A stretch of DNA of 57,535 nucleotides from IMG/VR virus record IMGVR_UViG_3300027741_000074, positions 1 through 57,535 of that record. The stretch is one strand, 5' to 3'. Below the pieces are notes generated by a model. That model made no database searches and was not told the DNA's origin. It saw only the letters and a program-made list of their open reading frames with translations. A program made the position numbers and the translations under genes. The stretch comes from a virus. This document shows positions 1-57,535 of the stretch, piece by piece (the first letter of the stretch is position 1; each line of letters starts with the position of its first letter).

Positions 1-1
1 C

Positions 2-121
2 CGTGCAGGCGCGAAAAGCCCCGTAGTTCAGCGAGTTCTGATTGCTTCAAAAACAATTGAGGAGAAGATTATAAAAAAGATGGAGGAAAAACGGTTGACA
101 ATGGATACGTTGCATAAGTAA
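2..121 (+). CDS. SNF2-type DEAD-like helicase, C-terminal end (partial)
   Basis: The window opens inside this gene; the last 39 codons and a TAA are visible. The residues RAGAKSPVVQRVLIASKTIEE followed by a Lys/Glu-rich tail match the end of helicase motif VI and the closing helix of SNF2-family ATPases, where a (Q/H)R..R.GQ block is followed by a VxxxxLIAxxTIEE segment. Phage members of this family sit in replication modules next to Cas4-like nucleases and family A polymerases, as here. The 3' end shows a recombination scar: a diverged second copy of its last residues follows at 142-210. The catalytic ATPase motifs lie outside the window. Confidence 0.75.
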   Translation, partial: RAGAKSPVVQRVLIASKTIEEKIIKKMEEKRLTMDTLHK

Positions 122-141
122 GTAGAAACAGAACGTATTAA

Positions 142-210
142 AAAACTATTGACAAGCTGGAGAAAAAACGATTGGCTATGGACACACTTCACAAGAAACC
201 GACACCATGA
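142..210 (+). pseudogene. relic: second, diverged copy of the helicase C-terminal tail
   Basis: After an in-frame TAA at 139-141 the frame reads KTIDKLEKKRLAMDTLHK, then KPTP and TGA. The intact helicase ends KTIEEKIIKKMEEKRLTMDTLHK. The two tails share KRL-MDTLHK but use different codons (GAT/GAC, ACG/ACA, TTG/CTT, CAT/CAC), so this is a diverged homologue and not a recent duplication. Its TGA overlaps the next gene's ATG as ATGA, the junction expected of an intact operon. The likely history is that the downstream module arrived with the end of its own helicase, leaving this stub. It has no evident start and is probably not translated as a functional product. Confidence 0.65.
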
Positions 211-1346
211 ACATTGAAACCGTAGACCACTCCGAACGAGCGCATGCTGAGTTCGGCCCATCAAGCCTCAAGTACTACTCCATCTGTGCAGGATACCACG
301 GCAAGGAAGGTAGTAATCCCGCTGCCGAAATGGGCACACGTATCCATGAAGCACTTGAAGTACGCAACCCATCTGCTTTGCAGAGTGACGAAGAGCTAGA
401 GATCTACGAACACCTCCTCAAGGATGAGGAGGAGATCTTCCAGTGCGTTTACGGCGGGACTGAGGGAGTAGCCATTCTTCGTGAGATGCGGCTAACTCTG
501 GATCTTGATGCGAAGACCCCGACCTTCGGGACTTGCGACATCGTCGCCACGGATGGGTTAGTTGCTCTTGTGGCCGACTACAAAACAGGAATCAGCAAGA
601 TCGACCCACCGCGTGAAAACTGGCAAGCAATGGCGTACACCCTTGGCGTGTTCCAAACCTTCCCAGACATCCAGACTGTCCACTTTGCTTTCCTTGTTCC
701 CCGTAATGGGGGTGTGATTAACGGAACCTTTGAGCGCAGCGAGATGGGGACTCTACGCGACCGAATCAGCAAGGTCGTTAGTGCCGCCGAAACGACACGT
801 CCTAAATGGGGCAACAAGACAATTGATCTTGACGACCTTAACCCTTCAGTCAACTGCCGCTTCTGTCAGCACGAAGAACACTGTCCAGCATTAGGTGCAG
901 TTGCCATTGAGGTTGCTCGTCGCTATCGTCCTGATCTTTTGCCTGATGGCCCTATCGCTTCTGGTGAGGTTGAAGATATAGAGACTATCGAGAAACTCTA
1001 CATTGTCGCTAAGATCGTAGAGAACTGGGCAGCAGGCATCAAGTTTAAGGCTACAGGAATGGCTCACGATGGCATCGAGTTTGAAACACTTCGGCTCAAG
1101 TCAATGGGTGCCCTCAAGAAAACCAAAGAGAAAAACTATCTCGCACAGCTTGCAGTACGCCACGGATTAGACTTGACTGAAGTCATTGAAGCTGCCGACT
1201 TGACGCTTAACCAACTCTCTAAGGTCTTGCACGAAAAGGCTCCGAAAGGAAAAAAATCTTTTGTCGTTGACAGCTTTGAAAAAGAAGCTATTGATCTTGG
1301 CATCGTTGAAGTAGGCAAGACGCGATACACACTTTCCTCCAAATGA
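207..1346 (+). CDS. Cas4/AddB-like Fe-S PD-(D/E)XK exonuclease (DUF2800-type)
   Basis: This 379-residue protein has the order of motifs of Cas4-like RecB-family nucleases: E41 to H47-E48 (the G..xHE helix), GTCD at 108-111, the core DYKTG at 124-128 and QAMAY at 140-144. One early cysteine (C27) and a late trio (C217, C220, C226) have the spacing of the iron-sulfur staple of Cas4 and AddB. The expected role is metal-dependent ssDNA end resection in phage recombination or replication. It starts at an ATGA overlap with the helicase relic and lies in the replication operon. The family assignment comes from the motifs; its polarity and partner are not shown. Confidence 0.85.
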   Translation: MNIETVDHSERAHAEFGPSSLKYYSICAGYHGKEGSNPAAEMGTRIHEALEVRNPSALQSDEELEIYEHLLKDEEEIFQCVYGGTEGVAILREMRLTLDLDAKTPTFGTCDIVATDGLVALVADYKTGISKIDPPRENWQAMAYTLGVFQTFPDIQTVHFAFLVPRNGGVINGTFERSEMGTLRDRISKVVSAAETTRPKWGNKTIDLDDLNPSVNCRFCQHEEHCPALGAVAIEVARRYRPDLLPDGPIASGEVEDIETIEKLYIVAKIVENWAAGIKFKATGMAHDGIEFETLRLKSMGALKKTKEKNYLAQLAVRHGLDLTEVIEAADLTLNQLSKVLHEKAPKGKKSFVVDSFEKEAIDLGIVEVGKTRYTLSSK

Positions 1347-1420
1347 GGTAATCGGGAGTTATGGTTGTCCCCGCTAGTAAGCATACGCAACAACCAATCG
1401 TAAACCAGAAAACAGAAACC

Positions 1421-2083
1421 ATGAGTAGTAAAAAAGAAAGCACTGATGTGCAAGTAGTAGAAACCGAAACATTGGCGGTCGCGCCAATCAACAATAGCCT
1501 TGCGTTCTCTACGCAAGACATCGACTACCCTCGACTTAACGTCATCCAAAAGATGTCGGAGATCAAGGGACCAATCGGAGCAGTGGTCATTGACCAAGAC
1601 TCCGTGTTGCTTGAAGCTGAACAAAAAGCTCAAGTCATTGTGGTAGGAGCGATTAAGAAGTGGAAGGAGAACGTGCCGTTCGGCGAAGACTATATCCCAA
1701 AGATTGTGTCTTCAGAGTCGGAAGCTAAGGACATTGCGTCTGATAGCAACTACGAAGTAATCGAGTTTGCTGAAATCATTCTCCTGATCCCACAGACAGG
1801 AGACGACGACAGCCTATTCCCCTACCCAATCGGAGATACCAACTACCAGATTGGTCGTATCACCGTTCAGAAGGATGCGTATCGCTTGACCTACAAGCGT
1901 CTATTCACCTTCCAGACGTTCAATCCCGCAATCTCAGTTGCTTCCCGCTTCTGGAACTTCGGTACTGAACTTATGTCGAAAGGCAAGTATAGCTGGTATG
2001 TGCCAACGCTTGCCATCACGAAGAACGAAGTACCTGCTGAAGCGATTGAATTTGCTAACCGCGCAAAGAAAGGATCAAACTAA
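1421..2083 (+). CDS. unknown replication-module protein (ssDNA-binding candidate)
   Basis: I do not recognise the family. The 220-residue product is acidic at the N terminus, then has a compact alpha/beta-looking core with many aromatics (FTFQTFNP, FWNFG, YSWYVP). An in-frame ATG at 1361 would add 20 residues and has a weak GGGAG upstream. I prefer 1421 because the sequence before it is the A/C-rich leader seen before many genes here. The gene follows the Cas4-like nuclease and touches the next gene as TAATG. Its place suggests a ssDNA-binding or recombination-mediator role, which is inference from context only. Confidence 0.7.
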   Translation: MSSKKESTDVQVVETETLAVAPINNSLAFSTQDIDYPRLNVIQKMSEIKGPIGAVVIDQDSVLLEAEQKAQVIVVGAIKKWKENVPFGEDYIPKIVSSESEAKDIASDSNYEVIEFAEIILLIPQTGDDDSLFPYPIGDTNYQIGRITVQKDAYRLTYKRLFTFQTFNPAISVASRFWNFGTELMSKGKYSWYVPTLAITKNEVPAEAIEFANRAKKGSN

Positions 2084-2316
2084 TGGAAGCTCTACCTAAT
2101 CCACTGTCGATCCTCAAGCGTGAAGCCGATTCAATTCGTGCAGTCCTGAAGACTATTGATGAAAACATCAAAGGGTTGAACAACCAGATTGAGGAAGTTC
2201 AATTCCAGAAGTCTTCGCTGCAACTCGTTATTCAAGCAATTGACAACGAGATGGATCGAATCCGCATCGCAAACCCAATTGTTGAACAGTTGGATTTTGA
2301 ACTAGACCCTGAGTAA
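2083..2316 (+). CDS. small coiled-coil protein
   Basis: A 77-residue protein whose ATG shares a base with the previous stop (TAATG), so it is probably translationally coupled. Residues 8-65 carry a regular hydrophobic/charged pattern (LKREADSIRAVLKTIDENI..LNNQIEEV) that reads as one long coiled coil, followed by an acidic tail. There is no enzyme motif. Its position between an SSB-like protein and DNA polymerase suggests an accessory oligomer of the replication complex, but nothing in the sequence proves this. Confidence 0.7.
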   Translation: MEALPNPLSILKREADSIRAVLKTIDENIKGLNNQIEEVQFQKSSLQLVIQAIDNEMDRIRIANPIVEQLDFELDPE

Positions 2317-2325
2317 CACTACACC

Positions 2326-2366
2326 AACCTCACACGCTACACTGAATGAGTGTAGCGTGTGAGGTT
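2326..2366 (+). terminator. perfect 18-bp hairpin before the DNA polymerase gene
   Basis: Arms 2326-2343 and 2349-2366 are perfectly complementary over 18 bp with a GAATG loop, followed by CCTTT. This is far more stable than needed for a terminator and has only a short T run, so it could be an attenuator or an RNase III-type processing site between the upstream genes and polymerase. It also settles the polymerase start: the earlier in-frame ATG at 2346 lies inside the hairpin, and the real start is 2388. Confidence 0.7.
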
Positions 2367-2387
2367 CCTTTATGCCCACATACTAAA

Positions 2388-4160
2388 ATGAAAACTTACG
2401 CCCTCGATTGGGAGTCTTACTACGATGGAGAATGCTCCATCACAACCCTTGGCCCTAGAGGATATTTTTCTCATCCTCAGTTCGATGCCTACATGATAAC
2501 TATTGCTGGAGATGACGGGTTCCGTTTCGCTGGACATCCCGACGATTTTGACTTTTCGATACTTACGGGCAATCGTGTGTTGTCCCACAACGCATCGTTC
2601 GACGAAAGCCTCTACCTATACGGTGTGGAGGTGGGCTGGTTCAAGTCGTGCAGTCCTGCTGAATGGCATTGCACCGCTGACATGACAGCATTCTTAGGTC
2701 TGCCGCGTTCCCTCAAGAACGCTACGGCATCGGTCTTCGGTACTGAGATCACGAAGACCACTCGTGACAACATGAAGGGCAAGCAGTGGGATGGCATGAC
2801 CGACGACTTCAAGAAAGAGGTCACGGAGTATGCGATTAAGGACGCTGAACTCTGCTTGAGATTATGGCAAGAGTTGTCAGACAGATGGTCTGAGACCGAA
2901 CGTAAGATCAGTCACCTGAACCGAAAGGTAGGTCAGCGCGGCTTGCCAATTGACACTGATCTGTTGCAGAAGAATCTAAGCCAAATCAAAACAGAACTAT
3001 TTGAGGCAGAGCAAAGCATCCCGTGGATCGCAGACTATACTCCGTTATCACGCAAAGCATTTAACGAACAGTGCCGCAAGCAAGGGATTGAACCGCCAGC
3101 ATCACTCGCACAAGATAGCGATGAAGCTGACAAGTGGTTCGCCGCCCACCAGCAAGCCTGTCCTTGGGCGCGTGCTGTGCAAAGCTACCGCCGCATCAAC
3201 GCGTTTCTTCGTAAGCTAGAGGCTTTCGATGCAGGCACAATGCCAGACGGCAGGTACTATGGCGGTCTCATGTATTGCGGTGCAAACCCTACGGCTCGCT
3301 TTAGCGGTAGTGGCGGTAACCTGAACCTTCAGAATTTGCCTCGTGATCCTATGTTCGGCGTGAACTTCCGCCATATGATCAAGCCAAAAGAGGGCTACAA
3401 GCTGATCGTAGCTGACCTTTCGCAGATCGAAGTACGTACGCTTTGCTGGCTGGCAAAGGACCAAAAAGCCCTTGATCTTATCCGTGAGTCTGAAGACATC
3501 TACCACGCATTCGGTGTATTGTTAGGCTTGCATGATCCTGCTAACGGACAACTTAGAGACTTCAGTAAGGAGCTAAGACAGAAGGTCAAGTCAATAATTT
3601 TGGGCTGTGGATTCGGGATGGGACCAAACAAGTTCTCAGCATTCAGCAATATGCCGATGGCAGAAGCTGAGATAGCGGTCAAGACCTATCGTGATAGGAT
3701 GTCGTCTGTCGTCAAGTACTGGCGTAGTCTTGATCAGGATATGGCAATGGCTTATACCTTAGGTGAGCCGTTTGAGTTGGAGCTTCCTTCTGGCAGGTCA
3801 ATGCGCTACGGCACGTTAAAGCGGATGAAAGAGTTGGGGCAAACCAACCGCTTCCGCTATATCGGCAAGCTAGTCCGTAACGGGCAGATGAGAGACTTCG
3901 CCATCTGGGGCGGCGTGCTTACCGAAAATATGTCTCAAGCATTAGCACGAGATATTTTCTCCGACATGATGTTACGGGTTGACGCTGCTGGTTATCCTGT
4001 AATCCTCCACGTACACGATGAAATGGTCTGCGAGGTTCCTGAAGAAAACGCAGAGCAAGCACTCGCTGACATCCTCGGAATCATGCACACAGCACCGTCA
4101 TGGATTCCCGATATTCCAGTTGCCGCTGAAGGGCACATCTTAGATCTCTACTCCAAATGA
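2388..4160 (+). CDS. family A DNA polymerase with 3'-5' exonuclease
   Basis: The 590-residue phage replicase has the exonuclease first: DWE at 7-9 (Exo I), HNASFDE at about 66-72 (Exo II) and YAIKDAE at about 147-153 (Exo III). The polymerase domain follows: TARFSGSGGNLNLQNLPRD at about 302-320, motif A VADLSQIEVR at about 340, the O-helix RQKVKSIILGCGFGMG at about 397-412 and motif C HVHDEM at about 540. All catalytic acidic residues are present and there is no 5' nuclease domain, as is usual for phage polymerases of this length. It is joined to the primase-helicase by an ATGA overlap. Confidence 0.95.
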   Translation: MKTYALDWESYYDGECSITTLGPRGYFSHPQFDAYMITIAGDDGFRFAGHPDDFDFSILTGNRVLSHNASFDESLYLYGVEVGWFKSCSPAEWHCTADMTAFLGLPRSLKNATASVFGTEITKTTRDNMKGKQWDGMTDDFKKEVTEYAIKDAELCLRLWQELSDRWSETERKISHLNRKVGQRGLPIDTDLLQKNLSQIKTELFEAEQSIPWIADYTPLSRKAFNEQCRKQGIEPPASLAQDSDEADKWFAAHQQACPWARAVQSYRRINAFLRKLEAFDAGTMPDGRYYGGLMYCGANPTARFSGSGGNLNLQNLPRDPMFGVNFRHMIKPKEGYKLIVADLSQIEVRTLCWLAKDQKALDLIRESEDIYHAFGVLLGLHDPANGQLRDFSKELRQKVKSIILGCGFGMGPNKFSAFSNMPMAEAEIAVKTYRDRMSSVVKYWRSLDQDMAMAYTLGEPFELELPSGRSMRYGTLKRMKELGQTNRFRYIGKLVRNGQMRDFAIWGGVLTENMSQALARDIFSDMMLRVDAAGYPVILHVHDEMVCEVPEENAEQALADILGIMHTAPSWIPDIPVAAEGHILDLYSK

Positions 4161-6316
4161 AATACCGCTACCTCAAAAACAACCGTGCTGTCGCCACGTC
4201 ATCAACCGACGATCTATCCGTACTCAACTACAAGTGCCCGACTTTCGCTAACAAAGCGGAGTATCGGGAGTGGTGTGCGAAGGATACTACTGACCATTGC
4301 TTCTATTCGATGTCGGAGGGCGATGCGCCTTCTGCTCGCGTTAGCACTGACAATCCTGTTAATAAGCTACACGGCTTTGTTGCAGACTTCGACGACGTTC
4401 CTGTAGATTGGGACAACGTAGATCAGATCCTGAAGACCCGCTGTGACGGCACCCCAATGCCAACATGGAGATCCAAGACTTATTCGGGCTTCATCCGATT
4501 GGTATGGGAGTTCGACTCGCCGTTGCCTATCGCCGCTGATCTTGCACCTGCTTTCCTAAAGCGGTTGTGTGATGCGCTGAAAGCCTCAATGCTCTTAGGG
4601 GGGTTCGACAAGACCAGCCTCAAGCCTTCTCAGTACTTTGAGATAGGCACGAACTGGACTAAGATCGGAGACCAGATACCGATTAGCTTCGCCCGTACTA
4701 TCCTACTCAAGTCGGCAAACGATACGCCGATCAAGACTTCGGATACCAACGTGCCGCTCGACGAGATTGCTGCTGAAGTACTCAGTCGCTTCCCTAATCG
4801 CTGGAAGGGCGAGTTTGTAATCGGTGCAAGGGGTCCGTTGTTCTGGATCGACGACGGCATTGATCGTGACGGTTGTCAGGTGCGGGAGGACGGCATGATC
4901 TGCTACTCGGATCGTGCAGGTAAAGGGTTTGCGTCATGGCGTGAGATCTTAGGCAAGCAGTTCCTTGACAAGTTTGAGGAGAAGAAGTTGTCCAATCTCA
5001 TTGACCAGTATTGGTTCAACGGCAAGAGCTACTACAAGATCTTAGGTGGTGGGCCTGTAGCAATCCCGAAGGACCAGCTTATTCTGGAACTCCGTAAGGT
5101 TGGCTTCAGCCCCAGACCTAAGAAGAACCAGCCGATCTCTGAGATTGAGCAGGCAATCTTGTCCATCTCAAACGACTGCCGTGTGGAAGAAGTCGCGCCT
5201 GTCGTGTTTTCTAAGGATCGAGTGGTGAGCTTCAACGGTCGCAAGATTCTCAACAACTGTAGGGCAACGCCTATCCAGCCTGCTGACAACGGCGATCCTG
5301 CAAACTGGCCGTGGATTCATCAGTTCGTTATCCCGTTCTTCGCAGACGATGACAAAGGTAATTCAACGCTGCCGTATTTCCTCGCATGGTATCAACGCTT
5401 GTACGCGGCAATCTTGAATCACCGACTCGATCAAGGGCAACTGTTCATCCTCTTAGGACCAACGGGCCACGGCAAGACGCTACTGACAAACAAGATTATT
5501 GGTGCATCAGTCGGCGGATTTAGTGACGCTTCGGACTACCTGTCAGGCAAGACGAACTTCAACCGTGACCTTTGTGGATCTGCCGCATGGGTTATTGACG
5601 ACCAGACCGCTGCTGCAACTTACGCCGATCAGCGCAAGTTTGTCGAACTTACGAAGCGTTGCGTCGCCAATCCACGGCTTGAGTATCATGCAAAGTACGC
5701 TGATGCTATCCCGCTTCCGTGGTCTGGTAGAGTGATGATGTCCTTGAATCTCGATGCGAACTCCCTTGCGGCACTGCCATCTTTGGATAGTAGCAACCGA
5801 GACAAGATCATCGCACTTCGTATCAATGCAGGGCACAAGGTAAAGTTCGGCTCCAACGAGTTTGTGGAGAACACCATCGCCACTGAGTTGCCCTTCTTCT
5901 TGAGGTGGCTACTGGATTGGCAAGCACCGTTAGAGGTGAAGGATTCCAGTCGGTTTGGCGTAAAGACCTACATCGACTCGTTTATTGAAGCGGCAGCTTA
6001 CGATAATAGCTCACGTTCAGCAATTGCTGAAATGGTGGAATTCTTTGCGAAGAAGGTGCGTGACCATACCGACAAGCCAAAGTGGAGGGGTACGCTCACT
6101 GAGTTTACCGTTGTGCTCCATGATGCAAACGGCGGTCGCAGTGTCGGCAACAGCAATAACCTTGAGTTCGTCCGTCGCGGCATGACCGTGCTTGAAGAAG
6201 TTAGCAAGCACAACAAGACCATCCGTCCTGTACGAAGCAGAGGCGATGGGGGCGGTAAGGTTTGGGAGATTGACTTATCGAAAGACTTCGATATTGACAA
6301 AGGGGGGGACTTCTAA
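4157..6316 (+). CDS. primase-helicase (PrimPol-like N terminus, SF3/D5-like ATPase)
   Basis: This 719-residue protein begins with an archaeo-eukaryotic primase-like region in which FVADFDDVP (about 74-82) supplies the DxD metal ligands, with TYSGFIRLVWEF about 35 residues later. The C-terminal half is a superfamily 3 helicase of the phage D5/DUF5906 kind: Walker A GPTGHGKT at about 434-441, Walker B VIDDQ near 478 and an SLNLD sensor near 526. It would prime and unwind at the replication fork. It overlaps the polymerase stop by ATGA and is convergent with the next gene, whose stop overlaps by 4 bp. Confidence 0.85.
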   Translation: MKYRYLKNNRAVATSSTDDLSVLNYKCPTFANKAEYREWCAKDTTDHCFYSMSEGDAPSARVSTDNPVNKLHGFVADFDDVPVDWDNVDQILKTRCDGTPMPTWRSKTYSGFIRLVWEFDSPLPIAADLAPAFLKRLCDALKASMLLGGFDKTSLKPSQYFEIGTNWTKIGDQIPISFARTILLKSANDTPIKTSDTNVPLDEIAAEVLSRFPNRWKGEFVIGARGPLFWIDDGIDRDGCQVREDGMICYSDRAGKGFASWREILGKQFLDKFEEKKLSNLIDQYWFNGKSYYKILGGGPVAIPKDQLILELRKVGFSPRPKKNQPISEIEQAILSISNDCRVEEVAPVVFSKDRVVSFNGRKILNNCRATPIQPADNGDPANWPWIHQFVIPFFADDDKGNSTLPYFLAWYQRLYAAILNHRLDQGQLFILLGPTGHGKTLLTNKIIGASVGGFSDASDYLSGKTNFNRDLCGSAAWVIDDQTAAATYADQRKFVELTKRCVANPRLEYHAKYADAIPLPWSGRVMMSLNLDANSLAALPSLDSSNRDKIIALRINAGHKVKFGSNEFVENTIATELPFFLRWLLDWQAPLEVKDSSRFGVKTYIDSFIEAAAYDNSSRSAIAEMVEFFAKKVRDHTDKPKWRGTLTEFTVVLHDANGGRSVGNSNNLEFVRRGMTVLEEVSKHNKTIRPVRSRGDGGGKVWEIDLSKDFDIDKGGDF

Positions 6317-6840
6317 ATCCCCAACCGCTTCTTCGTCACCTTAACCGTTGGCGCGTGAAGTTCTGAAATAGGCAACGTGAACTCGTCGGCAAAGGAAAGT
6401 TTTCCATCGTTCGGGTCCACGTTGCCTTTTGGTAGGAAGAGGGCACGCTCAATGAACTCACGAGCAGGCAACCAGCCGACAATCGTCGCTAAGGTCAATT
6501 GTTGGTTACACCTAACGAAATAGTAAACATTACATTTGCTACACAGCTTTTCCTTGTCATCCTCACTACCGTACACACGAGCGACATAATGGGCTTGCGG
6601 GACGGCTGCTGCCTTAGTGGTCTTGACATCGACGGTAACGCCATTAGGAAGAATGAGATCGTAGGCAAAGCAGGTCGCACCGACGCGATCACCTCCAATC
6701 AGTTCCTGAACGAGTACCTCGCCCATCATACCGATCTCGTTGCCCCCGCCTCGCGAAAAAGAATTACGCAAAACACCCATCTGTTTTGAATCAGCGCGTG
6801 CAACTTTGCGTTGCGCGTCTGAAGGCTTAACAATTTTCAT
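6313..6840 (-). CDS. PD-(D/E)XK-fold nuclease-like protein
   Basis: The 175-residue protein contains GMMGEVLVQELIGGD, then YDLILPNGVTVDVKTTK, an E-D-DxK arrangement typical of restriction-endonuclease-fold nucleases. The later CSKCNVYYFVRC segment may bind zinc or form the beta core. It is the last gene of the minus-strand block, and its start touches the stop of the upstream gene as TAATG. The function could be DNA debranching, host DNA degradation or packaging-associated cleavage; the sequence does not decide between these. Confidence 0.65.
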   Translation of the reverse strand: MKIVKPSDAQRKVARADSKQMGVLRNSFSRGGGNEIGMMGEVLVQELIGGDRVGATCFAYDLILPNGVTVDVKTTKAAAVPQAHYVARVYGSEDDKEKLCSKCNVYYFVRCNQQLTLATIVGWLPAREFIERALFLPKGNVDPNDGKLSFADEFTLPISELHAPTVKVTKKRLGI

Positions 6841-7781
6841 TAGTAGATTTGGAACATACGACTCTGCATACCTGTTCCGTATGGGTCGATGTTGAGGCGA
6901 GGAACCGCTGCCCCCCTACTGGAATTAGCTTCCTCTTCCATTAAGAGCATACACTGATTCCAGTGGTACTGAGCGCGTTCGATGTCAGCGTTGTCTTCCA
7001 TCAAACTGCCTAAGAGTCCTTGCTTAATCGCGCCAATGTTTCCAACGTACACGATGTCATTATCATTCTGAAGCAATTGGAATTTACGTTTGCAAAGAAC
7101 GTGTACTACCGTTTTTCCATCGACTGATCCGTTGATGCGGAAACGACGATAGCGAGTTACTCCGCTGTCAGGCCCGATGGTTGCGATTGTAGTATCTGCG
7201 TCATTGGCTGTCGTGCGTAAATCAAACATCCCGTTAAACGCGTCAAATTGAATGCTGACGATACTCGTAATAGGAGTGCTAAAGGTGATACGGAATGGGG
7301 ACGTGGCTAGAGTACCAGTATAAAACTGATCTCCATCACTTCCTACTACAGTAATGTTGCTACCATCAGTGTCGGAAAAAGTACGCACGACGCTTGATCC
7401 AGATGCGGATACAATGAATAGAGTAGAGACGGCGGCATCAAAGAGTTGTTTCGTCGGCGCATATCCAGCATCAATCAGACCCCATTGGATCGTCGGATTG
7501 ACAGATAAGTTGCCAATCCCAATTGATTTGAAGTCGTGCCATAGCGAACGGACAGGGACAGGAAAGCCGTCAACCATCGTGTGCAATATAGAGTCAGCAT
7601 CATCTGGCAGCGTGATGCAACCGTCAACAACAGGCAGGCTGTACTGCACGGTGAGGTCACGGTAGATCCCCATGTTGTAAATGCGTGCCAAAACCTGATT
7701 AAGGCTTAGCCTGAAATCGGCTTCAGGCTCGACGTATTTGTCGAGCATCGGCGCAAGTTGATTTAAGGTATAAGCAGGCAT
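6840..7781 (-). CDS. probable head-tail adaptor or tail structural protein
   Basis: I do not recognise a family with certainty. The 313-residue product begins with a helical stretch (TLNQLAPMLDKYVEPEADFRLSLNQVLARIY), has a beta-rich middle and ends with helices around ENADIERAQYHWNQCMLLMEEE. Helical ends around a beta core is a common plan for connector and gatekeeper proteins of short-tailed phages. ATG at 7781 is preferred over the TTG one codon earlier. It lies downstream of a 44-residue gene that has its own promoter-like sequence. Confidence 0.6.
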   Translation of the reverse strand: MPAYTLNQLAPMLDKYVEPEADFRLSLNQVLARIYNMGIYRDLTVQYSLPVVDGCITLPDDADSILHTMVDGFPVPVRSLWHDFKSIGIGNLSVNPTIQWGLIDAGYAPTKQLFDAAVSTLFIVSASGSSVVRTFSDTDGSNITVVGSDGDQFYTGTLATSPFRITFSTPITSIVSIQFDAFNGMFDLRTTANDADTTIATIGPDSGVTRYRRFRINGSVDGKTVVHVLCKRKFQLLQNDNDIVYVGNIGAIKQGLLGSLMEDNADIERAQYHWNQCMLLMEEEANSSRGAAVPRLNIDPYGTGMQSRMFQIY

Positions 7782-7784
7782 CAA

Positions 7785-7919
7785 TTATTTCTTTGCGACT
7801 TTGACCTTGCCCGTATGCAACTCGCCTTTAAGTTTCGTCTGTTCCTTACTGGTCAAGGGCGAAACTTTTGAAAGGAGATAGGCAACTTGCTTTTTTGATT
7901 TGGTTGTCGGAGCAGGCAT
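7785..7919 (-). CDS. small basic protein, 44 residues
   Basis: The reading frame starts MPAPTTKSKKQVAYLLSKVS and ends GKVKVAKK, strongly basic at both ends around a short helix. It is supported by a well-spaced promoter-like sequence directly upstream (7926-7954) and by lying flush against the following gene. The family is unknown. Small Lys-rich proteins in structural blocks can be virion DNA-binding or scaffold-like, but that is a guess. Confidence 0.55.
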   Translation of the reverse strand: MPAPTTKSKKQVAYLLSKVSPLTSKEQTKLKGELHTGKVKVAKK

Positions 7920-7925
7920 AAGGCG

Positions 7926-7954
7926 AGATTATTGGGTTAGTTGGGTAAAGTCAA
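7926..7954 (-). promoter_or_regulatory. leaderless-type promoter for the 7919 gene
   Basis: On the minus strand a TTGACT box (7949-7954), a 17-bp spacer and TAATCT (7926-7931) end 6 nt before the ATG at 7919. Transcription would be expected to start at about the first base of the start codon. The same geometry recurs before eight other genes in the window. Confidence 0.55.
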
Positions 7955-7969
7955 GTCAATAAAAGGTTT

Positions 7970-8590
7970 CTACGCGACGGGATATTGAGTCTCCAAGATC
8001 GTAAATACTTCGGTGCTTCCCACCCAGTTAGCCTCTGCGTATATACTGTTCACTCGTACTGTAATCTGGTTCATAGATACCTCTATTCTTGAATTAGGAA
8101 ACCCACCACCAAAATATGCATAGAACTCGTCGTTATACATAAAAAAGCTAAGGCCCAAAAATGTGCCGAGAGGGGTACGCAAGTAAAAGTCACCGTAACC
8201 TTCAAAGCTTGAGTATGTAACATCTATAGACCACCCGAATAAAGTCTCAAAATATACGTCCTCGACAGGTATGTAAATACAGCTAGTTCTAGGGCGTATC
8301 ATGCCGCCTTGAATCTCTATAGCACCAACGTCTTTTTGAGTGAGCGACGTAGTAGCCGTGCCTGTAGCGACTAATATGCCCCCCTCAGGATCGCCTTGAA
8401 ACTGTTGTGCATTTGAAATAGACAGCTTTTTTACATTGTATAGCCAGTTACCAGCTATTTGTGGCGTGATCTTAACAATAGCTGGACTAGCTAAATACTC
8501 TTCAAAGGTGTTATCCCCATATCCAAAATTGTAAAATGGTGCTGTTGAATACCCACTGCCCTTAGGAGCCATTAAGCAAAAGTCGGACAT
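7970..8590 (-). CDS. virion-associated beta-rich protein of unknown function
   Basis: The 206-residue product is rich in Gly, Ser, Thr and aromatics (FYNFGYGDNTFEEY, YFGGGFPNSRIEV) with alternating hydrophobic residues, which reads as mostly beta strand. It has no signal peptide, membrane segment or catalytic motif. Its start codon touches the preceding stop, and it lies with the tail and fibre genes, so a tail or appendage component is the likeliest role. I cannot name a family. Confidence 0.6.
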   Translation of the reverse strand: MSDFCLMAPKGSGYSTAPFYNFGYGDNTFEEYLASPAIVKITPQIAGNWLYNVKKLSISNAQQFQGDPEGGILVATGTATTSLTQKDVGAIEIQGGMIRPRTSCIYIPVEDVYFETLFGWSIDVTYSSFEGYGDFYLRTPLGTFLGLSFFMYNDEFYAYFGGGFPNSRIEVSMNQITVRVNSIYAEANWVGSTEVFTILETQYPVA

Positions 8591-9078
8591 CAGTCTAAAG
8601 GCTTAAAGGCAAAGTCAGTTGTCAAAACAATCGTGCCTACTACACCGTCCTTCCAACAATAAAACTCTGTCGCAAATTTTGTAACACGAGACGGCTTATC
8701 GGGCATCGGCGCAGGCGGGACGACAGGAAATTTTTTCCTTACTTCCCTATCAGGCTTATCGGGATTTAGGTTTGACGGTGGGGCTTTACGTCTTTGGGTT
8801 TGCTCTTTTTCAAACTCATCAATACTACGCTTAACATCTTCCGCGTTTTGAGCACCCTTTTTAATAGCAACGTCAGTAAGTATCTCATCCGTTGACTTAC
8901 GTGCTGTATCGACACCGTTCTCCGCAGCCAGATCCTTAGCCGCCTGTCGGTTGGTTCTAGGCGCGTAGTTGCCGTTGACGAGTCTGTTGTTGGATAAGTA
9001 CTCGCCGTTCAACGGCCTGCCGTTAGATGAGTCAGCGTTGCCGTCGTACGGGCCTCTTTGAATAAAGGGTTCGTCCAT
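8590..9078 (-). CDS. unknown structural protein with disordered Asn/Lys/Pro-rich body
   Basis: The 162-residue protein opens with an Asn/Gly-rich segment containing the near-repeats RPLNGEYLSNN and RLVNGNYAPRTN. It then has a charged helical stretch around residues 60-95 (EDVKRSIDEFEKEQTQRRK) and a Pro-rich linker (PPAPMPDKP). The C terminus is a short beta-like segment with a Cys-Trp pair. It fits between two structural genes with 5 bp or less of spacing. It looks like an extended linker or peripheral tail protein; no known domain is recognised. Confidence 0.55.
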   Translation of the reverse strand: MDEPFIQRGPYDGNADSSNGRPLNGEYLSNNRLVNGNYAPRTNRQAAKDLAAENGVDTARKSTDEILTDVAIKKGAQNAEDVKRSIDEFEKEQTQRRKAPPSNLNPDKPDREVRKKFPVVPPAPMPDKPSRVTKFATEFYCWKDGVVGTIVLTTDFAFKPLD

Positions 9079-9083
9079 AAGTA

Positions 9084-11018
9084 TTATCGTGCAAACAAAC
9101 TAGCATCAATCACAGAAGCGGTTACTCTGTGCCAGCCCCATTTGTACGGTTCGGATTGGTACCGCAGTAAGTAGTATCCAGATCTAGGGATGTCTTGTGG
9201 GTAAGTGGCGGAGAGTGATTTAGGATTTACACTTGCAAATATATTTGATGGGGAGGACGCATTTGAATTTGCACTACCGCCAAATGGAAGTTGTACGGAA
9301 CAAGAAGCACTAGCTACTACGTACCTATCTGCTGCATCAGACAGATTTATAAGTGGGTGCAGTGTCGGGGGCACATTGGTTACGTTAATAGTAGTATCAA
9401 CAGCTACGCTAAAACCAGAGCCGCTAGTGCTATCTCTATGCTCCTGCTGATCGCTCTTAGCATAACTAAAAGATCCATTGCACTGTGCCGATACGTTTAC
9501 TCTTTTTGCGTTCGTTATGATTCTATGAGATTGAGGTTTAAATACAGGCCAACGCTTCATTCCTGAAGGAGAACTCCTATACGGAGACTTCTCCATTAGT
9601 TTACTAATAACAAGATCTGAGCTTACAAAAGAACCAGCAGTATACTGTCCCTCAACATACGCGTTTTCTGTCGGCTTCACATAGAAGACATGGATGTTAA
9701 TCGGACAGTCTTGACCCCACGGATACTCAATATCTAATAGTACTTCTGGCTCCTGTGAGGCAGAACCATTAGCTTCTCCCCTCTCAGAACCGCTTAGAGA
9801 TACATCGTTGCCTATCGCACTACCGTCCCAATTTGATTCGTATGTCCCTACAGCATTATCAGCAGACCAGATTACTTCGACGCTACGTAATACATTAGGT
9901 AGGTTAATGTCTACGGTAGAACTGTAGGTCATAAAGTAACCTGCCACTACCTCATAAGGTACTGTTTCAGTGACGCGTAAGAATCTATCTTTAGTTACAG
10001 GTGTAAACGAAGTGTCTTGCGCGTATAGATCAGCTTCTGAAGGCGGATCGACAAACTGCTGAATCTTCCTAACCTGTGCCTTGACGTTGTTATCCCAATC
10101 AGAGCCGACAAGTTCAGGCCACTCATTTACGGTAACGGTCTCACGAATGTAGCTGCCGTCGCCTAAGGGGGTCACTTGGGACTGTACCACAAGAAGACCC
10201 TCTTCTGCCGTTAGTTCAGATTGTGAATATGTCTCAGTCGTAGAGGCAACAGTCTGCTCGACGTAGGCACGCGTTCCAACAAGTGTTACGTCATCCTCTG
10301 AAGTGGAGCGAGAAACCGTACGTACCCGTTTGATGTCAGGATTGATCTGATCCTCGCTGATCGAAATCTGATCTCCTGTAGGGACTGGCAAAGATGCTTT
10401 GCCCTCTACGATCTCTTCTGTTACGACAGTAGGTAACGTAGCCCTGAATCTTTCTGGCGTGAGAATTGGCCTCTCAGCAGAGAAGGACAGCTTCTCGTCT
10501 AAGAAGGCACGCTCAATGTACGTCCGCACTTCAGCGACGTAAAGCGAATCAAGCTCTGCCTGATCCATCTTCTTCTGCTGCTTGTCGAAGAAGACGTACT
10601 CGATATTGTCAAACGTACCTTCAGGCACATTGGGCATTGGTGTGCCAAATTCAGGAAAAAGAGGATCAAATTCATCTCTAAGCGTGACGTACTCACGTAG
10701 CACGACACGAAACTCACGACCACCAACATTACCAATTACGTTACGGTAGCCTGAGGAAAAATTGTAGAGGTCTTGATTCTCACGATCAGCAGCGTAAAAG
10801 AACTGGAAAATCTGATTGCGTTCGATGTCAACGGGCTTGATGAAGATCAGCTTGTGGTACGGCCATTTATCTTTATTAGGATGCGGCGTGCCATATAAAG
10901 GAAAATCGTGCATGTTACCGTCACGGATTTCACTGAACAATACATCCGTAACAAGCGGCGTAGGAAATGTCCTACGGTCCTGCCTGTACGGTGCTTGAGG
11001 TAGTGCTGAGATTGGCAT
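9084..11018 (-). CDS. large tail/appendage protein of unknown family
   Basis: The 644-residue protein sits between the fibre gene and two small structural genes. The first 120 residues look globular (WPYHKLIFIKPVD, IFQFFYAADRENQDLY). The middle is rich in Thr, Val and Glu, and the last 200 residues are Ser/Asn/Gly-rich beta sequence ending in SGYYLLRYQSEPYKWGWHRV. No enzymatic motif is visible. Its ATG overlaps the stop of the upstream fibre gene as TAATG, so the two are probably coupled. A nozzle, baseplate-like or fibre-anchoring role is plausible, by context only. Confidence 0.65.
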   Translation of the reverse strand: MPISALPQAPYRQDRRTFPTPLVTDVLFSEIRDGNMHDFPLYGTPHPNKDKWPYHKLIFIKPVDIERNQIFQFFYAADRENQDLYNFSSGYRNVIGNVGGREFRVVLREYVTLRDEFDPLFPEFGTPMPNVPEGTFDNIEYVFFDKQQKKMDQAELDSLYVAEVRTYIERAFLDEKLSFSAERPILTPERFRATLPTVVTEEIVEGKASLPVPTGDQISISEDQINPDIKRVRTVSRSTSEDDVTLVGTRAYVEQTVASTTETYSQSELTAEEGLLVVQSQVTPLGDGSYIRETVTVNEWPELVGSDWDNNVKAQVRKIQQFVDPPSEADLYAQDTSFTPVTKDRFLRVTETVPYEVVAGYFMTYSSTVDINLPNVLRSVEVIWSADNAVGTYESNWDGSAIGNDVSLSGSERGEANGSASQEPEVLLDIEYPWGQDCPINIHVFYVKPTENAYVEGQYTAGSFVSSDLVISKLMEKSPYRSSPSGMKRWPVFKPQSHRIITNAKRVNVSAQCNGSFSYAKSDQQEHRDSTSGSGFSVAVDTTINVTNVPPTLHPLINLSDAADRYVVASASCSVQLPFGGSANSNASSPSNIFASVNPKSLSATYPQDIPRSGYYLLRYQSEPYKWGWHRVTASVIDASLFAR

Positions 11019-12145
11019 TAAAGAATAGCTAAGTAATTATAAGTTTTACCTGCTGAGATACTACCACTAGCAGTAACGGTAAAGCCACCGCTTGCTGCTA
11101 GAGGCATAAGTACGTGAGCTTCTACTCCTGTACTTCCGTACTGTTGTGTAAATACTTTAGAAGTAGCTGTCATTCCAGTTACAGGAACATTAACCTGAGT
11201 TGTTCCTGTTGAAGTCCATGAAAAAGTACCAGTAACAATACCTACTCCAGCCAACGGTAAGCCCGTACAATTAGTAAGCGTACCTGAAGCTGGAGTTCCT
11301 AATACTGGGGTTGTTAAAGTCGGGCTTGTTAAAGTTGGAGAAGTCGAAAGAACAACCCCACCACTACCAGTTGAAGCAGCGGTTACGCCAGTACCGCCGT
11401 TTACAACAGGCAGAGTACCACTAACGTGAGTAGCTAAACCAATCTTACCCCACAGGGGAGCTGATGCAATGCCGCCTGAAATCAACGCATTGCCTGTAGC
11501 TACGTCTGCGAGTTTACTTAATGCTGTTGAACTACTCGCGTATAGAATATCGCCAGTAGTGTATACTGTCTGACCTGTACCGCCTGTGGTTACACTTAAT
11601 GAGTTTTGTGTAGCTAAAGCACCTAAGCCCAAAGTCGAACGCATAGTAGAAGCGTCTCCGTCATCAAGTAAACTAAAAGCAAAGGTAGAGCAGTTAAGTG
11701 CTGATGGGCTTGCAGCACTACTTGTCGAGTTGCCTAAGATCGTACCGCCAGCAATTGTCTCAATCTTGGCGAGAGTGACGTTGTTATTTAGGATCTTTGT
11801 CGTCGTGACTGCGTCAACAGCGAGCTTCGCAGCGGTTACGCCTAAATCAGCGATCTTCGCAGTGGTCACGTTTAGGTCAGTAATCTTTGCAGTCGTGACC
11901 GCGCCAGCCGCGAGCTTATCCGTTGATACGTTGAGGTCGGCGATCTTTGCCGTCGTAACCGCACTAGCAGCGAGCTTCGCAGTGGTCACATTGAGATCTG
12001 TGATCTTAGCAGTCGTAGCTGCACCATCAGCAAGTTTAGCCGTAGTCACAGCGAGGTTGGCGATTTTGCCTGTAGTTACGGATAGGTCAGACGGAGTGCT
12101 AACGCCAACGTCGGAGATGATGAGGGTATACGTATCAGAAGGCAT
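11018..12145 (-). CDS. tail fibre protein with TTAK(L/I)-type repeats
   Basis: Residues 20-130 are built from about ten repeats of the form VTTAK(L/I)AD(G/L)xx, a pattern known from phage tail fibres and short fibre shafts. The middle contains SVTTGGTGQTVYTTGDILYASS and TLTSPTLTTPVLGTPASGTLTN, both common in fibre proteins and their C-terminal tips. The DNA is correspondingly repetitive at 11820-12080. It probably forms a trimeric shaft carrying a small head for receptor contact. The repeat number is expected to vary between relatives. Confidence 0.85.
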   Translation of the reverse strand: MPSDTYTLIISDVGVSTPSDLSVTTGKIANLAVTTAKLADGAATTAKITDLNVTTAKLAASAVTTAKIADLNVSTDKLAAGAVTTAKITDLNVTTAKIADLGVTAAKLAVDAVTTTKILNNNVTLAKIETIAGGTILGNSTSSAASPSALNCSTFAFSLLDDGDASTMRSTLGLGALATQNSLSVTTGGTGQTVYTTGDILYASSSTALSKLADVATGNALISGGIASAPLWGKIGLATHVSGTLPVVNGGTGVTAASTGSGGVVLSTSPTLTSPTLTTPVLGTPASGTLTNCTGLPLAGVGIVTGTFSWTSTGTTQVNVPVTGMTATSKVFTQQYGSTGVEAHVLMPLAASGGFTVTASGSISAGKTYNYLAIL

Positions 12146-12150
12146 AATGG

Positions 12151-12513
12151 TTAAGCGTCGTTAGTAGTTTGTGCGCGTGCAGTGAGTGAGCCGTAAAGGA
12201 GTCTGGTACGTACTGTAGGCGAGCCACGATCCATGAAGAGATCCCATTCATAGATGCCGCTGCCAGCTTTAAGCGTTTTGGTTTGGGCTTTGGTAATCGT
12301 AATAAGTACTTGTCCGTTAGTTGCAGTACCTAAGATAGTGGGCGTAAGGTCAAGCACTTCCTTCTTTGTCAAGACTTCACGGACATCAGCATAGAACGTA
12401 GCATTAGATGGCGACCCCAAATCAACAGCAGCACCAGCCTGATTGTTGATCGTAAGCACGAAGCTGTAATCCGCTGCGCGGTCTAAGGTAATGTCGTAGT
12501 TGGCTGCAAGCAT
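12151..12513 (-). CDS. small fibre/baseplate-type beta protein (BppU N-domain-like)
   Basis: The 120-residue product starts with a DITLDRAADYSFVLTINNQAG segment and later has ITKAQTKTL and YEWDLFM. This resembles the N-terminal domain of phage baseplate upper proteins and their relatives, which attach receptor-binding proteins. A second copy of this domain is encoded at 14608-14946, where the same landmarks recur (GEDFNFSIRI, LTRAQTLTL, YLWDLFW). The two are clear paralogues flanking the adhesin genes, so each may anchor a different appendage. Confidence 0.6.
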   Translation of the reverse strand: MLAANYDITLDRAADYSFVLTINNQAGAAVDLGSPSNATFYADVREVLTKKEVLDLTPTILGTATNGQVLITITKAQTKTLKAGSGIYEWDLFMDRGSPTVRTRLLYGSLTARAQTTNDA

Positions 12514-12525
12514 CAGGATAAAGGG

Positions 12526-12855
12526 TTAGGCCCAAAAGGTATTCGGTACGTCGGGATTGAATTCTGGACGTGGTACAGAGATCTCGCTACCTGCATCGTC
12601 GTGTACAACAAAGTCGCTTGCCCAATAGATGAACTGCTCGCCACCTTTAGGAATCGGAATTCCGACAAGATCGCGAAAGAGAACCCAATAGTTGCCGTCT
12701 TTATTATGCTCGCCGATCAAGCACAGTGCGTGGGTGTGGGATGCAAGAGACGAGACAACTACGCCAGACTTTTTGTCAAGCTGCGCGAATCCGTTAGCAA
12801 TTCCAAATTGCTCAGCAATTCCTTTGCTTGGGAATTTGAGAAGGTAGTCGATCAT
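12526..12855 (-). CDS. unknown protein in the fibre cluster
   Basis: A 109-residue protein with a helical N terminus (DYLLKFPSKGIAEQFGIANGF), a mixed middle with HTHALCLIGEHN and a WVLF strand, and a Trp-rich C terminus. Its ATG overlaps the stop of the upstream adhesin gene as ATGA, indicating translational coupling. It may be a small chaperone or tip protein for that adhesin, as such genes often sit directly downstream of a fibre gene. The family is not recognised. Confidence 0.6.
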   Translation of the reverse strand: MIDYLLKFPSKGIAEQFGIANGFAQLDKKSGVVVSSLASHTHALCLIGEHNKDGNYWVLFRDLVGIPIPKGGEQFIYWASDFVVHDDAGSEISVPRPEFNPDVPNTFWA

Positions 12856-14105
12856 GTGGTTAAGGTGATTAGTTTTGCATCAGTAACTGCTTTTTTGTAA
12901 ACTCTCACTGATTTAAGATACCCATTGATTGCATTTCCATTCCAAGACCTTCCGATATTCATTTTGCTTATCCCAACTGGCATTGCTCCTGACGTATCAA
13001 GAGTTCCATTTACTCCATTCATTGAAATTTGAAAAGAATTAAGCTTATTGGATGATGCCGCTTTGAAGAAAGTCCCTAAAGTGAGTGGCCTATTTGGTGA
13101 AGCAGAAGTTGTTCCACCAGATACAACATATCCTTGTACTGTATTAGGTGATGGGAATGCAGCTAAAGCAAGCTGATTACTACTAGATGCATTATCTAAT
13201 GAAATTATTGATGGGAAGGAAGAAGTGCTTCCAACTAATGCCTCTACAAATAGAGTTGCTTCAGATGAATTATAAAATGTTGAAACATCACTAATCGAGC
13301 AAACGTCAGCGGAGCGTGTCCGAGAAGCAGAAACAGTTGGAATGTAGCTAGTGGCAAATGCTCCAACTTCAAGTTGTGCAAGCTCAACTGTACCAGTTAC
13401 AGTTAAAATAAGACTGCCAGCAGAAGGTGTAAATGTTAGCTTGGTTCTTGTGGGAAAGTCTCCAGTTCCAGTAACCGTTGCTATAGTTGCTCCTGATAAA
13501 ATAATTGTACCTGTCCCGTAAAAACTTAGAGTGTGGGGAACCGCAGTGACAGTGCGTGTCTGAGTGGTTAAGGCATCACTTGGGAATAATAAATTTGTTC
13601 TCTGCTCCTCAATGAGTAGTCCTTTGCTAATAAGCGTTACTGGATCATAGTCAAATCGCGGTTCATTATTTGCCGCTTTTACAATGTCAAATGAGCTAGT
13701 TGCAGTTACAATAGGGCCAAACCATTGAGCCAAATGAGGGAAATATGTTGAGGTAGGGGCTGATGTAGCTACTACTGCACCTTCGGTGGATAACTGCCAA
13801 GCAGTTCCGGTGTAATAAAATCGTGTAGTTCCATTAGACCATTCCCACTTTCCATTTGTCACAGTTGCTCCCTGCGGGATGTCTACGTTATAGTCAATGT
13901 CTGTATAAGTAAAAATCGCATTTATAACAGATAAGCCAAAGTAAGTCGTACCTCCATTATCTCCGCTCGCACGAGTAAAAACAGGTGTCGGCCCCTTACG
14001 CGCAGTAAGAGTCTTGTCAGCAGCAAACTGGAGATCCAGCGATAATCCATCTGGATTAGATGGACCCTTAGCCTTAACCAGATTATTGCCTAAGCCTAAT
14101 TGCAT
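12852..14105 (-). CDS. concanavalin/LamG-like adhesin (receptor-binding candidate)
   Basis: The 417-residue protein has an N-terminal segment LSLDLQFAADKTL.ARKGPTPVFTRAS, a layout common in phage proteins in which a fibre-attachment region leads into jelly-roll domains. The C-terminal third (SEATLFVEALVG, QISMNGVNGT, MNIGRSWNGNAINGYLKSVRVYKKAVTDA) has the strand order and the closing G-x-hydrophobic-V-R-V-Y motif of LamG/concanavalin-like carbohydrate-binding folds. It is a good candidate for host glycan recognition. The flanking small genes are coupled to it. Confidence 0.7.
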   Translation of the reverse strand: MQLGLGNNLVKAKGPSNPDGLSLDLQFAADKTLTARKGPTPVFTRASGDNGGTTYFGLSVINAIFTYTDIDYNVDIPQGATVTNGKWEWSNGTTRFYYTGTAWQLSTEGAVVATSAPTSTYFPHLAQWFGPIVTATSSFDIVKAANNEPRFDYDPVTLISKGLLIEEQRTNLLFPSDALTTQTRTVTAVPHTLSFYGTGTIILSGATIATVTGTGDFPTRTKLTFTPSAGSLILTVTGTVELAQLEVGAFATSYIPTVSASRTRSADVCSISDVSTFYNSSEATLFVEALVGSTSSFPSIISLDNASSSNQLALAAFPSPNTVQGYVVSGGTTSASPNRPLTLGTFFKAASSNKLNSFQISMNGVNGTLDTSGAMPVGISKMNIGRSWNGNAINGYLKSVRVYKKAVTDAKLITLTT

Positions 14106-14366
14106 TTAGAGTGCTTTGTAAGCGATTGCTGTGCCGCTTGCAAGAACGGCAGAAGTAAACGGGGTAAAAATGGTGAAGCCAGCAGGATACGTAATTCCCG
14201 TTACGGCTACGCTGCTTGCGCTATTGAGGGGGGCAGCGATACTTGTAAGCGTAGAATCAGTTACAAAGCTAATGGCGCAGTAGTCATCCGTAGTGAATGT
14301 GGCTGAACCAGTACGCATTTCAAATCCAGCTTCGCCGAAGCTTTGTTTGTCGATATTGTTTGTCAT
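14106..14366 (-). CDS. small virion protein (fibre or decoration type)
   Basis: An 86-residue, Ser/Thr/Ala-rich beta-type protein (FTTDDYCAISFVTDSTLTSIAAPL, AVTGITYPAGFTIFTPFTSAVLASG). The run ending in GITYPAGFTIFTPF resembles small proteins encoded next to fibre genes that carry a single beta sandwich or tip domain. It ends directly against the adhesin start. No catalytic residues are visible, and the assignment rests on composition and position. Confidence 0.55.
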   Translation of the reverse strand: MTNNIDKQSFGEAGFEMRTGSATFTTDDYCAISFVTDSTLTSIAAPLNSASSVAVTGITYPAGFTIFTPFTSAVLASGTAIAYKAL

Positions 14367-14384
14367 AGAGGTATAGAGTTGGGA

Positions 14385-14606
14385 TTAAAGTTTGATTCGA
14401 AGTTCGCCTGTAGCGGTCTTGTAAATTGTTCCAGATGTAAGATTAGCTGCTACGGCAGCGGCTTCATTAGCGTACGTTGAGAGTGAAGTAGTAGTCTGCG
14501 AAGTAATCGTATTTGGGCCTGACGGACCAGCAGGACCATTCAAGGACAGCGTTAGTGACTGTGAGTCTACAGTACGAATGAAATTATTGTTCTTTGTACT
14601 AGCCAT
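14385..14606 (-). CDS. small structural protein with collagen-like GPAGPSGP
   Basis: A 73-residue protein containing one short collagen-like stretch (NGPAGPSGPNTI) followed by a Ser/Thr/Ala-rich segment ending in SGTIYKTATGELRIKL. Gly-Pro stretches of this kind occur in phage fibres as trimerisation or linker segments, and the C-terminal sequence resembles the end of small tail-tip domains. It lies 2 bp from the next gene upstream. Function is inferred from context. Confidence 0.55.
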   Translation of the reverse strand: MASTKNNNFIRTVDSQSLTLSLNGPAGPSGPNTITSQTTTSLSTYANEAAAVAANLTSGTIYKTATGELRIKL

Positions 14607-14607
14607 A

Positions 14608-14946
14608 TTAAGTTAGATTAGTGATGTTTGCATAAGCATCGGCATTACCGACAAGTAGTTTATGGGACAAATTATTGGTGTCAAACCAGAATAAGTCCCA
14701 CAAATAACGCTTGTTCGTGTCTAGGGTTAGTGTCTGTGCCCTAGTTAGGGATAGCTTTATTGTCCCATTGCCTAACGACGTAATGGTAAAGGCGGCAGCT
14801 AAAGGCTTACGGTCGGCTTCACGAATCTCAGCCTTGCCATAAGGCGCGGTTAAACCGACAGGCTCATCCAATGAGTCAAGAATCCGAATTGAGAAGTTGA
14901 AGTCTTCACCTTTTGGGATTATAATATCGTAAACGGCGGTAGGCAT
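14608..14946 (-). CDS. BppU N-domain-like protein, paralogue of 12151-12513
   Basis: A 112-residue protein beginning MPTAVYDIIIPKGEDFNFSIRI. The start at 14946 is preferred over an upstream in-frame ATG at 14985 because it fits a promoter at 14957-14985 and gives an N terminus like its paralogue. It shares the order of landmarks with 12151-12513, including RAQTLTL and a Y.WDLF strand near the C terminus. It is the first gene of a probable transcription unit running leftwards into the adhesin cluster. Confidence 0.65.
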   Translation of the reverse strand: MPTAVYDIIIPKGEDFNFSIRILDSLDEPVGLTAPYGKAEIREADRKPLAAAFTITSLGNGTIKLSLTRAQTLTLDTNKRYLWDLFWFDTNNLSHKLLVGNADAYANITNLT

Positions 14947-14956
14947 TACGTCGGAT

Positions 14957-14985
14957 AAGGTACGGCAAGCCGCACAAAATGTCAA
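14957..14985 (-). promoter_or_regulatory. promoter for the 14946 gene (near-leaderless)
   Basis: On the minus strand TTGACA (14980-14985), a 17-bp spacer and TACCTT (14957-14962) lie 10 nt before the ATG at 14946. It sits in the gap right after the amidase gene and so would give the fibre cluster a transcript independent of the lysis genes. The TACCTT hexamer recurs at 49909-49914. Confidence 0.55.
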
Positions 14986-14986
14986 G

Positions 14987-15574
14987 CTATTGTATAGCTT
15001 TTAACGCATTACTCGCCAACCAGTTTAAGATTCCATCGGCGTACGCCCTAGCAAGTTCTCCCCTATGCCCAAAAAAGAACTCGTTCTCTTTGGCGTTGCT
15101 ACCAAAGAAAGGCTCGCAGATTACAGCAGGGCAGTGGGTCTTACTTAAAAAAAGACCGCCACGATCATCCGCATTGATCTGTTTCAAGCCCCTGTTCTTC
15201 TGTTGTGGAAACGCTTTGGCAAAGCTTTGGGTTAGCTCATCGGCAAGCTTTAGTCCCTTGGGGCTACTGAACCAGTGCAAGAACTCATAGCCATTGGCTT
15301 TGCCGTCGTCGGAGCAATTGAAGTGTAGCTCTACGGCTACGTCTGCTTTGATCTCCTGCAAGTGACGCGCTAGCCAGTTCATAGCAGTGCCGTAGCCTGA
15401 TCCATTGTACAGGCTTATCACCACTGCATCGTGACCTGTTTGCTGGATTAGTTCGCAAACGCGTTTAGCGAGCGGTTGATTGAACGACCACTCTGTTACG
15501 TTATCCACATTTACTGCACCTTTGTCGCCTGCACGGCTATGGCCTACGCATACTGCTACAAGTTTTTTGTTCAT
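14987..15574 (-). CDS. N-acetylmuramoyl-L-alanine amidase (Amidase_3), endolysin
   Basis: The 195-residue enzyme carries the zinc-amidase signature of the Amidase_3 family: VGHSRAGDKGA with H12, E28 in VTEWSFN, H84 in ELHFN and the catalytic glutamate E154 in CEPFFGSN. It would cleave the amide bond between muramic acid and the peptide stem of peptidoglycan during lysis. It has no signal peptide or cell-wall-binding domain, so it needs a holin to reach its substrate. Two short overlapping genes lie directly upstream, the first of which looks like such a holin. Confidence 0.9.
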   Translation of the reverse strand: MNKKLVAVCVGHSRAGDKGAVNVDNVTEWSFNQPLAKRVCELIQQTGHDAVVISLYNGSGYGTAMNWLARHLQEIKADVAVELHFNCSDDGKANGYEFLHWFSSPKGLKLADELTQSFAKAFPQQKNRGLKQINADDRGGLFLSKTHCPAVICEPFFGSNAKENEFFFGHRGELARAYADGILNWLASNALKAIQ

Positions 15575-15714
15575 TTTGGCTGGTTCAACAAGCTCATCTC
15601 CAATAGAAAAGAGCCGATCCCATTCAGTTTAGAACGGAACCAGCTTTGTTTCGCGCTACCTAAGCAGCCATTTGGCATACTCAAAGCGCGTAAGAGCACT
15701 TGCTGTGAGCGCAT
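15571..15714 (-). CDS. 47-residue basic protein overlapping both lysis neighbours
   Basis: This frame starts at an ATG sharing a base with the stop of the holin-like gene (TAATG) and ends in a TGA that overlaps the amidase start (ATGA). Such double coupling is unlikely by chance and argues that it is translated. The product has six Arg/Lys residues, one Cys and an amphipathic stretch (NGIGSFLLEMSLLNQ) but no full membrane segment. It may be a lysis regulator, or may serve mainly to couple translation of the amidase to the gene before it. Confidence 0.5.
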   Translation of the reverse strand: MRSQQVLLRALSMPNGCLGSAKQSWFRSKLNGIGSFLLEMSLLNQPK

Positions 15715-15866
15715 TACTTCGCGTCAGCAGCTTTGATAAGTCCAACGCCAACAGTAACGCTAGTGATGAGCGTCCCAATATCAAACGTACCTGTCTTCAG
15801 GAAAGAGATAGCGGTGAAACTGACGCTAGAAACAATAGTGAGGATTCCAATGATAGTAGTCTTCAT
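15714..15866 (-). CDS. holin-like small membrane protein, 50 residues
   Basis: The product has two hydrophobic segments, TTIIGILTIVSSVSFTAISFL (3-23) and DIGTLITSVTVGVGLI (29-44), joined by a short KTGTF turn, and ends in KAADAK with positive charge. This is the size and topology of small two-span holins. It is the first gene of a three-gene lysis cassette with overlapping starts leading to the amidase, and has its own promoter-like sequence. No homology is claimed. Confidence 0.6.
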   Translation of the reverse strand: MKTTIIGILTIVSSVSFTAISFLKTGTFDIGTLITSVTVGVGLIKAADAK

Positions 15867-15872
15867 CTGGAA

Positions 15873-15901
15873 AGAGTACTATTTACTGACCAGCTAGTCA
15901 A
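15873..15901 (-). promoter_or_regulatory. leaderless-type promoter for the lysis cassette
   Basis: On the minus strand TTGACT (15896-15901), a 17-bp spacer and TACTCT (15873-15878) end 6 nt before the ATG at 15866. This would let the holin-like gene, the 47-residue gene and the amidase be transcribed as their own unit. Confidence 0.55.
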
Positions 15902-15908
15902 GCAAAAA

Positions 15909-16271
15909 TCACTTACGCTTCATCGACCGCTCAATGGCAATAACAAATGAATTACCCTTATGTTTAGAGTCACCCATATCACCCATATCCTCCATATCTT
16001 CCATACCACCCATTTTGCCGCTTCCACCACAAGCACTACAACATTCTCCTTCACCTTCGTGTCCTTCAGATTCAGAAGCCTCGTAGGCTGGACCTTCTTG
16101 GGCTTCATGCTCAGGATCTTCACCAGCATCCTTCTCCAGCATAACTGGTTTGCCACCTAATTGTAATGGCAATAGACTATTACCAATAGAAATAAATGTT
16201 CCTTCTAACTTAAATGGTTTGACATTTGCGTCAGACGGAAGTTGAATACCTTCAGGAATTGGAATATACAT
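15909..16271 (-). CDS. acidic protein with Met-Gly/Asp repeats and a CCxxCGGSG motif
   Basis: The 120-residue protein starts MYIPIPEGIQLPSDA and ends NSFVIAIERSMKRK. Both ends match the neighbouring 16442-16696 protein (YLPIPEGLQVPKG and NSFASAVEMAMKK), so they are paralogues. Only this copy has the central insertion: an acidic His/Glu stretch, ECCSACGGSG (half of a DnaJ-type zinc knuckle) and the run MGGMEDMEDMGDMGD. The Met/Asp run and Cys cluster could bind metal. Position between decoration-like and lysis genes suggests a virion or assembly protein. Confidence 0.6.
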   Translation of the reverse strand: MYIPIPEGIQLPSDANVKPFKLEGTFISIGNSLLPLQLGGKPVMLEKDAGEDPEHEAQEGPAYEASESEGHEGEGECCSACGGSGKMGGMEDMEDMGDMGDSKHKGNSFVIAIERSMKRK

Positions 16272-16275
16272 AGAA

Positions 16276-16440
16276 TTAGAGCTTACGGATCACGTTATAG
16301 AGGGAGATCAAACCAATGATCAAGCCCAATACCAAAGAGGCAGTACGAAGATGAGCGTCAAGCTGCTCTTGAAATGAGACTACTACCCCTAAAGCAGGGG
16401 CAGCAGACCCAGTTACTGAGTTGAAGCAACGCTCAAACAT
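16276..16440 (-). CDS. second holin-like protein, 54 residues
   Basis: The frame is MFERCFNSV then a weakly hydrophobic stretch (ALGVVVSF), a short EQLDAHLR segment and a clear membrane span SLVLGLIIGLISLYNVI ending RKL. It starts 1 bp after the stop of the upstream paralogue gene and ends 4 bp before the next start, so it fits the operon exactly. It may be an alternative holin, antiholin or tail-associated membrane protein. Its nearness to the lysis cassette favours a lysis role, which is inference. Confidence 0.5.
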   Translation of the reverse strand: MFERCFNSVTGSAAPALGVVVSFQEQLDAHLRTASLVLGLIIGLISLYNVIRKL

Positions 16441-16441
16441 C

Positions 16442-16696
16442 TTACTTCATTGGCTTTTTCATTGCCATCTCAACGGCGGAAGCAAAAGAATTTGGTCCTT
16501 CAGGCATCTCTTTGCCAGTTGCCATTTCCTTTCGTTCAACGGCTTTCTCTTCAGGTGCTTCGACATCTGGAAAGGGGATACCATCTACAGCAATAGGGTA
16601 GAGTTGACCTTCGTCAATCGTGTACGTTGTCATAAGGTCAAAGGTCTCGCCTTTCGGCACTTGGAGACCTTCAGGAATAGGTAGATAGGCAGGCAT
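16442..16696 (-). CDS. small paralogue of the 15909-16271 protein
   Basis: An 84-residue protein beginning MPAYLPIPEGLQVPKGETFDL and ending NSFASAVEMAMKKPMK. These conserved ends, shared with 15909-16271, define an unnamed family in which a short beta-like N-terminal module and an amphipathic C-terminal helix flank a variable acidic linker. Here the linker is short (PEEKAVERKEMATGKE). It follows the decoration-like gene after a 14-bp inverted repeat. A capsid-associated or assembly role is possible. Confidence 0.6.
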   Translation of the reverse strand: MPAYLPIPEGLQVPKGETFDLMTTYTIDEGQLYPIAVDGIPFPDVEAPEEKAVERKEMATGKEMPEGPNSFASAVEMAMKKPMK

Positions 16697-16717
16697 AATT
16701 TAGAAAGGGGTTCCTAC

Positions 16718-16793
16718 ATCCTGTTTCAAGATGCCTGCTGTAAAGATACATAAGGCAAGAGTCTTGAAACAGGATACAGGGTTTAGGGTTTAG
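16718..16793 (-). terminator. 14-bp inverted repeat plus heptamer repeats after the 16790 gene
   Basis: Arms 16718-16731 and 16762-16775 are perfectly complementary over 14 bp around a 30-nt loop that contains an extra TGCCT/AGGCA match. On the coding (minus) strand the stop codon of the upstream gene leads into AAACCCT-AAACCCT-GTATCCT units. There is no long T run, so it may protect or process the transcript instead of terminating it. Confidence 0.5.
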
Positions 16794-17227
16794 TGAGTAC
16801 GGTACCAGTTGGTTCCGTCGCTAAGATAGCGTGCAGTAGTCGCAATAGCAATAACGCTAGTAGCAGATGGCGTGGCCGATGCTGAGGTGTATATGTTGGC
16901 CGAAGGGCTAGTCACAGTAACTGCGCCTGAAGAAGTATTAGCATTCTGAATGATAATGTCACGAAGAACGCCACTAGCCGCAGGAATAGTTGCAGCAGTT
17001 GCAGCAGTACGACCCGAAAAGATAACAAGTCGTGTTGCAACTACAGCACCATCGCCAGCACCAAGAACAACATCGTTAGCACTAACGCCATTGATCTGGT
17101 TCAAAGAAACTTTACGTACTTTAGACGAGCCAGTGCCCGTCAAGTCGTAGATTGGAAGCAAGTCATCGCCAGTTGGCACAGCGATTTGAGCGAGTGTTGG
17201 AAGATCGTCGAGGCTTGGAGGACACAT
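16790..17227 (-). CDS. decoration-like capsid or fibre protein
   Basis: The 145-residue product begins LDDLPTLAQIAVPTGDDLLPIYDLTGTGSSKVRKVSLNQI. This segment is widespread in small phage head and fibre proteins as an attachment motif. The rest is an Ala/Thr/Ser-rich beta domain (RDIIIQNANTSSGAVTVTSPSANIYTSA) ending YLSDGTNWYRTH, typical of small capsid-binding or fibre-tip folds. It follows the major capsid gene directly, after a strong hairpin, which supports a capsid decoration role. Confidence 0.65.
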   Translation of the reverse strand: MCPPSLDDLPTLAQIAVPTGDDLLPIYDLTGTGSSKVRKVSLNQINGVSANDVVLGAGDGAVVATRLVIFSGRTAATAATIPAASGVLRDIIIQNANTSSGAVTVTSPSANIYTSASATPSATSVIAIATTARYLSDGTNWYRTH

Positions 17228-17252
17228 AAGTTTTAAGTAGGTAAAAGATGAA

Positions 17253-17287
17253 GCTAAGGGGTATCCTTTTTAGGGATACCCCTTAGC
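17253..17287 (-). terminator. 14-bp hairpin between capsid and decoration-like genes
   Basis: Arms 17253-17266 and 17274-17287 pair perfectly over 14 bp with a 7-nt loop. On the minus strand the hairpin lies 10 nt after the capsid stop codon. It would reduce read-through or stabilise the abundant capsid mRNA, so the decoration-like gene is expected to be made in lower amount. No long T run follows it. Confidence 0.7.
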
Positions 17288-17296
17288 GTTTAGGGT

Positions 17297-18583
17297 TTAG
17301 GCAGCAGGAGTGGTGCTGGTGCGCTTGAAGAGGATCACGTAACCGAATTCGGTTTTGATCGGCTTCGTTGCGCTAGCAAGAACGCCACGGAAGAATCCAA
17401 TTGTGCCATCAGGATTGAGGTCAACTGAAGGAATGTTCTTCCAGTTGAACTTACCACGATAGTTGACGGGATCGAAGGTCAGACCGTTAGAGCCAGAGAT
17501 AGGCTCAGGGATCTGGCTCTCCATAACGTCCATGTGGAGCACGTAGGCTGCTTCATAGCCAGCAGTTTCATACGAGGTATTGAGGGTGATAACACCACTC
17601 GTTGCAGTATAAGGCTGGACACGAGTAAGGGTTCCAGAACCAGAGTCCGTCGAGTGCGTGAAGCGAGGAGCAAGGTCATCAATCAAGTGATAGAAACCAC
17701 GGAAAGACTTCTCGATACCCAACGGTGCGATCAGATCGCTGACCTTAGAATTGTTGTAGCGAACGTCGTCGCGGAAACCAGCTTCAGTTTGCAACGCGTA
17801 GGAAAGTTCCGACGAGCAGACAAGGGCAAAGACAGGACGAGCATTCTCACGACCGTAAGCGTTCGTTCCAGCACCTGCACGAACCAACTTGAAGTAGATC
17901 GAATCGAGGATCTTGTTCGATCCATTAGCTGTAGGAGCAACAACAGTAGAACCACCAGTAGCCGTTCCTTCGTAGGAAGTAGAGGTAGTAGACGAAGTAG
18001 CAAGACAGACAACAAGGTTACCAGAAACCTTGTCATATTGATCGCGATAACGCTCTTCCCACGAATACTTCGTAGAATCCGTCATGGCATCCATGATGGC
18101 GCGAAGTTGTTCGGTACGGTAAGCAGCAAAGCGGAGGTCTTCCACGTTGATCTTAGGGGATTCAACGGTAGCGCGTTCCAGTGAGTACTGTTTGAGTTGG
18201 CGACCGAAAGCAACGAAGCTCTTGCCCGTACCAGCACCGATATTGGTATCTTGCGCTCCAGTCAGAATCTGATCGAGAGTGCTTGAGGTAGTAATCGAAG
18301 CAGCAGAATCACCGCCGATACCAGTCCAGACTGAACTGCCAGCAAGCGTAGAGCCGTTAGCGGTAGTAGTGGGGAGGGCGCGGTCGTAAATCAGCGTGCC
18401 AAGGGTGTAGCCCATTCCATCAGGGAATGAGGTCTGCTTGATGAGATCCATCCACGGAGACGTGTGGAGGGTACGACGATAGATGTCTTGACCGATACGG
18501 TTAGCCTCTTGAGTGAGGATCGTGTCGATTGCGGTAGTCGAATTAGTAGGATTCGAGAAAGTTTGTCCAGCGTTTACAGCCAT
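17297..18583 (-). CDS. major capsid protein
   Basis: The 428-residue protein has the features of HK97-fold capsids of podovirus-like phages: a helical N-arm (TTAIDTILTQEANRIGQDIYRRTLHTSPWMDLIK), an E-loop-like Gly/Ser-rich region (TTTANGSTLAGSSVWTGIGGD), a long spine-helix candidate near residues 145-170 (DLRFAAYRTEQLRAIMDAMTDSTKYSWEERYRDQYDKVSG) and a beta-rich P/A-domain ending GYVILFKRTSTTPAA. Its place after portal and scaffold, and its codon-rich, evenly composed reading frame, agree with this. No maturation protease is seen. Its stop codon is part of a heptamer repeat. Confidence 0.85.
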   Translation of the reverse strand: MAVNAGQTFSNPTNSTTAIDTILTQEANRIGQDIYRRTLHTSPWMDLIKQTSFPDGMGYTLGTLIYDRALPTTTANGSTLAGSSVWTGIGGDSAASITTSSTLDQILTGAQDTNIGAGTGKSFVAFGRQLKQYSLERATVESPKINVEDLRFAAYRTEQLRAIMDAMTDSTKYSWEERYRDQYDKVSGNLVVCLATSSTTSTSYEGTATGGSTVVAPTANGSNKILDSIYFKLVRAGAGTNAYGRENARPVFALVCSSELSYALQTEAGFRDDVRYNNSKVSDLIAPLGIEKSFRGFYHLIDDLAPRFTHSTDSGSGTLTRVQPYTATSGVITLNTSYETAGYEAAYVLHMDVMESQIPEPISGSNGLTFDPVNYRGKFNWKNIPSVDLNPDGTIGFFRGVLASATKPIKTEFGYVILFKRTSTTPAA

Positions 18584-18778
18584 AAGAGTAGTTAGTTAAG
18601 AAGTTAAAAGGTTGTTGAAAGTTAAAGAAGAATACACGGTTGTCGCAGAAGCAGGCGACAGGCGCATAGGCCCAAGCTTCAAGTAACCCTTACATCCACT
18701 CTACTACTAGAACCAAGTTTTCCCTTTCGGGACGGCATGGAGCGAGCCGATAGCTTCGTAAAATTTCAGGTCGAGAGA

Positions 18779-18827
18779 AGCTTCGTATAAAATTGATTAC
18801 TTGTCAACTCAAATTTTATACGAAGCT
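18779..18827. repeat. 16-bp perfect inverted repeat between scaffold and capsid genes
   Basis: Arms 18779-18794 and 18812-18827 (AGCTTCGTATAAAATT and complement) flank a 17-nt loop. A third partial copy, AGCTTCGTAAAATTT, lies just to the left near 18752-18766. On the minus strand it follows the scaffold stop by 12 nt and precedes the capsid start by about 200 nt. The 255-bp gap 18584-18838 holds no gene that I can support; this structure and a small TCCC-TTTC-GGGA hairpin are its only features. It is probably a processing or regulatory site separating scaffold and capsid mRNA. Confidence 0.6.
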
Positions 18828-18838
18828 GTAACTTTTAT

Positions 18839-19957
18839 TTAGCCGCCGAAGGCAGCAGCAACGGCATCGACAAAGGATTTGCCATCCAATGCAGCAGGGG
18901 CAGAGCTACTATTGAGCGATCCGCCGCCTGCTTTAGGTGCGGAGCGGTCGTAGTCTGCAAGGCGAGAGGTCAAGGAATCAATCTCCTTTTGCAGGTTAAT
19001 GTACTGAGCGGCCATCTTTGGCAGTAGCTTTGCAGCCATAGCCTGATAGGTTCCAGTTACAGGATCAAGCGACGATGGATCAAGCTGTGCGGCTTCGTTT
19101 GCCATTGCGGCTAAGTCAACACCCTCAACGCCGCTAAGGAATGCCAGTTTATTCTGTAGCTTACTGGCTACGGCATTAGCTGCTTCTTGGCGTTGTTGAA
19201 CACGCGCAACAAGATGTTGCTGCTGTTGTTGTGCTTCAAGTTGTTCAGCTTCACGCAACGCCGCTTCAGAGTTCTCCTGTAGGATTTGACGCTGTTGTAG
19301 GATAGGCTGGGTCTCCTCAATGATTTTGTAGATGCGGAACTTGTCCCGATCACTAGCGTTAGCAAGCAGTTCAGAGAGTTGTTCTTCCTGCATGGCTTCA
19401 TCGCTATTGGCGATAGCTTCAATCAAAAGGTTGGAATCAACTGAATACTTCTCAGCAATCGCATCGGCTTCGGAGACAAGCTGCATGAGCGGCTGCTCGA
19501 CAAGTTGCTTGTACGCCTGACTCTGCTCAAGTTTACTGATAACCATTTGCTGCTCATACTCAGCAACACGGTCTTGTAGTTGCTGGTACTCAGGATTATT
19601 GGCAAGGGCTTCAAGCTCCTGCAAACGACTGGATTGTTGCGTTGAACTCTGCTCAAGCTCTTCGGCACGAGTCTTGTAGGTCTTCAACTCAGCCTTGAGT
19701 TCTTTGAACCTACGTGCTGCTTGGGGAGTCCAGTCCTTCGCGTCGTCTCCGAAATCAAGATCCGAGAGGGGGTCGTTAGATTGCGGTGTTTCGATTGGGG
19801 TCTCAATTACTGCTTCAGCAGCAGGCGTTGGGGTTTCAATCTGTGGGTTATCCAATGAATCGAAGAACGAATCAAGGGACTCTACAAACCCACCGTTGTC
19901 GGTAGGGGCGGACTCCATTGACGGAGCTTCAGTTGGTACGGCTTCAGGTGCGCTCAT
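18839..19957 (-). CDS. capsid scaffolding protein
   Basis: The 372-residue protein is acidic and low in aromatics. The first 70 residues are Glu/Pro/Thr-rich and disordered-looking. Residues 75-260 form long coiled coils (FKELKAELKTYKTRAEELEQSS, EAALREAEQLEAQQQQQHLVARVQQRQEAANAV), and the C terminus is a short helix (DGKSFVDAVAAAFGG) of the type that contacts the capsid protein. Length, composition and position directly before the major capsid gene are those of scaffolding proteins of phages with separate scaffolds. Confidence 0.8.
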   Translation of the reverse strand: MSAPEAVPTEAPSMESAPTDNGGFVESLDSFFDSLDNPQIETPTPAAEAVIETPIETPQSNDPLSDLDFGDDAKDWTPQAARRFKELKAELKTYKTRAEELEQSSTQQSSRLQELEALANNPEYQQLQDRVAEYEQQMVISKLEQSQAYKQLVEQPLMQLVSEADAIAEKYSVDSNLLIEAIANSDEAMQEEQLSELLANASDRDKFRIYKIIEETQPILQQRQILQENSEAALREAEQLEAQQQQQHLVARVQQRQEAANAVASKLQNKLAFLSGVEGVDLAAMANEAAQLDPSSLDPVTGTYQAMAAKLLPKMAAQYINLQKEIDSLTSRLADYDRSAPKAGGGSLNSSSAPAALDGKSFVDAVAAAFGG

Positions 19958-19973
19958 AATTTATGGTAGGAGA

Positions 19974-20264
19974 TTATTCAATGTGTGACCACTCTTCAGG
20001 TACCGTGGTGCGTGACGTTGGAGGCTTAGTCAGCTTTTGCAGATCACGGTAGAAATCATTGTACCCGCCTAACCAGCACATACGATTTTCATTATTCACG
20101 CCACTTACAATAGTAGAGTAAGTCGGCTGTGCAGCGTTGGTCAGAGTAGCACAAGCAAGCTGATAGATGGGGTCATTAAGGATTTCCCTTAGTCTTTCAA
20201 TAGCGGCAAGATCATTGAACCAGTGGTCCAACTGCTTAGGTACAGTAGCTTTGCGAGCAGGCAT
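19974..20264 (-). CDS. small head-assembly protein, 96 residues
   Basis: The protein has a basic start (MPARKATVPKQLDHWF), a helical middle (DLAAIERLREILNDPIYQLACATLTNAA) and a short aromatic segment (CWLGGYNDFYRDLQKL). It lies between portal and scaffold, where phages often encode a small head-completion or packaging cofactor. A promoter-like sequence ends 6 nt before its ATG, so scaffold and capsid may be expressed from here at a level independent of portal. Family not recognised. Confidence 0.65.
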   Translation of the reverse strand: MPARKATVPKQLDHWFNDLAAIERLREILNDPIYQLACATLTNAAQPTYSTIVSGVNNENRMCWLGGYNDFYRDLQKLTKPPTSRTTVPEEWSHIE

Positions 20265-20270
20265 GAATGA

Positions 20271-20299
20271 ATAAAACCACGGAGTTCGCGGTTTGTCAA
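20271..20299 (-). promoter_or_regulatory. leaderless-type promoter driving the head genes
   Basis: On the minus strand TTGACA (20294-20299), a 17-bp spacer and TTTTAT (20271-20276) end 6 nt before the ATG at 20264. The -35 box lies in the gap just after the portal stop codon. It would give the small head protein, scaffold and capsid a strong separate transcript. Confidence 0.5.
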
Positions 20300-20308
20300 A
20301 TAATTTAT

Positions 20309-22564
20309 TTAGCTAGTTGCGTTGCCTGAAAGCTTCAATGCGCGTTCAGCATCCTTCAAAGCAAGATCCTGATCTGCTTTGGCTTGCTTAATCTGCATCT
20401 CGATCTGCGCCTTCTGTTGGGCAATCTGCATCTTGAGTTGATGCTCTTGCATCTTCATTTCCGTAGGAGACTGGCCTGCTGGCTGTCCTTCTTGCGGCTG
20501 CTGCCCTTCGGCTTGACCTGCTTCCATAGCCTTGCGTTGCTCGGCTTGCAGCTTACGGTTGAAGTTAGTGATGATCTCTTGCGCGATCTGCATCAGTTGG
20601 TTGGACTCAGCGACTTGCGCCCTTGCCGACGGATCGGCAGAGAGGTACTGCAAGTGTTCCCCGCAATGCTGGAAGATTGCCTCAACCAACGGAAGAGCTT
20701 GCATCGGATCGACCTCGCCTGAATCAATGCCAGCAACAAGTTGTTGCAGCAAAGGATTGTGGATGCGTAGGTGCATTCCGTGTAGCTCACTATCGAGAAC
20801 GGTAACAGGTTGGCCTGATTGCATTGCTTGATTTTCGAGCATAGCGATCTTCGCATCAACAGTCATTCGTGGCTCTGGATTTGCTGGCGCGTAGCGATCA
20901 ACAAGGTCACGACCAACCCGTTCCGAAGTGATGTCGCGGATCAAGTTACGACGACCTACTTCATCGTAGCTGCCAGCAATTTGATTAAGCTCACGGAGAG
21001 CGAGCAAACGGTTGGCAGCAGAGCCAGCACCGATTGCCCTTACAGCAACAGTCTTGTTGTGATCAATCGACTTGATGATCTGTTCGGTCACGCCACGTTC
21101 AGCGCAACGGGCAAAGAATGCCTTAGTACGATCATTACGCCTAGGACTGCTCACAGCGCGTCGTACGACCTCCTTGAGGAGTCGTGACCAGCTAGAGTAA
21201 AACAGATTGATTGTAGAGCCTGTCAGGCGTGAAGAAACGGCAAGGTCGTGTTCGGTCTGAAGCTGGTTACGGTAAGGGGAAGATTGGTTGCCGTACGTCG
21301 ATACCAAATCGACATTGGCTGCAAGCTGACTCTGCAAATCGTTTAGTGCAGGAACCATGTTCTGAGACAGGTTCGGTGCAGCCTTCTCGATCACCTTCAC
21401 GTTAGGTGAGAGGATCGAATACGGACCGTACATCGTAAACGACAAGTCCTCAAGCGCACGCTGCGTCTCAGGCTGGATCATCACTGCGCCAGACATCATC
21501 GCGCTATCGAGCATCTGGCAACGGATACGGTTGCTTGTCTGGACGTGATTGAAAATGCGGTGGCCTAAGCCTCTAACAGAATGGTACGTGCCGTTTGTTC
21601 CTACGCCGTACGAGAACATCACATAGGCTTGTTCGGGCTTGTCAAACATCGACGTTTGTTTGAACATGAAGGACTTCGGAGTCTCTTCGGCAAACATGAG
21701 TAGCGAGACAGAGCCATCGAACTCACGCACCCACATGTGAACGACTTGAACGGTCGTGTTCTCTAAACCAGTATAGAGGTCATTGTTCTTCATCTCGCGT
21801 TGGGTCACTTCCCAATCTGCGTAGGTGTTGCTGCCGTTACGGCCTGACGTGCGTGCGTTCTTGACGATGACACGTTTGACTTCCTCTACGTCCCAGCCGA
21901 TCTTCGCTGCGGCTTCAGGATTCTTGATGAAGGCGTAGAGTTCGTGTAAGAGGTACTGACGACGGGCACAAGCCACTTCGACGTACTCTTCGGATGCAGG
22001 GGTTTGACGTGGGATCAGGAAGTCGCCCAAACCACAAACACGGAAGTTCCAATTGTGTGGGTCTTCAAAGTAAGCAACGCCCACGCCGTGCTTTGTGAAC
22101 TCAGTGCAAAGCCTAAGGTAGCTGCTGTGGAACTCGGGCCACTCTCGCAACATCTGCGTCAACTCTTCGGCAATAATGTCGTTCGCGTCTTGCCGTGCGG
22201 CAGGATCGCCCAACTGCGTCTTGACGTGCATCAGCTTGTCAAGCGAGGTGTAGAGGTCAACGTAGGCGGACATCGACACGTCAAGGTATCGCTGCGCCTC
22301 GCCGAAGTTTAGGTTCGTACGATTGCCTTGGCCTGTCGAGTACAGAACCCTTTGATCATACGGCGGCGCACCATCAAACATAGCATCAGTACGCGCACGA
22401 TTACTTGAAGACTTTTCATCTGCTTTTCGGAGTGTGTCGTAAATCGAACGCGCAGCTTTCACGTCACGCAACCGCGATTCAGGCGGCGTAAGCGTATCGG
22501 GATCAAGGTTCAACAAGTCAAACTCGTTGAGACCTGAAGGTGTCACTGGCGGATTATTCGTCAC
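20309..22564 (-). CDS. portal (head-tail connector) protein
   Basis: The 751-residue product starts at GTG and has the layout of podovirus-type portals: an N-terminal region with SIYDTLRKADEKSSSNRARTDAMFDGAPPYD, a long alpha/beta body with IHNPLLQQL and a MRNRIRCQMLDSAMM-like stem/channel segment (HRIFNHVQTSNRIRCQMLDSA). The C-terminal 100 residues are Gln-rich coiled coil (MKMQEHQLKMQIAQQKAQIEM), as in the barrel and crown of short-tailed phage portals. The GTG is supported by a promoter-like sequence ending 7 nt upstream. Confidence 0.8.
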   Translation of the reverse strand: MTNNPPVTPSGLNEFDLLNLDPDTLTPPESRLRDVKAARSIYDTLRKADEKSSSNRARTDAMFDGAPPYDQRVLYSTGQGNRTNLNFGEAQRYLDVSMSAYVDLYTSLDKLMHVKTQLGDPAARQDANDIIAEELTQMLREWPEFHSSYLRLCTEFTKHGVGVAYFEDPHNWNFRVCGLGDFLIPRQTPASEEYVEVACARRQYLLHELYAFIKNPEAAAKIGWDVEEVKRVIVKNARTSGRNGSNTYADWEVTQREMKNNDLYTGLENTTVQVVHMWVREFDGSVSLLMFAEETPKSFMFKQTSMFDKPEQAYVMFSYGVGTNGTYHSVRGLGHRIFNHVQTSNRIRCQMLDSAMMSGAVMIQPETQRALEDLSFTMYGPYSILSPNVKVIEKAAPNLSQNMVPALNDLQSQLAANVDLVSTYGNQSSPYRNQLQTEHDLAVSSRLTGSTINLFYSSWSRLLKEVVRRAVSSPRRNDRTKAFFARCAERGVTEQIIKSIDHNKTVAVRAIGAGSAANRLLALRELNQIAGSYDEVGRRNLIRDITSERVGRDLVDRYAPANPEPRMTVDAKIAMLENQAMQSGQPVTVLDSELHGMHLRIHNPLLQQLVAGIDSGEVDPMQALPLVEAIFQHCGEHLQYLSADPSARAQVAESNQLMQIAQEIITNFNRKLQAEQRKAMEAGQAEGQQPQEGQPAGQSPTEMKMQEHQLKMQIAQQKAQIEMQIKQAKADQDLALKDAERALKLSGNATS

Positions 22565-22571
22565 AGGTTGG

Positions 22572-22600
22572 ATAGTGGGGTTAGTTATTCAGAAAGTCAA
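22572..22600 (-). promoter_or_regulatory. leaderless-type promoter for the portal gene
   Basis: On the minus strand TTGACT (22595-22600), a 17-bp spacer and CACTAT (22572-22577) end 7 nt before the GTG at 22564. The TGA inside the -35 box is the stop codon of the upstream gene. The -10 match is weak; the main support is its geometry, shared with the other sites. Confidence 0.4.
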
Positions 22601-23154
22601 GAAATTGTTTCTGCGTCTCCAAAGATGCTGATGACGAGTTTCTTGATCGGCAAACGCTTCCGCTTACCGTCATCGTCCGTTAGCTGTACGCACCACTGAT
22701 GGCCGCGAGGATGGATGACAGGCGTGACACGATGTTGCATACCTGCTGTGCGTCCTCTTGACGCAGGCTGGACGCGGAACACAGAGCCGTCAGAGGCAAT
22801 GGCATATTTCGAGTAGTTCGGGATTACGGTGAGGTCAAGTGGTGTAGTCATATCGGAGTCGATCTTAGGGGCGTATGGCAGCTTGTCAATTTCTTTCTGA
22901 ATTATTCTTCGGATGGGCTTGCGTCTACGACGTATCGGAAACAGGTCAGATACAAACCGCTCGTTCTTTGGTTTCTTATGTTTCAGTCTAAGGTGATTGG
23001 TCTCATGGTATCGCGTGACTCTCGTTAAACGAATCAACTCAAACCGCTCACGCGGAACCCAACGCTCACCGCCCTTGCAAGATGGGTGATAGCCCACAAA
23101 AACAAAACCATCCTCTCTTGTGTCGCCGTGGCGTAATCGTCGTGCAGTCTCCAT
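22597..23154 (-). CDS. NUMOD4-like DNA-binding protein without HNH domain
   Basis: The 185-residue protein is very basic. Its C-terminal 80 residues (DLTVIPNYSKYAIASDGSVFRVQP ... VTPVIHPRGHQWCVQLTDDDGKRKRLPIKKLVISIF) match the NUMOD4-type module that precedes the HNH domain in homing-type endonucleases, but the protein stops there and no HNH follows. The first half holds VPRERFELIRLTRV and an Arg/Lys block. It may be a relic of a homing endonuclease or a regulator using its DNA-binding part. The start at 23154 is chosen because a promoter ends 7 nt upstream; an earlier in-frame start at 23190 lies inside that promoter. Confidence 0.65.
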   Translation of the reverse strand: METARRLRHGDTREDGFVFVGYHPSCKGGERWVPRERFELIRLTRVTRYHETNHLRLKHKKPKNERFVSDLFPIRRRRKPIRRIIQKEIDKLPYAPKIDSDMTTPLDLTVIPNYSKYAIASDGSVFRVQPASRGRTAGMQHRVTPVIHPRGHQWCVQLTDDDGKRKRLPIKKLVISIFGDAETIS

Positions 23155-23161
23155 AAGCAAA

Positions 23162-23190
23162 ACGGTACGGCAAAACCCAAAACCCGTCAA
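23162..23190 (-). promoter_or_regulatory. leaderless-type promoter for the NUMOD4-like gene
   Basis: On the minus strand TTGACG (23185-23190), a 17-bp spacer and TACCGT (23162-23167) end 7 nt before the ATG at 23154. It is the most upstream such site of the 23-kb minus-strand block, 48 bp from copy 1 of the 129-bp repeat. Confidence 0.55.
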
Positions 23191-23237
23191 GTATTTTGTT
23201 CAATTAAAATAATAATGTGAATTACCGTTAGTATAAA

Positions 23238-23366
23238 CCTTATAAATACTCTTTCCTTTAGGTAATTCATATTATCTCAATAATTCAGTTAATTGAAATT
23301 TAATTGAATTATTGATTTACATTGAATTACAGTGTTCTGGGAAACTCTTCAGATTTTTCTCCCGTG
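23238..23366. repeat. 129-bp nested inverted-repeat element, copy 1
   Basis: This AT-rich element recurs at 50252-50379 with strong overall similarity. It begins TATAAATACTCT, contains an outer palindrome GTAATTCA (23262-23269) / TGAATTAC (23323-23330) and an inner one, CAATAATTCA (23278-23287) / TGAATTATTG (23305-23314), and ends GGGAAACTCTTCAGATTTT. It could extrude as a cruciform. It lies upstream of the first minus-strand structural block. Function unknown; origin of replication, regulator-binding site or transcription terminator are options. Confidence 0.75.
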
Positions 23367-23403
23367 CTGAAAGTCCTCTCAAATTATTTCTGACTGACAC
23401 TTT

Positions 23404-23429
23404 AACCCTGAATCCTGTATCCTAAACCC
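23404..23429 (+). repeat. heptanucleotide array (GAATCCT-type), four units
   Basis: The units AACCCT, GAATCCT, GTATCCT, AAACCC follow each other in 7-bp phase. This is one of many short arrays of the same degenerate heptamer in the window (see the larger array at 24624-24690). Confidence 0.6.
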
Positions 23430-23483
23430 GCGATGCGAACCGTGCGTCTGCGTCTGCGCGAGTGCTTAAATCTGCTAGATAAC

Positions 23484-23497
23484 TGTTAGATCTAACA
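23484..23497. promoter_or_regulatory. 14-bp perfect palindrome, operator-like
   Basis: TGTTAGATCTAACA is perfectly symmetrical with no spacer, and a half-site-like TACTAACAG follows 4 bp later. It lies in the non-coding stretch 23155-23584 between the 129-bp repeat and a terminator. A dimeric repressor-type binding site is possible; no such regulator is evident in the window. Confidence 0.4.
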
Positions 23498-23509
23498 TAA
23501 TACTAACAG

Positions 23510-23537
23510 AAAAGGCACCACTTTCGTGATGCCTTTT
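23510..23537 (-). terminator. bidirectional intrinsic terminator
   Basis: AAAAGGCA (23510-23517) pairs with TGCCTTTT (23530-23537), with an inner CAC/GTG match, giving a stem with T runs on both strands. It lies 48 nt after the stop of the 23585-23812 gene on the minus strand and would also end rightward transcripts. Confidence 0.7.
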
Positions 23538-23584
23538 CGCTGATTCCTGTATCTTGCTACAGGATTAAGGGTACAGGGTGCAGG

Positions 23585-23812
23585 TTACGCGCTTTTCGCG
23601 TCGTTATAGCGTAACCGTTTGCGATCCAGTAGCTTCTGACGGTTTGTCAAGTAGTAATTTCGCTGATAATTGCGATTTTTTTCTTGCTTTTCAGGATTTA
23701 ACTCCGCTTCAAGCTCCCTTTTTCGGCGCAAATCGCCCTTTTTGGCTTCATAATACGCCTTCTGGTACTCTTTGCGAGCCTCTTTGTTCCTATCGTAGTA
23801 GCTTTTGTCCAT
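23585..23812 (-). CDS. small, highly charged helical protein
   Basis: The 75-residue protein reads MDKSYYDRNKEARKEYQKAYYEAK and continues with alternating basic and acidic residues and repeated YY/NYxxNYY pairs (NRNYQRNYYLTNRQKLLDRKR). This YxxK/R-type repeat pattern is common in small phage proteins that precede HNH or GIY-YIG nucleases and probably bind nucleic acid along one helix. The start at 23812 is preferred over an upstream TTG. It is the only gene in the 23155-24114 region and is followed by a terminator. Confidence 0.55.
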   Translation of the reverse strand: MDKSYYDRNKEARKEYQKAYYEAKKGDLRRKRELEAELNPEKQEKNRNYQRNYYLTNRQKLLDRKRLRYNDAKSA

Positions 23813-23835
23813 AGAATTTTGCGTGTGCGACCCCC

Positions 23836-23864
23836 ATTCTGCCAATTCTTTGCTTATCCGTCAA
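23836..23864 (-). promoter_or_regulatory. promoter for the 23585-23812 gene
   Basis: On the minus strand TTGACG (23859-23864), a 17-bp spacer and CAGAAT (23836-23841, four of six consensus bases). Transcription should begin about 17 nt before the ATG at 23812, so unlike its relatives this one gives a short leader. Confidence 0.45.
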
Positions 23865-23936
23865 CCTCAATTATTTTTTTCTCACGTAGTTACCTATCGG
23901 TACCGCCCCTGCAAAAAACATGCCACCCCCACCCGT

Positions 23937-24000
23937 AGCCTGTACCCTGATTCCTGCATCTTGTGCCTGATTCCGATGACGGATACAGGATACAGGGTTC
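23937..24000. repeat. inverted clusters of the heptamer family
   Basis: Units of the GTACCCT/GATTCCT/GCATCTT type run on the plus strand and then reverse (GGATACAGGATACAGGGTT), so the cluster can fold on itself. It lies in the 23813-24114 gap, which otherwise holds no supported gene and only the TAGTTA/TAACTA hairpin at 24064-24082. Confidence 0.5.
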
Positions 24001-24083
24001 TTGCTGCATGATCCATGCGCGGGGCGAGGACGGGGCTATTCCCTAGTCTATGAAGGGTGACGCTAGTTAAGTTACCTAACTAA

Positions 24084-24219
24084 CAAACAAACAAACACAC
24101 AAACACACAAACGTATGAAAGCAAACAAAGCAAACAAAGCAAACAAAGCAAACAAAGCAAACAAAGCAAACAAAGCAAACAAAGCAAACAAAGCAAACAA
24201 AGCAAACAAAGCAAACAAA
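24084..24219 (+). repeat. simple-sequence tract: CAAA/CACA leader and 11 x GCAAACAAA
   Basis: A run of 4-bp CAAA/CACA units lies just before the ATG at 24115. Directly after it come eleven perfect 9-bp units GCAAACAAA (24121-24219) encoding Ala-Asn-Lys. The 9-bp unit keeps the reading frame whatever its number, while the 4-bp units change only the leader length. A small hairpin TAGTTA/TAACTA at 24064-24082 precedes the tract. Length variation between isolates is expected. Confidence 0.85.
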
Positions 24220-24624
24220 GTAAATAGATATGCAAAGGTGGACTTCTCATCACTTCTCCCACTTATGGCGGGAGTGTGGGAAAGAGAAACGAGTTTGATG
24301 CAAGCGTTCCTTGCGATGTGGAATAAGCAGAAAGATAAGTCGGCTCCGTTAGAATTCCGAGAAGTCTTCTGTGCTTTCGCGCTAGCCAAGGGCTATTGTG
24401 ATAAGTGGGCAGGTGCTGTTGCCCGCGATGCTGATAGAGAATTGTTCGGTATCCGTGGCGTAAGATCCGACAAGGGCAAGCCGAAGGACAAGCCAAAGGC
24501 GGACAAGCCAAAGGCGGACAAGCCTGCGAGTGGCAAGGTTACGCCGCAACAGCTTGCTCACATGGCGAAGGCATTAGATCAAGAAGGCATCGACACCCTC
24601 ATCGGTCTTCTCGTCGCAATGTAA
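24115..24624 (+). CDS. unknown protein with (Ala-Asn-Lys)11 N terminus
   Basis: The 169-residue protein starts MK, then eleven ANK triplets, then a compact region (FSSLLPLMAGVWERETSLMQAFLAMWNKQ ... FREVFCAFALAKGYCDKWAGAVARDA) with the aromatic and helix pattern of a small folded domain. A Lys/Pro/Asp-rich linker follows, containing repeated PKADK, and it ends in a helix (TPQQLAHMAKALDQEGIDTLIGLL). The poly-ANK part may be an in-frame expansion of the A/C-rich translation-start region. It is the first gene of the early plus-strand block. Function unknown. Confidence 0.65.
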   Translation: MKANKANKANKANKANKANKANKANKANKANKANKVNRYAKVDFSSLLPLMAGVWERETSLMQAFLAMWNKQKDKSAPLEFREVFCAFALAKGYCDKWAGAVARDADRELFGIRGVRSDKGKPKDKPKADKPKADKPASGKVTPQQLAHMAKALDQEGIDTLIGLLVAM

Positions 24625-24690
24625 CCTGAATCCTGTAACCTGAATCCTGTAACCTGTAACCTGTAACCTGAATCCGTAATCCTGCATCCT
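24624..24690 (+). repeat. longest heptamer array: nine units of GAATCCT/GTAACCT
   Basis: After the stop codon come units CCTGAAT, CCTGTAA, CCTGAAT, CCTGTAA, CCTGTAA, CCTGTAA, CCTGAAT, then the degenerate CCGTAAT and CCTGCAT, in strict 7-bp phase. The alternation of two unit types indicates growth by unit and dimer duplication. Confidence 0.8.
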
Positions 24691-24777
24691 TAGTTAGGTT
24701 GACTAACTAAGGATGCTGATTGCCTGCTGCTCTTAGTTAGGTAACTAACTAAGGGCATAAGGCAGTTAGTAAACTGC
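24688..24777 (+). ncRNA. structured leader element A, copy 1
   Basis: Hairpin 1: 24688-24697 with 24703-24712 (10 bp). Main hairpin: GCTCTTAGTTAG (24729-24740) with CTAACTAAGGGC (24745-24756). An outer stem TTGCCT (24720-24725) / AGGCAG (24760-24765) closes it. GCAGTT (24762-24767) can instead pair with AACTGC (24772-24777), so outer stem and 3' hairpin exclude each other. It ends 9 nt before the ATG at 24787. Confidence 0.8.
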
Positions 24778-24786
24778 TATTAAAAT

Positions 24787-25005
24787 ATGAAAACAAAAAT
24801 GAATCCACCTCACTATGAGGTAGCTAGAGGTGCTTCTACCTACGGGATAGAGTACCTAATCCAAGAGGGTATGTTCGACTTCTCAAGAAGAAGCATACCC
24901 AAGAAGTTCAAGGGTCGTAAGTCTGCTGAGCGAGAGGCACGTAAGTACGCTGGTGCTTGGGTCGAAGCGGGTATGCGTCCGTATAGACGTTGGGAGGGAT
25001 ACTGA
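24787..25005 (+). CDS. small basic protein of unknown function
   Basis: A 72-residue protein with YEVARGASTYGIEYLIQEGMFDFSRRS followed by an Arg/Lys-rich helix (KKFKGRKSAEREARKYAGAWVEAGMRPYRRWEGY). The layout suggests a small nucleic-acid-binding early protein. Its stop TGA is the first triplet of element A copy 2, and its last two codons (GGATAC) match the bases that precede TGATTGCC in other copies, so the RNA element reaches into the coding end. Confidence 0.65.
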   Translation: MKTKMNPPHYEVARGASTYGIEYLIQEGMFDFSRRSIPKKFKGRKSAEREARKYAGAWVEAGMRPYRRWEGY

Positions 25006-25065
25006 TTGCCCGTTGCTCTTATTCCGCTCCAACGGAATAAGGGCATAGGGCAGTTAGTAACCTGC
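25003..25065 (+). ncRNA. structured leader element A, copy 2 (compensatory variant)
   Basis: Main hairpin: GCTCTTATTCCG (25015-25026) with CGGAATAAGGGC (25033-25044). The distal five base pairs differ from copy 1 on both arms yet stay paired. Outer stem TTGCCC (25006-25011) / GGGCAG (25048-25053) has also changed in concert from TTGCCT / AGGCAG. The alternative 3' hairpin is GCAG (25050-25053) / CTGC (25062-25065). This is the copy that shows structure, not sequence, is conserved. Confidence 0.8.
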
Positions 25066-25073
25066 AACATAAC

Positions 25074-25241
25074 ATGACAACAAATAGAATAGACAACGCA
25101 ATCAAATACCTCATGTCTCGCAATCCAAAGGCATTGCTAGACATGACAACCCCAACCCCAATCCTCGGTCGCCAGATCGTGCTGTGGCTACCTAAGAAGG
25201 TATCCAGTCTGGCATTCGACTTGCCGCCTCTCAAGCGGTGA
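25074..25241 (+). CDS. 55-residue early protein
   Basis: The frame reads MTTNRIDNAIKYLMSRNPKAL and ends SLAFDLPPLKR with an internal PTPILGRQIVLWLPKKV segment. It lies between element A copies 2 and 3, and its TGA is the first triplet of copy 3, the same junction as in the previous gene. That repeated arrangement is the main evidence that the short frame is real. Helical N terminus, then a hydrophobic strand. Function unknown. Confidence 0.6.
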   Translation: MTTNRIDNAIKYLMSRNPKALLDMTTPTPILGRQIVLWLPKKVSSLAFDLPPLKR

Positions 25242-25303
25242 TTGCCCGTTGCTCTTAGTTAGCTCACCTAACTAAGGGCATAGGACAGTTCATGTTGGAC
25301 TGC
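25239..25303 (+). ncRNA. structured leader element A, copy 3
   Basis: Main hairpin GCTCTTAGTTAG (25251-25262) / CTAACTAAGGGC (25268-25279). The outer stem TTGCCC (25242-25247) / GGACAG (25283-25288) has one mismatch. The alternative 3' hairpin is CAGT (25286-25289) / ACTG (25299-25302). It precedes the ATG at 25328 with an A/T-rich leader. Confidence 0.75.
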
Positions 25304-25327
25304 AACTAAACCATAATAAATAAAAAT

Positions 25328-25564
25328 ATGAAAAACAAAGAATGTAGTTTACGACAACTCATTATTGAATCCCTGACAGATGCCCTTGCAAAGGGGAAAT
25401 GCGAATGGGAAGCTGCGTTCCCTGAGGGCTTACCCATTGATGTACCCATTGATGACAAGGGTTATATCCAATACTCACGGATTCCAAGGTCATTTGTCGA
25501 AAAGCAAAACGACGAAACCCTGTTTCGTCTTTATACGGCCAACTGCTGTTTAGCTTTTCGCTGA
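25328..25564 (+). CDS. 78-residue early protein
   Basis: The product has an amphipathic helix (SLRQLIIESLTDALAKGKCEWEAAF) followed by an acidic middle with PIDVPIDDKGYIQYSRIP and an aromatic C terminus with two cysteines (LYTANCCLAF). No family is recognised. It is framed by element A copies 3 and 4, and its 3' flank enters a short heptamer array (25563-25577). It belongs to the set of four small genes that share this RNA element. Confidence 0.65.
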   Translation: MKNKECSLRQLIIESLTDALAKGKCEWEAAFPEGLPIDVPIDDKGYIQYSRIPRSFVEKQNDETLFRLYTANCCLAFR

Positions 25565-25573
25565 ACCCTGTAT

Positions 25574-25668
25574 CCTTAGTTAGTCAACCTAACTAAGGAT
25601 ACTGATTGCCTGCTGCTCTTAGTTAGGTAACTAACTAACTAAGGGCACAAGGCAGTTATGAAGACTGC
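25574..25668 (+). ncRNA. structured leader element A, copy 4
   Basis: Hairpin 1: 25574-25583 with 25589-25598 (10 bp, as in copy 1 with a different loop). Main hairpin: 25615-25626 with 25635-25646, whose loop is enlarged by a CTAA duplication. Outer stem TTGCCT (25606-25611) / AGGCAG (25650-25655), alternative 3' hairpin GCAGT (25652-25656) / ACTGC (25664-25668). It precedes the ATG at 25696. Confidence 0.8.
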
Positions 25669-25695
25669 AACTAAACCATAAATACAAATAGAAAT

Positions 25696-26817
25696 ATGAA
25701 AACAAGAGCACAGATAGAAATCACACACGATGACATCGAAGGTGATGTCATCGACATTATCAATGAAGCGATCTACGAAGCGCGGGGAATCCGCGTCTCG
25801 CTTGACGCTTTCTTATTCAATAGCAAGACTCGCTTGCTATCTCACTCATTGGAAGTCCGTGACAACTGCGGTTCCATAAGCAGTTACTGCTTCCATGAGC
25901 ATGTGAAGCTCTCATACCGAGGGTTGCCGATTACTCTTCACCTACCGCCAGTCATGTCAGAAGGTAGACAGGTAGATTATTACGCCACAGATCCACAGTC
26001 TTTAGTTGACTATGCCCGTTGGGCTAACGTCGTGTTACCCTTCAACCCTTTAGACGAGAAGAGCGGCCTTCGGTTTGTCTCGCGTCATACCACAAGCGTT
26101 TACAGTTCCGACAATCACGCTAGGTTCACTGACCCAAAGCGCATTGTCTCTTGCGTCAACGACTTGATGAAGCACCTAAATAGAGAAGCCTTGAGTCAGC
26201 TCGTCACTAACCCCATGCTTGCTCGCATCGAGTCCGCGATTGCCAATCAAGGTTATCATTGTGAGTTCATCTCCGACGATGTTACCATCTCAGAGGTCTA
26301 CTACAACGAGAGCAGCACGACGAACAAGTTCGTTAGCTGCATGGCAGGCAAGTCTGCTGCATGGTTTGAGATCTACGATGATCTTCAATCACATGACCGT
26401 CTGACGATGGTTCGCCTAGTCAATGGTAGCGGCGAGTTTAAGGGTCGCGCCTTGTGCTGGAAAGGTAGTAATCCAGATGACTTGTATCTCGATAGGCTCT
26501 ACGTTCCTGAGTCCAACGGCGTGCAGCTCGTCGATGCGTTAGATGCTTTCAAGAAGTTCTGCGCTGAGAATAACATCCGCAAGACTACGTTCAGCAAGAC
26601 TGCTGAGTCCATCGGCTTAGAGTACAAGCCGATCTCCATTGAGGTGCCGCAACGTCTCAACTTCTACGATTACTTCCCGTATGCTGATTCCATGTATCGG
26701 TTCTGTTCCGATGGCAAGCTACGCAACCACTCGAACTATCCTTCAGGTGTGTATCTTGTATCGGAGTTGCGTTGTACTGACGGCACCGTCGAAGGTAACG
26801 ACGATCAAGATGTTTAA
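25696..26817 (+). CDS. unknown 373-residue early protein
   Basis: I do not recognise the family with confidence. The first 60 residues are acidic and helical (DIEGDVIDIINEAIYEARG). Residues 185-320 contain GEFKGRALCWKGSNPDDLYLDRLYVPESNGVQLVDALDAFKKFCAENN, an arrangement seen in uncharacterised phage proteins in which a strand pair with a GRA-hydrophobic-W signature is followed by a DR(L/I)Y strand and a helix, somewhat like an acetyltransferase core. It is the largest gene preceded by element A. It is followed after 13 bp by the peptidase gene. Confidence 0.65.
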   Translation: MKTRAQIEITHDDIEGDVIDIINEAIYEARGIRVSLDAFLFNSKTRLLSHSLEVRDNCGSISSYCFHEHVKLSYRGLPITLHLPPVMSEGRQVDYYATDPQSLVDYARWANVVLPFNPLDEKSGLRFVSRHTTSVYSSDNHARFTDPKRIVSCVNDLMKHLNREALSQLVTNPMLARIESAIANQGYHCEFISDDVTISEVYYNESSTTNKFVSCMAGKSAAWFEIYDDLQSHDRLTMVRLVNGSGEFKGRALCWKGSNPDDLYLDRLYVPESNGVQLVDALDAFKKFCAENNIRKTTFSKTAESIGLEYKPISIEVPQRLNFYDYFPYADSMYRFCSDGKLRNHSNYPSGVYLVSELRCTDGTVEGNDDQDV

Positions 26818-26830
26818 CAGAATAACCAAT

Positions 26831-27847
26831 ATGAAAATCAATACACAACTATTACTCGATGTCTTCGCAATCCAAAATCCATCACGCAATGTTGCGTGTA
26901 ACAATGAGGCAATGCGTGTCATCCAATCCCTGATTCCTGAATCCTGCACCGTGGTTCGGTGTGCTGGCAACATGATCGTTCGCAAAGGTGACACGTCCAA
27001 GATCCATCCGTTCTTCGTTGCGCACATGGATCAGGTACATGACTATGTGCCGTTCATGCGGCTCAGCATCGACAACAATATCCTGTCAGCGTATGACGGC
27101 AACGGCGCGCAATGCGGGACGGGCGGTGACGACAAGTGTGGCATCTATCTAGCACTCGAAATGCTACATCGTTTGCCCACTGTATCCTGTGTCTTCGTCC
27201 GTGACGAGGAGGTCGGTTGCCTAGGCTCGGCTATCGTGCCGATGGAGTGGTTCGCCAATGCGGCCTTTGTCCTGCAAGCTGACCGCAACAATCGTACCTT
27301 CGACATCATCCGCGATACTAACGGTATGTGCTGCGCTAGTGACGACTTCATGGATGCGCTGTTCGACCTGCCTGTTGCATCGAAGCACGGAGAGGATACA
27401 GGTAGCATCACTGACATTGGCGAGCTAGCAAGACGCAAGCTGCACGTCTCTTGTGTCAACATCTCATCAGGCTACCACCGCCCGCATCAGTCAAAGGAGA
27501 TCGTCAACCTTATCGAGTTGGCTATTGCTTGTGAGCTAGCCTTGCAGGCCGCGACTAACTACGGACATAAGCAGTGGTTGCACACCGCTACTAGCTCGAA
27601 CAATAACTATGGATACGAGAGCCACTTCAAGAAGTACAGTCGCTTCGATGACTTCGACAATGATTATCTAGCCTCTGATGATGTAACCGAAGACGTGTTC
27701 GAGCTTACGCCAGAACGCGAGTCGCTTATCAGTATGCTCGAAGATTTAGGTTATGACCGCCACTTCGATTTACTGGAGGCGTACGACACCGACGAGTTGA
27801 TCAAGTGGGTAGAAGGAGAGACCAGAAGGGGGACAACCTTAGTCTAA
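26831..27847 (+). CDS. M20/M28/M42-type co-catalytic zinc aminopeptidase
   Basis: The 338-residue enzyme keeps the full metal set of the two-zinc exopeptidases: HMD at 65-67, GGDDK at 98-102, the catalytic DEE at 125-127, ADR with D151 and a late His in SGYHRPH at about 215. These correspond to the ligands of M20/M28/M42 aminopeptidases and carboxypeptidases. It would trim N-terminal residues from peptides or cleave small peptides in the cytoplasm. The C-terminal 80 residues are acidic and unrelated to the fold. The start at 26831 gives an N terminus of normal length; a longer frame to 26639 overlaps the previous gene. Such a complete exopeptidase is unusual in phage early regions. Confidence 0.8.
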   Translation: MKINTQLLLDVFAIQNPSRNVACNNEAMRVIQSLIPESCTVVRCAGNMIVRKGDTSKIHPFFVAHMDQVHDYVPFMRLSIDNNILSAYDGNGAQCGTGGDDKCGIYLALEMLHRLPTVSCVFVRDEEVGCLGSAIVPMEWFANAAFVLQADRNNRTFDIIRDTNGMCCASDDFMDALFDLPVASKHGEDTGSITDIGELARRKLHVSCVNISSGYHRPHQSKEIVNLIELAIACELALQAATNYGHKQWLHTATSSNNNYGYESHFKKYSRFDDFDNDYLASDDVTEDVFELTPERESLISMLEDLGYDRHFDLLEAYDTDELIKWVEGETRRGTTLV

Positions 27848-27898
27848 TGACAAACCAATGCGTAGCTTACCGCATAGTTGGAGCACAACACAAACACA
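27847..27898 (+). ncRNA. leader element B, copy 1 (pseudoknot-capable)
   Basis: Stem 1 ATGCG (27858-27862) / CGCAT (27871-27875). The loop contains GCTT (27865-27868), which can pair with downstream GAGC (27881-27884) to form an H-type pseudoknot. The whole 52-bp segment is identical to 28235-28286. It leads into an A/C-rich leader for the ATG at 27914. Confidence 0.75.
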
Positions 27899-27913
27899 TA
27901 ACACAACAAACAT

Positions 27914-28222
27914 ATGATATACATTGACCAAAAATTCACAATCTGGGAGCGTTTCTCAATCGAGGACGAAAACAAAGAAGCACTTGAGTCTTTTCTGAAA
28001 GAGAATCCTCAAGCCTCAAGCCTCGACATTTACGATTGGGCGCACGAACAAGGTTTAGATCCTCATTGCGAAATCTTGGAAGGCACTCAAGAATCACTTG
28101 ATTCACAAGACAACGACGGCCAAGCAACTCTTGAGATTACCCAAGATCGAAAACCTTTGTGGAATAATAGCCCCGAATCGTGCTTCCCTACGGATTTCAC
28201 GATATGCGGAACAGACATCTAA
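27914..28222 (+). CDS. acidic 102-residue early protein
   Basis: The protein is strongly acidic, with a strand-like start (MIYIDQKFTIWERFSIEDENKEALESFLKENPQAS), a short helix (LDIYDWAHEQG) and a flexible Gln/Asp-rich C-terminal half. The first 55 residues resemble a small alpha/beta domain found in uncharacterised phage proteins. No motif gives a function; small acidic early proteins are often host-protein inhibitors, but that cannot be shown here. It is preceded by leader element B. Confidence 0.6.
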   Translation: MIYIDQKFTIWERFSIEDENKEALESFLKENPQASSLDIYDWAHEQGLDPHCEILEGTQESLDSQDNDGQATLEITQDRKPLWNNSPESCFPTDFTICGTDI

Positions 28223-28234
28223 CAAGTCATAAAT

Positions 28235-28286
28235 ATGACAAACCAATGCGTAGCTTACCGCATAGTTGGAGCACAACACAAACACA
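28235..28286 (+). ncRNA. leader element B, copy 2
   Basis: Identical over 52 bp to 27847-27898. Stem 1 28246-28250 / 28259-28263, pseudoknot arm GCTT (28253-28256) / GAGC (28269-28272). A GTCAT-AAAT-ATGAC hairpin directly upstream adds a second stem. It precedes the ATG at 28303. Confidence 0.75.
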
Positions 28287-28302
28287 CAACATAACTAAAC
28301 CA

Positions 28303-28482
28303 ATGAGACTTAAAGTATTCAAGAAAAAACTTACAGGCTATTACATCCTCAAAGAAATCGCCATCCTTAAAGGTTTCTGGGACGACATCAAACAAGAGGC
28401 AGTGATACCAGAAGGTTACACGGTAGAGACCGACGGTATCTTATGGTCGATCAGACTCAGTAGCGACGGGGAGCAAGGTTAG
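28303..28482 (+). CDS. 59-residue early protein
   Basis: The product reads MRLKVFKKKLTGYYILKEIAI then GFWDDIKQEAVIPEGYTVETDGILWSIRL, a basic N terminus followed by a small beta-type domain. The start at 28303 is fixed by the shared A/C-rich leader that ends in CCA-ATGAG: a 30-bp segment including this start codon (28278-28307) is repeated exactly at 28488-28517 before the next gene. Function unknown. Confidence 0.6.
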   Translation: MRLKVFKKKLTGYYILKEIAILKGFWDDIKQEAVIPEGYTVETDGILWSIRLSSDGEQG

Positions 28483-28512
28483 ACTATACAAACACACAAC
28501 ATAACTAAACCA

Positions 28513-28758
28513 ATGAGTGAAGAACCCACACTAAACGACAACGAGGCAAACGTAACACGGATCGTCCGTGCCGTGTGCCCGAACGGCAAGCCCATGATTG
28601 TGCAAGCAGAGTACTGCGACGACAGGGGCATAGACATCGACACCCTTAATGTCTTTCCTGTATTTGGAGATAAGGTAGGTGAACGCTTGCCCATCGACGA
28701 CGAGACTAGATACCATGCCGCCTTAGGGTTTACACAAATTCTTGACAAAATGTCTTGA
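28513..28758 (+). CDS. 81-residue acidic early protein
   Basis: The protein contains VTRIVRAVCPNGKPMIVQAEYCDDRGIDIDTLNVFPVFGD, a compact alternating strand pattern, and an acidic N terminus. It begins at the second copy of the 30-bp identical leader (28488-28517), which lacks any Shine-Dalgarno sequence and must be enough for initiation. Family unknown. It is followed by a CCGAC/GTCGG hairpin (28796-28800 / 28817-28821) that precedes the MoxR-like gene. Confidence 0.6.
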   Translation: MSEEPTLNDNEANVTRIVRAVCPNGKPMIVQAEYCDDRGIDIDTLNVFPVFGDKVGERLPIDDETRYHAALGFTQILDKMS

Positions 28759-28847
28759 ACTTTTCAGGCAACTGAATTACAACACGAACGCAACACCGAC
28801 TGCGTCAGCACAAATGGTCGGCACCTTACACAGATAGACACAACATT

Positions 28848-29942
28848 ATGACAACGACAAACACTGCTATTAACTCCATCAAACCATCCGAACTCTTGCC
28901 TCTTGCGGAAGCGGCAAGCATGATCGACCGCTTCCTTATGATCGTAGGGTCAGGCGGTGCAGGCAAGACCTCAATGGTCTGCAATGTCCTCGGCCCTGCA
29001 ATGGGACGTGAGGTATGGGAAGTCAACCTCAACGGACAAGGCCCACAAGAAACGACAGGCTACCTTGTGCCTGACTCCGTCACGAGGGATGGCTGGTTCT
29101 CCGCTCCTGAAATCTGGCCTACGCTAGATCGAGTCGGTGATCGGCCTGTCCTCCTGTTCCTCGATGAGGTCAATGACTACGACTCGCAAGTCAGAGCCTT
29201 GCTTCGTAGCCTGTACCCTGCATCTGGCAAGCGGAAGATTGGTTCCCATACCTTAGGCACTAACGTCTTCGTTGTGTGTGCCACTAACCGACGTTGCGAT
29301 GGTACTCGTTCAGCGGTAGAGGATGCCCCGTTCACTGAACGCTGTATCAAAGTCACGCTTGAGCCTAACGTCAGCGACTGGCTCGACTGGTACGACACGA
29401 ACCCCAAGCTCACCGCTAGTGGTTCTCATGTGCCCTCGTTCCTCCGCTTCGGTACTACAGGCGGCGATGGTCTCGACCACTTCAACCCGCCTGTCGTCAT
29501 GCCGTATGACGGAGCACCGCATCCTTGTCCTCGTACATGGGAGGCAGTCGCATTGCTTGAGCCGATCCGTACTACGGCACGAGACATCTACCGCAAAGCA
29601 GTCAAAGGTTGCATCGGTGACCGTGCAGCGTCTGCGTTCTTCGGGTTCCTGCAACACGTTGACAAGTTGCCTGACATCGCCGCCCTTCGTGCCAATGCTG
29701 ACACGTTCCAAGTGCCTGACGATCCTGCCAGTCAGTTCGCCCTTGTGTCGGCTTGTTTGAGCGGTGCAACGAGGGGCGTGAAGGACATACCGATTGCCGT
29801 GCATAGCGGTGGGTTCGACTGGCTTGTTACCCTACTGCTCAAGTGCAGAGGTGACATCCGTGAGTTCGGTGCACGCTCCGCTGAACGTAGAGGCATCCCA
29901 CTCAGCGAGCATCCTAAATCCCATGCCTTGATCTTAGGCTAA
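28848..29942 (+). CDS. MoxR-type AAA+ ATPase
   Basis: The 364-residue protein has Walker A GSGGAGKTS (about 34-42), Walker B LLFLDEVND (about 102-110), sensor 1 VVCATNRR (about 142-149) and an arginine-finger candidate in FTERCIKV. The region after the ATPase core is helical. Phage and bacterial MoxR ATPases act with VWA-domain partners as chaperones or metal-inserting machines. Such partners follow at 30011 and 31120. All are transcribed together, with hairpin leaders in between. Confidence 0.85.
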   Translation: MTTTNTAINSIKPSELLPLAEAASMIDRFLMIVGSGGAGKTSMVCNVLGPAMGREVWEVNLNGQGPQETTGYLVPDSVTRDGWFSAPEIWPTLDRVGDRPVLLFLDEVNDYDSQVRALLRSLYPASGKRKIGSHTLGTNVFVVCATNRRCDGTRSAVEDAPFTERCIKVTLEPNVSDWLDWYDTNPKLTASGSHVPSFLRFGTTGGDGLDHFNPPVVMPYDGAPHPCPRTWEAVALLEPIRTTARDIYRKAVKGCIGDRAASAFFGFLQHVDKLPDIAALRANADTFQVPDDPASQFALVSACLSGATRGVKDIPIAVHSGGFDWLVTLLLKCRGDIREFGARSAERRGIPLSEHPKSHALILG

Positions 29943-29948
29943 ATGGAT

Positions 29949-29975
29949 CTGCGTAGCTTACCGCATAGTTGAAGC
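29949..29975 (+). ncRNA. leader element B, copy 3 (diverged flanks)
   Basis: Stem TGCG (29950-29953) / CGCA (29962-29965). GCTT in the loop (29956-29959) pairs with AAGC (29972-29975), where copies 1 and 2 have GAGC: a U-A pair replaces a U-G pair. Flanking bases differ, so the core is what is kept. It precedes the ATG at 30011. Confidence 0.7.
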
Positions 29976-30010
29976 GTTCATTAACAACACAACAAACTAG
30001 ATACAATACT

Positions 30011-30886
30011 ATGACAACTACTACATTGAACCTCGGCACTGCTCAATCACTCGTGCTCTGCCACTACTCGACAACAGCACCTGCTACCACTGCGCTCAAC
30101 CGCTCCGCTTCGGCACGAGCGATCACGTCAGCAGGTGCAGAGAAGGATGCGGCCCGACTATACAACACGATCCTTGCCGCCAAAGGTACGGCGGTGGGCA
30201 AAGCAATCAGTCTGCAACAGCGGACGGGCGTTGCAGTTCGCCGCTTCGGTATGCTCTGCCAGACTGGCGGGTTCTACCTACGCATCAAGGATGTGGACGC
30301 AGTGCAGAACGTGTTCGACGATGCCATTGCAGAACTCGACACGATTCGTGAGGACATCCTCGCAACGTACCCTGACCTGCTCAACATCGTGAAGAGCAGA
30401 CTCGCTAGCTTCGCAACTGAGGTCAGCATCCCGACTGCTACCGAAGTGGCAAGCAAGTTCACGATGCGCTTGTCTGTCATCAATCGACCTGTCGCAGTCA
30501 ATGAGGCAGTGCTCGTTGGCTTAACCGAAGAGGTAGCTAATCGGGTACGAGCAGACAGCCAACGTCAGATCGAAGAGGACTTCCGCGCATCTCATGCTGG
30601 TCCTGTTCGTGACCTCAAGAAGGTGATCGAGGACTTCACCGACGCGATGCGTAACGCTGACCGCTTGCACCTCACGCAGTTCGACAAGCTGCGCGACGAG
30701 GCAAAGCGTGTGAAGAACCTGAACTTCCTTGACCTGCCTGAGATTGATGCGGTAGTAAAGCTCGCTGCCGAAGCTGCCGCCTCACCTATCGGTGTGCCTA
30801 CTAAGTCAGAGCGTGAGACCATCGCCGCCAAAGCGGAGAAGGCTATCACCAAAGCAGACGAGACGCTTGCCGCCCTCGGCCTGTAA
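30011..30886 (+). CDS. DUF3150-like partner of the MoxR/VWA module
   Basis: The 291-residue protein is mostly helical, Ala-rich and poor in aromatics. It starts with a Thr/Ala-rich segment, then SARAITSAGAEKDAARLYNTILAAKG, a central RRFGMLCQTGGFYLRI segment and long charged helices (DLKKVIEDFTDAMRNADRLH). It resembles the DUF3150 proteins that phages encode between MoxR and VWA genes, which is exactly its place here. The start at 30011 follows the A/C-rich leader. The biochemical role of this family is not known to me. Confidence 0.6.
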   Translation: MTTTTLNLGTAQSLVLCHYSTTAPATTALNRSASARAITSAGAEKDAARLYNTILAAKGTAVGKAISLQQRTGVAVRRFGMLCQTGGFYLRIKDVDAVQNVFDDAIAELDTIREDILATYPDLLNIVKSRLASFATEVSIPTATEVASKFTMRLSVINRPVAVNEAVLVGLTEEVANRVRADSQRQIEEDFRASHAGPVRDLKKVIEDFTDAMRNADRLHLTQFDKLRDEAKRVKNLNFLDLPEIDAVVKLAAEAAASPIGVPTKSERETIAAKAEKAITKADETLAALGL

Positions 30887-30898
30887 CATAACACGAAT

Positions 30899-31069
30899 AT
30901 GGACAAGAATAACTACACACTATTAGAAGAAGCAACCGCCAGACTTATGCAATGCTTTGGAGTTCTGGAAGGTACTATCTTTAAATCCGACTGGAGTGAC
31001 TTTGGGATTACTCCTGAGATGGCAATGCTTCTGGAGGAAGCATGGGCCAAACACTACGTTAACCTGTAA
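30899..31069 (+). CDS. 56-residue early protein
   Basis: The frame reads MDKNNYTLLEEATARLMQCF with a DWSDFGITPEMAMLLEEAW helix pair near the end. It begins 12 bp after the previous stop with an ACATAACACGAAT leader of the usual composition and ends in CTGTAA, where a heptamer repeat begins. Small acidic all-helical protein; function unknown. Confidence 0.55.
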   Translation: MDKNNYTLLEEATARLMQCFGVLEGTIFKSDWSDFGITPEMAMLLEEAWAKHYVNL

Positions 31070-31077
31070 CCTGTATC

Positions 31078-31096
31078 AGGAGGTCCGACCCCTCCT
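31078..31096 (+). promoter_or_regulatory. AGGAGG-containing hairpin upstream of the VWA gene
   Basis: AGGAGG (31078-31083) pairs perfectly with CCTCCT (31091-31096). The Shine-Dalgarno-like arm is 36 nt before the ATG, too far to place a ribosome there, and is masked in the stem. It is another example of a hairpin at the head of an A/T-rich leader in this region. Confidence 0.5.
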
Positions 31097-31119
31097 TACT
31101 CTAACCTAAATACATACAT

Positions 31120-32586
31120 ATGAAATCGAATACAATAGATCCAACATCGTTCCCTTCGGAGCATCCACTTGCCGTTGCCATGCGTAACGTCAGCCGTCAC
31201 TGGTTCCTTGCATACAGCAAGCTCATGTCGATGGAGTGGAAGTGGTCCGACTCAATCCCATACGGCGCGACTGATGGTCGCTACCTGCTACTCAACAAAG
31301 CAGGTATCGACAAGCTATGCCGCCAGCCTAACGCATCAGGACTGATCGCATTCCTGCTAGTGCACGAGTCCCTTCATGCCTTGTTAGGTCACGGCTGGAG
31401 GCTAGCCAAGATGGCTGACTTGCATCGTGCCAACGTCGCCGCTGACTACGTCATCAACGCGATGATCGCAATGCGTAACCGTGAGTTGAAGCGTGAGGTA
31501 TTCCCCTTCATCGAGGGCGTGCTGCTTGACGAAGTCTTGTCTGGCGACAAGTCAGTTGAGCAACTCTATCGTGAACTGAGTAAGCCACAACCTAAAGAAG
31601 AACCGAAACCTGAAGTTAACCCCAAGCCATCACAGCCAAAGCCCGACGAGCAAGACGATGATGACGGTGAGCAACCTGAAGTTAACCCCAAGCCATCACA
31701 GCCAAAGCCCGACAAGCAGGATGGTGACAAGCAAGACGGTGACGGCAGCGACAAGCAAGACAGCAAGCCTGACGAGCAAGACGGTGATAGTGGCGACAAG
31801 CAAGACAGCAAGCCTGACGAGCAAGACGGTGATAGTGGCGACAAGCAAGACGGCGATGACCTCTCCGACTTCGTAGGTACTGGCTCGCTAGATAACCTTG
31901 AGCCAGAAGCCGAAGACGGAGAGACACAAGCCGAAGCAATCGACAAGATCGAAGAGGACAATGATCGTATCCTAATAGCTGACGAGATTGATAGGAGGCA
32001 ACAGTCTGACAACGGCATGACAGGTCAGCGCATCGGTAGTCAGCGCGGACATGGCTCGATTTTAGGTTGGCCTGACCTGCTACGTCAGTGGCTCACAAGC
32101 AAGTCACGTTGCGGATGGGACGCGCCGTTCAACGCGCCGATCTATTCCACAACAGGAGTTGTCGGTGCAGGCAGACGCAACAAGAAGGCTGGCGAGATCG
32201 TACTGGTACTGGATACGTCAGGCTCAATCGGTCAGCATACCTACGACCGTTTCCTGCAAGAGGCACAAGCCGTACTCGACGAACTCAAACCTGAACGCTT
32301 GCACCTGTTGTCGGTATCCCATGTCGTAGCTGACGTTGTAACACTGCAAGAGGGTGATGCCGTACCGAACAAGCTGAAGGGCGGGGGCGGTACTGCATTC
32401 AAGCCAGCCTTTGATTGGGTCAGAGATAACGTGGACGACATGGACGTGATGGTCTACCTCACCGACGGATGGTCATGTGACCTGCAAACGCTACCGCAAG
32501 TGGAGTTCCCCCTGCTTTGGCTCACGACACAACGTGCTGTCGCTGACTTTAAAGTGGGCGAGGCTCTTGAGATCACCGAACTATAA
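31120..32586 (+). CDS. metallopeptidase-like plus VWA domain protein (DUF2201-type)
   Basis: The 488-residue protein joins three parts. Residues 60-130 contain LLVHESLHALLGHGWRLAKM, an HExxH zincin motif with a third-ligand-like His. Residues 150-250 are a low-complexity Asp/Lys/Gln/Pro linker built from DNA repeats (NPKPSQPKPD twice, then KPDEQDGDSGDKQDS units). Residues 360-480 are a VWA domain with the MIDAS DTSGS (about 365-369) and TDG near 448. Such proteins pair with MoxR ATPases. The linker length is likely to vary. Confidence 0.8.
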   Translation: MKSNTIDPTSFPSEHPLAVAMRNVSRHWFLAYSKLMSMEWKWSDSIPYGATDGRYLLLNKAGIDKLCRQPNASGLIAFLLVHESLHALLGHGWRLAKMADLHRANVAADYVINAMIAMRNRELKREVFPFIEGVLLDEVLSGDKSVEQLYRELSKPQPKEEPKPEVNPKPSQPKPDEQDDDDGEQPEVNPKPSQPKPDKQDGDKQDGDGSDKQDSKPDEQDGDSGDKQDSKPDEQDGDSGDKQDGDDLSDFVGTGSLDNLEPEAEDGETQAEAIDKIEEDNDRILIADEIDRRQQSDNGMTGQRIGSQRGHGSILGWPDLLRQWLTSKSRCGWDAPFNAPIYSTTGVVGAGRRNKKAGEIVLVLDTSGSIGQHTYDRFLQEAQAVLDELKPERLHLLSVSHVVADVVTLQEGDAVPNKLKGGGGTAFKPAFDWVRDNVDDMDVMVYLTDGWSCDLQTLPQVEFPLLWLTTQRAVADFKVGEALEITEL

Positions 32587-32614
32587 CAAATAAAAACTAA
32601 ACAAATATAATACT

Positions 32615-33274
32615 ATGAGTCAACTTAAGAGTAACTTCATCAGCAAGTACAAGATCAATGACCGAAGGCAAGTAGAGCGAGATATCGTGCAGTGGCAGAC
32701 CGACATCCTGAATGGGGACGACACTGCCGTACGCCTTACTGACTTTGTAGTTAATATGTATAAGCCTACTGGCAAGGTGCGTAGAGGTGGGGTAGATGCA
32801 CACGTCACCAAAGTACAAGGATACCAGATTGTAATGATCGAACGTGGGTACATTAGACCGATGTCAATCTACTCGCCGTTAGCCAAGCAGATGCTAGGAC
32901 ACTACGATCCTTTGAGTAGCTACGACGCATCAGTGATACCTACCTATCCAGCGCAGACCCACTACGCGGTACATGATATTGGACTCGACCCGCTCGATGA
33001 CGACATGACTAAGCGACTAATGGTTGCAGGTAAAATACCGAACTATGGTTTTGTTAATCTATGCGTCGAGAAAAGAGGTAGTGCTAATCACTATACTAGA
33101 TGGATATGCAATGATAGGAAGATCGAAGACCCTTTGCTTGCAATGGTAAGCTTGATCAACACACTGCCAGTAGACGAACGTAAAAGAATACTAGACGTGT
33201 ACAATAGCTACGGAACTATCGACACGTTAGTAGGTGATGCGCTTAATCACCTTGACAAGTTCCGTACCTTATAA
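32615..33274 (+). CDS. unknown 219-residue early protein
   Basis: A basic protein with a charged N-terminal half (NDRRQVERDIVQWQTDILNGD, KVRRGGVDAHVTKVQGYQIV) and an acidic-to-neutral C-terminal half containing a CVEKRGSANHYTRWICNDRKIEDPLL segment with two Cys and an RW pair. It has no recognised motif. It follows the VWA gene by 28 bp of A/T-rich leader (AATAATACTATGAG) and so shares the unit. Confidence 0.6.
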   Translation: MSQLKSNFISKYKINDRRQVERDIVQWQTDILNGDDTAVRLTDFVVNMYKPTGKVRRGGVDAHVTKVQGYQIVMIERGYIRPMSIYSPLAKQMLGHYDPLSSYDASVIPTYPAQTHYAVHDIGLDPLDDDMTKRLMVAGKIPNYGFVNLCVEKRGSANHYTRWICNDRKIEDPLLAMVSLINTLPVDERKRILDVYNSYGTIDTLVGDALNHLDKFRTL

Positions 33275-33295
33275 CTAACTCAACAACCACACACT

Positions 33296-33586
33296 ATGAA
33301 TACTATGAACACTAAGAATACTCAGTTCGATGCAGGCCACACCGTCGTCAATATGTACGCCGAGAATACCAAGCATGGCTTAACCTGCACCGCTTACATC
33401 AATGGCTTGTCCGTCAAGTCGCCCTCACTCAAGCTCGCTCGCATCGTCCGTGTCTTCATCGACACCGTCATTGCCGCTTGCGATTTCCCTGAGGACGCAT
33501 ACTCAGACAGCCACATCGAACGCCTGAGCCGTGAGCTTGAGGCGTACATCGACGGAGTGCACAAGCTCCATGACATTAACAACTAA
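33296..33586 (+). CDS. 96-residue early protein
   Basis: The product begins with Met/Asn/Thr repeats (MNTMNTKNT) that arise from an A/C-rich start region, then carries a domain with HTVVNMYAENTKHGLTCTAYINGLSVKSPSLKLARIVRVF and a helical acidic C terminus. The strand-helix pattern suggests a small mixed fold. The true start could be either Met of the repeats. Function unknown. Confidence 0.55.
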   Translation: MNTMNTKNTQFDAGHTVVNMYAENTKHGLTCTAYINGLSVKSPSLKLARIVRVFIDTVIAACDFPEDAYSDSHIERLSRELEAYIDGVHKLHDINN

Positions 33587-33599
33587 TAGATATAAGACA

Positions 33600-33818
33600 A
33601 TGAAGATAACGAAACAACACCATAAGAATAGTCAGATACATAGCATACCGTTTAAGGATACAGGTTGTGAGCACACTGCTGATCTCAACTGCGGGTGTGG
33701 TATGCAGCTTGAGATGAACAACGGACACATCATGGTAGAGCATACTCGTTGCGGCGGACGCAGTAACAAGTGGTCTGTTAAGGTAAACAACTTCGGCACT
33801 AAACTAAAACTGAAATGA
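33600..33818 (+). CDS. 72-residue zinc-ribbon-like protein
   Basis: The 72-residue product has C-x10ish-CGCG and HTRCGG (GCEHTADLNCGCGMQ, VEHTRCGGRSN) which could ligate one zinc ion, with a basic C terminus. The start at 33600 follows a short A-rich leader and leaves an N terminus of normal length. Its TGA overlaps the next ATG as ATGA. It may be a nucleic-acid-binding early protein. Confidence 0.55.
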   Translation: MKITKQHHKNSQIHSIPFKDTGCEHTADLNCGCGMQLEMNNGHIMVEHTRCGGRSNKWSVKVNNFGTKLKLK

Positions 33819-34003
33819 CCACAAAGAAACTAGACTCCTTTGTGTCTTCGGTTGCTAGCAAGAAGAACATCAAGTCGCCACACCAGAAGTTCGCAGAGAA
33901 AAGCCAGATGCTACGTTGGTTTGGTGAACGCAGTGTGAAGGAGCTCAAGGCAATGCAGTCAGCACTACTCGCAATGCAAGCAGCTAGAGGAGGAGCAAAG
34001 TAA
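33815..34003 (+). CDS. 62-residue basic helical protein
   Basis: The protein is basic and helical (SVASKKNIKSPHQKFAEKSQMLRWFGERSVKELKAMQSALLAMQAARGG). Its start overlaps the previous stop as ATGA and its TAA shares a base with the next ATG. The AGGAGG near its end is the only well-placed Shine-Dalgarno sequence I found, and it serves the membrane peptide that follows. Function unknown. Confidence 0.55.
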   Translation: MTTKKLDSFVSSVASKKNIKSPHQKFAEKSQMLRWFGERSVKELKAMQSALLAMQAARGGAK

Positions 34004-34098
34004 TGGGTATGCTATTGCTCCTCCTAATCGGAGGCTGGTTCCTATGGATTGTAGCCTGCTTCCTACTTGAGATCATCCATTACTTAATGAATGGTTGA
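34003..34098 (+). CDS. 31-residue single-span membrane peptide
   Basis: The frame is MGM followed by LLLLLIGGWFLWIVACFLLEIIHYLM, one strong membrane segment. An AGGAGG sits at proper spacing before the ATG, unusual in this phage, and the start shares a base with the preceding stop. Its 3' end runs 19 bp into the end of the giant gene on the other strand. It may modify the host membrane or be an early lysis or exclusion peptide. Confidence 0.5.
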   Translation: MGMLLLLLIGGWFLWIVACFLLEIIHYLMNG

Positions 34099-37000
34099 GC
34101 TACGTTATAGTTGATGGGTTTATTAGGGACAGTAACTCTAATAAGCTCATCAACTAATGGCATAGGATCTTGCTCTCCGCCTCTAGTCTTGTTCTCGATT
34201 ATCTTCTTGAACGCTGCTTCGTTCGGAACCCATGAGTAGTTCTCACCTGCAATGGCATAGCCTAAGCGTTGGTTGCTGATGCGTGCCCTCTTGCCAGTCG
34301 TTATCAAACCTTCCTCAGTTGAGCCGAGTGACTTCATACCTTGGATGAAATCATAGAGGCGACCTTGCGTGACGTTAGTGGCTGACTGGTACTTGCCCAC
34401 TTGGTCTCCGACATTACCAACATCGAAGCCCTTCGCAGAGTAGATCGGATTGAGCAATGCCAAGTCTTCATCCATTGCACTTCTGATCTTACTCATTGCA
34501 CGATACTCGATATCCGACTTCTTCATTATAGTAGGTCGCGCTCCTGTAAGCTCACCTGCAATGAGGAGTCCTGCATCCTGTTGCCCGTATCGGAATACTT
34601 CATAACCCTTCTTAGCAATTGACGGGAGGAATGCACTCTTCCCTAAGTGTGCGAGTAGTTTTCCGTATGCTTGAACGACGTTGTCGGACTGCAAAGCGAT
34701 TGGGTTACCAAAGCCATCTTGGTTCTTTGACACTTCGAACAGTGCGTTGGCTGCGATCTGTGTGCCGATAAGGTCCTTAGCGATGTACTCTCCGATGCCT
34801 TTGACATTACCTTGTGCACCTAACTTAACAATATCTGTAAGCTGACTGTGTGGTAAGATATTGGACATATCAATAACTTGAATGCCATCCTTGCCAACCA
34901 ATCGGGCGAACACACCGTGATTCTTTTGCCAATCAGGCAAGCCCTCACGCAGTGTGCTAAGTTCTTCATTGGTAAGTACACGACCCAATGCTTTATCTTC
35001 ATCGTCCTTACCCCCTGAAAGTAGGCTGAACAGCGTACCGAATACGAGACCGAATGCAGTGCCGCCCCCTGCAACAGTAGAAGAGAAACCAACTAAGCGT
35101 TTAATGCCGCGAGCTTTCATCACGTCATTGCCTGAGTTGATCTCCTCCATTGCAAGAGGTACGGTATTGATCATTGTGCGAAGCACTTCCGATTTCCATC
35201 GGACGAAAGGCAGAACGATCATAGCGAACGGAGACTTATTGAAAGACTTCGCAACGCTAACTTGATCGGAGTGCGTTGGGAACGTGAGCTTAACCTTACG
35301 GGCAGCTCTCACCTCCAATGAACTAAGAGACTCAGTACCGTATGCTTTCTTAAGCTGGTCAAGTTCATACATATAAGCATTAACTTTGAACGCGCTATCA
35401 ATAACATTGTTCAGACTAGCAAGAAACTCGACTGTAACTTTAGTACCTTTCTTTAGGTTAAACCTTTTAGCAATCTTGCTGATATCACCTGTAGCCTGTA
35501 CCTCTACGAGTTCATTAAGTAGGTCATCTAGTTGCTCGTCCACTCCAGCAGTAAAGCCGTTAAGCATATCCATCGCCATACGACCACGAGTTTCGTCACG
35601 TAAAATCTGAAGCTCAGTCAATCGACGGATCGTGTCACGTTGTTCTTGTGATTCCGCAGCAAGTATGTTTGCCCTAATTGATAGTCTCGCTGCTTCTCTA
35701 GCGTACAATGGATTGATAATACCTTGTGCTGCGGATAATGCCATGCCGCCTAAGATGTTACGAGGGTAGAAACCAACGGAACCTAAGGTCTGCGTTGTGA
35801 CAGCCGCGCCTGATACCCACGCTAATCCTTTACCAATGCTATTGATTAGCTCCATTGAACGGGTATCCTGATCCCTATTCTTCGGTCCGAGTTCCTGTCT
35901 GACAGCAGCAGCTACGTCACTGCGAACATAGAGTCCTGCAAGCTCACCTAACTCAGCATTCTGACTTGGATGGAACAACAACTCCATACTATCTGTGCGC
36001 TCGCGGCTCGCTAGTCCAGTCTTAACAGCCTCCCTTGCAAAGTTGCGAAGGAACCTATCGTTGGCAGCAAGTCGTCCGACACTGTAGATAGTACGAACAG
36101 CATTTTCAAACGGATCAGTTACCTCACCTAAGAGTTCTCGTAGAGGCGCATCGAAATCTTTTTTGTGAAGTAAAAGATTAACGTCGCGCTTAACGGTATT
36201 GAAAGTGCCGAGTTCTTTAGACTCTGCTGCTTGTTCGTCTAGCTTCTTTAGATACTTGTCAAGATATGCAATAGTCTTACTCGCAACTTGTTCCTCAGTA
36301 AGCGTCTGCCCTTCTTGCTTTGCGTCAAAGAGAACCTCTGCTTTAAAGTGGTCAGCGGCAGCGGAGCGTAGCTTGTTGAAGTCAACGGTCTTGCCGTCAA
36401 TCTCAACAACCCCTCCCTTACTTGCAGCTAGCGACCAGCCTTCTGTTGTGAAGTAGTTGAAGGTACGTGTGAGGTACACGTCATTGGACTCATCGAAGTT
36501 AATGATTTGCTTATACTTGTTGATCTCTTGTCGGAACTCCACAAGGTAGTCTACTAACGTACCAAACCCTCTAGCCCTAAGTTGATTTTCCATTGCCATC
36601 TGCTCCTTGCGGAACTCAACGTAGAACTGATCGGCAATCGGTTGCGATAGTTTTGCCTCGTAGTCTTCAGCTAGTCTCGTAATGTTTGGGTCTTCAGCAT
36701 TGTCCGCTTTGAACTGGCGCACTTTGCGTTGCAGTTCTTTGCGTGCCTCGCCTTGTACAGCAGGAGCAGTAGTACCTAAGATGGTCCCGATGTCCTCGAT
36801 TGCAATGCCTGCACTGAGTGCTTCATCTCTCAGCTTAGGGTATTTCTTAGCGAAGTCTGACATTGTGTACTCAATACTTCCGAGAGACCCATCACGCTGA
36901 TTGATAAACCTACGCAACTCAAGTGGCATATCGTACATCTTCTCTTGCGCCTTCTTCCAGAACTCAGCAACCTTCGATGGGTTGGTAGATGCAATCGGCA

Positions 37001-40000
37001 GGTTGAAGCTGGTGCGATCCTCTTGTCCTTCAGCGATGTTGCCCTCGACGGCATTGATGAAGTGCGTCGTGTCACCTAACTCGCCTGCCGTTGATAGTTC
37101 AGGAGCAGGCAGTACGCCGCCGTTACGCAATGAGCGGAACTCACGCGATGCCATTGAGATCTTAGCGGCAGTGCTTGCCGTAGGGTTAGTAGCAAACTGA
37201 GCTTTTAGTTTAGTAACGAATGCTCTTACTGCTTCTACGAACTTAGCAAGTAGCGATGGGTTCGTGCGAAGGAATGCAAGGTTCTCCTCACGCGAACGAC
37301 CGACAGCGATGCGGGTCATCTCAGAGCGCACCCATTCAGCGGCGATGTCGGACTCCCTCAGTGCTCCTGATTCCAGATCAGCGGCGATCATTGCCTGACG
37401 TTTCGTGTAGTCAGACTCTGAGTTGGAGTAGAGCATATCAGCAACGAGACCACGCATACCCTCGCCCATGCCCTTTGCAATGTTTGCGAAGTCATCCTCA
37501 GTGAAAGTCCTGTAAGATGCTAAGTGCGCTAACTCTTCGTCAACGAAGGTGCGTACAGCAGAGCGTGCGTTAGCAGGAGTCAGGCCGTAGACGAGATCGT
37601 TGACCGTATCTGGGTTCACGATAATTGAATTAGGCTTAGAGCGTCGTGCGCCCAACTGACCTAACATCGTGTTGTCAAACTCAAGCGTGATACCTTCAGG
37701 CAGGATGCGTTGCATCTCGCTGACGACGTCTACTCTACCTGATGGTGTTGTAGTAGCTAAGAGAATTGCGTCACTACCTTCTGCCGCATTGCGTAGCGTC
37801 TGTTGGATCTTCTCAGCAGCTTTGAGTCTCGTGATGTTCGATGCCTTAGCGTTCTCCGACGGTACGTTAGGTAGCGTGCTTGCCCAACGTGAGTCCATGT
37901 TGAACGTGTTGGAGTGGGCGAGGGACATCTTCGTGAAGTCGAGAAGCTCATTGATTGCGTTGGCAGTCTGCGGTTTCGACTTCGCTTCAAACCCAAAGAT
38001 CGAAAGTACAGCGTCAATCATGCGGCGAAGGATCGTACGCTCTTGCGGTTTGGTAAGACCGTTCAGCAGCGGCGTAAACTCAGGCGCAGTAAGTGCATAC
38101 GTGACAAACTCTTCAAGACTCGACAGACCCAACTGCATCGTTGGATCAGTGTCGATCCCGTTCTTAATTGCGTTAGCCAATGCGAAGTTGCGGATCTGCT
38201 CAAGGCGTTGCACCGCTGCACTTTGTTGCGCCGTCGTAGGGTTGTTGATTACCTTGACGGTGACAGCATGGATCAGTTCGTGCAACAACACGTCAGCAAG
38301 ACCGCGACCGTTGTGCTCGCTAAGGTTAAGCAGAATCGTGTTATTCGACTTGTCGTATAGACCTGCAAAGCTCGCTTGCATATCGACAATGCCGATGTTC
38401 ACCGAACGGATAAGGTCTGGCGCAGCATTCAGGATAGATACGATGGCTTGCTGTTGTGCTGTGCCTCTATTGCCCAACACAGATAGTGCCCTAAGGATAC
38501 TGTTGGAGTCCTCTGATACGAGACCCAACTCGTTCATCATCCTGATGTTCTCCTGACGGGCAACTTCTCTGAGTGCTGGATCAAGAGTAGATAGGGAGAA
38601 GTCAATCGTCATGCGCTCAATTGAGCGAGTCTTTGGAAGTGCTCTGACAACTCCTTCGTTGGTCATCCGCGTTGCATAGTCAACGGCATTGGATGGGATC
38701 TCGGACTCGTAGGATACAGGACGTACCTTACTGAGTACCTTAGTCTGACCGCCTTCAGTTACTCGCGTCGGCAGTTCAGTTACTTCGACCGCATTTGGGT
38801 TGACATTTACCCCTCCAGTAATGGCACTAAGGCTCTCACCAAATTGTTGCAAATTCTGAGCGATCTCTTCAGGGGTTCTCGTTGTGGTCACCTCTTCAAA
38901 AAACTCGGAGGGCACAACGTCTACGGGATCTACATATGTTGTGAGTAGATCAGAACCAAATACATTAACACCGTTTGTGATTAAAGCGTTACGCAGATCT
39001 TCTTTTCGTTGGGTAGCAAATGCATCATACGCCTGTCTAACCTCAAGAGATTTGATGTACTTATCAACCCGACTCCGTTGTTCTGGAGTAAGTTTCGTTT
39101 TAAATCTAAGTTGAGCGGGATGGTTCTCCGTTGCTTTGGCAAGCCGTTCCCATTCAGGTAATGACATCAAATACTCAATACGCTTTACAGCAATATCAAT
39201 AACTTCTTTTGACTTATCTGAAAGTCTAGCTACATACTCACGGTTATTCTTGAGTTGTCGGAAACTTGATTCAATATCAAGTATTACCGAATCAAGTAAC
39301 TCGGCACCGTTACCTGTACGTTTATTGATCCCATCAATTTGGCTTTGCCTAAGTGCAATAGAGTTTTTTAATCCATCAATAATAGCCTGACCATTAAAGA
39401 TGATATGATACTTCAAGCTACTTAACTCATCGTACTTCTGCCTAAAGATTATTTTTTTATCTGAATCATTTGGTAGGCGCGGATCTTTTAGAGCTTTAAC
39501 ATATCTTGCAATTGCTTTGTCAATGCGCGATAGTTCTTTTGTACGTTCCTTTCGTCCTGACTTTTGAAGTTTCTCATAGTTGGATAGTTTTGTTTTTAAA
39601 GAGCCTATTTCGCCGTTGAGCGCATCTAGTTGTTCTTTAGTAAAACGAGAGATAATGCGATTTACAGTTCCGCTGTTATTCCAAAAATCAGTATTAGCTA
39701 GATTGAGTACATCTTCTCCTGCTTCAGGTTGGATGATAGCCTCTAATATCTTAAACCCATCGGAGATACGAGCACGAGCATCTTCGATAGTCTGAAGAGC
39801 GATGGCTTTTTCTTCTCCTAAGTTTGTAAGTGTGCCAGCCACTTTAGCTAAAGCCTTGTCCCTATTGGCTTGATACCTTTCAGCTTCTTCAATCGTAGTG
39901 ACATGCTGCCCTTTAGCTTCCGCCTCACGAACTCGTTTACCCTCCTCCACAATAACGAATCCTACTGGGGAAGCATTAGGTGGGGTTGGTGGGGAAGCAG

Positions 40001-43000
40001 GTGTTTTGTTCTCCCGCTCAGAAGGAGAACGCAGTGGCACTTGCACAAGTCTATTATCACGCGTCTCGATCATTACAGGAGGTAGCCAACCCTTCAGGAT
40101 CATTAGTCCTGCGGCTCTTTGTCCCACTTCTGTCTCAGACAGAAGAGCCATAGTTATATTTGCATAGCCATTGTTTGTCCTAAACAGGGAATCATCACTC
40201 AGTTTCTTTGCGAGCACACTGACAAGAACATCATCGGATATTTTTGCAAGTTCTGCTGGCGTGTCTAGCCCAACCATTTTTGCAATATCCCTAAAGGCTT
40301 TTCCTAATTCTTTATTTCCTTTTACAGTGTTCTCTAACTCAGCAGCGAGGAGTTGTCCTCGATCATGGAACACACTATCAAAAGGAGATAGGGCAACACC
40401 AAAACGCTCACTATAAGTATTATCTGTATAGTCATTTAGGGTTAAGCCCATCTCTCTACGCTGCTGGGTAGCGTCTAAAAGAATCTGCCAATCGGGCCTG
40501 CCTCCTGCAATTAAATCAGAAAACTCAAAGTCACCACCAAAGGTTTCTTGGAGAGCATCAATGCTTATTGAAGGTAGGTTCGTACTATCCGCTCTTTCGC
40601 GTTTTGCGTGTTTATTTGCAATTGTAAAGAAGTCTCTTCCTAGATTAGTCTTTGCTTTACCGTCAACAATTTGAGTTGTCGTAAGATATTTTCTAGGATC
40701 AGGCATCGTGTAAAACTTGCCTTCGATATTCGTGGCGTTTTGGAATAGGTACATTCCATACTGCTTCATTACAGATGTTGGGTCTGTGCCTTGGAAACCG
40801 ATACCCAATTTTACAATGTTATTGGCAATCGTTTTATCATCTAAGCCACTAAACATCTCCCTCACATAGTAGGTAAGGTTTGAATTCTTTACAGCATCAG
40901 TGAGATTATTGGAGTCTTCCTTGATTAAAAGTCTACGTAAATTTTGAGGTAAATCCCCAAACTCAATCTTGGTATCTGAGACATTAGTATCTATGGCTCT
41001 TGCGACTAGCTCTCTACCTTCTTCATTTTTAATTCGTGCTTTCCAGTCAAGAGACGCAATTACTTTTTTAACAACGTGTTGAGCTAGTCGATACTCATTA
41101 AGTTGGGAAGTAAAATCAACAAGGGCATCGCTTGCTGCGTCCTCTATACCTTCAGTTGTAAGCGGTAATTTAACATCTGGATTAGGACTATAAGCATTTG
41201 ATGTTAGGAATCGTGTAGCCCCATCAAATACTAATTTGATAAGACCTGATGTCCCTAAATCAAACTTTTTAATGTCCGACGGCTTAACCATATTATCCAC
41301 AAACAACTCTGCCCGAACATCGTATTTAGTCCTTCTATCTTTATCATCAGGATCTTCGCTGCTGTTGCGTCGAGTATCTAGTTTACTGCGGTACTGTCCG
41401 ATCAGTACAGGGTTATCCCTTGCAGGCTCAAAGTACCCGTCTACAGTAACGCCATCCGAAGCAACATGGATTGCAGGATTTAGAACTCCTTTGAAGCTTG
41501 CAGGAATTACAATACGTAATCCGTCAGCAATCTGTGCGCGTGTAATTTCAAGATCATTAGTGAATACGCCATACGTTACAGCTTCGTTATTTAGATAGCC
41601 TCTTTCAACAGGATAAAATTGATCAGTAAATTCTTGGCTGCGGACCATATCAAAAGCCGCTTTACCGATGTTGTATTTAGGTACATCTTTAACTTTCTTT
41701 CTTAGTTCAGCAATTTCCTTTTCAATTGTAGCAATCTGCGTTGACGCATTATAATTTTTAGCTTCGGCTTTTGTTTTTATGTTTGATAGCTCGACACGTT
41801 TAGACTCCAATTGAGAAGCTAGTTTGGCATTTACTTGTGTGCCTTGTGGCCCTTCAAATACGTATTTAACTGATCCTGTAGGCGGATATAGTTTATGTAC
41901 TCGCTCACGAAGTAAGTTATTCTTATCCTTAATGTATGCATTAGGATTAGCTACCTCTTGTCCTTCGTTCTCTACTCGCTCTATGATAGCTTCAGAGAAA
42001 GCGGGATATGTAAGCAAACCATTATTAGTAGTAAACATATTAGCTGCGGATGCAATAGTTGCACCCACAGTAGGAAGGTTTACTACTTGTCCTGATTGGA
42101 CAAGCTGGTTAAAGAAGTCCTCCTCAGTACTCACACGGAACTTATCTGCTGGATAGACTACTGACTTAGTCTTGAGTCCTACAGACGGCTCGATGATCTT
42201 ACCGAACTGTGCCTTACTACCTGATACAGGAACGAAGCCACCTTTGCCGAAGATTGATGCAGTAATCTGGTCTACCATCTCACGACGTAGTCCTTCTTGC
42301 AAATCATTACGCTCTTTGATTTCAGCAACTAACGAGGTAAGGGTATCCTTGATTGCTTGATTGGCTTCTGAACGAATGACTTTAAGTTCAGCTTGAACGC
42401 GAGCTTTGTCAGTACGACTCTTCTTGAGCGTTTCAATTCTACCATTCAACTCGTTGACGCGACCAACATAGCCGTTGACCAACGTCAAGAAACTTGTGAC
42501 CCGCTCGTCCAAAGGGATCTCAGGTTCGACTTCAGGCTCAGGCGCATTTGCAGCAGCCTTTGCCGCTGCTTTCTCTTCCTTAATAAACGCCTTAGCATTT
42601 GCTTCATTCTGCGATAGCTTCTTCTGGATCTCCTTAGAAGAAATATCCACGTTGCTAAGTGGGAAGTAAATCACATTGCCGTCCGCATCATTGAACTCGA
42701 TCTCACGAGTTTCTGGAATGTACTTAAATCCTGTAAGCGTTTGCCTTGTTAAAGGTCCTGTAGCTCCTTCAGCCTCTAGTCCTGCAACAATATCTACCGT
42801 CTTCAGCTTACCCTTTGAGATCAGGTAATGCAGGATATTGGTTACAGGATAGGGTTTAGGTTCTGGTTTTTGGAGTTGTTGAGTTACTTTGATCCCCTCC
42901 TTTTCAAGATCGTACTTAATGCTTTCAATATCACGTTCGTCAATGTATTCGCGCACAAGATCAATCCTATTACTTAGATTCCCATAGTAACTAAGAGTCT

Positions 43001-46000
43001 CTTTTCTGATCTTATCAGATACTTGGTTATCTGTGTCCGAAGCAAAGGAGATAATATCGTCTGCCATACTCTGTACGACATCAAGAAGATCGGAGTCGAT
43101 GCTCTCAAACGTACTAGCTGTGACGTATTTATTATTTAGCTTACCGTTTAGGATCTTGCTAACTACTGGCGAGATGTCTTGAGTAAGCTCATACGAGTTG
43201 CGGATCTGATCAAGTTGGGTATTCCACTCCACATCAGGCGAATTATAGAGTGCCTGTTGGTCAGGAGTAAGCATACCCATTTGGATAGTCTCAGCACTGT
43301 AATTACGTCGTGCTTTCTGAAGACTTTTCAATCGAACCTGAAGACCAACCTTCCGCACTTCATTAAGCTTAGGGTCTTTGATCCTCTCTTTGAGGTCTGC
43401 AATCTTTTTATCGTAGTCAGTAAGTACTGCTTGAGTTGCTTGTTGTTCAGGCGTTTGATCGAGATTGAACTCCAACTGTCCTTCGGTTCTTTTAGCTACC
43501 TCTTCCTCTGTTGGGGCTTCAGCATCTTTGATTTCACCTTCGGCGAAGCCAAACTGCAACTGCCCGTCAACAAGTTCAGGTGCTGGTGGTGCAATATCAA
43601 TGTTGTACTCTTTTGCAAAGGCACGAATCATCGACGGATTTGTTACCGATACGGGCATCGAGACAATGCCATTGTTAAGAGATACGGCATCTTTGATCGT
43701 AATGGACCGAACAATTCCATCATCGTCGCGCATTACTTCAAAGCGATTATCGACCACTTGACCTTCAGGTAAGGGTTTAGGTGCAAACTTCTGTTTGGAT
43801 TTCCCTACAAGAACATAAGGTGTTCCCGCTTTAACGCCATAGAGGTCATCACCAGTACGCATGAGCGTTGGGTATTTAGTAATGACATTATCAGCGTTCT
43901 GGAGCCTCGGACCTAGGTTCATGTGCGTGATAGTCACGCCTCCTTTTTGCGTGTAAGGCTTATCTAGTTTAAGCCTTACCTCCTCTTGATCATCGGCTAA
44001 CTCAAGTGTTCCTGAGAACTCCCCAACGGAGGCAGGCTCACCGATGAGATCATTTAAAAACGTGACAGTTTCTGGTTGTGCTTCCTCTTGCGTCTGAGGC
44101 TTACCAAAGAATGCCTGCAAGAAAGTATCAATTGGTACTACTGGTTTCTCTTTGGCATCAGCTACAACTTCAGTAGACTTCCCCTTAGAAACTCCTTCTT
44201 GTGCTTTAATATCAGCTTGTGTTGCGGCGTTAGCCTTAGAACGAGCATCGTCGATCATGCGTTGCACATAATCTGCTGTTGCATTACTATTAGTTTTGCG
44301 TAGTTGGTTTGCAACATTCTCAAGTGCAGACGCACGACCCTCATATACAAGAGCTTGTTCCGACTTGTTGACTTTTCCGAACTGCATAGCTCCGCTAGTC
44401 GCGCCACCCATTACACCACCAATAAAACCCGCCGTAAATACTTGTGCAACTTTTTCGGAAAGTGGTGTCTCTTTGTCAAGAGCCGCATCCTCTAGCTTCA
44501 TCTGGACTCCTTGATCCAATGCTTCTTCAACAGACTCGTGTAATGCTCCACCTATAGTAGTACGCATCCAGTTCTTGTACGTCCCGCTAATTGCACCACG
44601 CATTGCTTTCTGGAAAGCAGCATCTGATACAAACTGACCATCGTTCTTCAGGTTTTCATAAACTTGTTTAGCCTGACGATAGTTCATCTTATCTACAGGA
44701 ACCACTTTGCCCCCTGAAGCTAGTACGGACTCTTCAGTCTCACCTGCAAACATTGCACGAACGCGATTCGTTGCAACTTCTTCAACACCTCCGTGACCTA
44801 AAAGACCCATGCCGCTTGTGATAACACCTGTCGAGAGGCCTGCGGCCAGAGCATAACCTAAAGCATTCTTGTGCTTTTCTTCGTGGCTCATCGTATCAGG
44901 CAACTGACTGTAGATTGATCCGTAGGTTGACGTAGCGGAACGAATAAACGAAGTCGTGAACACAGGAGATTGTTCCGCAAACTTAGTCGCAAGACTCGCG
45001 CCTACAGATTTGATTGCGTTCCCAATACCTGCCTCACCACCTGCTGCTGCTGCTGACTTAAAAGCAAGTGCTGCGGCCTCATCTACATTTGACAAAGCGA
45101 ATTTAGCCGAAGTACGGAGCATTGATTTCGCAGAGAGAGCACCTGTTTTAGCAAGAGTCTTAGCTCCTGCAAATACACCGCCTGTACCAATGGTAAGCGC
45201 GATGTCGGTTGCCACTTGAGGTATGGTATTGATAATCTGGAATCCTAAACCAAACTGGTCACCAAATAGCTTTGCGTATTCTTCACGGCGTGATTGGTCT
45301 TTAGCCATATCACTCATGTACTTTGCAGCTTGTTCGTTGCCGCTAAGGGCCGCAATACCTACAGGGAATTCAACAACATTCTTCCATGCGCTTTTTCCAA
45401 ACTGCTCTAAACGAGTATTGAATCCATCGTAGTTTTTTGAGTTACCTACCCACTGCTCGACGAACTGTGCGTCGGTAAGTCCATCAGCCTTAGCCTTAGC
45501 GTAAGCACCTACAGCTTCAGGTTCTTCCTCAAGGATAACACGTTTGAGATCAGGAGCGTTCTGCTCCAGCAACACACCGCGTTCAAAACGAGCCTGTTTC
45601 TGCTGCTCTTTATTTAGTGGGGCTGCGGTGACGGCAGCCTCAAACGCTTGTTTATTTGCAAGTAGTTGTGGGGCAATAAGAGTATTGCCCATTGAGTCTG
45701 TTGCGATACCTGTCTCAGGTCGGTCAGCACGATACACTGCACCTGCTGCCGTTGTCGTTAAGTCATTACTAAACTTCTCGATCTCTTCAGCGGAGAACTT
45801 CTTGCGAATCTCATCGTTACCTGCAAGAATATCTGAGACCTTTGTGTCAGGTGCGTAAGCAGGCTCTTTGGTTTCTTTACCCATCAAGAAGTTTCCTGTG
45901 TCTACTACGGCTTCACCAAACTTAATGAATGGGTACGAAACTACTGTCTTAGCTCCCTCAAAGATTGCTTCTCCAGTAGTGCGTTGCTCTGCCGTTTTAG

Positions 46001-46769
46001 CCTCACGCTTTGCGCTAGCGGATGATTGGATGAGATCGCCGAGGTCTTTATCGTTCTTGGCAAGTTCGCCAACAGTACGGCGGAACATATCAAACCTGAA
46101 ACTCTCCGAAGTATTACTGAGACCACCGTTAATTGGTTTTACCGATTGGTCAATACGGTATAGATCAGACGTAGAGATTGCGCCTGAAGCAAGCAACGAA
46201 TCTACTTCGCCCTTGACGCTATCGGGCTTTGCCGTAGGGCCAGTATACAACGAACGACTGCCATCGTCCTCATCAATTGCTGCAACGCTATACTCACCGC
46301 GATCTACAGCGGACATCTTCGCACGTTTGACGAGCGACTTGTCTGCGAGCATCTCATCAACCAAAGGCTGAAGGTCGGCAACTTGCTCAGGAGCATTCGG
46401 TTTGAGTGCAAGATACTTATTAAGGGTAGCTACCTTAGCATCATTTGGGTCAATCCCGCTCTCACTTCCAGTGCGAAGATGGTCCAATACAAATCGTGCA
46501 TTGGTATCGCTATTCTGTGTGGGGCCAACAAGACTGCCGAGAAAACTATTTTGCTCATCCTCTGGAGCGTCTGGAGAAATAAGCCCATCACTAATAGCGC
46601 GCTCTTGAACGCCTGAGATAATCTCTCTTTCGTTATCCTCATTAAGCATTCCTGCTTTGTAGTACCCTGATCGAACATAGTTTGCGTAGTTCTTCAGGTT
46701 ATCGACTGGATCAGGTTGAAGTTGGTCTTCGGTGTTTGTCCAGTCGTCGTATGATTTAATTTCCAGCAT
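34080..46769 (-). CDS. giant 4229-residue virion-associated protein
   Basis: This 12.7-kb gene is almost a quarter of the window. Three hydrophobic parts lie at about residues 505-545 (FQIINTIPQVATDIALTIGTGG), 640-790 (GLSTGVITSGMGLLG; FTAGFIGGVMGGATS) and 3650-3910 (NILGGMALSAAQGI; GTAFGLVFGTLFSLLSGG). A zinc-protease motif HELIHAV is at about 2830 and a weaker DEELAH at about 3080. Between them are long charged helices and beta segments, among them SPFAMIVLPFVRWKSEVLR near 3845. This matches the plan of huge ejected or internal virion proteins. I see no DxDGD polymerase signature and no transglycosylase motif. Confidence 0.8.
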   Translation of the reverse strand: MLEIKSYDDWTNTEDQLQPDPVDNLKNYANYVRSGYYKAGMLNEDNEREIISGVQERAISDGLISPDAPEDEQNSFLGSLVGPTQNSDTNARFVLDHLRTGSESGIDPNDAKVATLNKYLALKPNAPEQVADLQPLVDEMLADKSLVKRAKMSAVDRGEYSVAAIDEDDGSRSLYTGPTAKPDSVKGEVDSLLASGAISTSDLYRIDQSVKPINGGLSNTSESFRFDMFRRTVGELAKNDKDLGDLIQSSASAKREAKTAEQRTTGEAIFEGAKTVVSYPFIKFGEAVVDTGNFLMGKETKEPAYAPDTKVSDILAGNDEIRKKFSAEEIEKFSNDLTTTAAGAVYRADRPETGIATDSMGNTLIAPQLLANKQAFEAAVTAAPLNKEQQKQARFERGVLLEQNAPDLKRVILEEEPEAVGAYAKAKADGLTDAQFVEQWVGNSKNYDGFNTRLEQFGKSAWKNVVEFPVGIAALSGNEQAAKYMSDMAKDQSRREEYAKLFGDQFGLGFQIINTIPQVATDIALTIGTGGVFAGAKTLAKTGALSAKSMLRTSAKFALSNVDEAAALAFKSAAAAGGEAGIGNAIKSVGASLATKFAEQSPVFTTSFIRSATSTYGSIYSQLPDTMSHEEKHKNALGYALAAGLSTGVITSGMGLLGHGGVEEVATNRVRAMFAGETEESVLASGGKVVPVDKMNYRQAKQVYENLKNDGQFVSDAAFQKAMRGAISGTYKNWMRTTIGGALHESVEEALDQGVQMKLEDAALDKETPLSEKVAQVFTAGFIGGVMGGATSGAMQFGKVNKSEQALVYEGRASALENVANQLRKTNSNATADYVQRMIDDARSKANAATQADIKAQEGVSKGKSTEVVADAKEKPVVPIDTFLQAFFGKPQTQEEAQPETVTFLNDLIGEPASVGEFSGTLELADDQEEVRLKLDKPYTQKGGVTITHMNLGPRLQNADNVITKYPTLMRTGDDLYGVKAGTPYVLVGKSKQKFAPKPLPEGQVVDNRFEVMRDDDGIVRSITIKDAVSLNNGIVSMPVSVTNPSMIRAFAKEYNIDIAPPAPELVDGQLQFGFAEGEIKDAEAPTEEEVAKRTEGQLEFNLDQTPEQQATQAVLTDYDKKIADLKERIKDPKLNEVRKVGLQVRLKSLQKARRNYSAETIQMGMLTPDQQALYNSPDVEWNTQLDQIRNSYELTQDISPVVSKILNGKLNNKYVTASTFESIDSDLLDVVQSMADDIISFASDTDNQVSDKIRKETLSYYGNLSNRIDLVREYIDERDIESIKYDLEKEGIKVTQQLQKPEPKPYPVTNILHYLISKGKLKTVDIVAGLEAEGATGPLTRQTLTGFKYIPETREIEFNDADGNVIYFPLSNVDISSKEIQKKLSQNEANAKAFIKEEKAAAKAAANAPEPEVEPEIPLDERVTSFLTLVNGYVGRVNELNGRIETLKKSRTDKARVQAELKVIRSEANQAIKDTLTSLVAEIKERNDLQEGLRREMVDQITASIFGKGGFVPVSGSKAQFGKIIEPSVGLKTKSVVYPADKFRVSTEEDFFNQLVQSGQVVNLPTVGATIASAANMFTTNNGLLTYPAFSEAIIERVENEGQEVANPNAYIKDKNNLLRERVHKLYPPTGSVKYVFEGPQGTQVNAKLASQLESKRVELSNIKTKAEAKNYNASTQIATIEKEIAELRKKVKDVPKYNIGKAAFDMVRSQEFTDQFYPVERGYLNNEAVTYGVFTNDLEITRAQIADGLRIVIPASFKGVLNPAIHVASDGVTVDGYFEPARDNPVLIGQYRSKLDTRRNSSEDPDDKDRRTKYDVRAELFVDNMVKPSDIKKFDLGTSGLIKLVFDGATRFLTSNAYSPNPDVKLPLTTEGIEDAASDALVDFTSQLNEYRLAQHVVKKVIASLDWKARIKNEEGRELVARAIDTNVSDTKIEFGDLPQNLRRLLIKEDSNNLTDAVKNSNLTYYVREMFSGLDDKTIANNIVKLGIGFQGTDPTSVMKQYGMYLFQNATNIEGKFYTMPDPRKYLTTTQIVDGKAKTNLGRDFFTIANKHAKRERADSTNLPSISIDALQETFGGDFEFSDLIAGGRPDWQILLDATQQRREMGLTLNDYTDNTYSERFGVALSPFDSVFHDRGQLLAAELENTVKGNKELGKAFRDIAKMVGLDTPAELAKISDDVLVSVLAKKLSDDSLFRTNNGYANITMALLSETEVGQRAAGLMILKGWLPPVMIETRDNRLVQVPLRSPSERENKTPASPPTPPNASPVGFVIVEEGKRVREAEAKGQHVTTIEEAERYQANRDKALAKVAGTLTNLGEEKAIALQTIEDARARISDGFKILEAIIQPEAGEDVLNLANTDFWNNSGTVNRIISRFTKEQLDALNGEIGSLKTKLSNYEKLQKSGRKERTKELSRIDKAIARYVKALKDPRLPNDSDKKIIFRQKYDELSSLKYHIIFNGQAIIDGLKNSIALRQSQIDGINKRTGNGAELLDSVILDIESSFRQLKNNREYVARLSDKSKEVIDIAVKRIEYLMSLPEWERLAKATENHPAQLRFKTKLTPEQRSRVDKYIKSLEVRQAYDAFATQRKEDLRNALITNGVNVFGSDLLTTYVDPVDVVPSEFFEEVTTTRTPEEIAQNLQQFGESLSAITGGVNVNPNAVEVTELPTRVTEGGQTKVLSKVRPVSYESEIPSNAVDYATRMTNEGVVRALPKTRSIERMTIDFSLSTLDPALREVARQENIRMMNELGLVSEDSNSILRALSVLGNRGTAQQQAIVSILNAAPDLIRSVNIGIVDMQASFAGLYDKSNNTILLNLSEHNGRGLADVLLHELIHAVTVKVINNPTTAQQSAAVQRLEQIRNFALANAIKNGIDTDPTMQLGLSSLEEFVTYALTAPEFTPLLNGLTKPQERTILRRMIDAVLSIFGFEAKSKPQTANAINELLDFTKMSLAHSNTFNMDSRWASTLPNVPSENAKASNITRLKAAEKIQQTLRNAAEGSDAILLATTTPSGRVDVVSEMQRILPEGITLEFDNTMLGQLGARRSKPNSIIVNPDTVNDLVYGLTPANARSAVRTFVDEELAHLASYRTFTEDDFANIAKGMGEGMRGLVADMLYSNSESDYTKRQAMIAADLESGALRESDIAAEWVRSEMTRIAVGRSREENLAFLRTNPSLLAKFVEAVRAFVTKLKAQFATNPTASTAAKISMASREFRSLRNGGVLPAPELSTAGELGDTTHFINAVEGNIAEGQEDRTSFNLPIASTNPSKVAEFWKKAQEKMYDMPLELRRFINQRDGSLGSIEYTMSDFAKKYPKLRDEALSAGIAIEDIGTILGTTAPAVQGEARKELQRKVRQFKADNAEDPNITRLAEDYEAKLSQPIADQFYVEFRKEQMAMENQLRARGFGTLVDYLVEFRQEINKYKQIINFDESNDVYLTRTFNYFTTEGWSLAASKGGVVEIDGKTVDFNKLRSAAADHFKAEVLFDAKQEGQTLTEEQVASKTIAYLDKYLKKLDEQAAESKELGTFNTVKRDVNLLLHKKDFDAPLRELLGEVTDPFENAVRTIYSVGRLAANDRFLRNFAREAVKTGLASRERTDSMELLFHPSQNAELGELAGLYVRSDVAAAVRQELGPKNRDQDTRSMELINSIGKGLAWVSGAAVTTQTLGSVGFYPRNILGGMALSAAQGIINPLYAREAARLSIRANILAAESQEQRDTIRRLTELQILRDETRGRMAMDMLNGFTAGVDEQLDDLLNELVEVQATGDISKIAKRFNLKKGTKVTVEFLASLNNVIDSAFKVNAYMYELDQLKKAYGTESLSSLEVRAARKVKLTFPTHSDQVSVAKSFNKSPFAMIVLPFVRWKSEVLRTMINTVPLAMEEINSGNDVMKARGIKRLVGFSSTVAGGGTAFGLVFGTLFSLLSGGKDDEDKALGRVLTNEELSTLREGLPDWQKNHGVFARLVGKDGIQVIDMSNILPHSQLTDIVKLGAQGNVKGIGEYIAKDLIGTQIAANALFEVSKNQDGFGNPIALQSDNVVQAYGKLLAHLGKSAFLPSIAKKGYEVFRYGQQDAGLLIAGELTGARPTIMKKSDIEYRAMSKIRSAMDEDLALLNPIYSAKGFDVGNVGDQVGKYQSATNVTQGRLYDFIQGMKSLGSTEEGLITTGKRARISNQRLGYAIAGENYSWVPNEAAFKKIIENKTRGGEQDPMPLVDELIRVTVPNKPINYNVAQPFIK

Positions 46770-46795
46770 GGTGGGAATTTAGTTGTGTGTTGGTG

Positions 46796-47551
46796 TTATG
46801 GTGAGAGAGTCGGTTGTTTTGCGAAAAGAGATTTTGGTCCTGCTTGAGCTTGTGGTGTTACCCCTTGGACTTTAGATTTCATGTACTTGCTACGGATAGT
46901 GCGTGCAATGCCGAACTTATCAATAGGGGATGCTTCAGCGGCAGCTTGTTGTTCTTCAGGTGTTCCAAAAATGTCGATGATGTCAGTTACCTTACCAGCA
47001 CTGACGGGATCTTTGAACTCATTGATAGGCCGCTTTGCAATGTCTTCGCCCATCTTAACTGAGTCGAGACCGCTCATCATGCTGGTAACGGCTTTGTCAT
47101 CTGAGGTGGCACGCGATGTACCTGTAGTGGCACTTAGTGCCGCGTTGTATCTAAACTTTGCTGTTTCGTTGTTAACGATAAGCGGAGCTAAGTTGATTCC
47201 AATCTGAGCTACAAGAGGTTTACGCTGCTCCTCAGGGGCTTTAAGGGCCATAGTGAGTTGCTGTCCCAAAGTGTCAACAGCTTCATTCATACCTAAAGCA
47301 GAAGCAGATTTCCTGCGTGCGTCCTCAAGCTGCAAACGGGTAACTTCAAATTGCTGTGCTCTTTGCTTGAGTTCAAGATCACGAGCGGCACTTACCTGAA
47401 GCCGATTACGCTCTGCCTCAACTGCACGAATCTGAGCACCACCACTTAAACCGCTATTCGACATAGCGTTAAAGTAATTACTCACAAGGGGTTGAATGTC
47501 CCCCTCGTAAGTCATTGGTTGTTCTTCTGTAGCACTTCGATAGCTTGGCAT
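46796..47551 (-). CDS. internal virion-type coiled-coil protein
   Basis: The 251-residue product has a helical region rich in Glu/Arg/Gln (EAERNRLQVSAARDLELKQRAQQFEVTRLQLEDARRKS), followed by small helices and an Ala/Gln-rich C terminus. ATG at 47551 is preferred over a TTG at 47560 that overlaps the preceding stop. It lies directly upstream of the giant gene. Coiled-coil companions of giant ejected proteins are common in short-tailed phages; this is the basis for the call. Confidence 0.65.
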   Translation of the reverse strand: MPSYRSATEEQPMTYEGDIQPLVSNYFNAMSNSGLSGGAQIRAVEAERNRLQVSAARDLELKQRAQQFEVTRLQLEDARRKSASALGMNEAVDTLGQQLTMALKAPEEQRKPLVAQIGINLAPLIVNNETAKFRYNAALSATTGTSRATSDDKAVTSMMSGLDSVKMGEDIAKRPINEFKDPVSAGKVTDIIDIFGTPEEQQAAAEASPIDKFGIARTIRSKYMKSKVQGVTPQAQAGPKSLFAKQPTLSP

Positions 47552-47552
47552 A

Positions 47553-49037
47553 TTATTCAATTACTTTGAACTTCTTACGGAGACCTGTCATGTACTTTGA
47601 CCGTTCAGCATTAGACAAAGCTTTGTACTCTTCGTCCGAGTACTGCTGCCTACGCGCATTCAAGATAGCTTCCTCCTTGCGTTGCATTGTATTTAACCCT
47701 GCTTCCGCAGCTTTAGTGGCTGTGTCTTGTTGGAGTGTTTCGCCAATAATCTTGCCTGTTCCTAAGATAGTTTTCATAGGACTTAGTGCGCCTGCTGCTC
47801 CGCTGTATAGCATACCTTTATCAGCAGCATCACGTACTTCATTAGTCATCGCTTCACGTTGTTCTGGCGAGAGAGCAAACCTGCCTACGTCAACTAGCTC
47901 AGATGCGACAGCAAGCGGTACTGCTGCTTTACCTAAGACCTTACCTGTTTTGCTTGCTACAGAAGCAACACCAGCAAAAGGCTCAACGATCTTTGCAACT
48001 TTAGCAAGTCGTGATGCCTCTGCCGCAGCTTTAGATGCAGCCGAAGTTGCGGCCATAGCGTTCTCTGCCGCCGCTACCGAAACCCTCCCCCCTTTGGCTA
48101 GCTTACGTAAAAGCTCTTCTTTTCTTTGAACATCCGCTAGATCTTTAGCTAACGCCGCAGAATTTCTTGCTGCTCCAGCAGCGTCCATTCCTTTAGTAAT
48201 GTTAAGTGCATCTGCTGCTTTTGCACCTAAAGCTGTACGACCTACCATGCCAGTGCCGAGTTTAGCTAATGCCGCACCTACAACAGCAGGTCTAGCAATA
48301 GAGTACCCCTCACTAATAAGTGATGCTTCGGGTTGCGTTGCTTCAATTTCTGTAACGTCAGATGGTGAAGCTCCTACAGCCCTCTTTGGGGTAGGTGTAG
48401 TCGTAGCACTGCCAGCAGCCGTTGGGGCGGCAGCAGCAGCAGCCGCTTTAGCAATCGCGCCTTCACGTTTACTGACAGCCTGAAGATTCTTAAAGGCATT
48501 CTGCACAGCTTGATCGGCATCGGCAAAGGACAGACCTGACTGGACTCCTGCTGCCGTAGCACGCTTGCGACCTTCTGGCGTATTGAGTGCACTCGTAGCA
48601 CCGACAGCCATCGACTTATTAACATCGCCGTAGAACTGTTCAGGATTAGAGTAGAGTTCCTTCTCGCCTCTTAGCTTACGCAAAGCATTCTGCGTTTCAA
48701 AACCGCTTTTGTCACCGAAGCTTTTGAATCTACCCAACTGCGCTCGATCAACGGCGCGACCTTCTGAAAAGAACTTATCTTTTTCAGACATACCTGTTGT
48801 GCTTTCAGGTTGTCCTAAAAGGTTCATGCCCGTCTTCGTAATCGACTCGCCTGCATCCCGCAACTGCTTTTCTTTTTCAGCAGCCAAACGACCTTCCCTA
48901 AATGTTTTTAAGGCTTCTGCACTAGGCAAGTTAGTGCCGAGGATAGCTTTCTCTTCGTCGGTAGCAGCGTTAGAATCAGCATAAACAATGCGGTCCTTAG
49001 GTTCTGCTTCTGCGCGTCTAGTAATTGTTTTAGCCAT
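47553..49037 (-). CDS. Ala-rich internal virion-type protein
   Basis: The 494-residue protein has a charged, Lys/Glu-rich N-terminal third (EKEKQLRDAGESITKTG), a poly-Ala/Pro/Thr linker (AIAKAAAAAAAPTAAGSATTTPTP) and an Ala/Gly-rich helical part with weakly hydrophobic segments (PAVVGAALAKLGTGMVGRTALG; GKVLGKAAVPLAVASELV). Alternating amphipathic and hydrophobic helices suggest membrane interaction on ejection. It is in the same unit as the giant gene. Confidence 0.65.
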   Translation of the reverse strand: MAKTITRRAEAEPKDRIVYADSNAATDEEKAILGTNLPSAEALKTFREGRLAAEKEKQLRDAGESITKTGMNLLGQPESTTGMSEKDKFFSEGRAVDRAQLGRFKSFGDKSGFETQNALRKLRGEKELYSNPEQFYGDVNKSMAVGATSALNTPEGRKRATAAGVQSGLSFADADQAVQNAFKNLQAVSKREGAIAKAAAAAAAPTAAGSATTTPTPKRAVGASPSDVTEIEATQPEASLISEGYSIARPAVVGAALAKLGTGMVGRTALGAKAADALNITKGMDAAGAARNSAALAKDLADVQRKEELLRKLAKGGRVSVAAAENAMAATSAASKAAAEASRLAKVAKIVEPFAGVASVASKTGKVLGKAAVPLAVASELVDVGRFALSPEQREAMTNEVRDAADKGMLYSGAAGALSPMKTILGTGKIIGETLQQDTATKAAEAGLNTMQRKEEAILNARRQQYSDEEYKALSNAERSKYMTGLRKKFKVIE

Positions 49038-49048
49038 AGTAGTTTAGA

Positions 49049-49549
49049 TTATTTGTAGTACCCTTTTTTGGTGCCGTTATCAAAGGGGATATTGGGTGCA
49101 GGTGCTTGGTACTGGTAAGGGTTTGCAGCAGATGCTGCTTTGTTCATTGCTTGGAGTTGCCGAAGGTAACTAATGTGATCTTGTTGTTGCTCAGGAGTTT
49201 CGTACATTCCTTTCATATATCCAGCACCGCCTTTTTGTTTCGGGTTAAACAGAGTACCAGCATCAGCCATTTTTAATTTCCTATCTACCTCAGTAGAAAG
49301 GCGGTTTCTGCGGATCTGATCCATTGCAGATTTTTCAATACCGCTAGCATAGGCATCATCTTGACCGAAAGACTTATTACGCAACCCGCCGTAATCCGCT
49401 TTCTCTTGCATTGGTTGCAGACGGATGCCTGATTGATACTGTGCCTCTTCTAATTTTTTCTTAGAATCAAACCCACCGTATAAAGACATTCCATTATTGC
49501 TATACGTAGGTTTAGCATTATTGAAAAACGAGGGTTGTTGCATAGCCAT
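49049..49549 (-). CDS. unknown structural-region protein
   Basis: The 166-residue protein is rich in Gln, Asn, Gly and Tyr (MAMQQPSFFNNAKPTYSNNGMSLYGG) with a central basic helix and a C-terminal Pro/Asn-rich tail (NPYQYQAPAPNIPFDNGTKKGYYK). The low-complexity ends suggest a disordered linker protein. The start at 49549 is chosen over a TTG two codons earlier. It is one of five genes running leftwards from a promoter at 49863-49891. Confidence 0.6.
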   Translation of the reverse strand: MAMQQPSFFNNAKPTYSNNGMSLYGGFDSKKKLEEAQYQSGIRLQPMQEKADYGGLRNKSFGQDDAYASGIEKSAMDQIRRNRLSTEVDRKLKMADAGTLFNPKQKGGAGYMKGMYETPEQQQDHISYLRQLQAMNKAASAANPYQYQAPAPNIPFDNGTKKGYYK

Positions 49550-49564
49550 AATCAATTATTAGTG

Positions 49565-49855
49565 TTACCAGTTGTAGTGGCAAGCCCACCACTTAGGGGT
49601 TGTTTTGTCCTTCTCAGATGAACAGTTCATGCGAGACTTGAAATTAGCGCGACGTTTGCTGTCATGGTGCTGCAAGAAGTCTTGGTAGCCCCTTTGCCCA
49701 AACTTAACTTTGGCGACCTTAGAGCCATCCTTAGCGAGCACCACGTACTTCTTAGGGTCTCCAGCAGGTGCCTTCTTCGGCTTGTTGAAGCCAGCAAAAA
49801 TCTCGCCGTGGTATTTGATCTTACCATCTGGGGTTCTTTTGAATTGAGTAGGCAC
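49565..49855 (-). CDS. small basic protein, first gene of the internal virion block
   Basis: The 96-residue product starts at GTG (MPTQFKRTPDGKIKYHGEIFAG) and is Lys-rich, with VVLAKDGSKVAKVKFGQRGYQDFLQHHDSKRRANFKSRMNC and two Trp at the end (KWWACHYNW). The segment KFGQRGYQDFLQHHD.KRR.NF..RM..S.EKDK is widespread in marine phage proteins of unknown role. The GTG is supported by a promoter ending 7 nt upstream. Confidence 0.65.
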   Translation of the reverse strand: MPTQFKRTPDGKIKYHGEIFAGFNKPKKAPAGDPKKYVVLAKDGSKVAKVKFGQRGYQDFLQHHDSKRRANFKSRMNCSSEKDKTTPKWWACHYNW

Positions 49856-49862
49856 TCACGGA

Positions 49863-49914
49863 ATCATGCACCAGTCAAATCAAAATTGCAAGTAATTATT
49901 TTACCCTGTACCTT
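49863..49914. promoter_or_regulatory. divergent promoter pair sharing a palindromic TTGCAA -35 box
   Basis: The palindrome TTGCAA (49886-49891) serves both strands. Leftwards: 17-bp spacer, CATGAT (49863-49868), then the GTG at 49855 after 7 nt. Rightwards: 17-bp spacer, TACCTT (49909-49914), then the GTG at 49942 after 27 nt. Two RNA polymerases could not occupy it at once, so the two genes should be expressed in competition. Confidence 0.5.
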
Positions 49915-49941
49915 GTATCCTGAATCCTGTACGCTTCATCA

Positions 49942-50232
49942 GTGGTTCCGAAGAGCGTTCAAATTGCAGGGTACAGGATTCCGATTAAGGTCAAGGACCT
50001 TAGCGGCGATCCGTACGGGCAATACCTTCCTGATAAGAAGATCATCGAACTGGATAAGGATACGGTTAAGGACAAGAAGCTCTTGCGCGAAACCCTACGG
50101 CACGAAATGGTTGAGGCATCGCTGTGCATCTCAGGCGTAAGCTGGAGCGAAAGATATGAGCAAGAGCCTATCGTTCGCGCTCTCGACGAGATCTTCTGGC
50201 CTGCTTGGGATAAGGTCTCAGGCAAGCTCTGA
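49942..50232 (+). CDS. small ImmA-like metallopeptidase
   Basis: The 96-residue protein reads from GTG and contains LRETLRHEMVEASLCISG, where HEMVEA is an HExxEA variant of the zincin motif (His, Glu, then Glu as third ligand), in the style of small phage ImmA/IrrE-type metallopeptidases and their relatives. A heptamer-repeat stretch (GGGTACAGGATTCC) is part of the coding sequence near codon 10. It is transcribed divergently from the 49855 gene and is followed by copy 2 of the 129-bp repeat. Confidence 0.65.
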   Translation: MVPKSVQIAGYRIPIKVKDLSGDPYGQYLPDKKIIELDKDTVKDKKLLRETLRHEMVEASLCISGVSWSERYEQEPIVRALDEIFWPAWDKVSGKL

Positions 50233-50251
50233 AAATTTCCGCTACAGGATA

Positions 50252-50379
50252 CCTATAAATACTCTCTCCTTTAGGTAATTCATATTAACTCACTAATTCA
50301 GTTCTTTTAATTTCTTCTGAATTACTGAATTATTATGAATTACAGTAGTTTGGGAAACTCTTCAGATTTTCCTGCCGTG
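50252..50379. repeat. 129-bp nested inverted-repeat element, copy 2
   Basis: Same order as copy 1 at 23238: TATAAATACTCT, outer palindrome GTAATTCAT (50275-50283) / ATGAATTAC (50335-50343), inner TAATTCAG (50294-50301) / CTGAATTA (50317-50324), then GGGAAACTCTTCAGATTTT. The arms differ in sequence from copy 1 but still pair. It lies between the small metallopeptidase and the end of the large terminase gene, upstream of the second minus-strand structural block. Confidence 0.75.
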
Positions 50380-50401
50380 TAGAAAAGCCCATTCTAAGAC
50401 C

Positions 50402-52213
50402 TCAATCGTAGATCGCATGAGAGTGTTTTGACCTGCTTACGACATCAAGATCTCTCAGCGTGCGTGGCTGTCTTGCGCCAAACATTGTGTGCTCCTTGTT
50501 CTTCGGCGCGTCAACCGCGACCAGTCCGTGCCTCTGTCTTGCCAGATCGAGTGCAATAAACGCTGCGTCCGCGATGTCAGGCGACTGGCCTGAACGCTGC
50601 TTGAGTTCTGCTTTGGTCTCGACCTTCACCTTCAACGTGCCAGACTTGACCATATCGTAGCGTCTCGTACACATTTCCTTTGCAAGATCGGCGTTAATGC
50701 CACAGATCTGTTGCGTCCGCATAAACTCCTTGCCGACGAACCAAAGCTCTGAGACTCGATTGGTGTACAACTCCTCGCCAGTAAGCTGACTGTTCATGCT
50801 TACCCTACGCTCCGATGCTTTGCCACCGAACTGCACGCGCAAGAACTGATCTGACCACTCGCCTGCAAGCACGTCACAAAACGGCGAGCCTGCTCCTGTA
50901 GAGTCAATCGCTACGTTTTCAGGCTTAATGCCAAACTTGAGGCAGTGATCCCGAATCTGATGCACGATCTGATATGTCCTCGGCACAGCCTTATTTGTTG
51001 TGTCGTCGTTTAGTGTGATGAAGTCCTCAAACTTTAAGCCGTATTGCCCATTAGTGAACGTACCAACCCTTGCCGTGTACATGACCGTCCTGTCCCCGCC
51101 ATTTGTAAAGGCTGGATCGACTCCTGCAATCAGCGTCGTCGGACCACTGAAGTCCCATGACTTCGTTGCGCCTGACTTGATCATTTCCGCTTCGCCGTAG
51201 ATGCCTTCGTTCTCGTCTGAGTCAAAGAAGACGGCACGAACCATTCGATAGTACGCCCTACTCGTCTCTCCTAAGAGGGCTTTATCCTCCTCAATCTTTT
51301 CGGTCGTAGGTAAGAATGGGTACAGAGTCTGTCCTGCAAGCACGTTAGGGCTACGTTCGCCGTCGAGTCGGATGTATTTGCCACCCCACTTTGTGACCCA
51401 CTCGTCATCCACTTCGGGCGTGACCGACTCCCATCCGTCTTTTGGCGTAGACCAGTCACCGAATGCATCGAAGCGACTTGAGGGGTTACTCGCGCCCTTA
51501 AACTCAAATCTCGGATTCTTACTCAAGTTGGCGAGTGCCGCTTGCTTAATGGCTGGCGAGAGTTCGCCCAACTCGTCACCAATCAAGATGACGTGTTTCT
51601 GTTTAAGACCGATGAACTTGCCGATAGCCTCACGCGTCCTGCTTTTTTCGGCAGCAATCAACGACAAGCCAGCCCTATCAAAGGTCTGCCCGTTCTCATC
51701 GACGTAGTTTGCAGAGCCAATCGAGTCCCGAATGTTTATCGGTGCTCCGTCAATGACGGACAACAAAGAGATCACGGAACCCCACACCCGCTTACGAGCC
51801 TCACGCAAAGTGGTTGAGGTCATCAAGACGAGCGTGTCCCTCGGAGCGGCAAGCCAACTGATGATGCCATAACCTGCAAGGGTATGTGATTTGCCTGACG
51901 ATGCAGCCCCACCAATTGCAAGATACTTGTTGTTGATGCACTCGTGAACGATCTTGTCTGCCCACGGATGACGGACAAACATGTGTTCAGGCAGGTCGTC
52001 CTTGTTCCACAATAGGTCCGCAACGCGCCAGAAGTAGAACTCACGAGCCTTCGGTGACGGATGGTTCGCAAAGCCCCACAGCAAAGCGGTAAGCGTACTG
52101 GTGATGGGGATCAGGTACCCACCGACATCCATCTTCTTGCTTACGGAATCAATCCTCGGCTCCAGTACTGAATTAGTAATCTTATCTGGATTCTGTTTCT
52201 TGGGCCTGCCCAT
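50402..52213 (-). CDS. terminase large subunit
   Basis: The 603-residue packaging motor starts at ATG 52213, 7 nt after a promoter. It has the ATPase domain first: Walker A GGAASSGKSHT (101-111) and Walker B VILIGDELGE near 213. The RNase H-fold nuclease follows: GVDPAFTNGGD, AIDSTGAGS and the late Asp in SPDIADAAFIALDLAR. Both catalytic sets are complete. It is separated from portal by about 28 kb and transcribed away from the small subunit, an uncommon arrangement. Confidence 0.92.
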   Translation of the reverse strand: MGRPKKQNPDKITNSVLEPRIDSVSKKMDVGGYLIPITSTLTALLWGFANHPSPKAREFYFWRVADLLWNKDDLPEHMFVRHPWADKIVHECINNKYLAIGGAASSGKSHTLAGYGIISWLAAPRDTLVLMTSTTLREARKRVWGSVISLLSVIDGAPINIRDSIGSANYVDENGQTFDRAGLSLIAAEKSRTREAIGKFIGLKQKHVILIGDELGELSPAIKQAALANLSKNPRFEFKGASNPSSRFDAFGDWSTPKDGWESVTPEVDDEWVTKWGGKYIRLDGERSPNVLAGQTLYPFLPTTEKIEEDKALLGETSRAYYRMVRAVFFDSDENEGIYGEAEMIKSGATKSWDFSGPTTLIAGVDPAFTNGGDRTVMYTARVGTFTNGQYGLKFEDFITLNDDTTNKAVPRTYQIVHQIRDHCLKFGIKPENVAIDSTGAGSPFCDVLAGEWSDQFLRVQFGGKASERRVSMNSQLTGEELYTNRVSELWFVGKEFMRTQQICGINADLAKEMCTRRYDMVKSGTLKVKVETKAELKQRSGQSPDIADAAFIALDLARQRHGLVAVDAPKNKEHTMFGARQPRTLRDLDVVSRSKHSHAIYD

Positions 52214-52220
52214 ACGATTG

Positions 52221-52271
52221 ACCCTACCAAAATAAAAAAGGTTTGACAAGTAATTGTTTTTGCGTTTATCT
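52221..52271. promoter_or_regulatory. divergent terminase promoters sharing one -35 heptamer
   Basis: TTGACAA (52243-52249) is used on both strands. Leftwards: TTGTCA, 17-bp spacer, TAGGGT (52221-52226), 7 nt, ATG of terL at 52213. Rightwards: TTGACA, 17-bp spacer, TTATCT (52266-52271), 9 nt, GTG of the small subunit at 52281. Both transcripts would be nearly leaderless and mutually exclusive at the level of initiation. Confidence 0.55.
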
Positions 52272-52280
52272 CGACTCGTT

Positions 52281-52868
52281 GTGCGAAAGATCGGAAGCAA
52301 GAAACCAAAACAGACCAAAGCTCAAGTCGAAGCTGAGAAGCGTCAGGCAAGAGCAGATAAGGTAGTTCGTGCCAAGCAGCTATTTGCCGAGGGCTGGAAG
52401 AAGGTCCGCATTGCCGAAGAGTTGGGCGTTAGCTTTGACACCATATGCCGTTGGCTCGCCAATGTTTCTGCACCCACCGACGAACCTGAAAGGGAACCCT
52501 TTGAGAAGAATCTGGAAGACGTCGCCGCTAGCGTCGTAACGGATTCAAGACTCAACGCACGCGACGAAGAGCAGCAAACCCTCTTAGAAGTTGCCGAGAA
52601 TCAGGCAAGCCCTTCCGATAAGTACCAAGCCTACGTCGCCGCATCTGCAATCAAGATGCTACGCGACAACCTGATGAACGTCAGAGGTCCGAGGACTGTG
52701 CGTGAGTTGTCGGAGCTAGACCAGCTTATCCGCCGTAACTTAGGCTTGAACCCCAAAGGTGGCAGCGGTAGCAGCGGCGGTCTCTCGATTGATATTTCAA
52801 TACTCAACAATGCCAAAGCTGCAAACGGTGGGTCGAGCGTAGTTGTCGAAGCGGAAGAAATCGAGTGA
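52281..52868 (+). CDS. terminase small subunit
   Basis: The 195-residue protein begins at a GTG supported by the shared promoter. Residues 20-55 form a helix-turn-helix (AKQLFAEGWKKVRIAEELGVSFDTICRWL), expected for recognition of the packaging site. A coiled-coil stretch follows, and the C terminus has the typical LIRRNLGLNPKGG segment of small terminases. It overlaps the resolvase start as GTGA. Divergence from the large subunit instead of co-transcription is unusual. Confidence 0.8.
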   Translation: MRKIGSKKPKQTKAQVEAEKRQARADKVVRAKQLFAEGWKKVRIAEELGVSFDTICRWLANVSAPTDEPEREPFEKNLEDVAASVVTDSRLNARDEEQQTLLEVAENQASPSDKYQAYVAASAIKMLRDNLMNVRGPRTVRELSELDQLIRRNLGLNPKGGSGSSGGLSIDISILNNAKAANGGSSVVVEAEEIE

Positions 52869-53368
52869 ACGACGTGCAGGTCATCGTAGGTATTGACAAC
52901 GGCGTGAGCGGTGGCTTGTGCGCTATCAGTAGCTTCGACGGATCTGTCATTGACTTCACTCCAATGCCCACTCAGAAAGTAGGTGACAAGCCTGAAGTCT
53001 ACGTCAAAGGCGTTCTGTACTGGCTTGATCAGTTCTCGCCGTTGAGCACTGCCATCGCGATTGAAGAACCACTGAGGCACGCGAAGTCCTCACAAGCCAT
53101 GAGATCCATGAGCATCTCATTTGGCAAGATCATCGGTCTCTGCGAGACGGTCCTGTATTCAACGTACAGGATACAGGTTAAGGAATGGCAGGATGTCGAG
53201 TTAGGCAAGCGTCTTGCAAAGGGGCAGACCAAAGTTGTTGCGCTTGCTAAGGCACAACAGTACTGGCCTGACGAGAACTGGCTTGCTACAAGCAGGAGCA
53301 AAGTGCCCCATGATGGAATAGTTGACTCTGCGTTAATAGCCCGATACTATCTACACCATAGACAATGA
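52865..53368 (+). CDS. RuvC-like Holliday-junction resolvase
   Basis: The 167-residue enzyme carries the RNase H-fold acidic set: VGIDNGVSGG with D11, the Glu pair in IAIEEP, and the two C-terminal Asp in VPHDGIVDSALIARY. It would resolve branched concatemeric DNA before packaging, consistent with coupling to the small terminase (GTGA overlap). Codons for TYRIQ include a GTACAGGATACAGG heptamer repeat, an example of that family inside a conserved gene. Confidence 0.85.
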   Translation: MNDVQVIVGIDNGVSGGLCAISSFDGSVIDFTPMPTQKVGDKPEVYVKGVLYWLDQFSPLSTAIAIEEPLRHAKSSQAMRSMSISFGKIIGLCETVLYSTYRIQVKEWQDVELGKRLAKGQTKVVALAKAQQYWPDENWLATSRSKVPHDGIVDSALIARYYLHHRQ

Positions 53369-53598
53369 ACCGACTCTATATCATTGAAGCTCTCTCAGCA
53401 ATGCTGGAGGACATCTTCCGCCATCCAATCACGTTCCCTTACCGTGAGGAATTTGAGGCGTTCTTTGAGCCTGAAGAGTTTGATCAGTTCTGTCGAATGG
53501 TGCAGCAAGAGTTCGATCTTGAGAGTGACGCGATCATTGAATCCGCTGAAACTTTCAATGAATTGATCGCCCTCTTAGAGGACGAATTATTTTTCTGA
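53365..53598 (+). CDS. 77-residue acidic protein
   Basis: The product is acidic and helical (LYIIEALSAMLEDIF, EEFEAFFEPEEFDQFCRMVQQEFDL, LIALLEDELFF), with a regular hydrophobic/acidic pattern suitable for a small helical bundle. Its ATG overlaps the resolvase stop as ATGA. It may inhibit or partner a DNA-binding protein. Family unknown. Confidence 0.6.
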   Translation: MNRLYIIEALSAMLEDIFRHPITFPYREEFEAFFEPEEFDQFCRMVQQEFDLESDAIIESAETFNELIALLEDELFF

Positions 53599-53607
53599 AA
53601 AAAAGTA

Positions 53608-53636
53608 TTGACGGTCTGAGGCTTGTCTGGTAGTTG
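53608..53636 (+). promoter_or_regulatory. promoter candidate for the 53664 gene unit
   Basis: TTGACG (53608-53613), a 17-bp spacer and TAGTTG (53631-53636). The -10 match is poor. Transcription would start near 53643, leaving a 20-nt A/C-rich leader before the ATG at 53664. It follows the stop of an acidic gene and would head the run of small genes to the right. Confidence 0.35.
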
Positions 53637-53663
53637 GTGGTGCGAAACAAAACACACCACACA

Positions 53664-53876
53664 ATGTCATTTGGAACTGGAGCAGGAAAAGGGGATTTGC
53701 CACGCGCCGTAAAGGGCAAAGCATTCCGTGCCGCATACGACAGCATCAAGAAACCTGAATCGTGGCCTTTGCTTTTAGCAAAGTTCCATGAAGCGGTGAA
53801 CAACAAAGACTCTGCGCTTGCTGAAGAGCTGCAAGCGCGGATTAAGGAACATCCGTTTTATACAGGAAAGCCATGA
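53664..53876 (+). CDS. 70-residue helical protein
   Basis: The product starts MSFGTGAGKGDLPRAVKGKAFRAAYDSIKK and then has a helical segment (WPLLLAKFHEAVNNKDSALAEELQARIKEHPFYTGKP). The N-terminal part resembles short motifs in cyanophage and marine phage proteins of unknown role. The start at 53664 is chosen over GTG codons further upstream because it follows an A/C-rich leader. Its stop overlaps the next ATG as ATGA. Confidence 0.55.
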   Translation: MSFGTGAGKGDLPRAVKGKAFRAAYDSIKKPESWPLLLAKFHEAVNNKDSALAEELQARIKEHPFYTGKP

Positions 53877-54064
53877 ACATAGACGAAGTACTCACTAGCC
53901 CCGAATGGAAACAAGCTATTGAAGACTCTTTAGGGTTTGATCTATCAAAAGCCAAACTTTCAGATAATTGGAAGAACCCTTTTATGGGGGTTTTACCAAA
54001 ACACGATTCTTTTAGGGGTATTGAATTGGGTGAACCTATTACAGAGTTTAAATTTTATCCTTAA
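53873..54064 (+). CDS. 63-residue small protein
   Basis: The frame reads MNIDEVLTSPEWKQAIEDSLGFDLSKAKLSDNWKNPFMG then a Pro/Phe-rich tail. The acidic helix followed by a flexible segment gives no known motif. It is coupled to the previous gene by ATGA and ends in TTAAATAACAAAACAGCG, where the cloverleaf-like element begins. Codon use here is more A/T-rich than in the neighbouring genes. Confidence 0.5.
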   Translation: MNIDEVLTSPEWKQAIEDSLGFDLSKAKLSDNWKNPFMGVLPKHDSFRGIELGEPITEFKFYP

Positions 54065-54073
54065 ATAACAAAA

Positions 54074-54144
54074 CAGCGTTCGACTCGACCGAAGTCGCCC
54101 TGACCGATAAACAGGGAAACGTGCGTCGCTAACCGCACACGCTG
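54074..54144 (+). ncRNA. 71-nt cloverleaf-like leader RNA containing element B copy 4
   Basis: Outer stem CAGCGT (54074-54079) / ACGCTG (54139-54144) encloses three 5-bp arms: CGACT/AGTCG (54081-54085 / 54093-54097), CCCTG/CAGGG (54098-54102 / 54112-54116) and GTGCG/CGCAC (54121-54125 / 54134-54138), with a 4-nt AAAC between the last two. The third arm and its TCGCTAAC loop match leader element B. The overall shape is tRNA-like but without a T-loop. It ends 21 nt before the ATG at 54166. Confidence 0.65.
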
Positions 54145-54165
54145 ACCTTCTCACCTAAAAACACT

Positions 54166-54348
54166 ATGGAAAAGAAAACCAAATCGACAGTAAACGCTGC
54201 TGGCAATTACACTAAGCCCACTATGCGTAAAGCCCTCTTTGAGAAAATCAAAGCAGGAACAAAAGGCGGCGACCCTAACGAGTGGTCCGCCCGTAAGGCA
54301 CAGCTACTCGCAACAGAGTACAAGAAAAAGGGAGGAGGTTATAAGTGA
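54166..54348 (+). CDS. 60-residue basic phage protein (DUF5872-associated)
   Basis: The product reads MEKKTKSTVNAAGNYTKPTM then a segment RKALFEKIKAGTKGGDPNEW SARKAQLLATEYKKKGGGYK. This GG..W.ARKAQLLA.EY block is widely conserved in marine and cyanophage proteins and precedes a DUF5872-type gene here, as usual. It has no known enzymatic role and may bind DNA or a structural protein. It is preceded by the cloverleaf-like RNA, and its stop overlaps the next GTG. Confidence 0.65.
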   Translation: MEKKTKSTVNAAGNYTKPTMRKALFEKIKAGTKGGDPNEWSARKAQLLATEYKKKGGGYK

Positions 54349-54587
54349 AAGACCCACAGAAATCACTTAAAGATTGGGGCGACCAGAAATGGCGTACCTC
54401 TGACGGCAAGCCGAGTGGAGGCAAGAAGCGGTACTTACCTGATAAAGCATGGGATAAGTTAAGCGCGTCAGAGAAAGCGGCTACCAACAAAGCAAAAGCT
54501 GAAGGTAACGCCAAAGGCAAGCAGTTCGTAGCGCAGCCAAAAAGCATTGCTGAGAAAACGGCTAGACTACTAAGGAAAACAAAATGA
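54345..54587 (+). CDS. DUF5872-type protein
   Basis: An 80-residue basic protein from GTG (GTGA overlap) with the conserved order KSLKDWGDQKWRTSDGKPSG.KKRYLPDKAW..LS.SEKAATNKAK..G...GKQFVAQPKSIAEKTARL. This matches the DUF5872 family found in many marine phages and in some bacteria. Its biochemical role is unknown to me. The pairing with the preceding gene is conserved in such phages. Its TGA overlaps the membrane-protein start. Confidence 0.75.
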   Translation: MKDPQKSLKDWGDQKWRTSDGKPSGGKKRYLPDKAWDKLSASEKAATNKAKAEGNAKGKQFVAQPKSIAEKTARLLRKTK

Positions 54588-54763
54588 AAGAAGCAGCAAC
54601 ATTCTTCCTAATAGGGATCTTTGCCGCTTCAATAACGCTGACTACAATGAAAGAAGTAATAACCTTTGGCCTAATCTGGATCTTCATTGCCTTAGTTACT
54701 GCTACTCTGTGGCACGCAGCAGTTGGAGGAAACGATGACGATAACTACCCACCAAAAATATGA
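54584..54763 (+). CDS. 59-residue two-span membrane protein with internal duplication
   Basis: The frame has two membrane spans, ATFFLIGIFAASITLTT and VITFGLIWIFIALVTAT, each introduced by MKE. The first 21 codons (54584-54646) and the next 21 (54647-54709) are tandem diverged copies, MKEAATFFLIGIFAASITLTT and MKEVITFGLIWIFIALVTATL sharing most positions. The C terminus is acidic (GGNDDDNYPP). It starts and ends in ATGA overlaps. The holin-like plan suggests membrane permeabilisation or signalling, as inference. Confidence 0.65.
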   Translation: MKEAATFFLIGIFAASITLTTMKEVITFGLIWIFIALVTATLWHAAVGGNDDDNYPPKI

Positions 54764-55425
54764 ACACACTAGAATTCAAACCATTCCCGAAAATGGCTCG
54801 CCTCCGCCGCGATTGCCTGATTACTGAAAAAATCGACGGCACGAACGCCAGTATCTATATTTGTCACTTAGACGAACAGGACAACAGAAACATTATTGAT
54901 GCGTGGGTTAGCGATAAAGACCACAGAGCTATAGCAATGTATGCAGGAAGTCGCACCCGCTGGATTAACCCCCAAAACGATAATTTTGGATTTGCTCAAT
55001 GGGTGAAAGAAAATCAAATTGCTTTGCGCGGATTAGGCGAAGGCCATCACTTTGGCGAGTGGTGGGGCAGCGGTATCCAGCGCGGCTACGGCTTTAAGAA
55101 CGGCGAGCGATTCTTCAGCCTTTTCAATGCGGCCCGTTGGGTTGAGCATGACCAGCCAACGTATGCAATCGAGCAGGACAATCCAAAGGCAGAACCAAAA
55201 TTCACCGAACACGCGCCTGTTTGCTGCAAGGTGGTTCCTGTACTGTATGATGGATTATTCAGCACTCTTGCCGCAAGAAGTGAATTAAACCGACTTGCGG
55301 ATTTGGGCAGCGTAGCTGCACCAGAATACATGAATCCAGAAGGCATTGTAGTGTACCACAAAGCTGCCGCTACTGGATTTAAGATGACTATTAAAGATGA
55401 CGATAAACCGAAAGGCAAACAATGA
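54760..55425 (+). CDS. RNA ligase (T4 Rnl2-like nucleotidyltransferase)
   Basis: The 221-residue protein has the nucleotidyltransferase motifs in order: motif I EKIDGTN with Lys24 as the adenylated residue, a motif III-like FGEWWGSGIQRGYG (98-111), FSLFN near 119, motif IV EGIVVY and motif V FKMTIKDD near the C terminus. The lack of a separate C-terminal domain is typical of compact phage ligases. It could repair host-cleaved tRNA or join RNA ends. It sits in the small-gene run and starts at an ATGA overlap. Confidence 0.85.
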   Translation: MNTLEFKPFPKMARLRRDCLITEKIDGTNASIYICHLDEQDNRNIIDAWVSDKDHRAIAMYAGSRTRWINPQNDNFGFAQWVKENQIALRGLGEGHHFGEWWGSGIQRGYGFKNGERFFSLFNAARWVEHDQPTYAIEQDNPKAEPKFTEHAPVCCKVVPVLYDGLFSTLAARSELNRLADLGSVAAPEYMNPEGIVVYHKAAATGFKMTIKDDDKPKGKQ

Positions 55426-55444
55426 ACACACAATACAATAAGGT

Positions 55445-55650
55445 ATGAAGAAAGTTAAGATCCACAAGTTATTATTCAAACAGAGTCATCAGTTAGCGCA
55501 TCAAGATATAGACTATTTGTAGCAAAGACCGATTATGATCATGCAATCAAACGGATCAAAAGGCTTGAAGCCGTGCTTGAAGCAAAGCTAGAATCCGAAG
55601 ATGCTTTTTGGACACGATATGCTCCAGCAGAATTCACATCTACTTTATGA
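55445..55650 (+). pseudogene. frameshifted gene (lost base near 55457)
   Basis: From ATG 55445 the frame reads MKKVK and soon stops, while the other frame runs from 55459 to TGA 55650 as DPQVIIQTESSVSASRYRLFVAKTDYDHAIK... with normal coding character and ends in an ATGA overlap with the next gene. Adding one A at GTTAA near 55456-55458 joins them as MKKVKDPQVIIQTESS. So a single-base loss has broken a small gene, or a frameshift is used. An 8-codon frame MNTQYNKV (55422-55448) lies before it and copies the next gene's start. Confidence 0.6.
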
Positions 55651-56273
55651 ACACACAATACAACGACCCCAAAGGCGCAGCAGGCGCACTTAAAACGCCA
55701 TTAGGCTTAATCCCCTCCTACGCAATGGAGCAAACCGCGTGGGTACATAAGTTAGGCGCAGAAAAATACGGTCCTTTCAACTGGCGTAAAACTGGAGTAT
55801 GTGCCAGCACCTACGTCAACGCTATCTTGCGACACCTTAACGCATGGCGTGACGGCGAAACAGTCGATCCTGAATCTGGCATCAGCCATCTGGCACACGT
55901 TGCCTGTAGCTGTAACATCTTACTTGATGCAGGTTTCTGCGGCACGTTGCAGGATGATCGGAACATTACGCCGCCCAATACGGCTGCGAGTAAAATGGAT
56001 AAGCCTATGCCGATTCAGCATACAGAGTACAGGCTTCTTGAGGTAGGAGAGATTGTACAAGAAGGCGATCAGTTCTATGCGGAACCAGTAGATGAATGGT
56101 TCTTTACACATGTTGGGCATATGTCGATTCGCAATACTGGTGAGGCAAAGTACCGCCGCAAAGTGGAAGCGAACGAGCCTGATCTCTGCACTTGCGGCAG
56201 GATCAAAGTTTACCACTTCATGTTTGGCTTAATCTGCGAAGACTGCGAAATTCAATGGCAAGATCCCTATTGA
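55647..56273 (+). CDS. dATP/dGTP diphosphohydrolase-like protein (DUF5664 N-domain)
   Basis: The 208-residue protein opens with the DUF5664-type domain: a segment ...KTPLGLIPSYAMEQTAWVHKLGAEKYGPFNWRKTGV, then ILRHLNAWRDGETVDPESGISHLAHVACSCNILLD. The Glu/His pattern is that of MazG-like all-helical nucleotide pyrophosphohydrolases. The C-terminal half carries RLLEVGEIVQEGDQFY and a zinc-ribbon-like CTCG/CEDC pair. It may hydrolyse dATP and dGTP to shape the nucleotide pool. The 17-bp ATGAACACACAATACAA start region is duplicated at 55422. Confidence 0.7.
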   Translation: MNTQYNDPKGAAGALKTPLGLIPSYAMEQTAWVHKLGAEKYGPFNWRKTGVCASTYVNAILRHLNAWRDGETVDPESGISHLAHVACSCNILLDAGFCGTLQDDRNITPPNTAASKMDKPMPIQHTEYRLLEVGEIVQEGDQFYAEPVDEWFFTHVGHMSIRNTGEAKYRRKVEANEPDLCTCGRIKVYHFMFGLICEDCEIQWQDPY

Positions 56274-56310
56274 TTTTACTGCACACTAAAACCACTAATT
56301 TTACTGACCA

Positions 56311-56682
56311 ATGAGAATACCAGATCCCATTAAGATTAAAGGCCATTACGGCACGCACACCTGTACAGCGATCCCGCTTTCGGATTCACTGTTCCAGCTA
56401 AAATTTGAAGGCTATGGAGATGTTGTTCGTTGTGGCGGATTTGCCGACGACCCAACAGGCAAACAGGGCTTGAGCTACATTGATCCAGCAGGAGGACCAT
56501 TTATCGGTGTCGGCTCCATTGCACAGAAGTACCATAATGATTTGCCGAACCGCCGCATTAAACGGATTGTAAGCAACGAAGGCGCAACGCTTATCCATGT
56601 TGAGTCCGTTGACGATGATCTGGATGAGCCGTTGGGCGAAGCCTGTGCGCTTACTGATCCTGACTGCGAAAGCTGCCAATAA
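56311..56682 (+). CDS. 123-residue protein with C-terminal Cys pair
   Basis: A beta-rich small protein (MRIPDPIKIKGHYGTHTCTAIPLSDSLFQLKFEGYGDVV) with Gly/Asp loops and a C terminus CALTDPDCESCQ that could bind metal. The region GKQGLSYIDPAGGPFIGVGSI is a compact turn-rich stretch. No family is recognised. The gene follows an untranslated 37-bp A/C-rich leader. Confidence 0.55.
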   Translation: MRIPDPIKIKGHYGTHTCTAIPLSDSLFQLKFEGYGDVVRCGGFADDPTGKQGLSYIDPAGGPFIGVGSIAQKYHNDLPNRRIKRIVSNEGATLIHVESVDDDLDEPLGEACALTDPDCESCQ

Positions 56683-56847
56683 GAAAATAATTTGAAATTT
56701 TTCTTGCGCTATGCTGGCAAAAGAACTATGACTGATTCCGTTGGTGCTGTTGTGGGCGTGGCCCGTCCCACAATGTAAAGGTTCCATGCTCCTCCAAACT
56801 AGCAGAAAGTCAACGGGCCGCCACTCTACTAAAACCGAAACACAAGC

Positions 56848-57039
56848 ATGAAAATAACATTAACACTCTGGGATGACCAGACCGAAAGCACTGAGGAGCC
56901 TAACTCGTCACTTTGGATCATGAAACTCAATGGGGTAGATTTTCCAGAGGGAAAAAACTCACTTATGACATTGGATGTTGCCCATAAAATCGTCACAAAA
57001 CTAATGGAAATTGAGGAAATAGCTTACCAAGAATTATGA
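56848..57039 (+). CDS. 63-residue acidic protein
   Basis: A small acidic protein (MKITLTLWDDQTESTEEPNSSLWIMKLNGVDFPEGKNSLMTLDVAHKIVTKLMEIEEIAYQEL) with a beta-hairpin-like start and a helical end. Its stop overlaps the next ATG as ATGA. The 166-bp gap before it contains a TTGTGGG/CCCACAA hairpin and two short uncoded frames but no gene I can support. Confidence 0.55.
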   Translation: MKITLTLWDDQTESTEEPNSSLWIMKLNGVDFPEGKNSLMTLDVAHKIVTKLMEIEEIAYQEL

Positions 57040-57293
57040 AAAAAGAATACTGGATAATTGATACCGATCCCAGCCATGGTACAACAAATACTCGTGAAGC
57101 TATCGGCCCATACCCATCAAAAAAAGCAGCAGAGACAGCCGCTCTGAATGACATCCGTGACGTGTGGCATGAAAGTTGCACCTGCCTTAAAACTGATACC
57201 CAAACCGATTGGTGCGCTCCATTGCTCATCGTTGAGGTACTACGATCAGTCTTACCAAAAATCACCGCAAAAATCGAACTTGTAGACGCATGA
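57036..57293 (+). CDS. 85-residue protein of unknown function
   Basis: The product reads MKKEYWIIDTDPSHGTTNTREAIGPYPSKKAAETAALNDI and continues with a CTCLKTDTQTDWCAPLLIVEVLRSVLPKI segment containing two Cys and a Trp. The TD.SHGTT...YPSKKAAE start resembles small phage proteins with a short strand pair and helix. Overlaps both neighbours by ATGA. Confidence 0.55.
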   Translation: MKKEYWIIDTDPSHGTTNTREAIGPYPSKKAAETAALNDIRDVWHESCTCLKTDTQTDWCAPLLIVEVLRSVLPKITAKIELVDA

Positions 57294-57535
57294 ACAAAGA
57301 AAACGCATACTTATACCTGCCACTTGTGCAGGCATTGGCAGATGGGAAAACAATCCAACACAGTCCTTATGATGGAAGGTGGGACGATGTTGAAGAAGAT
57401 ATATCTTTTTGGGATGAGCTAAAACATTACCGAATCAAGCCAGAACCGCGCACGTTTGTAATATACATCAACAAACATACCCATCAAATTTGCCATCAAA
57501 ATCGAAGCGATTCAAATTGGGAACGCATCACAGTG
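57290..57535 (+). CDS. phage protein with YRIKPEPR motif (partial)
   Basis: The gene starts at an ATGA overlap and is cut by the window end after 82 codons. The segment PLVQALADGKTIQHSPYDGRWDDVEEDISFW..LKHYRIKPEPR is a widespread phage module in which a small alpha/beta unit ends in YRIKPEPR. It commonly occurs in early phage proteins of unknown function. The remainder lies beyond the window. Confidence 0.6.
   Translation, partial: MNKENAYLYLPLVQALADGKTIQHSPYDGRWDDVEEDISFWDELKHYRIKPEPRTFVIYINKHTHQICHQNRSDSNWERITV

Follow-up and report, generated by a model that had tools for sequence, protein, structure and literature searches.

A repeated three-strand RNA element between putative early genes of an uncultured phage and its relatives

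The locus and the four copies of the element

The window analysed in this study is the whole of IMG/VR virus record IMGVR_UViG_3300027741_000074 (positions 1 to 57,535; 57,535 bases). Among its products are a family A DNA polymerase, a large terminase and an endolysin; it also carries an ATPase and an HNH-type gene whose counterparts in N4 adjoin one another. Two divergent gene blocks meet at about 23.2-24.1 kb. The rightward block opens with small ORFs of no assigned function, and the element described here lies between these ORFs (Table 1). Synteny with N4 suggests that the element-bearing region comprises early genes. The first-pass annotation of this DNA had described four copies of a structured RNA element, each ahead of a small gene. 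Three of these genes are indeed small, and the fourth, with 373 codons, is not. PADLOC gave no match for the small ORFs, and a search for relatives of the 373-aa gene found none.

Table 1. Positions of the element copies, neighbouring repeats and genes in the window
Feature	Position	Strand	Remarks
Portal-like protein	20309-22564		query for relatives
Tandem repeat opening the 169-aa ORF	24115-24230		9-bp unit coding (KAN)n
Tandem 7-mers TGTAACC / TGAATCC	24620-24689		3' of the 169-aa ORF
14-bp hairpin abutting copy 1	24684-24716	+	TTAGTTAG arm as in P2; not in the element of relatives
Element copy 1	24717-24778	+	P1+P2 24717-24768, P3 24761-24778 (fold)
Strands of copy 1	x 24717-24725, P2 24728-24757, y 24760-24768	+	
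Covariance-model hit, copy 1	24716-24778	+	65.2 bits
GCTCTTA...TAAGGGC	24729-24756, 25015-25044, 25251-25279, 25615-25646	+	copies 1 to 4
72-aa ORF	24787-25005	+	no family match
Element copy 2	25003-25066	+	P1+P2 25003-25056, P3 25050-25065 (fold); covariance model 67.4 bits
55-aa ORF	25074-25241	+	no family match
Element copy 3	25239-25304	+	P1+P2 25240-25290 (C.A break), P3 about 25286-25302 (fold); 57.5 bits
78-aa ORF	25328-25564	+	no family match
14-bp hairpin abutting copy 4	25570-25602	+	exact inverse of the 24684-24716 hairpin over 29 nt
Element copy 4	25603-25669	+	P1+P2 25603-25658, P3 25652-25668 (fold); 56.9 bits
373-aa ORF	25696-26817	+	no functional family; weak match to a PHROG of unknown function
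Second intercistronic motif GCGTAGCTTACCGCATAGNTGNAGCAC	27847-27910, 28235-28298, 29938-30001		conserved in sequence, not shape alone
4229-aa ORF	34080-46769	-	no PDB, Pfam or PHROG match
RNA ligase homologue	54760-55425	+	phrog_548

A Shine-Dalgarno signal was absent in the window, being found at 6 of the 59 called genes, which is the chance rate of 10%. At the start codons, T was favoured at -1 and A at -5/-6. The window also holds an RNA ligase homologue, of interest if the phage does cleave its own transcripts. The 169-aa ORF begins with a tandem repeat and is followed by tandem 7-mers; CCTGNATCC strings, similar to these 7-mers, recur between genes of relatives.

The sequence GCTCTTA...TAAGGGC occurred four times on the + strand, as had been claimed. 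There was no fifth copy in the 57.5-kb record, and none was expected from shuffled sequences. The element proper runs from a conserved TGA through a 3' hairpin. Its order is x (beginning at the TGA), a 2-nt internal loop, the first arm of P2, the loop, the second arm of P2, another 2-nt internal loop and y, followed by z. Strands x and y form the outer stem P1, which has about nine layers across copies and is separated by a 2x2 internal loop from the inner stem P2 (13 bp in the window, 13-14 bp in general). The 3' hairpin, P3, is formed by y and z; it therefore reuses the 3' strand of P1, and z lies just ahead of the next start codon. In copies 1, 2 and 4, the helix has 24-25 layers, and the predicted minimum-energy fold is P1+P2. 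The 3' sides of the internal loops lie near 24758-24759, 25046-25047, 25281-25282 and 25648-25649.

Both stems turned out to be longer than first described. The hairpin given as 12 bp is present, with an inner stem of 13 bp, and the outer TTGCCY/RGGCAG stem is part of a P1 that extends back to the TGA and reaches 9 bp in copies 1, 2 and 4. The alternative pairing of GGCAG, with upstream TTGCC or with downstream (A/C)CTGC, exists in these same three copies. In copy 3, y reads GGACAG, which costs P1 one of its pairs and P3 its outermost. All five distal P2 pairs of copy 2 had been reported as changed. We found that only three of the five differ on both arms (G-C to U-A, U-A to C-G and A-U to C-G); the second and the fifth are unchanged. 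The outer U-A pair is C-G in copy 2 as stated, and it is C-G in copy 3 as well, so U-A occurs just in copies 1 and 4.

Copies 2 and 3 do start exactly at the stop codons of the preceding 72-aa and 55-aa ORFs (25003-25005 and 25239-25241). The ranges first drawn for copies 1 and 4 took in two separate hairpins, and these copies properly start at a TGA at 24717 and 25603, respectively. The two extra hairpins are exact mutual reverse complements over 29 nt, and both share the TTAGTTAG arm of P2.

Copies in related phages and evidence for a structured RNA

A search with the portal-like protein recovered 14 related contigs at 61-94% identity, and the same protein used as a profile recovered 80. Portal relatives were also sought in bacterial genomes as a guide to the host, and none was found. 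A covariance-model search, as the first-pass annotation had recommended, revealed 28 further copies of the element in 10 other uncultured phage contigs. Together with the four in the window, they make 32 copies in 11 records. Nine of the 10 contigs belong to the portal-profile set, and the tenth (L099) was found via its ATPase. Twenty-three copies are in L005, L007, L009, L010, L012, L015, L016 and L017, with one further copy in L007; L022 adds one and L099 three. These counts leave out repeat hits in contigs already counted, as well as L006, which duplicates L005. At the search threshold used, the element was not found in L008, L011, L013, L014 and L018. The minimum-energy folds for L005 and for the second L007 copy show the usual structure, with an imperfect P2.

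Homologues of the 55-aa ORF are present in nine related contigs, if L005 and L006, which are near-duplicates, are taken as one. The element follows this gene in the window, L005, L007, L015 and L017, in each case in the phage's own sequence version. In L008, L013 and L014, the gene is followed by just a short palindrome. The small genes of the stretch differ among relatives, and the genes that flank it are conserved. Copies within one genome look alike; copy 2 of the window has an arm sequence of the type typical of L009/L010.

Other repeats were seen between the genes of these phages. The second intercistronic motif of the window, GCGTAGCTTACCGCATAGNTGNAGCAC, also occurs in L005, L007, L008, L009, L011 and L013. 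The palindrome GTCAAGACNGTCTTGAC precedes it in several relatives; in L008 it is found behind the 55-aa gene and its palindrome, where others have the element. Short palindromes, different in each phage, are dispersed between genes and at times within them, such as GTCAAGA-NNN-TCTTGAC in L005 (4057-8750) and GTCTAGTCCCCCTAGAC in L022 (1-4800); L008, L013 and L014 have such palindromes too.

Sequence-based searches reached no further. A nucleotide search of isolated phages gave no match. An exact-pattern scan with the window's own sequence returned no additional genomes, and one with a relative's pattern returned just contigs already known. Rfam 15 had no match in the window at the gathering threshold; a permissive search gave only sub-threshold hits to microRNA-precursor models, which are generic hairpins.

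The pairing itself was well conserved. RNAalifold on 27 copies predicted 20 pairs, 10 of which showed double-sided compensatory changes, and 99.0% of the cells can pair. The covariation score was 0.424, compared with 0.151 in shuffles, and none of 500 shuffles reached it. When the strands were slid by one column, the pairing signal collapsed. We also built a tree-aware null for this analysis, in the manner of R-scape, over 1,770 column pairs. The best four column pairs all fell within P1 and P2, with all-pairs E-values of 0.025 (17-46), 0.1 (26-37), 2.9 (7-55) and 3.6 (10-52). The last two, both in P1, are not significant in the all-pairs test. They count as significant only through their rank and when the test is restricted to the 20 proposed pairs, where the E-values are about 0.0003, 0.001, 0.03 and 0.04. 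As the alignment is shallow and the copies are paralogues, the covariation is strong but not overwhelming. Covariation was retained once homologues were added, so the element passed the check that the first-pass annotation had itself set as a possible refutation. The claim of base-pair conservation without sequence conservation is strongly supported: in the aligned sequences, the letters vary freely while the pairing is kept.

A separate line of evidence concerns the strand. Among 31 sense copies, the non-Watson-Crick cells comprised 65 G.U and 2 A.C, in an alignment whose fitting to the structure leans slightly in its favour and in which one invariant U-G pair supplies many of the G.U cells. 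Because a G.U on the sense strand is an A.C on the other, the imbalance points to the sense-strand RNA as the target of selection and argues against an operator, a cruciform or an antisense RNA. In addition, the covariance model scored the sense strand above the antisense strand in every copy. By these sequence criteria, the element is shown to be a structured RNA that lies between cistrons and belongs to the sense strand of what appears to be an early-gene operon. No conserved unpaired, ligand-binding core of the riboswitch type was seen; the runs of unpaired columns outside the 2x2 loop are short and vary.

Competing folds and a shape shared across the clade

Column 55 of y pairs both with column 7 of x and with z, and the three bases change jointly. 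The triple is T-A-T in the window and L005, C-G-C in the TCGCT/AGCGG type and A-T-A in the TAGCG/CGCTG type, with L007 as the exception. P3 is also in excess: given P1+P2, a P3 of at least 6 was found in 38 of 65 gaps, and shuffling the downstream part gave a mean of 20 and a maximum of 27. P3 starts 0-4 nt past the internal loop. P1 and P3 are thus both maintained, one base of y co-changing with both of its partners. On top of P2, P1 contributes about -8 to -16 kcal/mol, against about -4.5 to -11 for P3; in several copies with a long P3, the two energies are about equal. The folds had been described as mutually exclusive. The joint changes and the P3 excess bear out the competition. In long-P3 copies, however, a shortened P1 and most of P3 can coexist, so the helices compete for part of y and the exclusion is incomplete.

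We then scanned the gaps between same-strand ORFs with a descriptor that contains no sequence (P2 of at least 9 bp, an internal loop of 1-3 nt, P1 of at least 5 and P3 made from y). The first pass, over 613 gaps, gave 46 sense and 9 antisense matches and 0 in three shuffles. A non-redundant pass over 523 gaps, with similar gaps removed, P3 of at least 6 required and several loci of another search left out as coming from contigs of the first pass, gave 25 sense and 5 antisense matches and 0-1 per shuffle (20 shuffles). The early-gene strand held 23 of the 25 sense matches, although the gaps split 284 to 239. Examples unrelated in sequence include L037, L038, L046, L060, L064 and L080. Most unrelated examples begin no more than about 10 nt from the stop, and the ATG mostly follows 18-44 nt later. 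The descriptor also catches some probable terminators or chance hits (e.g. L028 and L062). In 27 representatives of several sequence types, the irregular helix had 24.6 +/- 3.2 layers; CA or TA mostly made up the 3' strand of the internal loop, where an RY / YA pattern recurs. A generic test for a long irregular hairpin near a stop was abandoned: it gave 116 sense and 124 antisense hits, and it is useless because long hairpins are nearly symmetric.

Possible functions and comparison with known systems

A switch, a processing signal and a translational regulator had been suggested as roles. Structurally, the likeness to T7 RNase III sites appears to be the best of the three. We propose, with a probability of about 0.4, that RNase III-type processing between cistrons takes place at the element, where P3 would re-form as a 5' hairpin on the downstream mRNA. 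The operon would be transcribed as one unit, and the irregular helix would be the target of a structure-specific endonuclease, probably host RNase III; the cut would most likely fall on the internal loop's 3' side. P2 would then form a hairpin capping the 3' end of the upstream mRNA. In the downstream mRNA, y would be freed from x and would refold with z, placing P3 within a few bases of the new 5' end. This would protect both products and give every gene a separately stable message, as in the T7 early mRNAs.

The element has the features of such a site: it lies between stop and start, with x usually no more than 10 nt from the stop, its double-stranded region exceeds about 22 nt, and an internal loop of conserved mismatches separates two stems. 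The retained pairing, the sense-strand bias, the position of P3 with its co-changing y base, and the recurrence of this shape in unrelated sequences, nearly always on the early-gene strand, also speak for the model. The mean helix length of the representatives is at or above the minimum target size of RNase III, which is 22 nt (PMC5371410). An enzyme of this type recognises shape, not letters, and the freely exchanged arm sequences fit this. A fixed total helix length was not supported: the lengths of P1 and P2 show no trade-off, so total length is not demonstrably measured, which counts against the model.

The main rival, which we regard as possible and clearly less probable, is a translational switch gated by the stop codon. 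A ribosome terminating at the TGA of x would open P1 and let P3 form, P1 would form when no ribosome is there, and the choice of fold would set access to, or reinitiation at, the next start without a Shine-Dalgarno site. The contest of P1 and P3 for y and the Shine-Dalgarno frequency at chance level agree with this, and in about 15 of 28 copies an ORF of at least 35 aa terminates at the TGA of x. However, copies 1 and 4 and several relatives use a stop elsewhere and still keep the TGA and its pairing, and L007 has CTC in place of the TGA with the pairing intact. Furthermore, neither helix includes the start codon, which sits in an A-rich region that is unpaired.

The RNA might instead be bound and not cut, serving as an ESAS-like site at which a phage or host RNA-binding protein controls translation or decay. 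A structure-specific binding protein would leave a footprint identical to that of a processing site. Arms specific to each phage just 5' of starts resemble the ESAS described for mycobacteriophages (PMC3203893), and the recurrent RY / YA pattern of the internal loop also speaks for this reading. We consider this reading unlikely, since beyond the internal loop the sequence types share no sequence and the 13-bp SAS motif is missing: GGGATAGGAGCCC had two matches with three mismatches in our scan, below chance, and none at the elements.

It is similarly doubtful that the copies are primarily a recombination cassette, in which repeats at gene borders permit the exchange of small genes and the hairpin is secondary. 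The turnover of small genes between conserved neighbours, the resemblance of copies within a genome and the L009/L010-type arm of copy 2 would all be expected, and such a function is compatible with an RNA role. Exchange by homology needs neither compensatory changes nor a G.U bias. In addition, distant phages keep the shape and not the letters, so the homology needed for recombination is lost among them.

A DNA-level site (an operator, a cruciform or an N4-like hairpin promoter for a virion RNA polymerase) is very improbable. Palindromic arms, which recur elsewhere in these genomes, and the N4-like ATPase/HNH pair recall such sites, but the excess of G.U over A.C on the sense strand, the higher sense score of each copy and the variable loop and arm sequences all argue against them. 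No polymerase motif, and no motif-B-like pattern, was seen in the 4229-aa protein, although a pattern scan is a weak test. Intrinsic terminators or attenuators, to which strong intergenic hairpins with two competing folds might be compared, can practically be dismissed, as no T run follows P2 or P3 in any window copy and a terminator scan gave no + strand terminator at the element hairpins.

If the processing model is true, it shows a way in which a phage without Shine-Dalgarno sites could split one early transcript into separately stabilised messages. We tentatively suggest, as a doubtful extension, a three-strand 'cleave-and-cap' class of RNA defined by shape alone, which would retain no sequence and would lie between one early gene and the next throughout a clade of uncultured phages; y would first pair upstream to build the nuclease substrate and then, once cleavage has occurred, pair downstream as a cap for the resulting 5' end. 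An earlier description of the three-strand form was not found in the open part of PubMed Central, and a class of its own is a real possibility. RNAs that keep shape and drop sequence escape sequence searches, and an x-P2-y-z descriptor applied between stop and start can find others.

Several known systems invite comparison. The early intercistronic sites of T7 are cut by RNase III; in our element, cleavage is a prediction from sequence. The T7 sites are likewise repeated between early genes, and in our control folding, R0.5, R1, R1.1 and R1.3 all formed a stem, an internal loop and a second stem. R0.5 and R1 also begin at the TGA of the preceding gene. The internal loops of T7 are larger and asymmetric, whereas ours is 2x2, and the T7 sites have no 3' hairpin sharing a strand. 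Judged by its sequence, the element is an RNA with no catalogued family match, whose design is shared by the T7 sites except for P3.

The stem-loop cassettes of T4-type phages are proposed gene-exchange repeats and carry an early promoter. Like the element, they are stem-loops that recur among the small accessory genes of a hypervariable region; our scan found no promoter-like site at the elements.

The ESAS of Cluster K mycobacteriophages are inverted repeats with short spacers, located just 5' of many starts and mostly in one orientation (PMC3203893). Their arms differ among phage groups, as in our element, and the 2011 description left their role open. ESAS adjoin a conserved 13-bp SAS motif, and the passages on them describe neither an internal loop nor a 3' hairpin with a shared strand; the element has both of these and no SAS. 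The element could serve as a comparison case for ESAS.
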